Source: Deuterostichococcus epilithicus | Lineage: Eukaryota; Chlorophyta; Trebouxiophyceae; Prasiolales; Stichococcaceae | NCBI GenBank assembly: GCA_033439295.1 | Contig: JAVTLE010000010.1 | Location: 620,001 to 684,000, forward strand | Length of the DNA: 64,000 nucleotides | Direction of reading: 5' to 3' | Shown here: piece after piece, positions 1 through 64,000 of the stretch | How positions within the stretch are numbered: position 1 is the first letter of the stretch | Layout: each line of letters starts with the position of its first letter | Notes under the pieces: model-generated | The model's input: the letters and a program-made list of their open reading frames with translations, nothing else | The model's database searches: none | What the model was told of the DNA's origin: nothing | Translations under genes and position numbers: made by a program

Positions 1-367
1 CCGCGCCAGCAGCCCCATTCTGGGCCATTCTTGTGGTAACCTTGAGGCGGTGCACACGAGAAGTAACAAAGCAGGTCCCTCCTGGGCGTTTTTCAACAAA
101 TCTTCTGCCGTGACCTGGATTGACAAGGAGCGACAGATTCTACGTAGCGACGCTGTCGCTGAATCCTGAATGGCCTGCAAGTTGGCGCGCTGCTCCATGC
201 GGAAGCGGTGTCCTCGCTATCCGCTGGCCGCCTTAGGGTTTTACACCATCAGTGAACCATGATGACCCTTGGGTACGGCAGCAGGTCCTGCCTGGAAGCG
301 GCATCGCTGTCAACGACCAGGTGTGCACGTTGCAAAGCACCGACTGTTGCCTTCACATGAGGTACAC
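1..367. other. left-edge sequence, no gene recognised
   Basis: This stretch lies beyond the stop codon of the ABCD4-like gene that reads leftwards and probably holds its 3' UTR. No exon of a recognisable protein, RNA gene or repeat was seen on either strand. Short open frames run across it, but they have no recognisable motif and overlap the transporter's ATPase exon in antisense. Confidence 0.4.
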
Positions 368-3300
368 TCACGGCGACTGCCGATGTAAGCCAACGGGCGG
401 TAGCACCTGCGTCCACTCGCCGCTGCCGTCCGCTGCGAGGCTCACCACAACATCATGCTGCAGCCGCACCGGGCTGTCCCGCTGCCCAAGCGTCAGCACG
501 GCGATGCCCGCCGCACGGATGGCGCCGTACAGGTCGGCCGTCACTCCTGCGCCAACGGCGCTGGTGGCCTCGTCTAGGACGGCCAGCGACGGCTGCTCCA
601 GCAGGAGCCGCGCAACCGCCAGCCGCTGCACCTCGCCCACCGACAGCTGGCCTGCAGTACGCATTTTCAGGTCGAAACACACCTGCACAGTGATCTGCAG
701 GTTCACCCATGGTGCTGTTCACCAGGACAGTTAGGCCAGTGGAGCAGCTCCGTCCCCACACCAAAGGAGGCGAGGGACGTGGGCGGATTCAGCACCGATA
801 GACTTCACCTGCCCAGTCTGCAGGCCGGTGCCAGTCGCCGCCAACGCGCGCAAGCAGGTGCTGCAGGCCCACACACTGCAAAGCGGCTGCCATTTCGGGC
901 GCGTCGGCTGGGCGGCTGCAGCCGTAGGTCAGCTGGTCCCACAGCGCGGCACCCGGCGCCGTCAGCGCCCGCTGCGGCAGGAATGCCACCTGCGGCACAT
1001 GGGCGACAGGCAACCTGATACATCTTCCTGGACTTGGGGTCGTCACCCCGGACATCTCCTCAGGAGGAGGGCTTTCCAGGAGAGCTGTGGAGCCAATGGA
1101 TATGAAGCTCGTGATGCCGGCAATTCGCACCCAGCATCGCAGTCAGCTGGCGAGCGAAGCGTGCTGTGCAATCCTTGACGTGACGGGGTTTCCCACCTGG
1201 CCTGGTGGAGGCAGCCGGCAGGTGCCCCGCCGCCGCGGGTGCAGCCCCGCCAGCGCGCGTACCAGTGTGCTTTTGCCGCAGCCGCTGGGGCCCTCCACCA
1301 GGACGGCGCCGCCTGGCAGCACCTGCATTTCTTGCCAAATTGTATTTACAATTCTTCCACATGTACGGCCTGCATGTGCACAGCGGATGGTCTGGCGCCT
1401 AGCCTGGTCGCCATATGCCGCCTGTGCGTGTGGTGGAGCGAGCATCCGATGCGGCCATTGCTGAACACCAGGGAAGGGTATGATAAAAAGCATGGACGAA
1501 GAATGATTTGATGTGTTGTTAGGTGTGCGAAGTCGTCGAGGCTTCAGACCTGCAAGTCGAGTGCGGCGGCGCACAGCCAGCCGTCTGCAGTGCTGTAGGT
1601 GAAGTCACGCAGGCACAGCAGCGGCTGCGGCGGCGACTCGTGCCGAGGCAAGCCGGCTGTGCAGAGGCTGGCGATGGCCTGCTGCAATGCGGCCTGCGGC
1701 GCGTCTGTGAATAGCGTCGCTGGATACGACGCCGTGCCTGCAAACGCACACGGATGCCTTCAGTGATGACCATGTAAACAGAGTTGAAGCCTCGATGGAA
1801 AGTCACTGGGCCTCGCCACCTGGAAGACTGTCAGCACCACCAGATGGCCAGCACATGGCTCAGCTATCTCGGATGGCAGTGGCTGCGAAAGGGAACCACG
1901 TGACAACCAAGACGGACCGTGGACTGGGTGCTGCACGACAGGGCATGCGCCGAAGTCCCTGCGGGCATAGCCGAGGAATGTTGCTGCCGCGGTGACCTCG
2001 CTCCAGACGCGATGCCCAGGTGCGCCCGACTGCACGGTACACAGACAAATGAAGGACTTCTCAGTAAGCGAATCTGGCCAGCACCAGGCACGGCTAAAGC
2101 CTACACGGCACAGCAGCAGTAGGTGTCCTACGCAACAGCGATGGGACTCACCATAGGCTTGCCGGTCAGCGGGTCAATGGCGTCACACCAGAAATGCTGC
2201 GCCGCCAGTGCCGCCTGCACCGCTCGCGCCCACTGGACGAAGCAGGCTAGCATCCTGTCCATTTCCTGCTGCCAGAGCACCTGCGAGTCGCACACGCCTG
2301 GAGAGGCTTGATGATTATAGATTATAATACATGAATATGGATGATTATGATGACCTGTGTCCATCGAGAGGCACGCAATGCTATCCCTAAGACCCGTTCG
2401 ACTGGACCTTGAAATACAGCAAGCTCAGACACTCCTTTCATCGTAGGGGTGTCGAGCATGGGCGAGTGCATGGCAAGCCTGAAAACAGCGGCGACATGCC
2501 ACCTGTGCGTCTGTCGGCGGGTCGCTGATTGCCTCAGCGTCCGAAACCCGCTGCACGCCGTCGGGCGCAAACTGGAAGGTCAGCACCGCCAGGACGCCCT
2601 GCCCGTGCGGCGCATCCGGCAGCACCGCTGAAAGCTCGGCCCGCACGTCGCGGCCCAGCCTGCAAGGCAGGACATCTGCCCAGCTTGCTGTCATGGTAAG
2701 GTATGCTACTGCCACTGCAAACGCCTTGACCTTGCACCAGGACAGTTGTGGTCACATTCCAGGCAGTCGAATCTGCCACCTGTGAATGGACACCTCCAGG
2801 GGACCGGCGGGCGACGCCAAAGTGTGCGGTGACTCCAGCATCGTCGACATGGCTGCGCAAAACGGGGAGGCGACCTCTGAATCTGAATCCGGGTGGAAAA
2901 ACGACACAACATCAAGTCTCTTCGCTGTCTCTGGCCCTCGTGGTCACCCGACTCGGGCGGATCGGATAGGTGCCGAGTTCGAGACAACCAGCGAACAGTC
3001 GAACATAAGGCCGGCATGGACAATAGTGCCGACCAGCTTCATGGCCCGCGGCACGGATGGTGGCACCTAACACTTGGAAAATCCCAATTCTTACACCGTT
3101 CTCTGACTACCAAATACTTCCTTGTCAGCAACCCTTCTCTGTCTCTGTCGCTTATCAGTGTGCATCCCAGCAGCAGTGCGTGCCATCCGCAGCAGATCAA
3201 CATCTGCTGGTGGTCCTGTGAGTGTAACAGAACAGAAGCGTGCCTGGATCAGCGCGCTGACGGAGCTTTGCTGGCGGCGCTGCCGGCTGCCCATCGCCTG

Positions 3301-5711
3301 CGCTGCTCTGCTGCAGCAGCTCCAGCGCCTACAGTAGCCGGCTAGCGATGAGCAGCAAGCATGACAGCCGCCCAGATCTCCCTAGGTGATGCTGTGAAAT
3401 GCATACGAGCGTCGAATCTGCATGCAAGTCGCATGCCATGGCGCCTGACGAGATTCCCACCTGGGCCAGCTGGTGGATGCGCGCTGTCAGGCCGGCCAGC
3501 AGCGACAGGTGGTCTGAGGCGTCCATCATCTGGCTGAAGCTGTTCATCAGCATGAGCGTCGCGAAGCAGGCGTTGGATACCCGCTCTGCCGCCTTGCCGC
3601 CGGAATCGCCCGGCCCCCCGCGCGCCGCTGCAAAGCGGTGCGGTCGCACATCGGCCCAGCAGTGCGCGCCACCCGGCGACTGAAGCCCTTTTGGAACCCC
3701 ATCACGTTTTGCCTGACGTATTTAGGCGGCTGCCTTGACACCAAGGAAGGTGGGAAAAGGTGCAGCTGGTGCGGGAGCATCCTCAGCTTGTGGGTTGCGA
3801 TAATCCCCCGGCGCGGGCGGCTCTGTGAAAGATGGTGACAGGAGGCGCAGGGGTAGGAGACGACGACAGGCGGGCGCACTGTGGAAAACGGCGAGCGCGA
3901 CGCAGCAGTAGGAGATGATGGCGCCGCCGTAGTCCAGTGCGCGCGTCAGCGTCGCCTGCCCGGCATGCCACGCCGCGAGGCGCCGCTGGTTCCGCACCGC
4001 CGCATCCAGGCGCGCCTGCAGCCATGATTAAGCACCATCCATGACTTGGCTTCTGATGCATCCGCCATTCGAAACCCTAAAATCCCGACGGTGTCCGCAG
4101 TGTCTCACTGCGCTGCGCGAGCTGCCCTGAGCGGCCATGCATCAGGCGCCAGCGGCTGCACACTTGCGCGATTCGAGAAGGAAACGGCGGTGTCCCAGGA
4201 GGCTCGCCTGCAGCGCAGCCTGTTCCGCCGGCGAGCCGCCACAGAGCGCCGCTTCGGCAGAGGCAGCCCGCAAGCGCGCGTGCGCACTCCGCAGGTCGCC
4301 CTCCAGCCGCTCCTGTCGGAACACCGCAGCCGCAATTGGCGCCAGGACTGCCCTGCACCGTGGCATAACAGCAGGTCGCGCCTCCACCCCTTTCGAATTC
4401 CCGTGCCTTCACCGCCATTGGTGGTGCGCCACACATGGCAGCAGTCAAGTGCGCAAATTAGAGGTGCCAGCACTGCCAGCCTGACGCAGCGTGCTCAGTA
4501 GTGCACTGGTAACCTGGAATGCACGAGTGCTTGGTGATGCTGACTCACCGCTGCAGAATGGCGCTCACAGCAAAGAATACGTAGACCAGCATGACAGCGG
4601 GAGCCGATGTCAGGCGCGCCATCCAGTTCGTATAAAATGCCACCTGTCAGATCGAGCTCAGGGTGGCCATTGGTCCTTGTGTCTCAATGTAATTACTGTG
4701 GCAAGCCGTTCAAGAACACAAGCTTTATTGCCAGCACAATGGTGCTAGCACCTTGAGCGGCGCCGCGGCGAATATCGCGGCCAGCCGCCCCAGCTCCTCC
4801 GCCCAGCGGCCTACGTCTGCAGCCATGCGCTGGTCCGGATTGTCAATCGCGCCGGGCAGCCGCGCAAACGCCGCGCCGCGGCAGTACAGCTGGTGCAGCC
4901 ATGCCGTGACCGAAGTCCTCGAGCTGCAGGCGCGACGGCGCAAGGCAGTTTGTGCCGTCTCAGGGACTCATCCACAGCCACAATGGGCTTGACCAGCGCG
5001 CACCTAGAGCGAAGCGGAGCAGACAGCAGCACACATGTCACCAGGTGAGTCTCAGTAGTAAGAGAGACAACATTCTGAGAGGGCAAGCAGCAAGGCACCT
5101 GGCGGCGACAAGCTCCGACAGCCAGCGGGTGATGCCCTGCACACACGATGTCAGGCAGTACAGAGCCGCCGCCAGGCGCACTGTGTGCCACAGCGCCGCT
5201 GCCTCTCGGTCTACGAGCACGCGGTAGAATGCCCCCGCCACGGTGCCGCCTGCGGCCACCAAAGGCAGGCCGGCTCATGCGGCTGGTCCATGATGCAGCG
5301 TGCGATGAACCCGCTTGGCACCATGAGCTTCGTGCAACCGTTGCCACGGTGAAGACTCTCACTGCGGGAGACGATGTAGGCCTCCAGCACGGACAGTGCC
5401 GCCAGGGTCAGTGCATGGAACGGCCGCGCGATACGCAGCAGCGCCGGCAGCTGCCGGCGCAGGACGCCGTCCAGGCTTTGCTGCCCTGGATCGCCGCCTC
5501 CGATGTCTTGAGCCGTGCATTTACGAGGATCACCAAGCCTGGACGCTGTAGCTTCACCAGGTGCCAGCGCCTGCAAGTCACGGCGGCGCGCTGTCCAATG
5601 CACTGACCACGGAGAAGCATCGATGCATGATCGTGCCACAGCTTTGCTCACCTGGCCACGCTCCTCGTCATAGAGCACGCCGGCCAGCAGAGGCGTCGTC
5701 TCGGCGTGCAT
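368..5711 (-). CDS. ABCD4-like: ABCD4-type cobalamin ABC half-transporter with an embedded CblD (MMADHC-like) domain
   Basis: Many short exons read right to left. The membrane domain matches ABCD4: an exon near 4725-4943 has LHQLYCRGAAF and IDNPDQR (human ABCD4 has LHRLYFRGRAY and IDNPDQR), 4142-4387 has RLEGDLRSAHARLRA (the EAA-like loop), and about 3463-3650 has NSFSQMMDASDHLSLLAGLT. The ATPase domain has Walker A GPSGCGKST (about 1280), a Q-loop region LPQRALTAPG (about 960), signature LSVGEVQRLAVARLLL and Walker B LAVLDEATSA (about 550-640). LSxGExQRL followed by QPxxAVLDEATSA fits ABCD4 better than ABCD1-3. Human ABCD4 exports vitamin B12 from lysosomes together with LMBD1. Between the two halves, at 1738-2715, sits a complete CblD-like core on the same strand. 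The stop is at 368-370. The start at 5711 (MHAETTPLLAG, donor near 5650) is plausible but not proven. A CblD gene nested in an intron is the main alternative to a fusion. Confidence 0.82.
1738..2715 (-). other. CblD/MMADHC-like cobalamin-trafficking module inside the ABCD4-like gene
   Basis: Three or four exons encode the C-terminal fold of MMADHC (CblD), the protein that directs B12 to methionine synthase or methylmalonyl-CoA mutase. In order: LPCRLGRDVRAELSAVLP and VLAVLTFQ (2540-2690; human CPELLRKDFESLFP and LMILTVTQ), an exon at 2280-2152 of exactly 43 codons with WQQEMDRMLACFVQWARAV and FWCDAIDPLTGKPM (human has YWADFIDPSSG), then WSEVTAAATFLGY, GACPVVQHPVH and GHLVVLTVFQ (human [20 protein letters not shown]). 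All introns can be placed in phase. After VFQVARP a 69-nt GT-AG intron (1806-1738) joins in frame to an exon at 1737-1550. That exon carries the start of the ATPase domain (PLLCLRDFTYSTADGW), which then splices in phase 0 to the Walker A exon at 1322. No stop codon separates the two. Confidence 0.8.
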
Positions 5712-6050
5712 CTGGCTGGCACACTGTGCGCGCAGCGCCTCAAAGAGCCATTAAGACTAGCGACCACTCGGGTGACAAAGCCCTGCGGCACAGCACAAGC
5801 GCTGGTCAATTCCGACTATCCAAGGTTCTGTCTGTTGTGCCAACGTGAAACAGGCGAGGTCTGCTCTCAGAGGAAGCGCAGCGTGCGCTCACGTGCACGA
5901 GTAACGGCGGTTTCGGAATCCGATTCAGCAGCACATGCTGCTACCCCAGCAAATTTTCAAGCTTTCGCCTCCCAGAACTGTTTGCAAGATGCGATAACCG
6001 GCTGCCGTGCTCATTGTGATTCGTGCAGCCGCCACAAGTGAAGTTACACC
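5712..6050. promoter_or_regulatory. divergent intergenic region between the ABCD4-like and SulP genes
   Basis: About 340 bases lie between two head-to-head start codons, so this interval should carry both 5' UTRs and a shared or back-to-back promoter. No TATA box, riboswitch or conserved motif was recognised. Open frames here are short and without recognisable motifs. Confidence 0.4.
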
Positions 6051-9000
6051 ATGTCTGCCCCAAGGCATGTCCCTCGGCCACCAAGCAGGCCGAGCAGCTC
6101 ACTAACTGCCGCGCTTCTCTCCAGCAGCCAAGAGGACCATGAAGCACGCATCGATGTTCCGCTTGCGCACGGCTCAGCGCAGAGCCTGGGCCTGGGCAGC
6201 TCTTACGATGCGGACGCCCTGAGCGGCGGGCACACGCCTGAGCAGAACGCCTTCCTTGTGGGCAGCCCATGGTGAGCAAGCCGCGTGCTACAAGGGCTGA
6301 TCATGAGCCTGCACTGTGGCGCGTGATTCAACAGCGATCCGGCAGATTTACAAGCTGTAATGCATGCATGTGCCGGCACGGAACGATGCGGCGCCAGCCA
6401 CCTTAAAGGCGCTCGGTGCAAGGCTTCCTCATCAGCCTTCTCTGAGTTGTGGTCACGTCTGCGTGATGGGCTCAGGGGCGGCCCGAGGAGCGGCGCCTCG
6501 CTGTTTTTGCGGTCAACCAGCCGCTCGTACCGCCGCCCATCCTTCGATGAGTCCGCCGCGCCGCACTCCATGGCCCGCACTTACAGCATCAGCGAGGTGC
6601 CTGACTTGGAGGCAGCGGCCTCCGGCCGCGTGTCGCGCGAGGCCAGCCAGACGCTGCTGGGCGCGCTGCATGAACCGGGTGCAGGCGGCGGCGCGACATC
6701 GCTGCCCGCTGGCAGCCCGGCAAAGGCGGACGGCCCTGACGTGGAGCGGGCCCTGCAGCCGCCAGAGTTCTCAGGTAGACACCGCAGCACAGAGTCGCTG
6801 CTGACAGGGCACGGGCCTAATGCGTGAAGCTTCTGTGGGGCCAGCTGCCAGGCTTGGCTTCAGGGTCCTGAATGCGTGGTGAGTACTCACCGAGACCAGA
6901 GCTTTGACCTTCCCCCTTGCAGCGGAGGAGAAGGCGTCAGCGGCGGCAAAGGCGAAATCACTGTACACAGCTGTTGTCTATGGCTTCATCAACGGCATCG
7001 TGGGCCTGCCAACGATGATTTCCTTTGTTGCCATCATATTCAAGGTGTTTGATTGTGTCTCCATCCGTCATTGATTGTGTCGACAGATTGCTTGTTTTGT
7101 TGTGCCTTCACCCGTCTCCCTCATGAGGCGATTGCTCAACATACAGAGCTGCTCCTGCAGGACCCCACATACTCAACATACCTCAGCCAGCTGGCCAAGC
7201 TCGGCTTTTTTGCCTCGGGCGTGCACCAAGCGGTGCGCCTGCAGCCCGTCTGACGGACATGCAGCACAGCATTGCTGGCCCAGGAGCCCACGCCGTCACC
7301 TGCATCGCGCTGCCAGCCCTGGCGTCACTGTATGTCCCGTCACTGCGCAGGTGTTTGCCATCTTCAGCACGCTGCCTTATGCAGTCGGCCAGGTTCAGGA
7401 CGTGGGCCTGATCTTCCTCAGGTGATGGTTGCGAGCGGTGCATTGAATGCATGTATGGGTTGGCGGCAGGCCTGCCACTGGCTTGCGTAGCCCATGTCGA
7501 TATTGCTTGTCCTGATGGCCCTTGCTGATGTGCTCGGCAGCGCAATGGCCACCTCCATCGCGGCCATGTGCGCCGACGCCGGGTCGGCGGTGGCAATGGG
7601 CACATCGCTCACCTGGCTGGCTTTCTCAACCGTGGCGGTCGGGCTGGCCATCATTGCCGTGGGGAAGCGGAAGCTGGCCACTCTGGTGCTTCACACTGCT
7701 GCTCGGAATGGCACAGATGCAGCATCAGACATCTGGCGTTTGGCGTATGAAGTATGGTGTATGCCTGTAAGGCGGCAGTCTGCTCAGGCTTGGCGTATTC
7801 GGGCGGGGACCTTTGGATCACTGAACATGGCGCTCTTGTGCCGCAGGTGCAATACATGCCCATTCAAGTGGTTGGAGCCTACCTAGGTCAGCTACGGATC
7901 ACCTCTGGCAGGGGTTCCATGAGCGTCAAGTGCAATGTGCATCTCGACTCGTCAATGATCAGTGTGCAAAGCTGTCATGCCTTTCCTACAGGCTATGTCG
8001 GCTATTTCTGCATAGCCGCTGGCATCGGGCTCGGTGTGGGTCAGGATATCGGCAGCATCCTCTCATGTGAGCAATCTGCATGTTGTACTCTGTTGACTGC
8101 AAAATTCTGATACCGGGACATGCCCATTCGTCCGCCTTGAGGCTAGGCTTTCTCATGGCGCGATGAGTGTGAGAGTCGACGAGTATTGTCCGCCTTCAAA
8201 GCCGAAATCGCTCTCCGTCGGGTGCGCAGGGCGGCTGCTGGCGCAGAAAGATGCGCTCAGCAAGTTGGGCCCGACCCTCGCGGCCACAGCGGCGCTGCTG
8301 CTGACGCTCAAGTGCAGCCGCAACCCCCTGGCACTGCCCGTGGTGCGGTCGTCGTCCTCCCTTTCGTGTCTTCAAGGTCGACTCGTGCTGAGCTCCATAT
8401 GCGATGAGCGGGGCCACGCATGGCATGAACAGGGCTGCGCATGGTACCTGCGTCCGTCAGGTCACTCGAGACGAGCCCGCCACTGCACCTGAGGCGCTCT
8501 GTCCCCTGCAGGTGCTCGTCGCGATACCGGCCATCTTCCACGTTGTGCGCATCTCCATGGGCTACTCGATGGACGACGCCATCGCCACAGGGTGGCTGAT
8601 GAGCGGCGCAGTGAGATTCGCATCCATCCATCCATCCATCCATCCATCCATCCATCCATCCATCCATCCATCCATCCATCCATCCATGCTCCACCATTCG
8701 AAGGGCACCTTGGCACTGCCCAGTGCACTCGCGCGAGATCTGTCGCTCTCTACTCCGCCAGGGCAAGGTCATGGTTGGTAAGTCGCTGTTGTGTCGTCGC
8801 GAAACGAAGCATTCAGATGCCAAATGCAGGGTTCGGACAAGCCGTTCTGGTCGGTGTACGAGCTGTACAACTGGAGCTTCGACGGCTGGAAGCTGGAGGG
8901 CGTCCAGTGGAGCGCGATGCCGCGGCAGGTGCCCAGCCTGATAGCGCTGTTCCTGGTGGTCACCTTTGGCAGCGCCCTGGACGTGGCCGCCATCCAGCAG

Positions 9001-12000
9001 GACACGCCCTGGCCGCTTGACTTCAACCAGGAGCTCATCACCGTTGGTGGGCTGTCGATGCTGCAGTTGCATGCAGATGCCGTTGTCAACTGTGTTGCTG
9101 GAAGGGCGTGTGCCGTTGTCGGTCATGTTTGGGCATGCTGCATTTGCACCCTCGCATCCCAAAGGCTGCCGCAGCATGTGTGCCGTTAAGTTGCATACTG
9201 GAATGGCGTCGAGTGACGGGGTCGCGGGCGCCTGCAGGGATTTCGAACGTGGTGGCGGGCGCTGTGGGCGCCGGCATGACTGGAAGGTGACTGCCATCAT
9301 AGTTGCATTGTCGAAACTCGGCAACCGGCACCTCTTGTCTCCAGGTTGTTCCTCGCCTGCGACTCACTCGTTGTTCTTTGTCGCTGCAGTTACATCTTTT
9401 CTCAGGTGCGGACCGCCTGCGGGCGTCGGCGTCATGACCAATTTCTGCTTCACCGAATGCTGCGGTTGTGCTCTGCTGAGACGTCAATGGCTCCGCAACC
9501 CTTGACCCTCCGAGTGCAGACGATCTTCTCGATGCGGGCGGGCGTCGACAATCGGCTGCACGGCGCCATCGTAGCGGCCATGGAGCTGGCCCTGTTCTTC
9601 GCTCCCATCAGCATTGTGCAGTACATGGTGCGGGACAGCATGGCTGGAGCATGATGCATGGCGCAGGGAGGCAGTGATCCAGCATTTCATGCTGGTCTTC
9701 TGACGCAGGCGCTGATGAGTTGGTAGGTTTCAAGTTTAACGTTTTGTGGTAAAAGTGCCAACAGCTCGTTTGTGCGGCTGCAACAGCCCAACTACTTCTA
9801 CGGCTCGCTGTTGGTCATGTTCGGGATAGACATCAGCAACGACTGGCTGATCCACTCGGCCACAAAGGTGTGCTGTCATACCGCCGTCCTACTGCTAACT
9901 CGTCCGACTGGTACCGTTCTTGCGTCTGCACACTGGTGCAAGGGCACCGCACTGAGTTGCTGATGTCTCTCCGAGCAGGTCACGCGGGCCGAGTACGTTC
10001 TGCTTATTCTGAGCTTTTTCGCCATTCTTCAGAGTGAGCCGCTGTCGGATGCGCATGCGGTCTCCGTGAACCACTTCTTGCTCTGTGATAGCGTGTCGAA
10101 TGAGCATCGGTGTCACAAACCCCCTTCCGACATGTCCGCAGCCGGGCTGGAGGTTGGCATTCTGGCAGGGTTGGTCGCCTCGACCTTTTACTTTGCGTTC
10201 TGCTATGCCAGGGTAAACCCCAGATCCTCTGTCGAGCATCCAACCCCATCCCACAAACACCATGGAATGTGGCGCTGCCGTGTTGCTGACAGTCAAATTG
10301 CGATTCCTATGCCGCCACTTTTGCATGACAGCCGTCGGACTCTACCTTCACACGTCTCCACAGGCACATCTTTCAGACTTCAGTATCATCCCCAGCCGCA
10401 GCGGCGTCATGCGCACCTGGGACCAGCGCATCATCCTGGATGTGCGTCCCTGCATGCAGTGCCTCCTTTGATTGCAGGAATCCTCGTCTGCAAACTCGTT
10501 GCCCTGTGTCAGAGACTTTGTGGACGGATTCTCCTCGCCACAAGACAAACTGAACGCCTTATTCAAATTGCCAGCTTACCGCGCAGCCGCTGACGCTCTG
10601 CTTGCGGTGCTGCACAGGTGTTCACGCAGCACATGGTGACGATCGCGATGTCCGGGTACATTTTCTTCGGTGAGTTTACCTGCATTGGCTTGACAGATGC
10701 GTTGTCGAATGCGACCACCTCTCTAGCTCCTGCATGCAATCAGTGATGCGCCGCAAATTGCAGTCAACTGTCGCCCAATGTCTCGCCTGGTCCCATGCAG
10801 GCAGCTCCCTCGCAGTCAGCGACAGAGTCCTCAGCGTGCGCTGTTGTCTGCATCTACCTTATCGAAAGCTACCTGAATGTGCATCTACGGAGATTTGTGC
10901 GCAGACTTCACACATGTGGCACACCAAAGGCAGTCGACTGGTGCTTGCGGCAATCGTTGGCTGACATCACAACCAGAGCAAGCAGGGGATCGGGTGCACC
11001 TCACAGGTCAGTCATGCCTGCCACAGCAGACAGCCTCGACTCTCACAGGCGTCGTGTGTGAGGCACAGGTCGTGGAGGACATGCTCGAGAGGGACCTGGC
11101 AGAGGCGGGCGTCGGCACGATCGTGGGCCAGGTGTGATGTACTTGCGGGCCTTCTGACACGCGTATCCTGACGTCCTGACGACACCTTTGCAGACATCAA
11201 GTCAAGACTGTATCAATGTGCATGGCCTGGGCATGCTGCCGAGCGGCCAGGTAGCTGGTGGTCCTGCCGCGACCCCACAGGCCGTTTCCTTGGCAACAAA
11301 GACCCGCTGCAAGCTCTCCCCGTGATCCTTCCGGCACCCTGTGACTATGCGGTCGCGGCAGGTGCGGCGGAGCGCCTCCGACGAGGGCGTCGCGGGCGGC
11401 CGCGGGCGGTCGTTGGAGGAGCGCACACAGGCCGCAATGCGCACCTGCCCCCGCTTCGTGCTGCTGGACTTCAAGTAGGCCTCGCCAAGTCTCGAGCTGC
11501 TCCAGTCATGTGCCGCGGCCAACGCCGTGATGACATCTCCATCCTCTGACGCTCTTGCCTGGGGAATCGTTTCGCCGAGGAGGTGCAGGCGACGCTCCTG
11601 CAGGTCGATGCGCCTGCCGCTGACGCTGCCACCCCTGTCGTTCAGGGTTTCACCGTCTCGCTGCGCGCAGGAAGGTGCAGGGGCTGGACGCGACGGCGGC
11701 GCGCACGATAGGCACGCTGTACGGCACGCTGCGGGGCCGCGGCGTGCAGCTGCTGGTGGCCTGCCTGCACAGCAAGGAGATCGTGCGCCTGCTGCGGTGC
11801 GGCCTCCTGTGAAGGCCTGCACTGCTGTGCATCGCTTCGAGCAGGGCGCTTGAAACCGTGACCTGCAACTCCAGGAGGACAGCTCGTGTTGCACAGATTG
11901 CTGGGCTGGGCAGATATGGGCCTAGAGGTGCGATTCTTCCGGCTCTGCAGCCTTGACGCCCAGTGGCATCGGCGGCCCCGCCGCAGCTGCGCTTTACCCA

Positions 12001-14588
12001 GCGATGCGCACCGAGAAACGGCCGCATGCACCTCCACGGAGCTATTTTGGTCCCTGGCTGCCTGGAGAGGGCGATGGCAGGGTGAATGGATGCACAGAGG
12101 TGCAATTCATGCGGCTATGCAGCCTTGCCGCCGGGCGACAAAGAACCGCCAGAATCACACCTCTGAGCACCCAACTACCCTGCCATCGCCTTGCACAGGC
12201 AGCCTGGTGCCAGAGCATCACTACCGTGGTGATCGGCAGCCGGATCTCGCTGAGCCGAGCAGAGTGACGTGCAGCTGCAGTGGGGCCCCCTTACCGCTGG
12301 GCGGCAAGGCTGCAGGGCCGCCAGAATCACACCTCTGAGCACTCAGCTACCCTTTTATCGCCCTGGAAAGACGGCCAGGCGTCAGAGCAGCTCCATGGCG
12401 GCGAATGGCAGCCGGATGTTGGCGAACAAAGCAGGGTGAAGCGCGCCGGCATTGCAGGCCGGCACAGAAATGAGGTGGCGGAGGCGGCGGCTTCCGCAGT
12501 GCTGGGGCTCGGTCGCTTGAGCAGGCTCAAGTCACACTGTTGGCGTGCTCGCAATAGGGCTGTGGTCTCTGAGCGGCATAGCTGCTGAGCAGACGCGCAT
12601 CTGTCGCCCTGAAGCGAAGCGGCTGCTGGATTAAACAGTGATTTTCGGACGCATCTAAACCCTGCATACACCATGCTATCGTTGGGGTCGCTAGGGCGCA
12701 CGGCGTGCCACTGGCGGAGAGAGAGGAGGCGGCGGCGCTGGACGCCTGCCCCTGCTTCCCGTCGCTGAACGCCGCACTCACGCACTGCGAGCGCGCCTAC
12801 CTCCAGGTCCGCAGCCTTTCCGCTTCCAACATCCACAATGCGAAGCCATCTGCAGAGCCGTGTCCGGCAGTATGGAGCTGTCACGTGGAACTTGTGCGGC
12901 GTTTTTGGGCCCCCAGTTGGCGGAGCACTGTGCAGGACATGGCAGCACATGGCCCAACAGCAGAGAGTTTGCAGCCCAATGTGACATGCTCTGCTGAGTC
13001 GCGACGGGGACTCCAGGCACGCAGTGCTGACTTCAGCCGCTGACTCTGATGCGCGGTGGCCCGTGCACAGGTGGCGTCTGATGAGGGGCTGTGCCAGCTA
13101 AACCAGCAGACGATGACGCTGGCAGACATCCTGCGCAGCCACTTGCAGCAGCCGCAGGTGCCGCACCTCTTCGCTTTGCCAATCACGACCATTTGCTGGC
13201 TGGAACGACCCCGGTCGCGGCTGTCTGATGCACACACATCCGTGCTGCTGGCTCCTGCGCCTGTCTCCCCCCCTGGCACCATTTCTGCCACGGCACGTGC
13301 ATGGATTGCGATGCGGCCTCGCCGGCCGCGACGCCCTGAAGCTACCTACATCCGGCCGAAAAGGACTCTCTACTTCTGCAGGCGCTGTTCTCAGACGCTG
13401 TGGACGCGGATCGGGCAGCGCGCGACCTGCAGCGCGTCATGAAGCGCCGGCAGCTGGCGCCGGGGGAGTCGCTCTTCGAGGCCGGTGCCCCCTCCGAGGT
13501 GTGCACGTTGGTTGTGTGTTGCCCCGATGCCGTGGGGGAGGCCCTGACCGGGAGGCCGCGATTTGCCTTGTAGTATTGTCGAGCCCCGGCAGATCTACAG
13601 TCCATGCAGGTGCTGCTGTGATGCCTGTGCGCCTCAGCAGCGCACTGACGGCCAGCTGCCCGCTGATTGTGTGCTTGCTTGTTAGCAAAAAACCCTCGCA
13701 ATCACAACAAGGCAAACAACAAACATCACAACAAGCTGCCCGCCGACGCTGCCCGCATCCGCTGATGCTGCCCGCTCCTGCCGACTGCGCAGGAGCTGTA
13801 CTTCATCACGGCGGGCACGCTGCAGCTGACGCTGTCCTTCAACTCGGACGGGGACACCCGGCTGTCGCTGCCGGGGCAGGCCCCCGGCGGCACCGTCGAC
13901 CGCGTGTTCAGCTACGGCCCCGGTGCGGACACATTTCCTTCGGCATGCATGGCCCTGCTGTCATGTGACGCAATCTGCTGACGGCACAAACAATCACCTT
14001 GGCGCACACTGGGTGGCGATTTGCGACGTCGAACGACCTCGCGGTCTCTGGAAGCCAACGGGGTGCAGTTGGCGTCCGTTTTGCTGCTGCACCAAGGTCC
14101 CAGCAGCGTGCAGCGCGGTCCTGACCTCGTCAATGACTAAACAACAATTCGGTGCAGGCACAATACTGGGCCAGGTGGACTTCTTCCTGAGGCGGCCGCG
14201 CAGCGCCACGGCTGTTGCGGGCGATGAGGCATGCACCGTCAACATCGTGCCGCGGGCGGCGTTTGACGTGCTGCGCCAAAAGTCGCCAGAGGTGATGCCC
14301 TGCGAGATGTGGCTTCCTGCAAAGGCAGGATGAACAGCATACATGCCGCTCAGCGGACAACACTGAGCACTGTGAACCCTTACGAAGGCTCGTCCATTGC
14401 AGCGTGGGTGATAGCCGTTCCTCAGAGCCCGTCAACAGCTCCACTGGCCGGACATCCCAACATGGCACTGACTGTGAGCTTCCTTGCACTCCACGCAGGC
14501 GCTCATCATCCTGACGTCGGCCATGCTGCGGTCGGCATGTGTGACAGAGATGCACGCGGTGGAGACTCTGGGCGCTTCGCAGGCCTGA
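6051..14588 (+). CDS. SulP-family permease with STAS and cyclic-nucleotide-binding-like domains (YGR125W-like)
   Basis: An intron-rich gene. A Ser-rich N-terminal tail is followed by membrane exons: [20 protein letters not shown] (about 6985-7045), [16 protein letters not shown] (7370-7422), [10 protein letters not shown] (7540), [13 protein letters not shown] (about 8975-9015) and [20 protein letters not shown] (9790-9850). The order YGxINxIxxxP, then SxLPxAxGQVQDxGLIFLS and MATSI, is that of fungal YGR125W/Vsb1-type SulP proteins rather than of plant sulfate transporters. A STAS domain follows (FVLLDFK at about 11455; [16 protein letters not shown] and [18 protein letters not shown] at 11690-11795). 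Last comes a Crp-like domain: [20 protein letters not shown] (13430-13490), [15 protein letters not shown] (13795-13840), [18 protein letters not shown] (14162-14216). The stop is TGA at 14586-14588. Start ATG 6051 gives a first exon ending at a GTGAGC donor (6272); the splice to the next exon is unresolved. Substrate unknown: yeast Vsb1 is linked to vacuolar basic amino acids, but that cannot be carried over by sequence alone. Confidence 0.85.
8621..8687 (+). repeat. (CATC)n tetranucleotide microsatellite
   Basis: About 16 uninterrupted CATC units lie in the SulP gene between the exon ending near 8610 and the exon beginning near 8827, so the tract is intronic. The exact copy number is likely to vary between strains. 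The long open frames that cross it on both strands (Ile-His-Pro-Ser or Met-Asp-Gly-Trp repeats) are artefacts of the repeat. Confidence 0.95.
11926..12363. repeat. cluster of imperfect direct and inverted repeats (MITE-like foldback)
   Basis: A roughly 43-nt motif beginning AGAGGTGNNATTC and ending TGCAGCCTTGNCGCC occurs forward at about 11926-11968 and 12097-12139 and in reverse complement at about 12296-12339. A second block (CCGCCAGAATCACACCTCTGAGCA followed by a run ending ATCGCC) is repeated directly at about 12149-12192 and 12319-12363, and its complement begins near 12066. The cluster sits between the STAS exons and the cyclic-nucleotide-binding exons of the SulP gene, so it is probably intronic. 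It could fold into long hairpins. It may be the remains of a small foldback or MITE element; no transposase was seen. Confidence 0.65.
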
Positions 14589-15170
14589 CGCTAACACAGT
14601 GACAGGGGATTTGCCAGTTTCATTTCGATCTTGCTGCGGCGGGCACTGCGGAATGCTGTGGTAGCGCCTCTGGACCTAGAATGATTTTCAAGAAGGCACG
14701 TCTAGATGCGGCAGTGTCCTTTCAGCGCTGTGATTTTTCCGCGCTTTATGAATCGGTGCTGCCTGAACCATGACAGCGCCGTCAGATACTCTGCATGCGC
14801 GGAATTCGTTATGATGCTGTCATGGGCACGGAACAGCAAAAGCTCTCTTGAAGTGTGTTGCTGCTGCTGCTGTCGCGGGCGGCAGCTCTAGTCGAAAGTT
14901 GTCAGCGCTACCTGTAAGTACCCAAGTACTTCCTGTTGACAGCGCCATTTCGCACATCATCTGATTTTCCCCTAGGTAGGGCGAAACACAGTTCAATCCA
15001 GACACTTTAGTGCGGTGCCTGAGAGCTACCTGCACAGCTACTGGACAAGAGGCGGTTCAGAAAAGGTTGCAAACATTCTCCTCAGCGCAGAGCCTCTGCA
15101 AGCAGCACTGCAGGGGAACGGAGGTCCATGAGGATAGTATGCCAGGGGCGGCACAAGCCCGCCACTCCGT
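14589..15170. other. convergent intergenic region (SulP 3' end / ALDH10 3' end)
   Basis: Two genes point into this 580-base interval, so it should hold both 3' UTRs. Nothing was recognised in it: no conserved exon, RNA gene or strong repeat apart from a short GCT run near 14865. Confidence 0.5.
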
Positions 15171-18100
15171 CTACAGCTTTGACGGCGGGCTGAACCAGTC
15201 CCACGTGTCTGCGCTGGTGTACGTCGTGACCTGCTTCAGCGTCAGGTAGGCCTGCAGGAAATAACGGGTGTGACTTTTTTGTTATGTCCATGACCAGGTT
15301 TCTAGCAACGCAGCACGTGCAGGTTGACCGCCATGGGCCAGGCGACTCAACGAGCGATTGCCCTGCCAACTCAGAGGCGGGACGTCGAGCACGTGATTGA
15401 TTTTCACAACACAGCACACCTCCAGGCCAGCCTCGCCGAGCTCACGGCCGAAGCCAGAATTCTTGACGCCGCCCCATGGCGCCTGCACATTGTAAGATGC
15501 GCGCATAAGCCTCAAGCGCATTTGCAGCATGCACAGGGGACGGAGCGCTATCGTCACGGAACTGCCAGCCCGAAGGAGACATGTGAAATGGTGATGCTTG
15601 CGGGGCTCTGGTGGGTCGTGAAGCGTACCTGGCAGAAGCATGGCTGTGCGCAGTTGATCCTGCACCAGGCAAGGCGCTTGTTGAATCGAAACACGAGAGC
15701 CATGGCGATCAACCCACTGAAATGCTGCGCACAAACCATAGCAAGCACTGCATCTCACCACGTGACGCCCGCCTCCAATGCTGCCGCCACCCGCCGACAT
15801 CGCTGCGATCCATGATGGCGTCGCTCAGCAATCCAGTGCGACGCAGAACACCACAGCCGCAGACAACAAGAAGCCCGCAGCCAGACCACGCACAGTTTTA
15901 CGCATTGATGTTCCAGCGCAGGTTGAACTGTGGCGGCAGGTGTATCTCCCAACGGCAGCTGCCCCAGGCTAGCAGGGTTGACAAGGATGGAGAAAAGAGG
16001 GTCCAGGTGCACCTCCTCGTCGGCGGAGATGACGGCGGCGCCGAGGCCGAACTCGCTGTCATTGGCCAGCCGTATCGCCTCCTCCTCTGTCACGAAGGTG
16101 GTGCATGCCAGCACCGGGCCAAACACCTGCAGGCAAGTAGGATGCTTGAGAAGGTACTGAGAGGAGCAAGCTGCCGCCTCTTGGGAATGCCGCACGGTTT
16201 TGGCCCCCACAGGAGCATGCACAGGCTGATGCAGATGGATGGTCCTGCCATCTGCAGTCACGTCGCACTTTGGAGGATGGAGACAGGGCCGACCAGGTTG
16301 CAGCAAAAGGACTTGATCGAACTGCTACAACAACGCCGCACCTCCTCCCGCCAGATGGTGTCCTTGGGTGTCGCCATGAAGGCGGTGGGCTGCACCCAGA
16401 AGCCCTTGGCCCTGCCCGGCACGCGGCCGCCGCCCGTCAGCAGTGTGCACCCCTCCTCCTTCGCTTTCTGCGCTCCGCACGGAAAACCGATTAGGACGTC
16501 GTGACACCGCGCCCACCTGGCTCTTTTCCAGGCAGCGCCCCGCCGAAAATCACCTGCCCTGATTCTGTTGGCGGATCTGCTTCAGGAAGGGTTGTGTCCG
16601 TGGCACAGCCCACTTTGAGAGCCTGCTCGCGGCAGGCTTGCTGGCGCCGCACGCTGCGCCGGGGCATGGCGCCAGTCACGTGCAGATGGTGGGGCTGACA
16701 TGAGTCTGGTTGCACACCTGGATGTACCCCATTACTTTCTCGTATTGCTGCTTGTTGATGAGCGGGCCGAGGCGCGAGGACTCGTCAAAGGCGTCACCAA
16801 TATGGATCTCCTCCGCCCGCGCCTGTGTTTGACATTCGACACCAAACCGCTCACGGTTGTGCTCGCGTCAGCGCAAGCGTTCAGAGCCAATGCCGTTCCT
16901 CGTGCAGCAACGCCTGTCAGCAGGTGGCACACTCTCGGCCAGAGCTCCCTGTATAGCCCAGCTCTGGGATGCTCCGCACCTTGAGGCGTTCGAAGAACTG
17001 CTGCGCGATGGGTGCCGCCACGATGAGGCGCGACGTGGCGGTGCAGATCTGGCCAGTCGTCCAGAAGATCGAAAACTGCGCGTCGACAGACACAGTTGCA
17101 TGACACCGGTGTCTGAGCTGAGGCCACCCAGCTGCCATGGGCGCACGGGCAGGCAGCCAGGCAGGCTTGCTCGCCGCTCGGCCAGGCAGGCAGGTCAAGC
17201 AACTAGTCAAGGTCAAGTGGCCAGGTGGGCATGTACAGGGACGCAGCCCAGCGCTGCAAATCACACCATGGCCCACTCGACTGCCTTGTCGATGTCCACG
17301 TCCTCGAACACGATCATGGCCGACTTGCCACCCAGCTCCTGCACAATGCAACAAACGGGATCCATGCTTTGAGCCCGGCCCGCGGCTCAGTCATGATCAT
17401 AAGCGCCCTGACGGATGGATGGGCGATGCCACACGTGGGGGCATTGGAGCAGGTCAGATTTTAAGCAGGGGCATTTGAGCAGGGGGTACACACCATGCTG
17501 GTCGGCCGCAGGTTGGCGGCGGCGGCAAGATTCACGCGGCGCCCGGTGTCGACGCTTCCGGTGAATGCCACCTTCGCCACGTCTGGGTGGCCGCTGCACA
17601 GGGGCGCCAAGTGTTGTCGCACAGGGTGAACTACCAGCCAACAGACCATTCAGCGCAAGCTTGTTGTCAGTCCCTCTGATGCACCGTGCCTGTGGCTGGT
17701 CTGGGCCTGCCGCTGCAGTGCAAGCGCGTGGCTGTGCATTGGTTTCTGCAAACAGAGTGCTGAGTGCACGTCAATCCCTGATGCTGCAGGACACAAGGAC
17801 ACAATCGGGCACCTGAGCGGCGCGCCGGCGTCGCCGCCAAGCCCGGTCACCACGTTAAAAACGCCCGCAGGCAGCTTGACGGCCTCGGCAATGGCCGCGA
17901 GCTCCAGGCTGGTCACGCTGGCGTGCTCGCTGGGTTTCAGGATGGCGGTGTTGCCTGGGCAGGAGGAGGCGGTGGGTGGAAAAGGCGCAGTCCATGCTGG
18001 AAGACGCAGAGCATGTGCATCCAAGCATGCGCACGATCCCGCATGCGCATGCTGTGGGCCTCAGCATGGACTGCGCTAAATTCCAACTCCGCGACAGGCA

Positions 18101-19543
18101 GTGGGATTGGCATTGCCGCTCTTACCAGCTGCCAGTGCGGGCGCCACCTTCCACACCGCCCTGTCATGTGTGGTGCCATTCGTTATGTCCTAATTTATCC
18201 TGCTGTGCGAGTGGACAAGGGTTGCATGCTGCAGCAATGGAAGTCGGTCATTCAAGGACACAGCGCCACCATCAGACAACATTACAACTCAAGAGGGAAA
18301 TGAGAGGACTCAGATCCCACATGAGCATCGGGTAGTTCCTGCAGCCCGAGAAACACGCTTTGAGGGAGTGCAACATTCGCCCCTGAAAGGCATGCGAGAC
18401 GCCGCATCCACCGGCATGGAAGGCGCCAAAAATGGCAGCAGCCGACATATGTGATGCTTCCGAGTGTGCTGCCACTCACCATGGTGAGATGAGCGCGACC
18501 TGCAGCCACAGAATGAAATCTTTGCTGTTTGAGCGGCGCCCAGTGCGGACAGCCAGGCCAGCACAAGAGCGTCAAACAAAGACCATGCCACCGGCCAAGC
18601 AGCCGCAAAACATGGGCATGTCACAGCATCTGGCCGGGTGTTGCCGGAGGTTCCTCCCACTCACCGCTCCCAGGGGCTCACGCCGTATCTCGGACTTGAA
18701 GCCCTCCTCGCCCAAGTCGACCGGCTGCCATTGGCGGCCGTCCAGCTTATCAGCCAGGTCGGCATAGTAGTCAAAGCACGCCGCCACATCATCCTGCGCG
18801 GCAGATTCCTCGATAATTGTGCCAGTGCTATGCGTTTCAAAAGGGCTCACAGGAAGATGTCAGGATGGCATGGACGCTTCTTGCCCCGTGCATCTATGCG
18901 TCCATCCCTTTCGCCATGCCTGCGGATTTAGGCATCCCGGGGCGTATGGCGGTACTGGGAAGCACGGTAGCCCTGAAAACGCCGAGGAAGGCAGGGCAAC
19001 TCACGATGTCCCACAGCGACTCGGAGATGGGCTTGCCGTTGTCCAGCGTCTCATACCGCGCCAGCTGCTCCCGGTCCTCCTTGACCTATATGAAAAACAG
19101 AACGCACCCTTGATGACTTCTCTCGTTAGTATCTGGCCGGTTGGTTTTGTAATCAATCAGCTGCAGCCGATATGCTGAGTACGCATGCTGATCAGCAGCA
19201 TGCCAAGCATGCCAGGCTCAGCAGCATGCACAGCGCTGCGACGTCAACCGGGAGCAACAGCAGCGTGTCGTGCGCGTCGCGCGGTGCCGCTGGGTTTGCT
19301 TGCCTTAGCGGCTATCTTGCGCAGGAAAGAAGCCCGGAATGCTCCCGTGGTCTTGCCCCAGGCGCCCTTGGCAGCGAGTGCAGCGGCCACGGCGGCGTCA
19401 ACATCCTCCTTGGTGGCCAGCGGAATGCTGCCTATGACAGACTCGTCATGCGGGCATGTGACGTCAAAACGTTCCTTCCTTGCTGGCTGCACCCACTTGC
19501 CTCCAATGAACAGCTGCCGTTCCGGAATTGATTGGTCCCCCAT
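15171..19543 (-). CDS. ALDH10-like: aminoaldehyde / betaine aldehyde dehydrogenase (ALDH10 family)
   Basis: NAD-dependent oxidation of aminoaldehydes or betaine aldehyde. The start [18 protein letters not shown] (ATG 19543-19541) matches the ALDH10 N-terminus. Further exons read right to left: [17 protein letters not shown] (19420), [14 protein letters not shown] (18750), [20 protein letters not shown] (about 17890-17950; KPSE is the NAD-site lysine region), [20 protein letters not shown] (17530-17590; Rossmann motif FTGS), [17 protein letters not shown] (about 17300-17340; the Glu is the general base), [19 protein letters not shown] (about 17020-17075; catalytic Cys in GQIC), [20 protein letters not shown] (16070-16120), NCAQPCFCQ (15635-15665), [20 protein letters not shown] (15430-15475) and a last exon ending [20 protein letters not shown] with stop at 15171-15173. 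All expected catalytic residues are visible. The upstream neighbour on the same strand is PAA1, 218 bases away. No C-terminal peroxisomal SKL-type signal was seen. Confidence 0.92.
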
Positions 19544-19761
19544 CCTCGAAACGGCCGACTCAGCTCTGAAGATGTGCGCGCAGGGGCTTCGGGAAGGTCT
19601 CCTTGCACAAGAGCTTACATCAATCTGTTGATTGCCGTCGTAATTGGCACATTGCCGACGCTCCCTCCCAAATGCATTACTCACATGCAGCATGTGATGG
19701 GCTGATGTGGCATTATGACTCACACATTATTAAGAGCCACAGACAGTGTTCCTTGAGAACA

Positions 19762-22700
19762 TCAGGGTGCGGCAGGTGTGGCTGTCAGTGCTGGCACAGA
19801 CGCCTCCTTGCCCGGCGCTGCCCGTGCGATGCCCTCGCGCCGCAGCAGCAGCGAGTTGGTCATCACCGCCACCGAGCTCACGCCCATCAAAGCCCCTGCG
19901 GCAGCATGCGGCGAGCTGCCGTTGCACTACCAAACTACCTGTTATCGCCACCAACGGGCGAAGGCACCACGAGAACATGCGGCCGTAGCAGTCATCTCAT
20001 GCTCATGCGACAGGGAGCCGCCCGGCGGGCGCTGCCAAGCACATCTCAGAAGGCTGATGCCAAAGCGATGGGCGGACCTGCGATGGAGGGCGTGAGCGCA
20101 ATGCCGTAGGCGGGCAGCAGCGCGCCGGCGGCGAGGGGGATGCCCACGGCGTTGTAGGCGAATGCCCAAACCAGGTTCTGCCGAATCTTGGCGAGCGTCG
20201 CCCTGCTGAGCCGCAGTGCATCCACTACCTGTGGTGCATTGTGACAGGGCCGTTGGGGCGACCAGGCAGCGGTGCATGTGAAATCGGGGATGTTGTCACC
20301 TTGCAAGAGAGGTCTTGGCGCATCTGGAAGCAGCGCATGGCCGGAGCGCATGCAGCAGTTGCTGCAAGTCGGCGTGTGCACCTGGGGCGGACGGTCGCCC
20401 AGCAGCACAATCGCGGCGACCTCTGCAGCGGCATCGACGCCTCCGCCCATGGCGATGCCCACCTCGGCCTGCATGCGGGCGTGATCACAGGTGCTGATGC
20501 CGACTGGTGCGGCTAGATGCGATGCTGGCTGCAGGTGCACATGTCATCGGTGCAGGCAACACAGCCCCTCAGCGCTTGGAGCTGCCCTCTTGAGCAACGA
20601 GCAGGAGTTGTTTATTCCAAAAGGGGTCGCCTTAGTCTCTGCCACCCCGCGCAGCCTGCCAGAAAATAAAAAGAAATGCTTCAGGTGCCGAACCTGCTGA
20701 GGAGCGTCATAACGCATGGCCGCACCTGCGCCAGGGCGGCCGCATCGTTCACTCCGTCGCCGACCATAGCGACGCAGGCCCCTGCCTGCTGTAGATGCGC
20801 CACCAGTTCGGCCTTGCCGGCGGGCTTCACACCGCCGTACGCGTCGCCGGGCGCGATGCCCACCGCCGCCGCCACCTCACGCACTGCAGCCTCCCTATCG
20901 CCTGCGGGTGATGATTCACAGGCCCTCCGTGAGGCCGTGTCGAGGATCTGGCTGCGCTGGGCTTGAGACCGCCTACTCCACCGTCCTGCAGGTAACTTCA
21001 ACACTATGCCACATGGTGGCCTTGGCGAAGTGATCACGAATTTCAGGTCGCCCTCATGTCCAGACTGGAGGTAGGATGGGACGACAGCTTTCGACTGACC
21101 TGACAGCAGGATGGGGCGGATGCCCATGGAGCGCAGGCCCTGCACCGCCGCCTTTGCGTCCGGTCGCAGCGCATCAGCGATCTGGATGGCTGCCGCCATG
21201 TGGCCGTCGATGGCCACAGCCACCGATGTGGCGCCCTACGCAGCCAGCACCAAGGGCTTTCAACATATCTTCACAAACACACACACGAGTCGCCTGCCCA
21301 GACACCCTCAATGCAAGCGTACTGACGGCACAGGGCCCATGAGTTTGGTCCCGAGGTGCAGCGTGGCAAGCAATGGCCACAAGGAAAGAAGTGTGCTGCC
21401 GGCCCTGGCGGCGCGCTGCAGTAGACCCTCTGCAGCAGAGCCGGGTGCCCACCTGCGGGCCTCCGGCCGGCAGCGCGGGCGGCGCGCCCGTCACGCCGCG
21501 CGATGCCAGCCACTCGAGCGTGCCAACGGCAACGTCATGCCCATGGACGGTGCCGCTGATGCCGCTGCCGGGCTCCTGGTTCACGATGCCGTCTTTCGCG
21601 GTCAGCCTCGCCGCACCTGTGTCCCGAGGGCAATCACTGCCCATCAGGACCTGAGTTTGCAGACCAAGGAANGGGGGGGGGGGGGGCACTTGGTCAGGCA
21701 GGGTGCCCCCGCGCGAGGCTGACAAGCACGCCGCGGCAGAGTAGCAAGCTATCTGGGAGCTACAACAGCAAAGTCTGAGCCCGCAGCACGCTTATACCCT
21801 CAGCCTCAGCGTGTGCAGCAATTGCGAGCGCGATGGGGTGGTTGGCGCGCCGCTCCAGGGCCGCCGCCAGCGCCAGCACCTGCAACTCGCTCAGGTCGCC
21901 ACCGCTCGCCAGCGCCACCGCCTGAGCACACGAGCGAGTCAACTTATATAGATGTTGTTTTGCCTGCTTGTCAGTTTGGAAGCGCCGCATCGAGCGGCCT
22001 GCTGCGTGAGGCTTGTCATGTCCGCGGCCTGGCCTGCCATGGCAACACATCATCGAGAGGGTGTGCGTGCCCGCCAAGCGGCGACTGTGCAAACGCATTG
22101 GCGGATCGAGTACCAAGGCATGCGCCCATTGTTTCCGGAGGTGGACACAGCCCACACCTTGACCGTGGGGCGGCCGGCTGTCAGGGTACCCGTCTTGTCA
22201 AACACCACGGTGTCAACGTGCGAGGCTGCCTCCAGCACGTCGCCGCCTCTGATGAGCAGGCCCCGCCTTGCGCCTGCACCATGGCCGGAATCAGTTCCGG
22301 GTGCAGGCCCTGCTGATGTTTGGCTTTCTGTGCTGTTGCAGTGCCGACACGCCTCAGCCGAAACCCTCTTGATGTGCAAGCTACAAGATGCGGGACGAAT
22401 AGAGCACAGCATGTGACCTTCGCTCCATGGAAGAGCAGCAGGCAGCGGCAGGGAATGGACGCAGACCAGTGCAGGCGAGGACGTCAGTGCACTGCGGACC
22501 TGCGGAGGTGCCGACGAGGACGGCGGTCGGGGCGGCTAGGCCCAGGGCGCAGGGGCAGGCGACCACCAGGACGTTGGCGGCCAGCTGCGCGCCCGCCAGC
22601 AGCGCCGCCATGGGGCCTGTGGACGTGACGCCGCCCAGCCGCTGGATGACCTGCAGGGGGTGTAGCAGAGACTGTGTAGCAAGTACTTCAGAGATTTGTA

Positions 22701-25700
22701 CTTGGCACCTGATGCACGCCGCAATCCGGGCACGGGTTTGGTGGACAGCGTCCTTGATTTGGATGAGTGTATCCACAGACTTGTGCATTGCAGCTGCGAG
22801 CCTTGCCTGTGGGAACATGCGGACGCCAGCGGTCGACCAGAAGAGGAAGGTCAAGGCGGAGGCGGCCATCACACCATACGCAAATTTACCCGCCACCTGC
22901 ATGTTAACAGCGCAGGTTTTGGAAGGGGTACCGGATCTGACTAAATCTGCATGATCAGAGAATGCTTCGCAGCAGGGTTGTGCCGGACCGTGCTGCCGTT
23001 GCAGCCGCAGAGGCAGCGAAGCACCAGGCAAAATGTCAGACGTGACAGATATGACGATTTCGCCTCGAGGTCTCAAACCTGGTCTGCGAGGCGCTGCACG
23101 GGCGCCGAGCGGGCCTGCGCAGCCTCCACGGCGCGCACGATGTCGGCCATGGCGGTGTCCCCGCCGGCGCGTTCCGCCCGCACCGTCAGCGCGCCGTCGC
23201 AGTTCACCGTGCCCGCTGTCACGCTGTCGCCTGCACGGTATCAGCAGACTTGCTGGATCCAGCATGGCGGTGCCAGCGAGGCAGACTTTGCCACGGCAGC
23301 TCAGCGCTGCCTGCCGCATCCGTAGCAGGGCAAACTGGTCAAGCCCCGTCGAGATGTCAGCTGTCTGCACGGTCCAGTGTGAGCAGCACCCCTGACACGC
23401 CGGAGCTTGTGGATGATCCGGACAGCAGCATGATCGACCCTCACCTTCGCCCTTGGGCACCGGCAGCGGCTCGCCGGTCAGCGCGGCCTCGTCGACGGAG
23501 GAGCGGCCGCCGGCGATGGCGCCGTCGACGGGGATGCGGTCCCCCGGCAGCACCGCCAGCAGGTCGCCCTTGGCCACCGCTGTCGCCGGCACCTCCTTCC
23601 AGCTGCCGTCGCCCAGCGCCAGCCGCGCTGTCGCCGGCAGCAGCTCCTGGGGTGGCGACATGAGTGCGTGGGTGCGCCTGATCCTGAAGGTTCGACATTC
23701 CAGGCAGCGGCAGCTGCTCCTCCCTGATACATCCAGCTGGCACTGAACCTGTGAGTATGCTCCCACTTTGCATCATCAGCGCTGCCGATCCGGTTCAAAA
23801 GCTGGCGCATCACAGCTGAAACAGCCGATGGTTCACCTGCAGGGCCAGCAGGGAGGAGGAGGCGGCGATCTTGGCGCGCTGCTCCAGGGTGCGCCCCAGC
23901 AGCACGAACGCCAGCAGCATGGCTGGCTCCTCGAAGAAGGTCGACCAAGCCAGGCCAGGCGCCGCCGCCTGCGAGCGGTGCATCCGAACTCAACAGCCGC
24001 TCCTTGTGAAGGCAGCGCTTCCCCATTTGAGTGGCGGGGGCACAGATGCCGAATAATTCCGGCACAGCAATGCGACTGTGCGGCCGCCTGCGAGCCAGCA
24101 ACGACATCAAGCGCTGCCTGCAAAGGCGCTAAGAACACAGGGCATGGCAATCTAACCACGTGTCTGCTGCAAAGGCGGTGCAGCCTGCCAGCGTCCAGCA
24201 TCGGACGCTGGCGACAGGATTGCTCAAGAGGTGTAGAGAATTGCGGCATGGCGCACCGCAACACACGAGACGGTCCAGGCGGCGCAGGCGCCCATGCCGA
24301 CCAGGGAGTTCATGTCGGGGGCGCCCCGCCGCAGTGCCCGCCACCCCTCCACCAGGATCTCCCGCCCGGGCCCTGCACCGCGGACCAGGCCGGCGGCATC
24401 AGGCCAACAGCATGGCAGATAAGCACTTGTGTTCAGACATGCACGACCTGGGTCACTCCAGGCTGTTCGAGCGCTGGGGCTGCGCAGCGGCTGGACTGTG
24501 CGGCTCCTGGCTGGCGGCTTCGCCTCGTGGATGGGCACCATGCAGCGCAGGCGGCGCCTCACCGAGCATGGCGAACAGCGACAGCGCGGCGTGCGCCCGG
24601 CTGGAGGCCAGCAGCCTGACGGCGGCGGGCAGGCGGCCCGGCCACGCATGCGCCAGGTGCCCCGCCAGGCACGCCACCGCCAGCCCCGCCGCGACCATTA
24701 GCCGCCGCGTCACCTGTGCAGGGTGCAACAGAGGCAATTTCGGCCCCGGGTCGAATGAAAGCATGGCCGTGCACAGGCTGCCAGCGAACCACGGACGCTC
24801 GCGTGTGCGATGTCGCAAGATGCGCCGCACTACTTAGGGGCAGTGCATGCGTAGCACAGCCTCAAGACGATTGCGAGCAGCCTCAAACTTCATGGGGAAA
24901 ACGACAAAGATCACACCTCTCGGAGTCGCTCATGCCGCTCGGTGGCGCGGTCGCCAGCGGCGCCGCGCACCGCTGCTGCGGACTCATCCCGCACGCTTGC
25001 CGCATATCCCCTGCTGGTGAGCAGCTGCACAGGGCATGTAACATTGCTGAGAAGAGATACGCTGCACACAAGCTCTGTTGTGTCTCCCCACTTCGAAGCA
25101 TGCTGGTCGGTTCGAATGCGACATGCAGTCGCATGTCGTCACCATGTCTGATGTGCAACGACAATGGACGAACGTATGACGAACCTGTGCTAGCTGCTCT
25201 GCGAGGGAGCCGCGGCCGGCTGCGCCCTCCTCAGCGGCCTCCAGGCTGAGCCCGCACTCACCGCCGGGCATCAGCACCCGCACCATCGCTGTCTCCGTGG
25301 CTAGGTTGACGCTGGCCTGTGCGGCGGCGCACACAGGGTGATCATGAAGTTGAGCCCCCAGCTGCACGCCAGTGAGGGAGCGCTGCCTTATTGCGTACGC
25401 GCCATTCCTGCGCTCGGGCGTAGCCGGCCACTGCCGCACAATGCTTGAGGAGGTCTCTCCAGTGCATGCAGGGTTTATGACTCTTGCCTGCACGACGGGC
25501 GGCTCGTCCTCCAGGATGGACTTGACCCTGCTGACGCAACTGCCGCACCGCATGCCTGTGCGAAGAGGTGCAGACATGTTGGAAGTTTTATCATGTAGCA
25601 GCCAACGGATGCAGCTCCCAATGCACACTGCTGCCGCACTGTGTCATGAACAACTCGCCCGTGACATCAAGTAGGATGACGTCCTCGCTGCTGCTGGAGG

Positions 25701-26226
25701 CTGACGGCGCCCTCGCAGCAGAGGGGATCCGCCCATGCCTGCCGCCGCCCCCGCCGTCGCCGCCTCCGCTGCTGTGGCCAATGAGGGACCCGCCGCCGCC
25801 GCCGCCAAGGCCCAGGGCCAGTGACGCCCCCACAGAGCACTGCGCAAGGTGCAGCTCCTGCCTGCCCGCCCGGCCATGCCGCTGCCCCCATGCTGCCGCG
25901 CCGCGACCCAGTCGCCGCAGAGCTGGAAGAGGTTCGTTGCCTTCAGAGCTAGATGATTGCCGGCACTGGCAGCTGGGGCATATGCCGGCACATCTCCGTG
26001 CGAAGCGGCGCTCAGCTGCTGGACCCGCTGTGGTCAGCGTCAAGCCATGAAAAGCGCGGCTGTACCTCCAGGAAGAATTGACTGGTGCGGACGTCAGTCT
26101 GCAGGCAGTTCTGCTGGCAGTGCTGCAAGCTGGCGCGCCCGCAGCTGCCACATGCGATGCGCGGCTGCCGCATGCATGCTGCAGCGCCTGCATGCTCAAA
26201 TTGAGCGTGACCATTCTGAGTTGCAC
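19762..26226 (-). CDS. PAA1-like: chloroplast P1B-type Cu+-transporting ATPase (PAA1/HMA6-like)
   Basis: Pumps copper(I) across a plastid membrane. A basic, Ser/Ala-rich N-terminus fits a transit peptide. It is followed by a Gly-rich tract (about 25700-25830), as in Arabidopsis PAA1, then [10 protein letters not shown] and, after an intron, a metal-binding domain with [15 protein letters not shown] (25530-25575). Downstream exons carry the actuator motif [20 protein letters not shown] (about 23450-23510), the membrane metal site [17 protein letters not shown] (about 22520-22570), the phosphorylation site [17 protein letters not shown] (about 22170-22215), the nucleotide-domain HP motif [16 protein letters not shown] (about 21810-21855), the hinge [14 protein letters not shown] (about 20735-20775) and a final membrane pair ending near 20050. 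The last exon has [18 protein letters not shown] and stops at 19762-19764. All P1B-1 signature residues are present. Possible starts in the same frame are 26226, 26214 and 26193. One N beside a G-run occurs at 21672 in the gene. Confidence 0.93.
21672..21686. other. ambiguous base next to a 14-G homopolymer
   Basis: A single N at 21672 is followed by fourteen G residues. It lies in the PAA1 gene near the exon encoding [18 protein letters not shown] but probably in an intron, since a splice donor can be placed upstream. The length of the run is likely to be a sequencing or assembly uncertainty. Confidence 0.9.
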
Positions 26227-26708
26227 CGATCACAATTACATGATGGTGCAGCACAGTTTGCCAGCCAATTGCCGGTGCACGCAACCAATCCGACAGCAAA
26301 TATGGCAGTAGCCAAAACACAGATTGAGAAACGTAGCAGGACGAACTCGCAAGCTGCCGGCGACTGCCGTGTTCTCCCGCTTTGCTACTAAACTGACATC
26401 TGAAACTGAGATTTGCTGGTCTGGTGGCTACATGACGTGCTGAGCCAGCCTTATCTCATCCAGCAATTTGACCGAGCGCCGGATGGAAGCTTGGGCAATT
26501 GAACGCACTCACTAAGAGTTTTCGATCATTTGCCGTGATCCAATTTCGATTCTCTCAAACCTGGTCTGCATCGAGTGCAGCGTGGCGCACAAACTGGCAA
26601 GGAGAATGCAAATTTGTGTGCGCGACACAGCTGATGCGGCACACCGGTCACCTGGGGCAGCAGCTGCGGGGCAGGGAAGACGGCGTCAAGTGTCCCACCT
26701 CATTCCGA
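26227..26708. promoter_or_regulatory. divergent intergenic region between PAA1 and CSA
   Basis: The two genes start back to back, so this interval should contain both promoters and 5' UTRs. The first CSA exon is not resolved and might begin anywhere from about 26499. No copper-response element of the algal GTAC type was searched for systematically, and none stood out. Confidence 0.35.
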
Positions 26709-29453
26709 TGTCGGCTGAGCTACGAGAGGTTTGTGCAGGCAGTCTGCTGACTCGGCAGCAGAAATGCACCCGGTCATGCATTGCGGAACGGCGACATGTG
26801 CATACACCAGTGTGGTCGTGCAGCAGCGTCTGCTGCATTCGCTTAGTGCACTTATCGTTGCAAAATCCTCCCTTGTACCCAGGAAACTGACGCTGGAGTA
26901 CAGCCCCAGCAAACACATCGACAGCGGCGCCGCGGCGGGGATCACATGGATGGACCTGGACCGCATCGAGCACCGCTACCTGCTGGCGGCATGCGCCGAC
27001 GGTGCGGAATTCCACCTGCAATGTTGCTTGATGCATCGTTTTTCCTGGGCGCCAACGGAAATGTCAACGCTGTGGGTTGCGGATGCAGGGTCACTGGCCG
27101 CCTTCGATGTGGCGTGTCCCTCAAACGGGGCAGGAGACCGACTCGCGCGGCACACTCCAGTGTTCCAGGTCTGCCGTTCTGCCAGTCTACCAGCTGGACA
27201 CTTGCACGCTTGTCTTCAGCACGGGATTTGCACGACAGCGTCGCCAACCTCACAACGAGAATGGCCACCTTTGACGGGACGGCTCGTCAATTGAGCAGGT
27301 CAGCCGCACAGCGCCGGGCGCGCACACCTTCACGGTGACTGCAGCGCTGTGGTATCCAGTGGACACCGGCCTCTTTGTGACTGCGTCCTTTGACCAGAAC
27401 GTCCAGGTGGGCCTTTCACACCGGCACCTGTTCGGCAGTGCCGGCACAATCGAAGCTAGCTCACTACTCGCCGCTCCAGTGCTGTGATGCTGCACGGCAG
27501 CTTGGCACATCGTGACACCCCAAGCAACACCTCAACAGTTGTGCAGGTGTGGGACAGCAACCACGTGCTGCCAGTGGCGTCGTTCGAGCTGGGTCAGCGG
27601 GTGTACTGCGCCGCGATGTCACCGCTGGCCCACACGCACTCCCTCATTGCGGCCGGCAGCGGCGATCCTGCGGTGAGCAGTCCTGCATCAGTCTGTCGGC
27701 AAAGCTGAACAGCAGATGATGCAGCAGATGCCGCAGCTACAAATGTCTGGAGCGCCGCCTGTGACCTCCGACTCAAATCGCAGGTCAAGCTCTGTGATGC
27801 GCGCTCGGGCGGCTTCACCCACAACTTGACGGGGCACCGGCAGGCGGTGTGGGCTGCCGCCTGGAGCCCCTCCTCACAGTGGCACCTCGCCACTGGCGGC
27901 TGCGACGGCCAGGTCAGTTCATGTGCGGACGCCACTGGACCACATCACGCCAGCCCATGTGGCGCAAGCAGCTAGGCCAGGATGGCGTAGTGTCGTTTCC
28001 TGTGTGCTGCAGCATGCTTCAATCTGCTTGTGCAGGTTCGGATGTGGGACATCCGCCGGGCGGGGTGCATAGCACTGCTCGACCAGCACGCCAGCCAGCC
28101 CGCTGCCGCACTGTCCGCCATGCCGATGGCGGACGAGTGGTACGTAGTCTGGCACACCGCTCAGTTGCTTTCAGGTGTTCAGTGTTCAGTCGCTGTCGAG
28201 TTGTGGTCAGCCAAGCTACAGAAAGCCCAATCATGCATTGCAGCGGGGCAACGATATGCCGCTTTCAGCATTGAGCATTTAGCAAACAGCCAGCGTGTGT
28301 GCTGGTCGAGGCTTGGCCACATCTACCGTCCCAGCTTCTGCATGATGTGAGGCAGGCCTGGAGCGACTAGCGGCGATCCAGAGCGGGATGTGGTGCCACC
28401 GACGGCAACTGCCACCGCGCACGACGGTCGCGTGACGGCGCTGCTACCGACGCCCGACGGTCTCTCCTGGCTGTCCGCGGCGACAGACTCGCGCGTCCGC
28501 CTTTGGTCGGTGCCGCAGCTCAGGTGCCCTCTCGTCCACAGCCATAGCTCGGCTGCCCCTTGTGAGGCAGAACAGGGCGCCCGCAGTGTGCCTTTGACTC
28601 AGGACTGCTGTGGCTGGGTTGCTGCATGTCCCGCTTCACCTGAGGCCATACTGCCTTGTGCGCAGGAATACGCTTGTAAACTTCCCGAACACACACAACA
28701 GGGCAATCCGGGTACGCGGCCTCTGGCATTGCGCAGGAGGCGTTGCGCAGTAGACATGTGTGCATAGCTTGTGTGTTTTGCATGAGCAGCCTGAGCTGCG
28801 GCCTTTTGCTAGATCTTTGCTTGATCTCAAACCGACAACTGCTCCATGGGATTCTGCACAGGCAAGGCAGCTGGCAGTCACGGAGGATGCGCGGCTCCTA
28901 TTCCACCCCTCGGGAAGCGCCATTCAGGTGGGCAACGGGCACATCTTGTATGTCGGAAATGGCGAAATCAACAGTCTTTGTTGACATGTATGGGCGCCGA
29001 AGCCACAGTCGCAAGCCATGCAGTGTCCGCTGCCTATAACAAGGGCTATTGTTTGAAGTCAAGGCTGCGGCAGGGCCTGACGACTGCACCATGCGGAGCA
29101 GGTGTTCCACCTGGCGGACGGCCGGCAGCAGGCCGTGCTGCGTGGTGCCCACTTCGAGAGCATCAACTGCTGTGTCTGGAACAGCGCCCAGCAGGTGCGC
29201 GCATCGCATGTCCAACCGCCGCCAGCGGCCCAGGACATGAGCGCTCTGCGGCCGCATCTGGGAATCTGACTGCTGAAGGTGTCCAGTATCTGACACGGGC
29301 ATCTGGGTGCCATCGCAGGAGCTGTACAGTGGCAGCAACGACCTCAATATCAACGTGTGGTCGCCAAAGGAACGGCTGCAGCCAGAAGAGGCGCAGGGTC
29401 TCAGCGAGGACGTGAGGGAAGATGATGAGGACAGGTGGAGCGATGATGCATGA
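26709..29453 (+). CDS. ERCC8 (CSA): CSA/ERCC8-type WD40 protein, transcription-coupled repair adaptor
   Basis: In other eukaryotes CSA is the substrate adaptor of a DDB1-CUL4 ubiquitin ligase in transcription-coupled nucleotide excision repair. WD40 blades lie on successive exons: AAAGITWMDLDRIEHRYLLA (about 26930-26990), GSLAAFDVACPSNGAGDRLA (27090-27150), TVTAALWYPVDTGLFVTASF (27333-27393; plant CSA has GAVWYPVDTGLFVTGS), VWDSNHVLPVASFELGQRVY (27549-27607), HRQAVWAAAWSPSSQWHLA (27837-27893), VRMWDIRRAGCIALLDQHAS (28036-28094; human CSA has IRRWDVRRASGCL-type text here), HDGRVTALLPTPDGLSWLSA (28419-28478), NTLVNFPNTHNRAIR (28670-28714), LYSGSNDLNINVWSPKER (about 29322-29375), and an acidic tail ending EDDEDRWSDDA with TGA at 29451-29453. 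The tail mirrors the acidic end of human ERCC8. The start is uncertain; ATG 26709 (MSAELREVCAG) is one candidate. A GTGAGTG donor lies 21 bases after the stop. Confidence 0.9.
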
Positions 29454-30736
29454 TGTCACAGTTGCCGGCAGGGTGAGTGATTTTCAATTGAGGGCAGCGC
29501 AGGGAATTCCATGTACGAGATATTCACTGATGCGTTCGACATGCCGCATCTCTTCTTCCTCTCTGCTCGCCGCACAGCCAGTCGTGGAGGCATCCCATGT
29601 AGAGCAGGCGATGTCGCAGCTGCTGTTGCAACGATCAACGCGGCCCGTGTCGCACCTGACCATTCTGCTCTTGTTTGAATGGGGGTAGCCCCGGGCCCCC
29701 TTCTGCCCTGTTCTTTTTAAAATGGGGGTAGCCCCGGGCACCCTTCTGTCTTGTTCTTTCTTAAAGGCCGGGCCGGACGCTTCGTCATCCCTGATTCTGG
29801 GTAGCCGCTTATTCACACACTTTTGCTTTTAAAAAGGCACAAACCCCTTTTGTCTTGTTGTTCTGTTTAATAAGATGAAGGGTAAGAAGAGCCCAGCCCC
29901 TTTAAAAAAGAACAGGCTGATAGGTAGCCCCGGGCCCACTCCTGTCCTGTTCTTCTTAAGAAAAGGGTAAGAGAACCCAGCCCCCTAAAAAAAGAACAGG
30001 CTGAGAGGTAGCCCCGGGCCCGCTTTTGCCCTGTTCTTTTTTGCTCGGCAGCTGGGGCATTTCGGCCGAGCTGCAGGCGGCTCTGGAGGCGCACCCCTCG
30101 ATGGCGGCTAGCAAGCTGCAGGTGTGTCTGTGCTGCCGTCTCCTCTGCACGTCCGTGCGCGCGAGAGCTGCTGCTTCTGGAACAATATTGATACTGCCAG
30201 GGGTTTGGGTAGCCTTGCAGCCGTTGCTAACAGAAGGCCCTGTGCGAACTCTTCTCTGATCCAACACTCCTCAACGTGCAGGAGCAGCGGCCGGCTCAGG
30301 CGGCGGGCGGCAGCACGGCAGGCAACGCGGCAGGTGCCCCGCAGCCGGCGGTCGGCGTCACCCAGCCGAGCCCGTCCCCCAGCAAGGCAGCGCAGGACTG
30401 CTCGCAGGTGTGCATTGCTCACCTGCTGACGGAATGGGTCCTCGCCCCTAGCCAAAAAACCCAGCTGCGTGATTTGTTCGAGACATCTTCAGGCTGTCTG
30501 TGCTGATTGGTGCGATGACTGCAATGTTGCTGACGATGCAACTCTCCGCTCTGGCTTTGCAGACAGCAGCGACGCCGGCGAAGAGGCTGGACATGCCGAG
30601 CAGCCCGACCACGCCGCCGCAGGTCACGCCCCGCCGCCGCCGCGCGGGCACCGACAGCGACTCCGAGCTCAGCAGCAGCAGCAGCAGCGGCGGCAGCTGC
30701 GGCGAGCGGCGGCGATCTTTGCGCTGCCGCCAGTAG
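29422..30736 (+). CDS. small hypothetical protein overlapping the CSA stop codon; Ser/Pro-rich C-terminus
   Basis: Not recognised. An ORF can start at ATG 29422 (or 29443/29446), in a different frame from CSA. It runs to a strong donor (GG|GTGAGTG, 29473) and splices in phase 0 to 29578 (PVVEASHVEQAMSQLLLQRS). After an intron that would contain the repeats at 29679-30042, three further exons are all phase-compatible. These are 30050-30121 (WGISAELQAALEAHPSMAAS), 30281-30408 (EQRPAQAAGG and VGVTQPSPSPSKAAQDCS) and 30562-30736 (TPAKRLDMPSSPTTPPQVTP, a RRRR basic patch, then an acidic/Ser run) with stop TAG. The C-terminus has several SP/TP sites and a basic patch, which suggests a nuclear phosphoprotein, but this is inference. 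The exact end of the second exon is unclear; three phase-2 donors are possible. It may share a transcript with CSA. Confidence 0.5.
29679..30042 (+). repeat. tandem GC-box repeats with internal inverted arms
   Basis: Two roughly 43-nt units (29679-29720 and 29721-29763) share GGGGGTAGCCCCGGGC and a CTTCTGYCYTGTTCTTT run. Two longer units with an 84-nt period follow (29872-29955 and 29956-30040), each containing AAAGAACAGGCTGA, then GGTAGCCCCGGGCCC, then CCTGTTCTT. AAGAACAGG and CCTGTTCTT are inverted complements about 30 nt apart, so each unit can form a hairpin around the CCCGGG palindrome. A degenerate copy lies between the two pairs. The block probably sits in an intron. It could be a small species-specific satellite or the core of a foldback element. 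Confidence 0.85.
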
Positions 30737-31426
30737 ACGGGGTAACATGTAAGCGGCAGCCCCAGGCCCGGCAGCTGCGCCATGCTGCCTTGCAGTCCTG
30801 CACTAGTGCATGGCCCTTCGGGCGCGACTGCGTGAGTTGCCGCCGGCATCGACAAACCTGCTGCCGTACGCAGTGGCCCGCCGTATGTGCCAGTGACTGT
30901 GCTTGCAGAAGGAGTGGTGTGGCAGCGGGTGGTTTGGCATGATGGTTTCTGATTGTGACGGTCCCGCTATGATGTTTTCGCTATCATCGCGCTGCGGGTC
31001 ACTGCATACGGCCGCTGCTCTGTTTTGTGGTGAAACAAGAAGTGTAATGCACCAAGCTCCACAAGCTACCAGCTCTTCCCTGATTCTCCGCCACACTGTC
31101 AGCACCGATTCAAGTGCCCTCACCGACTACCTACCTAATTTGATGCCTGCCCAACCCCGCATGAGTGCATTGTACCCGCCTGCGCACTAGAATTCGTCTC
31201 GTTAATACGGGGACTGCAATTGCACGCCTAGCGTCGCCGAATGCTGCTGGACCTCCCGGCCGCGGCACGAGCCATCGGGCAGGATTTCTGTTGTTCAGCA
31301 AGCCGAAAACCAGCTGAACAGAGTCGACAGCCGCTGCGCACTGCAGAACGAACAAACGGCGGTGTGCAAACGGCTGTCGTCTGGTGGCACAACATAACAC
31401 TGCGCTAGGCGGTCAGGAACCCTGCC
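30737..31426. other. convergent intergenic region
   Basis: About 690 bases between two genes that point toward each other. I recognise no exon, RNA gene or repeat here. Open frames on both strands have no recognisable motif or family resemblance. Confidence 0.45.
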
Positions 31427-33599
31427 TTACGACTGCTGCACACTGGCACACAGTGCCACCCTTCGACCGCACGGGAGCACGAGCATCTGCAGCGGGCGGT
31501 GCACCGTGACGCTGCAGCCGGCGTCCATCTCTGCCTGCGCCTTCGAGCTGAACACGGCAAATGCAGGCGGCTGCTCGCTGGCGCCGTCCGCCGCCCCGCC
31601 GGCGGCCGGCGCCACCGTTGCCACGATCAGGCTGCCCTCCATGCGCCGCCCGGTGATCGTGAGGCGCAGTCGCTGCGCCTGCCGTGCCAGCCGCTCCTGC
31701 CGCATTTGGGAGAGGAGCAGCTTGTTGCACAGCAGCATCGAAGCTTCCAGTGCAGTGCATTCATGTGTTTGGTGGGCAGCTCTGCTCTACAGACAACAGA
31801 TACACTCGTAAAATATGCTGCTCACCTGTGCTGTCGACTGCAGAGCGAACTGCAGCCTGCTGGCAAGGCTGTCCGACGCACCCTGCACGATGCAAGTCAT
31901 GTGTCAGCGCCTGAACTGAATGTAGACTGTGGATGTTGTCACAAAGCTTTCAGAACCCTTGTCATGCAGCATGCTGCTGACCCCAGGCCACCTTTGCTCG
32001 GCGTGGCGGGCGCGGCGTCGACGCTGCATGCTCCGCGATGAAGCGCCGATGCACCGACATGCCGCCAGGCGTGGCGGCCACAGCGGCTGCGGTGGGGGAG
32101 GCGTCTGGCTCATGCGGCACCTGCGACTGCTGGCAGCTGTCCTGCTGCGCCTCCCCGTCCAGTTGCATCGGCAGTGCACCGTCGAAGGACTGCCGGAGCA
32201 CCGCCGCCGGGGTGTTGGCGCCCGATGCCGCCGCCATGCCAAAGGCCAGCTCTGTCGCAAGTTGGGTGGCGCCGCCGGCTTCCTCGCCGCTGCTGATCTC
32301 CTCAGCGGCATCCTGCTCGTGGGCCTGCGATGCATGGCGCAGTACTGGCAGCAGCATTGCGCAACTGTCTCTGGAGGTGCGCACTCCAGGTTCTGAATGA
32401 ATGACACTAGTCGACACTGCTGTCGCATGAGGTTGGCGACCGACAACTATCAACCCAGCGCCATTGCCCACTTGGGCTGTGTGCCGGTCCGGGCGACTGT
32501 GCGACTGCAGCATCGCCAGCGTGGCGCTCATGCTCATGAAGCGACCGGGCGTGCCGCCCGCTGAAGTAGGTGCTGGCGGCTGCGGAGGCGCGCTGCCCGG
32601 GGCCTGCCGAGACATCGATTGCGAGAACCAATCAGATGAGTAGGCCTTCAAAGGGCAGGGTACACAGTGCAGCACGCAATGTCGCCGGCAGGTGACTGAC
32701 CCTGCGCCACACCTCTGCGCCACATAGTATGTGGCGCTTGTAATGGTTTCGAGCGATGAGCAGTAGTTAAGCGTCAAGGCCTCACCCGCTGCCGAGCCTC
32801 CCTGCCGCGCGCGAGCGGCGTCGTCAGCTGCCTGCCTCCTTGCACGTCCGAGGACCGCCGTGCCGACCGCGGCGCCTGCTGCTGCCTCCCAGCCGGCGTG
32901 CGCTGCAGTCTGCGGGAAGCCGAGCGCAATGAAAGTTATTGACGATGCTAGGCGGCATGCGAACATCTGGAAACGTTTCCTCATACATGACATCATAGCA
33001 TGTTGATCGTGTGCCCTGGCGGCTTGTGTGAGATGGCAGGTCAGGTTCTGCATGCCGCAGCGGCCTCAGCAGACCCACCCTCGCTTTGTCAGTGAAGCAG
33101 CCATCTCCGCCTTGAGGTCTGCCATGGACAGTGGCGCGCGGCTGTCGGACGCGGGCTGCGGCGTGAACGGCTGCAGCTGGCTCGGCTCGGCCCACAGCTG
33201 GCTGGCGTACTGTCTGGCTTTTGATGGCGGCCCCGCACCTTCCGCGCCGCCCTCGCTGTGCGGCGGGCTGGCGTGCTGCACATCTTTGTGCCGCGGCCAG
33301 CTCGCCTGTATCTGAGCCTGCTGCACCTGCGGCTGCTGCGTCTGGCGCAGGTGCTGCAGCTGCGCCGCGAGCTTCTCCTGCACTGTCTGCCGCCGACTTG
33401 GCGCTGACGACGCGGCCTGCGACGCCACCGCTGCTTGTATATCACCATTTGTGCATGAACTGCGCAGCAGATTTTGCAGACGTGCAGTCACATATGCAGT
33501 GCCCTGCTGGCCGCGACTCACCGCGGGCGGTGCGGTTCTGAGTCCCGCGTCCTCATACACGATTTGGACGTTCTCATCGTCGTCTTGGGACTGCTGCAT
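31427..33599 (-). CDS. uncharacterised protein: disordered, Gln/Ala-rich, with a small beta-rich C-terminal segment
   Basis: Not recognised. Exons read right to left. A first exon begins MQQSQDDDENVQIVYEDAG (33599) and ends at a GTGAGT donor; a preceding AG suggests an upstream 5' UTR exon is possible. Next comes a Gln-rich region, RRQTVQEKLAAQLQHLRQTQ (about 33330-33390), then low-complexity exons at 32040-32330 with a Ser/Glu cluster EEISSGEEAGG and STPRPPRRAK. A short helix-like exon follows (about 31835-31870), and the last exon holds LRLTITGRRMEGSLIVATVA, then AFAVFSSKAQAEMDAGCSVT and VHRPLQMLVLPCGRRVAL, stopping at 31427. Alternating hydrophobic runs in that exon suggest a beta-barrel, loosely like the OB-fold ends of some DNA-repair scaffold proteins. 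That link is only a guess. Confidence 0.5.
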
Positions 33600-33951
33600 C
33601 TGGAAGGGTGCCGTAGCCAGCTATGGATCGCGGGTCTAAGCGTATGGCAAACGCAGGCCAGGCGTGCGTGAAAAGCGTGCTTTGAAAATTGAGTTTGTGT
33701 CACCGACAAGGAGAGGACAAAGCTGTGTCAACCTGTGGGGCCTCAATAAATTTGACGACGATCTGCAAGGCAGTTTGTGGCAGGCTTGTTCCTGCCATCT
33801 GCCAAGCATGGCATGCATGCAAGGTGCGCCAAAACACCCGCCCTATAGCACGACGTGGGCATGCAAGCAAGGCAATTGCAGTTCGCATGCAATACGATGC
33901 ACAAGTGGCTTGATTGAAAAGTTAGAGACCTCTATCGAGACAATTGACAAA
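33600..33951. promoter_or_regulatory. divergent intergenic region upstream of aminodeoxychorismate synthase
   Basis: Head-to-head interval between the disordered-protein gene and the ADCS gene. Part of it may be coding: an open frame runs in phase into the ADCS start from Met codons at 33664, 33808 and 33817, and could supply a plastid transit peptide (MQGAPKHPPYSTTWACKQGN). Confidence 0.4.
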
Positions 33952-40034
<6,083 letters not shown>

Positions 40035-40585
40035 CCATGGCAGCCGCCGCCAATGGGCAATCAGCTCATCAACGTAGTTTTCACCATTTGAGTTCTCAGA
40101 CGAATTTGTTGCCAGTGTTTTAACTGGTGTGGAACCACCTAACCTCTCGTCTGGGTCCGTTCAGGATCGTTTGTAGATATGTGTTCCGCCGCATGCCATG
40201 CCAAACTACGACATGCATGGGTGGGCGCCAGTCACACTGCGTGCGTACCTGTCAGCCAAATTCCGGCAAGTATCAGCGTACCTATATTCGTACGCCTGCT
40301 GGGCTCGGACGGTTGCAGCAGGGACAGCAGCTTGTTGGGCACCAGATTACGTGAGACGCATTCAGATTGCAACAAACCAATGCTGAGTAAACCAGTCACG
40401 TCTGCCTCACGTGCAGAACTCAGTGATCATCTATCTCTGCCTGCCTGACATGCCTATCTAACCAGCCTGCGTATACCTACTCAGATCTCGTGCTGCAGAC
40501 GAGCATGAGGCCTGACATGGCGACTTGTGCCTCAGCAATCTGCCAGCCCCCGCCAGCCACATCTGAGGCACTGGATGTGCGGCAA
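40035..40585. other. convergent intergenic region
   Basis: About 550 bases between the ADCS stop and the stop of the mitochondrial exchange-related gene on the other strand. No conserved exon, RNA gene or clear repeat was seen; both 3' UTRs must lie here. Confidence 0.45.
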
Positions 40586-42600
40586 TCACGGCTTTGCCTT
40601 CACTCCGAGGCCTTTCAGCATGCGGCCCAGCAGTCCGGGCAGATCGGGGAAGCCCAGACGCTCCCCGGTTGAGGCGGCAACATCTGCAGTCACTGCCGGC
40701 TCATCCTCCGCCCTGCAGCGCATCACATTGGTCGTTGAACACTTATACTGCAGCTATTGGCAGCTACAAACCCATCCTCTGCTTGTTCCTCATGCCAGTG
40801 TTAAACCTTTCACTAGAAAGGTCGCTCGCTTCTCCGACGGTTCGCTTGGTGCGCAAGGCAACAGGCCGCCGCGACCCTCCTGGACACACCCTGCTCGGAG
40901 GGAGCCTCTGCATGCTATGTCGAAGGGTGCCATCGGTCAGCCTTACTCACCGCTTGTTGGCCGACACCATCCTGGCCAGCTCGTCCTCTGGCAAGAGGCA
41001 AACCAGCGCCGGCTGCGGCGGCTCGCCGTCAGCCTGTCCCTCGGCTGCGCCGGATGTGCCATTGGCGCCACCGGCCGCGCCGCCTGTGCTGCCCGCGCCG
41101 GCCCGCTCGGCCGCGCTGCCGGCTGCATGCGGCGAGCTGTCCGCCCTGCCTGCCGTGCTGTCTTCCGAGCCGTTGCTCACGTCGCGGGCGACACCTGCGG
41201 CGGCGGCAGGTTCAGCGGGCGCCCCTGCGGCACTGGCGGCCGACCGCGCCTGGGTGGCTGCCGCTGTTGCCTGGCTGCTCTGACTCTGAACGGACTCCAG
41301 CAGCCGCCTGCAGCCCTTGAGAGCCTTGCTGTGCGAGTACGCACGGTACCCTGCGGCAGAATGCAGTCAACATGGCGCTGTGTCATGCAATCATTCATTC
41401 TACAAGGTAGCAGGTGGCAGTGGATCTCGGAAAGCCAGCACAGCACCAGAGAGCAGGCCCAACTGGCAGGCTGCCGGTGACAGGTCACAGGCTGGAGCAC
41501 ACCTGCATAGTATAGCGGAATGTTGGGCAGCGGTAGCAGCATCAGTGGCACCATTGGCACGGCTGCCACTGACCACGAGATCTGTATGAGCGGCCAAGCG
41601 CATCGACTCAAATTCAAACGACTCTTCAGCTCAGGCGAACGCACAAGAGCAACATGTATGTTCTGGGCTGCAGATACTGGGACCGTAATCAAGGGTTTTG
41701 CACACACCAGCCGGCATTTTTGAAGGTACTCCTGCTGCCGCAGGAACAGCCGCAGCCTCCTTCTGACATACCGCTCGGGTGGGCCGCTCTGCATTCGCAC
41801 GCGCACCCAGCCGTCTCAGTGCCTCGGGCCTGTGTTTGAGGGGTGTTTGAGGGTGCCCCCGGCCAAGGCTGTGTGCGCATCAGAGAGGTATTGCGGTGTC
41901 ATAGCGCACCGGGTAGATCACGTCATAGCGGTCGGTCTGCGAGGGCAGCCCCTTCAGGAACGTCTCTGACACATCCTCCTGGTCAAGCGCTGCCTGCGCC
42001 AACCTACGCACAGATGCCGGCCACAGTGTGGGTGCATGACCGCCTGCTGCATCTGCTGCGGGTCACCGTGGAGCAAAGCGACCGCATGAGGCAGGGCAAC
42101 GGCGCTGCCCTCGGCAACCACGATCAATGGCAGCGTCACAGACTGCATGGCGGACCTGTACAGCCGGTTCTTAATGGAGCCGTCTGCCGCCTGCTTCAGG
42201 TCCTCCCACTGCTTCAGGATGCGCCGGTGCACCTGCATGACAGGTCTGAGTACTTGACAGTCTTTTCAAGATTGAGCAAGGCCATGTGCATGGCTTACTG
42301 CAGTTCGGGCCATCACGACTGAAGCTGAAGCACCGCACGCATCGCACCACCGCCCACCAGACCTTCCTGGTCAATTTTGAACGACGACAGAATGCGCGTG
42401 AAGCTGCTTCCAGAAGGAAGTCCAGAGTCAAAGAGAGATTCACCCCCTGCACCAGCTGCGCCTGGCCGAGCTGCGCCTTTTCTATCAGCGTGGTGCCCTC
42501 CCGCCAGCTTTTCAGCTTTTTCAGATCCTCAACCGTCTCCTCCACCGCATACAGCCATTTACGCCTGCAACGCACGACAGTGACCTTCGGATCGTCGGCT
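40586..42600 (-). CDS. mitochondrial K+/H+ exchange-related protein (Mit_KHE1 family)
   Basis: Related to yeast YDL183C and plant homologues linked to mitochondrial K+/H+ exchange. Exons right to left: RKWLYAVEETVEDLKK (about 42515-42560), RRILKQWEDLKQAADGSIKN (about 42170-42230; plant homologues have a W-x-DL-x-xAPxGS-like segment), QTDRYDVIYPVRYDTAIP (about 41885-41940), PERYVRRRLRLFLRQQEYLQ (about 41725-41785), and the signature LPNIPLYYAG (41495-41525) spliced in phase to GYRAYSHSKALKGCRRLLES (41290-41350). PNxPxYYxxYRxYxHxKAxxG is the family core. A long Ala/Gly/Ser-rich linker follows to LVCLLPEDELARMVSANK (40950). The last exon (PDLPGLLGRMLKGLGVKAKP) stops at 40586-40588. The N-terminal exon and start are unresolved and may extend to about 42900. 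Confidence 0.72.
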
Positions 42601-43208
42601 CCGATGTGACACCGGCACTCCGTCCAGCACAGGGCCATGCCACATGCGCCGCGGCTGCTTCAGCCGGCGCGCACCTGAGAACCGGCAGCGCCAATATTTT
42701 CGTCGGCTTGCGCACTCCCGTCATGCCGACAAGCGTTCAGACTACAGATCTGCAGCGCTTCAGGATGCCGGCGGTGGTCAACGCCTTCAACCAACTCAAG
42801 TCCAAAATTTGGATCAAGTGGTGTAGAGTCATAGGCTGATCACTTGCAAACCTAGCGGCCGCATGCTGGGGATGTCGTAGATGTTGTCTGCAATGGACAA
42901 GGACAGGTATGCGCGCCAGACGGCCAGAAAATGCCGTGCCATGCTCTCAGATTCGCTACAGGGTTGGCTGCTTCAAAATGGAAACCAACGCAGGGGAACA
43001 TACTCGCAGCCCACACCACACCAGAGACCCAGACTGATCGTTGTAGTTGTACACGTCGAACCGACGACTGAGCTAGGCTAATACCTACAGCTGTGCCTCG
43101 CAACCCTTGTATTCCAAAACACAGTTGCAACCGCGGCGTTGGCGCTTGTTCTGCGCCACAGCGGCACCCGTGCACATGCATAACTTTGGCTTCCATATGA
43201 AACCCCAC
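42601..43208. other. intergenic region / unresolved first exon of the K+/H+ exchange-related gene
   Basis: Between the ATXR3 stop and the recognisable part of the exchange-related gene, both on the minus strand. A short minus-strand segment at about 42850-42895 ending at a GTTTGC-type donor could be a first exon of that gene, but its protein text (DNIYDIPSMRPL) is not diagnostic. Nothing else was recognised. Confidence 0.35.
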
Positions 43209-46200
43209 TTATGGCGACTCATCCGCCATGCGCTGCAGCTGCCGCGCCAGCGCCGCGTCGCTGGCCTCCTGCTCCCGCCGCTGTGCGAGCGCCTCCTCCG
43301 ACGGCGACTGCGAACCGCCGCCGCCGCCTCCATTTTCCGCCCGGGGGCCGCCATTGGCCAGCAGCGCCGCCGCGCCGTCTGGGTGGCCTTGCAGAAGCGA
43401 TGCAGCAGCTGCCGCCGTCTGCGACCCGCCGTCGCCGCCGCCGCGGCGGCCAAAGGGCAGCGGCGCCGTCTGCAGCATCGCCAGCAGGCTGGGCATAGGG
43501 TCCGGCCCTTGGCCGGCGGCAGCGGCCATGGCGCGGTCAAACATGGGGCTGCCGTACACCTGCGTATTGAGACGTGCATGCGTCGTTGAGGATGAATCCT
43601 GGAGATGAGCAGATAGATGGTCTGGCTGTCCTTCCACCTGCCGCGTCCCAGTCAGCCAGGCAGTTGCGCAGCTTTCGCACACGAGGCGCGGCGGCAGTGT
43701 GTGCGGGAAACAACCGTGTCCCTTGGCCGCCTCCTGCGGTGCTGGACAATCAATGGTGCAGGGAATGCGGGGGAGGGCACACCTTGTCCTCGTTGCGGAA
43801 TGACCAGATGGTGCCGGTGCGCCACATTGCCTCTGCGCGCTTCTCCAGGTGCTGCACCAGGTCGTCTCGCTCCTGTGGACACGCAACAACAGCGCGGTGG
43901 TTCCCCTCAAGCCGCATTGCCAACCTGACACTGCTGCAGGACAGCAGCACACATCCCTCTGCAGATGTAGGCTTCGGCGCGGCCGCCCGCACATGCAGCC
44001 AGCCGAGGAGGCGCCGGCGGCAGCAGGTCGCCCGTCTCTTGTGGCAGTGAGGCGACCCCCCTGTGCAAGGGAGATGTCAGGGCGAGGTCAGGGCAGGCTC
44101 CGCATGGCGCCTTCGGCTCAGATGGCCCAAATGCACATACACTGGTAGCGGATGAGGAAGCCGCCTCGCCTTCTTGTGGTAGCGGGCGAGGGAGCCGCCG
44201 TAGGCCGAGTCTGGGTCCGGCAGCGACAGCGTGCCGCGGCGCTCGGCGCTCAGGGAGGCGGTGGGGTCGTACACCGTCTGCTTGAACCAGCCGTTGAGCT
44301 GACCCCACACGAAGCCCTGGCCGTACTTCTTGCACAGCTGCTCGCGGCCGCCGCGCTTCCGGCCGCCGGCGCTGCCGCCGCCGCCGGATGGCCTGCCGCC
44401 CTTCTTCGCTGGCGCCTGAAAATTTTGAAGACGGCGAACAGAGTCGTTTGCTTTTTTATACGATAGTCGGTCGGCAGATCTGCAGGTCCAGCACGAGATT
44501 TCAACGGAACGTGTAGCGTTGTTCAGTGACGCTCGACACATGACGGCACGCCGGCGTGCGAGGTTTCGACAAGAATTCGAGCACAGGCAGAGCCGGAGGC
44601 ACCTTTTTGGGCGGCAGCCGCTTGGGCGGCGCCCGCCTGGCGGACGCCGCCTGCGCGTCGGCCATGGGCACGTCGCCGCCGCCGGGCAGCTGCTGCTCGC
44701 CGCCGCTGCCGTCGCCGCCGTCGGCCGCCGAGGCGCTGCGGTCCAGGTTCAGGTCCGCCGTGTTGAGCTGCACCGGCGCCGACAGGAAGCCTGCGGCCGG
44801 CCGGGCTGGGCATCAGGACGTGCCACGTTGATGTGCTCAACATCAAATCTAAACCCCATGTCTATGCTGAGCGGACCGCTTTGTTGCATGGAATGGGAAG
44901 GAGAGAAACCGAGCGTCGCTTCTCGAGACACGCCATGTTGGGTTGGTAACTCCGGGGGTTCCCTTGCTGTGACCGCAGGCTATCAGGACTGGGAGGAGAG
45001 ACAGGGTTGCTCACCCTTGTAGTCGCGCTCCGCCGTGAACCAGTGGGCGGTGTGCCCATACAGGGTGGCCAGGTCCGCCGCCGCGGTGTGGCCGCCGCCC
45101 ATGGCGCAGTCCACCTGCCGCAGAGCCGCCGAAAACTCCAGCAGGCCAGCGCGTGCGTCCTACACGAGACGCCCAAGCAGGTGTGTTAAAGGGCTAGGTG
45201 AAAGCGCATCCGGTGTGCATCTCCTGCCAACTGAGTCACAGACAGACATGCAGGTGCCTGTGCCAGGCGATCATGTGCAGTGTACGACAGAAATCCGAAA
45301 CCGCACAGGCAGCACTCCACCACCGCGAGTGCCACAGCGCCGAGTGTGGTCAAGTTTCGCGCACCTCGGCAGAGGCCACGGGGCGGGTGCACGCCTGCGC
45401 CAGCGCGGCCAGGTGGCCGCGGCCGCCGCCGGGCTGCCGCTGCAGCAGGCGCAGCAGCTCCTGCGGGCTCACGGAGGCGCCCAGGCCGCGGGCCAGCGAC
45501 GCGTCAGCGAGGGCGCCTGCCGCGCCGCGCAGCAGCCGCCGCATGACCGAGCGCTCGCCGGTCCACAGGTGGCACGCCGCCTGCAGCGGCAGTTGTGGAG
45601 GCGTTCGAGTGACAACACGAGGTGTTTGCTGCAGGTGACCGCACGTGTTGGCCGGCATGCTGAGGATCCAGCAACTGCTGAATGCTGAAAGCGGTTAGGG
45701 TTGGAGCCGTGAATGTGGCCGTCTTGCCTGCTGCGCTGGTGTGCAATGCTGGTATCGGAGCCTCTGCGCCGCTCACGCCAGTCTGTGTCGGCAATGAGCT
45801 GCGCAACTAACGGTGCTGTCGACCGAGCTTTGCACGTCAACATGCGGACTGGTTGCAGAGCAGGAGTTGTGGCGCATGCACACCTCCTCGTCGGAGAGTG
45901 GCTGCAGGGGCGGCCCGCGCGGCTGGCCCGGCTGCTGCAGGTACCGCTTCACCTTGTCCAGCGTGATGACGATGTTCTGGAGCCGGTTCTCGCTGACGCC
46001 TGCCGAGCATACAATACCGTCATGTGTATCTGCGCGCCAGATGCATGTGCTGACAGTGTTGTGTCTGGTTGACGGAGTAAAGCTCGATTGGCGGCCTCCT
46101 GTCAAACAGCAGTCCACATCAATGCACCAGTCATGAAGGTGGCCAACCATTGCAGACCTTGCCTGGTGAAATGGACGCACAACCATCCATACAGCAAAAG

Positions 46201-49200
46201 CATCCGCATGCTAGGCCGACAGCAGCACCGACGACTGCAGAAGAGCCGCGACCGCAGCAGAAACCGACCTCGGGCCTCGATCTCGGCGGAGGCGGGGGTG
46301 TAGAACGCCAGCGGCGGCGGGATGGCGCACAGCTGCGCCGGCAGCAGCGACCGCTCCTCCTCCACGAAGCGCAGGATGAGGGACGCCCACTTGGCCAGCC
46401 AGCCGGGGACGTGGTCGCCGCCTGCGTCCGAGCCCAGCGCGCTTTCCCGCACACCATGCGCCTGCGTGTGACAGCGGACGTTTCGAGTTCGCTGCGCCGG
46501 TCCCTCTCGTCGCAGTTCGTGCATGCGTCCGGCAGCATCCCCGAATGCCACCGCTGCTGTTCCCTCGTCCTGCACGCTGGCGCAGATTGCGTCGCAGAAG
46601 GAGCGCCCGAGTGCAACAGGAGCGCCCTAGATCGGTGCTGACACCCAGGACGAATTGGTGGACACGCCCAGCTTGATCAAGAGCACGGGCCGACCTGCAG
46701 GCGCTGGTTGTCCTCCGGCCCGCAGTCCTGAGAGCACGCCAGCAGCAGCAGCGCCTGGCGCATGAGGAAGTGGTGGTGCGACACCATGACCTGCGCCACG
46801 GTTGCGGTGTAGGTCCAATCAGGCACGAGAAGCCCGTCGCGTCCTGCGCGCCGCGCTGCAGACCCGGGACGCCGCTTGCAAGCCGCAACTCGCAAGCCAC
46901 ACCAAGCCCAGCGCAGCGCGGCCAGCAGTCGGATGCAGGGCAGCATGCGGCACGAGCTACTTGTGAGACTTTCTCAGTGACCAGCACTTCAGTGCCTTCG
47001 AAGCCAAGGTGCATCTGGTGCAGGTGCTGCTGAGGCCGATTGTGGCACGCATGTGGCGTTGAACGCGCCTGCATGAAGGCACGGCTGCCGGAGAAGGTGA
47101 GGAAGGAGCCGCGGCAGTTCTGCGTGCCGCATAGGCAAATCGCCTCCCTGCAAATCGTCAGTCAAAGTACTTACGATATCGATCAGCCGACAACACTTCA
47201 CACAGGCCAAGCGGCCAGAAGAAAGTTGCCAGAAATTCGCACCCATCGAGTGGGCATCATTGCAGCTGCTTCGTCCACATCTACAGGGCATAGTTGTCAC
47301 ACAAGGGCGGCTGTCAATGGCGCAGCAGCGGAACTTTACAGTAGGGATTGTGTGTGTGAAGTCGGTTGATTTCCCCTCGCACCGGAACTCCTTCTCCGAC
47401 TCGGTGACGGAGCTGTAGTCAAAGGAGAGCTCCTCGCCTTCCGCCACAGCGCGCAGCGTATACAGAGCGATGGTGAGCCGGCCGTCGCAGGCCATGACCA
47501 CCGCCTGGCAGTTTGGCGTGCAGCTGTGGCTCATGCGGCTAGCAAAGGCGCCCTGCAGCGCGGTGGCAGCTTGCGTATCAGCATCGGAGGAAGCTGCTCT
47601 GGCCGGGGGCGCCATCCCATGTCTCACTTGATGATGAGGCTCCACGAATAGGGAGCATCTGATTTGTGCAGCAAAGCGCCGTACGTGTTCCCACCATCTG
47701 TTCCTGCCAGTCCATTGCAAGCAGCTGTGGGTCCGGTGGCGAGATGGTGGGGGACCAGTGAACTTGCAGCGCTCGGGGAATGCGGGCAGACCCACCTTGG
47801 AGGCGGCATCGATGAAGAGGACGTCATAGCCGGCGGCATCGTCGCGCGGCCGCTCCAGCACGATGTTGTAAAAGTCCGGCAGCTCGTCGCTGCCGCCCTT
47901 CTTGATCACGTCCTGTTGTTGCAGGACAACATTGTGGGTGCCAAGCGGCCGCCCGCATCAAGCCGCCGCACACTCGACTGTCCGCACACCGGGACATGGA
48001 AGGCTGGGCGGGGATGGCGCTGCTCCACAGCACGTGGAGCGACACACATGCTCAATGCCGAGGGGAGAGGAGGCCGCTCCTCGAGGCAGCTGTGTGCAGC
48101 TGGTGCCACGGCAGGAGTCGCAGGCCCCACCTGGATCTCGAACCAGCGCGCCGGGGTGTGCATCTCGCCCAGGTACTCCGACACGAAGGTGACAGGGGGC
48201 AGGCCGCCGGGACGCCGCACCACGATGCCGTTGCCCTTGGGGTGCACCCGGAAGTAGTTGTGCCCCACCTGCAGCGTGAGACACCAAGTTGCGCTCGGCA
48301 ACAGCCCTGCTTGCAGATTTCCGCTGTTGAGGCCCCTTGCAGGACAGGTCGCACAGTCGAGCTGTCGGTTGTTCTGCGGCCTGGTGTGAGCCTGCCAGGC
48401 ACCCGAAACCAAGCAGCTGCACACCGCACGAGGAATGGCAACACGGCGATGGGGGGGAGCGGCACGCGGCGCACCTTCTTGACGCGCTTCTCGATGGCCG
48501 CGGCTGCCTTGGCGTGCGGGCTGGCGGCGCCGCACTGCGCCTGTACATGCTTCAGCGCCTTCAGCACATCCCAGCCGTGCTTGCCCTGCGAGACACGCTC
48601 AGACCTGTTCATAGCAGTGCTAGACCATCTACAGTGCCGAGCTGCGGCCATGCGTAGACCAGAGGGATACCGGGCTGCAGCCGTTCATGACCCTCTGTGC
48701 CGTGCTGTCTCTGTCAACAGCTGCAGCAGCCAGCCACACGCTGGGGATGCGTAGCCCCTGCACCGTCAGCCATCGACGGGCTCTTTCCAGTGCTCCAGCA
48801 GACACGCGCCTGGCTGTTGATGGCGGGCGACAGCACTTTGTCCACCCAGTCCGCGGCGCGCTGCTGCATCTCCTCGGCCTTGGGGGCGCCCTGGTGCGCC
48901 TCCTCCATCTCCTCCGCCTGAGTGTGAGGTGCGGACGGCAGCTGCTCAGTGCCGGTGTGGCGGTGTGGCACGTGGGAGTGGGCCTGCTTCCCCTCCTGCG
49001 AGCCGCAAGCGGCGCGGTGCGGGCGCCTGGCTGCTGATGACAGCCGCCTTGAGGGCTCGGGGTTCAGGCCAAAGGCGTGCGCCTTGCATCGCACCATGCA
49101 GTCGAGGGGAGAAGCGATCACGAGACACAACAAGGCAAACCGACCTGGTGAAACCCTACCTGGTGCGCCTTTGCCGCCTGGTGCATGCTGGCCAGCTGCT

Positions 49201-52200
49201 CGCCCAGGCCCTTGGGAGCGCGCTCTGCATCCAGCGCGGCGGCGTCGACCACCGGCACTTTCGCCTCCAGCGCCGCGACCGCCTGCGCTGACGCGCGCGC
49301 ATTTGCATCGGGGTCCGGCCTCACGTGCGTGACCGGCTGCGCCGCAGCGCCCGCCGCAGGCGCCGGCGCCTGTGCTGCTGCTGCTGCTGCTGCTGCCGCT
49401 GACCGCGCCGCGCTGCCTGCTGCTGGTTCTGCCTGCATGTCTGGCGGCTCCGGCGCCGCTGCCGGCGCTGCTGCTGCCAGCTGTGCTGTCTCTGCCGTTG
49501 CTGCTGGCTGCGGTGCTGCTGCCGCCACAGCAGCAGCATCTGGCTTCGGTGCTGACGGCTGTGCTGCACCGCCCGGCTGAGGATCTGTTACTGCCGGTCC
49601 CGCGGCTCCGCCCAGGTCGTCCAGTAGTTGGCCTGGAGGCTGTGCGGCTGCTGCCTGGGCCGCTAGCTGCACGGCTGCTGCCTGGGTGCCGCCCTCCAGC
49701 TTCACGTTACCCTGCGGCGGGCTCTGCGGCGGGCTCTGGGCTACTATGGGCGACGCAGCGGCGGCAGCACTGGTCGTGAGCGGCGCAGGCTGCGGCAGCT
49801 CCGCCAGTGCCCCACTCTCCACCACCGCTGCAGCGACAGGACAGCCGTCGTCAAGCGCTGCAGCAGACTTGGCAGGCTGCTGCCTGTTCTCATCCTGATT
49901 TCATGTGCCTGCCTCGCCGGACAGTCTAGAGGGCCAGTCGGGATCGCGCATTGAGTGAACACCTAGACTCTCTCAGGTGTCGCAAAGCGGCCATGCGGGC
50001 AGACGTGCCAGCTTTGGTCAGCTCGGCTGGGAGGACACGCACCACCATGGAAGCTGCGGCGCGTGTAACAAAACATCAGCTCGGGCCGGGATGGGACCTC
50101 CAACTTTTTTCAAGCCCTTCAACCTCAGGACCGGTGAGCGCGCACCGTCGTGGAAGTTGCGGCGCGTGTAGCAGTCGAAGCCCCAGGCATCAATCTCATC
50201 CACGTCCTTGCCCAGCCGCAGCGGCTGCCGCCGGCCGACGGCGCGGTTGAGGCAGGCGCCGCCCGCGTCACAGGCGCAGCGGCCGTCGCATTCGGTGTTG
50301 CGCCGCAGGCAGGCGCACTGCGTGACGAAGCCCTCCTGCTCGAAGCTGCGCGATCGGGGCGACAGGTGCCAGCGTCAGCGAGCGTTTCGGGCGTGTTTTT
50401 CGGGCATGGTCGCCACCTCCTCAGTGCTGCATGCTCGAACAGATGCAGAAACACGGTGTCAGGGCAGGAACAGCTTCAGTGGCTCAGCAGAAGCACAGCC
50501 AGGCGGTGCAAGCCAGCTGGGCACAGCAGGTTCATGCACTGCCGAGATGTGCGAGGCTTTCTCAGCCTTGCAGCGCACGCTGCACTGCATGACTCTTACC
50601 TGTAGCTGCCCAGCATGTCGGGCTCGGTGCAGTGGGCGCCGTCGCAGCCGCCGCACTTGGAGGTGCGCAACTTGGCGTGCAGCGTGTCCGCATCCTCCGT
50701 GATGTCGTACGTCTCCAGCCGCACGTACGGCCTGCAAAGAGCGTTGCAGAGCAGCATGAAGTTTGTGGGGCGCAAACTTGCAGCAGGGGCTGATGACTTC
50801 CACCATGTTGCTGGCCTCTGTCTTGCCGGGACGAGCTAAAATTCTCCAGCCAGCCAGGCGTTGTAGACAGCACAACCTCCGAATACCACCTGATGCCAAA
50901 CTCACCGGGCGACGTACGGCTGCCGGCGCCACTCGCCATGCCGGAAGGGCTCCCGGTTCGCCATGATGCTGGCCGGCAGCGTGCCCGACTGCTGGATGGT
51001 GCCCGCGTGCGTGGCGGCGGCGGCGGACGCCGCGGCTGCAGCCTCCTTGCGGGCTGCGGCGGCGCCGGAGGCCCGCCGCGGCGCTGGCGCTGCCGAGGAC
51101 GGCCGCAGCACCGTCCCCGGCGTCAGCGTCTCCAGCAGCGACTGCGCCGCGCCCTTGACGGCCTTCAGGTACTGCTCCGCAAGCGCCACCATCTTGCTGC
51201 GCCGCACGCCTGCGATTGCCGCAGCGAACAGCCATGTGTCGCATGGCTTTCCTGCTCACCAGCTTTAACGAGACACACATGTGCGGCACTCTTCTTGGCC
51301 GAGTGGCTGCTGCCAGCTTTCCAAGCGGATGCCAGCATGCTAACCATATGTCGGGTGGACAGCTTTGAACCGATGTGGCCTGAAGGTCTGCACGGCGACG
51401 TTGATGAACCCCGGCAGATGTCCATGGTCAATCGCAGGGAGGCGGGAATTCTAACAGCCGCACCCTCCAGGTTCTGGTCCAGGAAGGCGTGCAGACCGGA
51501 GGAGCAGGCGGCCTCCACCGCCATGTCCACGTCCGCCAGGCAGTCGAACTGGCCCAGGCGCAGGCCCTGCCCCACGCTGCGCATGCTGATGCCCATCGCG
51601 GCGGAGGTGTCGGCGGCGTTGGAGTCGCGCACCCGGCCCGCGTGCGTCCGGATTGCCTGCGGTGCGGTGGGGGCGGGAAATGGGCTGTCGGTAACGCGCT
51701 GGCAGCAGACTGTGCCGTCACCTCCTGCAGCGCAGCTCGTCCCCAGATAATAAAGATTGACATTTCAAAGGGAACAGACCCCCAGACCTCCACATTGGGT
51801 AGAATTCTGCGGCAGGCTTGCACTGCTGGTAGACACGCGATCCGATGCACACCTGGGAGGCCTTGTCAGGCTTCTCCTCGTCGGCGTCCTGTCACAGACA
51901 ACCACGTGTAATGTCAGCAGGCAAACGTGAAGCTGACCCGTGGGGGAAATCGAACTCATACGCTTTTGCGACATCGAAACTATTGTGAAAGGCATTGCAT
52001 GCCAGCGCCACACGAGATACACAGGGATTCATGCCAGCCCTCACCCCATCCGCCCTGGCATCCGCTGCAAGGCTGTCCAGCAGATCGGCGAGATAGTTGC
52101 GCTGCATCTGCGACAGCGCTGGATGCTCCTCCTCCTCCATCTGTTGCCAAAGGTCACAGCAATTTACATCAACATTTGGTACATGCAGCGGCGGGCCACC

Positions 52201-53358
52201 TTTCTGCCTCATTTCGACAGCGGACATCACTCAGGGAGCTTCCTCCGAAGCAGCCGCTACCTTTGGCCGCTTGACTGCCTTGCCGGCGCTGCCGCTGCCG
52301 CTGCCCCGAGCGGAACCGTTGGCAAGCTTGCCGGCGCTGCCGCTGTTGCCCGAGGCGTGTTTCCGCTTGCCGCCGGCCGCGGGCGTAGCGGCCGGCGGCA
52401 GCCCGCGCACGATTCGGCGCACTGGGCCCGCGCCCGGCAACTGCCCCTGCTGCACGCTGCCGCCCGCCCACCAGGCAGCGCCCGTCGTCTGCCGCTGCCC
52501 CAGCTGCTGGTACTGCTGCTCCTGATACTGCTGCTGCAGGAACTGCTGCAGGTGCAGCGGGTTTTGCGGCACGTTCTGCGGCGCTGCTGCCGCTGCCCCA
52601 AACAGGCCGCCGCCAGCCTGCGCCGCAACCTGCTGCGCTGCCAGCTGCGAGGCATACTGCTGCGCCACCGCATACTGCGCTGCTGCCGCCTGTGTCTGCT
52701 CCGGCGGCAGCCGCTGCACCCACGACGTTGCCGGCGGCTGGGCCTGCTGCTGCTGCGGCTGCCGCCACAATGGCGGAGGCTGCTGCAGGTACCGCTGCGC
52801 CTCCGCCGCCGGCAGCCAGAGGCCACGTTCGGCGATCGCGGCGTACTGCGCAGGCGGCGGCGGCGGCGGCGGCTGCGGCGCTGCGCTGCACTCCATCAGC
52901 ATGCGGTTGGCTGTGTCGAGTGCCGCCAGAATGCGGCTTGCCGCGGCCTTGTCAATGGGAAACAGCCGGATGATGGCTGCCTCGCAGATCTTCTGTACCT
53001 CCTTGCCGAAGCCGTTGAGGCTATGGCATCCCGCCGCGACGTCCCGGCGAAGGTCGCTGCGAACGATGAAGAAGAATTCCGGTTGTCGTGCATCCCAAGG
53101 CTACCATCATGACGCATGGCACTTGGACCGGCAACGAGGTGCGCGAGCTCACCAAAATAGCTGTGGTGGTCCATCCTGCCGATCGGACGGCGTCGCAGGG
53201 TCCAGCTGTTCTGCCAAGGCGTCCAACACCTGCAGTTGCTGCTGAGTCCTGTGCTCCGAGGCGGAAGGTGCGGTCGGACTGGAGGGCTGCGGCAGCTGCA
53301 GAGACCTCGACAGCAACGTGCTGATACGCGGCAGCCGTGTTGGACGGGGGGGCTCCAT
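43209..53358 (-). CDS. ATXR3: ATXR3/SDG2-type histone H3K4 methyltransferase (SET domain)
   Basis: The SET core reads right to left: HNYFRVHPKGNGIVVRRPGG and VSEYLGEMHTPARWFEIQ (48130-48270), DFYNIVLERPRDDAAGYDVL (47815-47875), SRMSHSCTPNCQAVVMACDG (about 47480-47540; the cofactor-binding NHSC-like motif), GEELSFDYSSVTESEKEFR (about 47385-47440), and a post-SET exon with AICLCGTQNCRGSFLTFSGS (47085-47145). Arabidopsis ATXR3 has the same blocks in the same order. Upstream lie a Cys cluster and IDAWGFDCYTRRNFHDG (about 50140-50190), matching the ATXR3 WGIDCYTRRN motif, and SKCGGCDGAHCTEPDM (50615-50665). Downstream are ITLDKVKRYLQQ and PLQPLSDEE (45890-45970), DLATLYGHTAHWFTAERDYK (about 45020-45080) and FVWGQLNGWFKQTVYD (about 44265-44315). 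The stop is at 43209-43211. An Ala/Pro-rich linker of about 200 residues sits at 49150-49825. The start at 53358 assumes the Q-rich exons at 52261-53358 belong to this gene; the conserved part ends near 52140. Confidence 0.87.
52231..53358 (-). other. Gln/Ala-rich N-terminal segment, assigned to ATXR3 by a phase-0 splice
   Basis: Exon one begins MEPPRPTRLPRISTLLSRSL (ATG 53358) and ends at a GTGAGC donor. The next exon has VRSDLRRDVAAGCHSLNGFG and KEVQKICEAAIIRLFPIDKA, then a Pro/Gln/Ala-rich run with a basic patch GGKRKH and AVKRPK. Read through, it stops at TGA 52231-52233, two codons before an ATG. However, a donor at 52260 (CCAAAG|GTAGCG) and an acceptor at 52141 (CAACAG|ATGGAGG) remove the TGA and join in phase 0 to EEEEHPALSQMQRNYLADLL. 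I prefer one gene. The alternative is a separate short gene ending at 52231 with ATXR3 starting at 52227. The helical segment was not recognised. Confidence 0.55.
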
Positions 53359-53566
53359 CCCGCCCGACTGCCCCGATCGACTCAACCTCCGAAACAAACA
53401 AATTTGAACCCGACCTCGATTCGGGGCATCACGGCCAAGCACCGCGGATCGCGCATCACCTTTGGGACAATGACGTTGCTTTGCTGTGAGCCAGCTGCGA
53501 GTCTGCGCTTCTTCTGTCTGTCACAGGGCGCTTTGCGAGAAGGCAGAATTACTTCCCGGCATCAAT

Positions 53567-54906
53567 GCGGAAGCGCAGCCTGCTCCCATTGCCATTTCCG
53601 CCTTTTACACGCATGAACTTTGTTTGCCGACGCCTCGCGAAAGGGCCAAGGCAGTCCTCCTCCAGCGCCACAGTTGAGTCGGGAATTCTCAAAACCACCA
53701 CGTACCGGTGTTACACCAGCCTCAGCTGATCGTCCCCCTCAGCCACAGGATCAGCTGCGATTTTCATAGGCAACAAACGAAACGAAGACCTCGATGAGGA
53801 GGACTTTATGACCAGATGAGCAGGGAGGACCATGGGAGGCACAGGCGCCACAGGCACGACGATGACGATCGCCGGCGCCTCTCGCCAGGCGCGCCTACTT
53901 GCCCGCATTGCCACGCCATTGCTGACTCTGTAGACTGTCCTGGAACTGCTCTTCCGGCAACAACCTGCTTTCTCGCTCTGTGAGAATGATCTGTCGGCAA
54001 GGCAGCGGCTCATCAGACGTTGAACGCAGCTCCTGCACCTCCAGGCCGCGACTCGAGGCGAGGAGAGCGGAGCCTGAGCCGGGAGCGTGGCGGACACAGC
54101 CACAGGTCGGCGGAGCCGGCTGAGCGCCGCGGGGACCACCCCAGGTTCGACCACGCACAGGCGGGCGACCGCAGCGGCTTCCCGCCCGGCGACCGCTTCC
54201 CCCCGCCTGGCGACCGATTCAACCCGCACATGGGCGGCGGGCCGCAGAACAGCTTCGGCGGCGGTCGCGGCGGCCGCAACAGCTTCCGTCCGCAGTTTGG
54301 CTCGCCCAACGCTGGCCTGCCCGGCGGCGGGCTGAACCCTCGTCCGCATTTTGGCAGCGGTGCCAGCCCCCAGATGGGAGACGGCGGCGGTGGCCGGGGC
54401 ATGCAGGGCGGTGATCCCGCCTGGAGGTGGGTTTGCACTGCTTATAACATGTGCCACAAGCCGTGAGGACTTACAGTACTCTGCACGCTGTATAGCATGG
54501 CAATTGCACCTGCCGTCAGCAGGGGCCTGAGGGCTTGCGAACAAAAGGCATAGCGCAGTCCTTGGTGCTGGAACAGTGCGATCTGTCGCGCAGGGGACGC
54601 GGTGGCAGGTTCATACCCCGCGGCGGGCGCGGCCCCTTCCTCAGACCGCCGGCCGGCAGGGGCTTTGTGCCCCGCGGGCCGGGCCGAGGACGCGGCGGTC
54701 AGTTCTTTGACACGCCCGGCGGCGGCCGGGGCTTCCATCACGATGGCGGACCCATGGGACGAGGTTCTGGCCTTGCCGCTGCTCGCTATCACTCTGCTGC
54801 GCCTTGCTACGGCCACACTCTTGCAGCGTTCAAGAGCAAGCTACGACTGCAGGGTGCCGATCCATTGCATGGACTGGTTACGTTTCTGAACACGCGAAGA
54901 CCATGA
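53567..54906 (+). CDS. RS- and RGG-rich, probably RNA-binding protein
   Basis: Family not recognised. Low-complexity exons of RNA-binding character: SREDHGRHRRHRHDDDDRRR (about 53820-53875), then RGERSLSRERGGHSHR (about 54055-54105), a Phe/Gly/Arg/Asn-rich tract FNPHMGGGPQNSFGGGRGGR (54220-54280), and an RGG exon RRGRGGRFIPRGGRGPF (54590-54640) with GFVPRGPGRGRGGQFFD (about 54660-54712). The open frame ends at TGA 54904-54906. No RRM or helicase domain was seen. A short frame from ATG 53567 (MRKRSLLPLPFPPFTR) and a segment GNKRNEDLDEEDF (about 53768-53806) may be the N-terminus; exon joins there are uncertain, so start and internal structure are approximate. Arg methylation and SR-kinase phosphorylation would be expected from the composition. 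Confidence 0.45.
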
Positions 54907-55073
54907 CGTCATGCAGGGAGTCCAGGCGTCAGGCCGCTGGGCTTCAGGCCGCCGCCGCCGCCGCGGCGTGCAGATGGAGAGGATCCAGCAGTCGTCCTGC
55001 GCCGGAAACTCAGCCGCGCCGCCCGCCTCACTCGGCAGGTGGGTGTTTGCTGGACGCTCGAGAAGCAGACGCC

Positions 55074-55561
55074 ATGCTCGTTTCTGTGGATACCGAGGTC
55101 CGTAACTCATGCCCTTTCGTGCACCTCGTGAAGGTGGCAGCGCTGAAAGTCTCGGCAGAGCTTGCGGGCCCCAAGCTCTATGAGCGGTGGACGGCGGCGC
55201 TGCACGGCTCCGATGCGGCGCAGGCGGACGAAGCCGACTCTGCGGCCGCGATTGCGCCCTACTTTGCCGACGTCCTCGCGGCCACCAACGAGAATGCGTT
55301 CGCGCTGGCGGACGCCACCGCCTCAGCTCAGTCGCTGGAGGCACTGCGGGCGGCACCTGCTGGCGGTCTGCTGCAGGCGTCCAAGTACGGCAGCTTTGCG
55401 CTCACGGCGGCCCAGACGGGGGACCTAGCGTTGTTGCAGACAGCCTAGATGAGTTTCTCGCCTCTGGTGTCGTCTTGAGACTGCCACGCGCGTCCGAGTA
55501 CGGCAACCTTGCGCTGACGTCGGCGCAAATGGCGGGCCTGATGCTGGTATCAAAGGCCTAG
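55074..55561 (+). CDS. small unknown protein with two similar C-terminal motifs and an apparent frame break
   Basis: Not recognised. A frame open from ATG 55074 encodes VSVDTEVRNSCPFVHLVKVA, KLYERWTAALHGSDAAQ, IAPYFADVLAATNENAFALA and LLQASKYGSFALTAAQTG, then stops at 55446-55448. An adjacent frame continues the same style: PSVVADSLDEFLASGVVLRL, then RASEYGNLALTSAQMAGLML, ending at TAG 55559-55561. The halves share (S/A)(K/E)YG(S/N)xALTxAQxG, so they look like two copies of one motif. The switch falls at a run of five G at about 55420-55424. One extra G would restore a continuous frame, so a homopolymer error in the assembly is a simple explanation; a genuine frameshift is the alternative. 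The gene could also be the tail of the RGG protein upstream. Confidence 0.4.
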
Positions 55562-55948
55562 GAGTGTGGTTTGTGGTGTAGGCTCCAAGCGAATTAGCAT
55601 CATGCCGTTGAGGCCCAGCATCGTGCAAAATTCAGGCATTGCGTTGCCAGGAGCTTCGCACACAGCTGCACTGAGTGGCTTTGAATTGCTCTGAGCAGAG
55701 ACAGGAGGGACGCCATGATCCGCTTCCGGATGTAGCGTCCCTGCTCTCCGATACCTACACGAAGGCTGCGGCCTGGCACACTGCATCATTCAGTTTCCAG
55801 ACCGGAACTCGAAAACAAGTCAGACTCATCTCGGAAGGTGTCGAGTGACTGCAGCCGCCGGCCAAGGTTGATATATTGCTGGGCCCACCCACAAGTCGCA
55901 TGCAGGCCTGCAGGGGATAGCCGAGGGGATTTGCCGCACCAGGAAGGC
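55562..55948. other. intergenic region upstream of NOC2
   Basis: About 390 bases holding the 3' UTR of the small upstream gene and the promoter and 5' UTR of NOC2. Nothing specific was recognised. Confidence 0.45.
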
Positions 55949-58900
55949 ATGCCCAAGGACGGTAAGACGCCGAAGTCAAAGTCCAGCAAGAAGCAGCGCG
56001 CCACGCCGAAGCCCGGTGAGTACAGCAGCATGCATCTACAGTCTGCAGGCTTTTCGTTTCTCATGTGGCGATGGCTGATTGATCATGCCTGCAAAGGCGC
56101 GTTCATTTTGCAATCATTGCACTTTCCAGCAACCCACCGATGATGCTGCCCGGCACTAAATTGATGCCCACCCTGTGGCGGCGGCTGCAGGAGCAGCGCA
56201 GCCGGAGCTCCTGGACGTTGACCAATTCGACGTGGACCAGCTGCTGGATTTCGACCCGGAGGAGGCGCCCGTGCAGACAACAGCAGCGCCTGCAGCAGCC
56301 CAGCCGCCAGCCGGCAAGCGCGCAAAGACACAGAAGCCCAGCGGCAAAGCCAAGCGGGCAAAGGCGGAGGCCGCAGCGCCAGCAGACACAAATGCAGCAG
56401 AAGCAGCGCCGCCCGCAAAGCGCGCCAAGACCAGCAAAGGTGGTTTGCGCCGCTGCAGCGAGCTTCTCCTCGTGTCAGCTCTGTGAATGCTAAGTGCACT
56501 GCATCATGCTCAAGAAACGCATCTCACATTGCGTCGCTGATGCTGCGTTTGCTGCTGCAGCTGCTGGCAAGGCGGCGGCAGGCGGCGGCAAGCCGGCGGC
56601 AAGCCGGCCGGCCGCTGCGGCCGAAGACTCATCTGAAGATGACGACACAGTGGACGAGAAGTCCATCCGGCAGCACCGCGCGCAGCTGGAGTCGCTGGCG
56701 CAGCGCGACCCAGACTTCTATGCCTACCTGAAGGAGACTGATGAGGACCTGCTGGCCTTTGGCGACGACGGTGAGGACAGCTCAGATGACGAGGAGGAGG
56801 GCTCCGAGGGGTCGGACGACGCCGCAGCACCCGAGGTGCGTCAGCGGCCATACGCTGCTGCTCCGAAGCTGTGAGACCGAAGTCACCGCCGACGGGCGCC
56901 ATTCTGGACTACGCTTTCACAGTGCCTTTGCGGCAAAGCCTGCAGTGTGCTACCCTCCACCAGGTTCGAGCCAGGATGAAGTTGCAGATCTGCTGGAAGA
57001 CATGACTGCACTGCTAATGCTGTGGTCTACCCTCGAATGCTGCAGGCAGAAGAGGACGAGGAGGCGGCGGTACCTGCCGAGCGGGCGGATGCGGCAGCCA
57101 AATCAGCAGGTCCGTCTCGCTGTTGCACTGGTTTGAAGCCTTCTCGCAGTCCTCACCATCCTGCTTGTGCGCGGTGTTTGCAAATCGCAGCCTGGCGATG
57201 ATGACACTTATCCGCGCTTCTGATGGGGTTTGACAGCTCCTTCTGAAGACATGTGATACAATGGTTGAATTTCTTCGACTGAGCCTGGCTGCTCTGTTTG
57301 ACATGCATGTTTTACAAGTTGTTTGGCAAAGACGCAAATCTACCTGATCACCTTGTTAGTATAGACTGTGCTGGCATACCCGTCTGAGGTCAGCTGAGCA
57401 AACCTCCTGAAAAGGTCGTGGCTGTGCAGTCGGGCTGGAGGTGACGGAGGCTGTGGCAGAGCAGTGTTGCGAGGCAGCTAAGGCGAATGCATCGTTGTTT
57501 GCGATGCACCAGCTTCTGAAGGTGCGGATGCATTACCGTCAAGTCACCAGTGGTACTGGCAGCAATGCCCGGTGGCTGGCGATGTCTCTGTTAGCAAGGT
57601 GCATCCGTGAGCACCATGCGCACTGTTCTAAGAGTGGTAGCCGCGCGGGATGATGAGACACTTTCCACTTGAGGGTGTGCGCATCAAGCAACTGCGCCCC
57701 CGTCAATGAAAATACACTCAGCTTTGAACGCTTGGCTTCTGACCGCTGCGCTGCCACACACGACCCAGCCCCACCCCCATCATTGAACTCTTGCTCTGCC
57801 TGTGCACACACGGTGCGCTGTCACCGAGACCTGGCTGTCTCCGCGCCGGGGCGGCGCACAAGCAGCAAAGGACTCGTTCACCTGCCCCACAGATGTGACA
57901 ATGACAGCACACTCAAACCCTGTTGTACGCAAGGTGTACCGGGCAGCGTGCCACTACAGCGACTCGGAGCAGGAGACAGACATGGCGCTGCGCATCACCA
58001 GCAGCCGCGCCTTCAACAAGATCATGCTGTTCACTCTGCGGGAGGTGCGTGCGGCGCCCGCCGCTGCCGCCGGGGCTGACCTGCCCCTCAACTCGCCGGC
58101 AGTGACAAATGCTGTCCTGCTGTCGAGATCTGCGCCGTCTGTGTGCGAGGCTGTCTCGGGGCAAGGCACAGCTCGGAGACACCGTGCAGGCGTAAATTGC
58201 TGTGCTGATCGTGGTGCTGTATGCTGCTTGCGAGAGCAACACGGGAATGCTTGTGCATACAGAGACGCGCCTGCGCGCTGTTTGTGCGGCATGTTGGGTG
58301 ACAGCACGGAAATGAGATCCCATTGATTGGTTGACAGCATTATAATGACATCCTAACTGATGAGTGATTCAAACTTCACAAAATCCCTGGGCTGCTGCGG
58401 CGCATGCTGGGCAATGCCGATGCAGCATCGACACCCAACTGACGTGTGGCGATTGGGCCTGAGGTGACTTGTTACCCATCTCTGATTTGCAGGCAGACGG
58501 TCTGCTGCGGCGCATGCTGGGCAACGCGGACGCGGCGCAGGACCGGGCGACAGATGTGACGAGGCTGCCGCGCTGGCGCAAGGTGGAGCCCCTCGTCAAG
58601 TCGTACCTCGGCAACACCCTGCACATCCTCGGTGCGTCTCTGCGCATGGTTTGGAGTCTCCCCAAGACACAGGCGCTGATCGGCCTGTGCATCCAGTGTA
58701 TAGCACCCTAAGAACCTGGCCGCCACACAGGCATCCAAGGGATGGAACAGCCCTTGCCTGCGTCCCGCTCTTTTCGGTGATAACTGTGAAGGTGCAGCTG
58801 ATCATGCGCCTAAGCATGGGTACGACTCGGTTGGCAACCTAAGAAACTACGGAGCAATGATGCGTGTGTCTCGTTCGTCTGATCTGCGGCAACGCCGCCC

Positions 58901-61900
58901 TGAAGACAAGCATTACATCACCACCCATTGTCTGAGCTCTGCAATGCTCACCGACCGCAACACTGACAGCATACGTGTGGGAGCAGAGGTTTACGAGCCA
59001 ACACATGAAGCTGACCTCCTTGCATGATTTGCTTGCTGTCTGGGCAGATGAGAGCTATGATGCGTGTGTCTCGTTCGTCTGATCTGCGGCACCGCCGCCC
59101 TGAAGACAAGCATTACATCACCACCCATTGTCTGAGCTCCCCACGCCCTCATGGCTGCAGCACTTGCCACGAAAAGCACAGCTCTCCGGGAGCACCAGAC
59201 GCATGGCAGACTGCCTGCGCACCGACCAGCCTGCGTCATGTCGGCAATTCCTTTGTCAGTGCTCGCAGATGATGGCCAGCACGCCACCTCACCTCGGGCG
59301 GACGACACTCTACTCATGTTTCCCCCCTGTTTGCCCGGGCAGGCAACATGACCAACGCGAGCATGCAGGCCTTCATCCTGCGGCGGCTGCGCGCCTCCGC
59401 AGCCTTCCTGCGCTCCTTCGAGAAGCTGACCCGCAAGCTGCTCAAGGCGGCGCTGGGGCTGTTTGGTGCCGCGGAAGACGACGCGGTCCGCGTGCAGGCC
59501 ATCCTGTTCATCCGGCAGGTCGCCATCGTGCTGCCGCAGCCGGCGCTCGACATGTGCCTCAAGGTGTCTTCCCGATACAAGCCAAGGGCTTCTGATCGTC
59601 CAGCCTGCATGCTGATGCATGAGGGCCGCCGGGAGCTGCGCCCCGTCTGGCCCTTGCGCAGCCCGGCGACCATGCGCGGACATGACACTGTCTTCGTCTT
59701 GGCCCTTTGCATATCAACATGTGCGTCATGCTTGGAGTTGCCCATCTCTGCGCTTCCCATACGTGCATCCACCGTCCAAACCAAGAACCCAGCTCAGTGA
59801 GAGAGACATCCCGTTCCCCCCTGCATGTCCCCCTGCGCCGTCTGATCAACCCTTGCCCCCGACTGCAGGGCGTCCTCCGCACCTTCTCAGCCAACGCCAA
59901 GTTCTCCAACGCGGCGACGGCGGCACACCTCAGCTTCATGGCCACCTGCATCGTGGAGCTGTTCGGCCTAGACGAAGAGGCCGCCTACGGTCACGCCTTC
60001 ACGGTGCGGGGATAGGAGTGACCTCTGTGGCCTCTGCGTGACGAGATGTCTGCATCATTACATGCAATTGCCGTTGAGCTTTGACACTTCGGGCGCTCTG
60101 TGCACTGCAGTACACGAACCAGCAGGCCGACAGCATGCCGATGGCTTCGCCTCTGCTCTGCCTCTGCTGACGCTGACTTCCATAACTTCCATGCACGACC
60201 ATTCCCCTCAGCACCCCCTTGCGCAGTCTGCCGGCACAGTGCGCTGCTGTCGTTGACGCTGGCTGCCCGCTGTGGCGCAGGCGATCAAGGACCTGGCGGT
60301 GACGCTGCGGGGGGCGCTGAGCATGAAGACGGCGGACTCCTTCCGGGCGGTCTACTGCTGGCAGACTGTGCGCTGCCTGGAGCTCTGGGCCCGCGTCCTC
60401 GCCGAGCATGCGCCCACCTCGGTGCGGCGCTTGTCTGCGCAGTCCAATCCACCAGACCCGCTTTTCGAACACATTCTGCTCTGCGAGACGTGGTTGAGAA
60501 CACTCACAGCGTGGCTGCGATAACTGACTGGACGAGCAGCAGTCAGCAGCGCCGTGGCCCCTGGCACCTCCTGCGGGTGCCAGGTGCATTCCAGTCGCTA
60601 TTGCGTCGGGTGCGTCGGGTGCGTCGGGAAGCGTCGGGTGCCGCTCCTCCAGTCAGAAAGCATGCTCCAAAGTTGTTGGTAAGCGACCTGCTGAAATGCG
60701 AACTCCCACATGGTGCATGCATGTGGGACATCTCCACTCATTTGCATGGCGGCGTCGGCCACCAGTTGTATGGTTCAACAAGTGCAAGTGACACCACACC
60801 GATACCGAACGTGGACTTTGGCGCTCTTGTGACACCGGACCCTGTGGCTGCGCAGGAGCTGCGGGCGCTGGTGTACCCGCTGGTGCAGGTGCTGCTGGGG
60901 GCGGCGCGGCTGGTGCCGGCGCCGCGCTACTTCCCGCTACGCCTCCGCCTCGCGCGCGCGCTGCACCGCCTGGCTGCCTCGGCGGGCGTCCTCGTCCCCC
61001 TGTCGCCGCTGCTGCTGGAGATGCTGCAGTGGTCCGACCTGTCCAAGACGCCGCAGGTGGGGTTTAGGGTACTCCCCTGCTCGTCTGGAGCACACAGTTA
61101 TTCACATACTTTTGTCTTTTGACCATACAATCTTCTGAGCAGTCTCTCATACACGTGTTGACCTTTGCCCTCGCTGCCTGCTTGCCGCCTTCTGGGCTGC
61201 AGCGCTCGAGGCAGGCCAGCTAGCGACAGGCTGCCGCCAGCATCGACTCCTGCAACTGGCGCTGTCCTCAAGGGCCCATGTGTTGCAGGCAGCGACGGGG
61301 CAGCCGCCGGACATGCAGATGGCGCTGCGGGTGAGCAAGTCGGCGCTGCGCACCTCCGCCTTCCAGGAGGAGGTCGTCACCCAGGCGCGCCTTTCTTCAA
61401 ATCCTGCACCGCCCTCCTGTGCAAAACCCACTTTCGGGCAAGACAAACGAACATCGTGCCCTTTGTGAATATCATGCAGCTGCACTGGAGGGCGCCAAAG
61501 AGGGCGTTGATTGCACGGAGACTCCAGCTGTTGCGGATAGCCGCTCGGCACACACCAACATTTGACGAGCCATGGGAACCTGATGGGGGCCTGGATGCCC
61601 CGGCTAGTAGATGGAATCCACCAATCCAAGCCGGCCGACTGGCCGCGGAATTTACACCTCTGCAGGTGCTGCAGCTGCTGGCGGAGCACCTGGCGCAGTG
61701 GTCGTGCCACGTGGCTTTTCCGGAGCTGGCGCACCTCACCACCGTGCAGCTGCGGGCACTGGCCAAGTCGCTGCCGGCTGAGCGCTTCCGCACCCAGGTG
61801 CGCGACGCAATGCCCAGCGGATACCATGTCCAACCGTCGGAGTCAGTATCCCCTGCAATGCCTGTCGGGCTGCGGTCATGGGAGTGGCGCCCGCTGCTGT

Positions 61901-63408
61901 GCCTGCGGTCCTGCGCCGTCGTTCGGAGGCTTTTGTAATTTGTAACCTACCCCTGGTCCTCTAGATTGAAGACGCACGATCGCAGCACTCTCCTGTAGAC
62001 TCTGCCTGTCACATGTTCAGCAGTCCTCCGATGTGTGACAACTGAACGTTGGGTGAACATGCACCGCCTGGCGACGGTGCCATCCCGGGCCGCGGCCGCT
62101 GCTGAGTCGGCTGCGAACTCGTGCAGGCGCGGGCAATGATTGCTGCAATCGAACGCAACTCGGCCTTCGTCGGCCGCGCCCGCGACGCTGCGTCCTTCAG
62201 CCCCAAGGACACTGCTGCGGCCGACAGCTTTCTGGCCAAGGAGCAGGCCGCCAGCAAGGTGGGGGGCATGTTCGGAGTTTGCAGTTGCAGGGCGCATCGC
62301 CATCATGCCCGTTACCTGTGGCGCACATCACATGTGGCGCCTCTTCGGAGAGTGCCATCAGACGATGGGGTCCTGTAGGGCTGCTGCCTTGTGGCCAGTG
62401 TCGCGCATGCACGCCATTGCATCATTGCGCATTCGCTCTGGTCAGGCACGCAGGCAGTCTCGCGCCTGCGCAGCTGCGCTGTTCAGCTGTGCCGCACCTC
62501 CAAAGGTTCAAGGCGTTTCTGCGCTGTCACCCTACGCCTCTTCAATCCACTGTGGTTCGTGTTCCACAGGCGCCAATGCAGCAGTACTCAGACCTGCTAG
62601 CCCAGCGGCTGCAGCAGCTGCAGGCCATGCGGTCGGCGCAGAGCGTGCCGCTGGGCAGCGTTGCGGGCCGGCATCAGGGCTCAGACAGCGACGAGGACAG
62701 TGACTCGGAGGCGGAAGGGGCGGCTGCAGCGGCGGCCCCGCGGCGGCAGCCGGCGGCCAAGAAGGCCGCCAAGCAGCGTCCCGCGTCAGACCAGCAGGTC
62801 AGGCTTCCCGCTTTGCGGCGGCAGCAGTCTCTTGGGCGATGCATGTCGGCACACAGATGTCGACTGCTGCTTTGTGTGTCACTTGCGTCAAGTCTACCTG
62901 CTCTGCAAGGATGCCAAGAATGGGCAGAGCTGACTGCAACCCTGTTTTTCACTGGCAGGGGGAACTGCCGGGCCTGGCGCAGCTGGAGGCGGACACCGAA
63001 CTGCTCAACGACTACGAGCTATCGGATGACGACGACGACATGCTTCCGGGCCGGGCGCCGGCGGGCGCTGCGGCACCGGCAGCCGGCTCAGACGGCTCAG
63101 GCTTCAGCGAGGGGGACAGCGACGGCAGCCTGGAGGAGGACCTCGGCGACTCGGACGGTTCCGACGGAGACGCCAATGGCTCGTCGGGGGAGGAGGAGGC
63201 GCCAGCGCAGCGACCCAAGGGCATCGGCGCCGGCAGGCCGAAGGGCGGCGGCGGGAAGGCGCCGCAGCAGCGACAGCAGCTGCGGCCGCGGGGCGGAATC
63301 GGCAAGAAGAAGGCAAAGGGGAAGGTGCGGGGGAGGGACGGCGGCAAGGGCAAAAGCACGACCAACCCCAACAAGCAGAAGCCTAGGCAGCGCAAGCGGC
63401 CGACTTGA
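55949..63408 (+). CDS. NOC2: nucleolar complex protein 2 (NOC2), ribosome biogenesis
   Basis: Noc2 partners Noc1 and Noc3 in pre-60S maturation and export. The start MPKDGKTPKSKSSKKQRATP (ATG 55949) opens a Lys-rich nucleolar N-terminus with an acidic block, then RAQLESLAQRDPDFYAYLKE (about 56675-56735) and EDLLAFGDD, typical of Noc2. The conserved core follows on scattered exons: VTEAVAEQCCEAAKANASLF (57440-57500), YRAACHYSDSEQETDMALRI (57935-57995) with TSSRAFNKIMLFTLRE, WRKVEPLVKSYLGNTLHILG (58575-58633), SMQAFILRRLRASAAFLRSF (59362-59421), VQAILFIRQVAIVLP (59491-59535), SFMATCIVELFGLDEEAAYG (59933-59990), IKDLAVTLRGALSMKTADSF (60284-60343), VYCWQTVRCLELW (60350-60388), LVYPLVQVLLGAARLVPAPR (60871-60930), FQEEVVTQ and VLQLLAEHLAQWSCHVAFPE (61665-61726). 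The tail is acidic then basic (63000-63400). The stop is at 63406-63408. No core block seems missing. Confidence 0.94.
58392..58536 (+). repeat. partial copy of a NOC2 exon in the preceding intron
   Basis: The sequence at 58392-58426 (CTGCTGCGGCGCATGCTGGG, then CAATGCCGATGCAGC) closely matches 58502-58536 (the same 20 bases, then CAACGCGGACGCGGC), which begins the exon encoding LLRRMLGNADAA. The 110-nt offset places the first copy inside the intron, just upstream of the true acceptor. It is either a small local duplication or a remnant of an older exon start. Confidence 0.85.
58852..59139 (+). repeat. 88-bp direct duplication, exactly 200 bp apart, in a NOC2 intron
   Basis: Copies at 58852-58939 and 59052-59139 differ at only two positions that I can see: CAATGA/CTATGA near the start and GCAACG/GCACCG in the middle. 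Such high identity in non-coding DNA implies a recent event. The 112 bases between them are unique. No terminal inverted repeats were noted. Confidence 0.93.
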
Positions 63409-63839
63409 GGTTGTGTGTCCCACTCAGATTTCGTATCAACTTCGTCAGATTGTGGTTTCGGCTGGACCAAGCGACTAGGCTTGAACGTTGTGAAGATACA
63501 CAAAGAAAGTATAGCACCAAGCTAGACTGCCCAGAACATGACGACACAACACCTTCCCGCCTCTGGCAGATCCACGCACCTACGCTCCCACAACACACAT
63601 GACCGCAGACCCCGCCTAGCAAAACCAATCAGATATTGAACGAAACGACCACTCGAGGACTCGATCCAAATCACACCAAATACGCCACGTTCGACGAGCT
63701 CCCATCTATAGATTACAGAAACGCTGACCACACCACCAAACTGCCACCCTGGGCATCACTGCGCCGCACAAGCACCTCGAACAAGATGTTGTATGCTGCT
63801 GACCCAAGCCCCGGACCTATGGGGTTTCAAGAAGACGCA
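63409..63839. other. convergent intergenic region at the right end
   Basis: About 430 bases between the NOC2 stop and the stop of a kinase gene on the minus strand. It is A-rich compared with the rest of the window, as expected for untranslated sequence. No gene or RNA was recognised. Confidence 0.5.
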
Positions 63840-64000
63840 TCACTCGGCAGTGAAGAACGGGTGCTGAAGCGCGGTGGCGGCGCTGATGCGACGCGCAGGG
63901 TCCACCTGCAGTGCGGCGCCAATCCGCAATCAGTCCTGCTCCAGCCATCATCCCTCCATCAGGAAGGCAAGGCAAGCGCAGCTGTACCGGGCAGTCATGA
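63840..64000 (-). CDS. C-terminal exon of a CDK/CMGC-type protein kinase (partial, runs off the window)
   Basis: Only the last exon is clear. After an acceptor ending CTGCAG, positions 63905-63840 encode VDPARRISAATALQHPFFTA followed by Glu and TGA. This is the end of subdomain XI of cyclin-dependent and related kinases (typical text: LQ-x-DP-x-x-R-x-S/T-A-x-x-A-L-x-H-P-(Y/F)-F). The upstream part (63906-64000) is mostly intron, with the rest of the gene beyond the window. The protein ends only three residues after the HPFF motif, as in short CDKs without a C-terminal extension. Which CDK class cannot be told from this exon. Confidence 0.75.

Follow-up and report, generated by a model that had tools for sequence, protein, structure and literature searches.

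To our knowledge, how the lysosomal exporter hands cobalamin over to the chaperones of the cytosol is a step of B12 trafficking that is still open. Human ABCD4 has been described as exporting cobalamin to the cytosol (PMC11311337), ABCD4 and LMBD1 as interacting with MMACHC (PMC4956942, citing Deme 2014), and MMADHC (CblD) as loading methionine synthase (PMC13376404). Within CblD, published accounts identify Cys261 as the sulfur ligand of cobalamin (PMC7847965) and Cys262 as the residue that starts Co-S cleavage when methionine synthase is loaded (PMC12272874), while the protein has also been described as a nitroreductase fold that serves solely in contacts between proteins (PMC11311337). Here, we analysed a window of 64,000 nucleotides from the green alga Deuterostichococcus epilithicus (contig JAVTLE010000010.1, positions 620,001 to 684,000), in which one locus appears to place a CblD core inside an ABCD4-type half transporter.

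Results

Gene layout and domain order

The predicted gene comprises 17 exons on the minus strand (5711-368), which form a single open frame of 804-822 residues once spliced; for the whole locus, the splice model was built from sequence and scores alone. Its exons, and the intron on which the argument turns, are as follows.

5652-5711, minus strand: exon 1, start codon at 5711, encoding ETTPLL at residues 4-9
5363-5570, minus strand: membrane-domain exon 2
5099-5249, minus strand: membrane-domain exon 3
4752-4923, minus strand: membrane-domain exon 4, containing NPDQR
4549-4643, minus strand: membrane-domain exon 5
4208-4352, minus strand: membrane-domain exon 6; its donor is GC (CAG/GCGAGC), picked by phase and homology
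3880-4015, minus strand: membrane-domain exon 7
3461-3627, minus strand: membrane-domain exon 8, region of the last membrane helix
3262-3328, minus strand: linker exon, predicted by coding score, end uncertain
2780-2852, minus strand: CblD exon 1, acceptor 2852 and ATG at 2850, predicted from the acceptor and a weak likeness to human CblD 146-152
2503-2659, minus strand: CblD exon 2
2152-2280, minus strand: CblD exon 3, matching profile PF10229
1918-2029, minus strand: CblD exon 4, with an Ala-Cys pair equivalent to human Cys261-Cys262 (PF10229, alignment)
1738-1917, minus strand: 180-nt intron (ACG/GTCCGT ... TTTGCAG), predicted from scores only
1550-1737, minus strand: junction exon, CblD C-terminal segment TASYPATLFTDAPQA followed by the ATPase start LLCLRDFTY...
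1197-1322, minus strand: ATPase exon with the Walker A motif GPSGCGKST
809-989, minus strand: ATPase exon, PQRALT region
368-651, minus strand: ATPase exon with the signature LSVGE, Walker B, a Gln at the H-loop position and the stop codon

In its 816-residue version, the stop-free spliced frame runs through the three domains, its splice sites being acceptable apart from the linker donor, and profile matches to the protein place ABC_membrane_2 (PF06472, 137.3 bits), MMADHC (PF10229, 55.0 bits) and ABC_tran (PF00005, 62.8 bits) in this order. The three-domain order on one strand, which a sequence-only reading had claimed, is confirmed by these matches; the last membrane-domain exon, which it had given as 3463-3650, is corrected to 3627-3461. 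Near the N-terminus, ETTPLL is an acidic dileucine-like motif.

Affinities of the membrane domain and the ATPase

The membrane domain scored 135 bits against human ABCD4, 109 bits against Arabidopsis ABCD1 (two halves summed) and 39 bits against human ABCD1, which makes ABCD4 the closest of the three compared. The ATPase ranked differently, with 111 bits for ABCD1, 95 for ABCD3 and 83 for ABCD4. It had previously been called ABCD4-type; these alignments retain it in the ABCD family, closest to ABCD1, and do not assign it to ABCD4 specifically. Setting the protein apart from the peroxisomal ABCD1-3 transporters, NCBIfam model TIGR00954 reached 72 bits, far under its cut-off of 919. By motif position and alignment, the ATPase has Walker A, signature and Walker B. 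Its H-loop position holds Gln in place of His, as does that of the second ATPase of Arabidopsis ABCD1.

The CblD-ATPase junction

A splice and codon score that is blind to homology ranked the intron 1917-1738 first among 75 in-frame single-intron models, at 16.9 nats. The 69-nt intron 1806-1738, through which CblD and ATPase had earlier been joined, obtained 3.2 nats by the same score. Profile matching separated the two in the same way: with the 180-nt intron, the isolated CblD part matched MMADHC at 57.8-58.8 bits and up to profile position 264 of 272, compared to 42.0-42.5 bits with the 69-nt intron, and the 69-nt junction is accordingly abandoned. Across the isolated part and the full protein, the 180-nt intron yields 55.0-58.8 bits for PF10229, above the cut-off of 27. 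The rise from about 42 to 58 bits occurs because the first 15 residues of exon 1737-1550 match the CblD C-terminus. Cutting the CblD exon off at 1918 with nothing added left 41.5 bits, and all nine other window exons that were swapped in for exon 1737-1550 as decoys stayed at 40.9-44.0 bits. Since this exon carries the CblD C-terminus and then the ATPase start, the predicted join between CblD and ATPase falls inside one exon, and we regard fusion of these two parts as very likely.

The 180-nt intron itself holds a CblD-like stretch with its own stop, and if the intron is retained an in-frame TGA is met at 1762-1760. Compared with the human CblD C-terminus by BLOSUM62, the intron stretch scores 20 and the junction exon 16 over 13 residues, and 20 and 9, respectively, over 23 residues. 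By coding score, 1917-1763 is intron-like. Two attempts to bring the stretch into the protein were rejected: a hand-trimmed protein put it into register at 49.2 bits but has no legal splice, and a hand-placed 66-nt intron with donor 1924 (score 0.8) and acceptor 1858 (score -4.9) gave 48.0 and 48.3 bits.

This stretch bears on a nested or alternatively spliced arrangement, in which splicing from the linker exon directly to 1737 would produce an ordinary ABCD4 of 659 residues, and a separate CblD running from ATG 2850 to TGA 1762-1760 would lie on the same strand inside an ABCD4 intron of up to 1524 nt. Nesting within one pathway has a precedent in VAChT, a transporter gene in an intron of the ChAT gene. 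Here, the direct splice that leaves out the 471-nt CblD cassette keeps the frame and yields a complete ABCD4, and the human-C-terminus-like stretch sits just before the stop that CblD would use. The own-stop CblD nevertheless attains just 40.7-41.9 bits against MMADHC, versus 58 for the fused form, of the 179 introns predicted outside this locus none is as long as 1500 nt, and exon 1737-1550 would open with a CblD C-terminus lacking any use. The whole-gene score is 70.7-72.0 nats for ABCD4 with a nested own-stop CblD, against 116.8-118.0 for the fusion; ABCD4 skipping CblD receives 93.9-95.2. As a caveat, exons from this locus had served to seed the gene finder before it was retrained. A CblD that ends at its own stop and is skipped by ABCD4, 46 nats lower by whole-gene score, was dropped because exon 1737-1550 carries the CblD C-terminus. 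We consider the nested arrangement very improbable.

The linker exon and the membrane domain-CblD junction

The linker exon, earlier placed near 3330-3250, is borne out as coding from 3328 to roughly position 3262, with an in-frame score of +0.32 nats per codon. Three candidate donors (GC 3297, GT 3261 and GC 3243) are all in phase with acceptor 2852. The GT donor is weak, at the lowest-scoring level among predicted donors in the window (none lower), and the CblD exon that it would reach, 2852-2780, has almost no coding signal. With its donor weak or non-canonical, this join appears weaker than that between CblD and ATPase, and that the membrane domain belongs to the same chain is likely.

The statement that neither a promoter nor a terminator would fit in the locus was too strong, because a linker exon ending at 3262 is separated from the CblD exons by 409 nt that look like intron and contain a TGTAA at 3095. 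TGTAA is a possible algal poly(A) signal. Together with the weak linker donor and an ATG (2850) immediately after acceptor 2852, its position would suit two genes: the product of the first would consist of the membrane domain and end behind the linker exon, before 3200, that of the second would begin at ATG 2850 and comprise CblD and ATPase, and the two would assemble into one transporter. Only 3 of 10 predicted stops, however, have a TGTAA in the 1000 nt downstream of them, and the motif therefore proves little and decides nothing. Further, read-through of the linker donor (3261-3203) is noncoding-like at -0.50 nats per codon, and the two-gene model falls 15 nats under the fusion (102.9 versus 118.0), about 9 of which are assumed start and stop costs. 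On balance, two genes seem improbable.

The earlier reading of a fusion thus stands in its main part: no other model scores as high as the one with CblD between the membrane domain and the ATPase, and the case for it is strongest where CblD meets the ATPase. Its 69-nt junction does not stand. These scores are most likely explained by a genuine transporter-chaperone fusion, in which parts already known are arranged in a new way, and the locus is probably one gene for an ABCD4-type half transporter with the CblD core in its linker. If some transcripts kept the 180-nt intron or left out the 471-nt cassette, the gene could also give rise to forms lacking the ATPase or lacking CblD.

The CblD core and its relatives

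In the alignment, the equivalent of human Cys261 is Ala and that of Cys262 is kept. Against the MMADHC profile, losing the Cys262 equivalent costs 6.5-6.7 bits, and Ala at 261 costs 3.4 bits. Neither the N-terminal leader region of CblD nor a recognisable mitochondrial leader was found in the predicted protein. Relatives were sought in viral and prokaryotic collections. Viral contigs yielded none with the CblD-ATPase protein and the CblD alignment as queries, nor did prokaryotic genome contigs with the CblD alignment, and a plasmid collection gave no match. With the 816-residue query, prokaryotic genome contigs returned one locus, on a Rhizobiales contig, matching at 35% over part of the ATPase.

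Discussion

If the fusion is correct, a single nuclear gene would encode a half transporter of the ABCD4 type, about 804-822 residues long, whose linker from the last membrane helix to the ATPase holds the CblD/MMADHC core. Such a protein may dimerise in a vacuole- or lysosome-like membrane, pump cobalamin into the cytosol at the expense of ATP and present two tethered CblD domains at the dimer exit. These domains, probably with a CblC-type partner, would take the cobalamin through the retained Cys262 equivalent and then pass it to methionine synthase. If cobalamin were captured directly as it leaves the dimer, it would not need to appear free in the cytosol. We offer this hand-over as a possibility, with some reserve; more tentative still is its stricter form, in which the exit-tethered CblD pair captures emerging B12 and loads methionine synthase, with the cysteine at position 262 replacing the usual cobalt ligand. 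Coupling of export to delivery in one protein is plausible, with the qualification that the Cys261 equivalent is Ala and the Cys262 equivalent is kept.

Alternatively, the CblD part of the fused protein may be a docking or structural module, for example one that holds a CblC-type protein at the exit, and perform no cobalamin chemistry. The Ala in place of the cobalamin ligand Cys261 (PMC7847965), the description of CblD as a fold for protein-protein contacts only (PMC11311337) and the Gln at the H-loop position are all in keeping with such a role. Against it, the residue described as starting Co-S cleavage (Cys262; PMC12272874) is kept, and is the costlier of the two to lose by profile, and the second ATPase of Arabidopsis ABCD1 has the same Gln. 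We judge a purely docking role rather unlikely. It concerns function only and is compatible with the fusion.

In animals, CblD is a separate protein that receives B12 once it has been exported, whereas here a single molecule may both pump the vitamin and hand it over. If true, a natural exporter-chaperone fusion would be evolutionary evidence for a shared site of action, would place CblD at the exit as well as CblC, and would offer one polypeptide for testing the hand-over. In architectural terms, a half transporter would have gained a chaperone domain in the stretch that links its membrane domain to its ATPase, where we know of no such insert.

Among described systems, human ABCD4 (the lysosomal cobalamin exporter; PDB 6jbj) has in common with this protein the membrane domain, including the NPDQR region, and the half-transporter order of membrane domain followed by ATPase. 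It differs in that the predicted algal protein has a CblD core in the linker, an ATPase nearer to ABCD1 and Gln at the H-loop position. The peroxisomal transporters ABCD1-3 are alike in the ATPase (111 bits for ABCD1, 95 bits for ABCD3), but their membrane domain is a far weaker match (39 bits for human ABCD1 versus 135 for ABCD4). Human CblD/MMADHC (PDB 5cuz, 6x8z and 9mrs) shares the domain core and the Cys262 equivalent; here, by contrast, the core is predicted to be part of a transporter, has Ala at 261, is weakly conserved in its N-terminal half and carries an insertion of about 16 residues ahead of the profile match. Finally, unlike the nesting of VAChT in ChAT, the junction exon of this locus holds both CblD and ATPase sequence, which disfavours nesting.

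Results

The domain order put forward by the sequence-only reading, an ABCD4-type membrane domain followed by a CblD core and an ATPase on the minus strand of 368-5711, is borne out by Pfam matches for all three in one product of 816 residues (ABC_membrane_2 137.3 bits, MMADHC 55.0, ABC_tran 62.8). The stop-free segments of the minus strand were listed and exons then joined by phase and homology; the product has 816 residues with the linker exon ending at 3262, and 804 or 822 with either of its GC donors. In the membrane domain, intron 4207-4016 (minus strand) is apparently GC-AG (CAG/GCGAGC), no GT donor having been found there that fits frame and homology.

Exons of the proposed fusion gene
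5711-5652, 5570-5363, 5249-5099, 4923-4752, 4643-4549, 4352-4208, 4015-3880, 3627-3461, minus strand: membrane-domain exons, by phase and homology
3328 to about 3262, minus strand: linker exon, by phase and homology
2852-2780, 2659-2503, 2280-2152, 2029-1918, minus strand: CblD exons, between linker and ATPase exons
1737-1550, 1322-1197, 989-809, 651-368, minus strand: ATPase exons to the stop codon, by phase and homology

For the transition from CblD to the ATPase, a 69-nt intron (1806-1738) had been proposed, which gives an MMADHC (PF10229) match of only 42.0-42.5 bits and a codon and splice score of 3.2 nats. We replace it with a 180-nt intron (1917-1738), which joins CblD to exon 1737-1550 with 57.8-58.8 bits, a match extending to profile position 264 of 272, and 16.9 nats. 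Exon 2029 is open as far as TGA 1762-1760, which would allow CblD a stop of its own; a direct splice from the linker exon to 1737 would give a plain ABCD4 of 659 residues. These two products were initially favoured, and were abandoned after the MMADHC profile, a decoy-exon control and a homology-blind score. The profile gives 40.7-41.9 bits for the own-stop form and 41.5 bits for the exon cut at 1918. In a comparison with PDB chains, the own-stop form (with a longer N-terminus) reaches a best E-value of 5.2e-7, and the form with intron 1917-1738 reaches 2.7e-9, with an alignment that now extends into the FTNA/FTDA segment. The decoy pool comprised 24 phase-1 exons located outside the locus, each 110 nt or longer; with exons drawn from it at random in place of 1737-1550, MMADHC scored 40.9-44.0 bits (n = 9), compared with 58.8 for the true exon. 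The homology-blind score, from codon and splice models trained on predicted genes outside the locus, placed 1917-1738 first among 75 open single-intron models from 2029 to the ATPase frame (runner-up 12.2 nats). Segment 1917-1763 is itself intron-like, at -0.55 nats per codon (medians of -0.43 for introns and 0.28 for exons, from predicted genes of the whole window, fusion locus included). At the start of exon 1737-1550, about 15 residues match the C-terminal segment of CblD, and the ATPase follows in the same exon without a break; thus, the CblD-ATPase fusion requires no splice at the domain border. As whole genes, scored by sequence models alone, the fusion reaches 116.8-118.0 nats, and 101.3-102.5 with the 69-nt intron.

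The 180-nt intron contains a stretch, GHLVVLTVFQVAR (window 1858-1805, minus strand), that shares the frame of the fourth CblD exon and precedes TGA 1762-1760. By BLOSUM62 against human CblD alone, it matches the human C-terminus over 13 residues with a score of 20 and the junction exon 1737-1550 with 16, the latter attained by 33 of 98,911 window 13-mers; over 23 residues the scores are 20 and 9, attained by 5 and 146 of 81,720 window 23-mers. The MMADHC profile disagrees with BLOSUM62, giving the intron stretch, placed in register by hand, 48.0-49.2 bits, and the acceptor required to use it scores -4.9. The stretch may reflect chance or be the remnant of an alternative CblD end. An ABCD4 gene with a nested CblD ending at its own stop would draw on this stretch and on the open exon 2029, but as a whole gene scores 70.7-72.0 nats. 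Retention of the intron would yield a protein ending at 1760, without the ATPase.

The join from the membrane domain to CblD is less secure than that from CblD to the ATPase. The linker exon seen earlier near 3330-3250 is coding (+0.32 nats per codon, 3328 to about 3262), but the GT donor joining it is weak: donor 3261 scores -0.91, with none of the donors of 198 predicted introns below it, against 1.71 and 1.75 for GC donors 3297 and 3243 despite a 50-fold penalty. All three share one phase, matching acceptor 2852, so the frame is independent of donor choice. Exon 2852-2780 has a coding signal near nil (0.01 nats per codon) and weakly resembles human CblD 146-152; within the CblD region, the N-terminal half is only weakly like human CblD (score reached by 50 of 2000 shuffles). 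The CblD-coding block between the linker exon and 1737 measures 471 nt, a multiple of three, so an ABCD4 that skips it would stay in frame; this form scores 93.9-95.2 nats. Two genes, one for the membrane domain and one for CblD-ATPase, score 102.9 nats against 116.8-118.0 for the fusion and are disfavoured, yet kept alive because about 9 nats of the gap are assumed start and stop costs.

Across the window, GC content is 0.58-0.68 (2-kb steps). The density of introns makes a eukaryotic source practically certain; GC content, the style of splicing and a nearby predicted gene that has glutamine amidotransferase and chorismate-binding exons suggest a green alga. The gene finder, which was seeded with exons of the fusion locus and whose own predictions then served for retraining, merges some adjacent genes elsewhere; prediction 15171-27647 is probably two merged genes, because it holds an aldehyde dehydrogenase-like exon as well as P-type ATPase exons. 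The chorismate-related gene resembles a fused aminodeoxychorismate synthase. The fusion gene and its neighbour at 6570, two exons of which had no Pfam match, may have a common promoter region in 5712-6569.

Other features of the window
5711, minus strand: start of the fusion gene, facing across 5712-6569 a predicted gene starting at 6570, plus strand, by eye sulfate transporter-like, with a part that would bind cyclic nucleotides
15171-27647, minus strand: P-type ATPase exons (PF00122 67 bits, PF00702 35 bits); exon starting 17954 aldehyde dehydrogenase-like (22.7 bits, just below cut-off 23)
34473-39717, plus strand: exons for glutamine amidotransferase (PF00117, 38 bits) and for chorismate binding (PF00425, 53 bits), in a single predicted gene
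57193-57286, plus strand: C/D-box snoRNA U36a (RF01302, 54.3 bits, cut-off 45), inside predicted gene span 55949-63408

Discussion

Acidic dileucine-like motifs can target proteins to the lysosome or vacuole, and the N-terminus of the fusion contains one (ETTPLL). Most likely, we infer, the protein would couple export to hand-over: human ABCD4 is described as exporting cobalamin to the cytosol (PMC11311337), and by analogy the fusion would do so as a dimer, seated in a membrane of the vacuolar or lysosomal kind. On the cytosolic side, beside the ATPases, its two CblD domains could receive cobalamin, helped by a CblC-type partner. For animals, an interaction of MMACHC with LMBD1 and ABCD4 is reported (PMC4956942, citing Deme 2014), and MMADHC is reported to load methionine synthase (PMC13376404). 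If fused, a contact that is transient elsewhere would become permanent. In the literature on ABCD4, MMADHC/CblD, LMBRD1 and algae, as far as our partial coverage extends, we found no mention of an ABCD4-MMADHC fusion, and an unremarked database entry may exist; for Chlamydomonas, putative ABCD4 and LMBD1 homologues by BLAST are reported (PMC10828217).

Compared with known transporters, the membrane domain is of the ABCD4 type, scoring 135 bits against human ABCD4, 109 against Arabidopsis ABCD1 (sum of its two halves) and 39 against human ABCD1, whereas the ABCD-type ATPase is closer to human ABCD1 (111 bits) than to ABCD4 (83 bits). The Walker A, Walker B and signature motifs are all present in the ATPase. 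At the H-loop position it has Gln, which the second half of Arabidopsis ABCD1 shares, in contrast to His in the first half and in human ABCD1. In human CblD, Cys261 is described as the sulfur ligand of cobalamin (PMC7847965) and Cys262 as initiating Co-S cleavage when methionine synthase is loaded (PMC12272874), while both are also said to function in binding and loading (PMC13376404). The fusion retains the Cys262 equivalent and has Ala for Cys261. On the MMADHC profile, Cys instead of this Ala adds 3.4 bits, and the penalty for loss of Cys262 is 6.5 to 6.7 bits, so the retained cysteine is the more conserved one.
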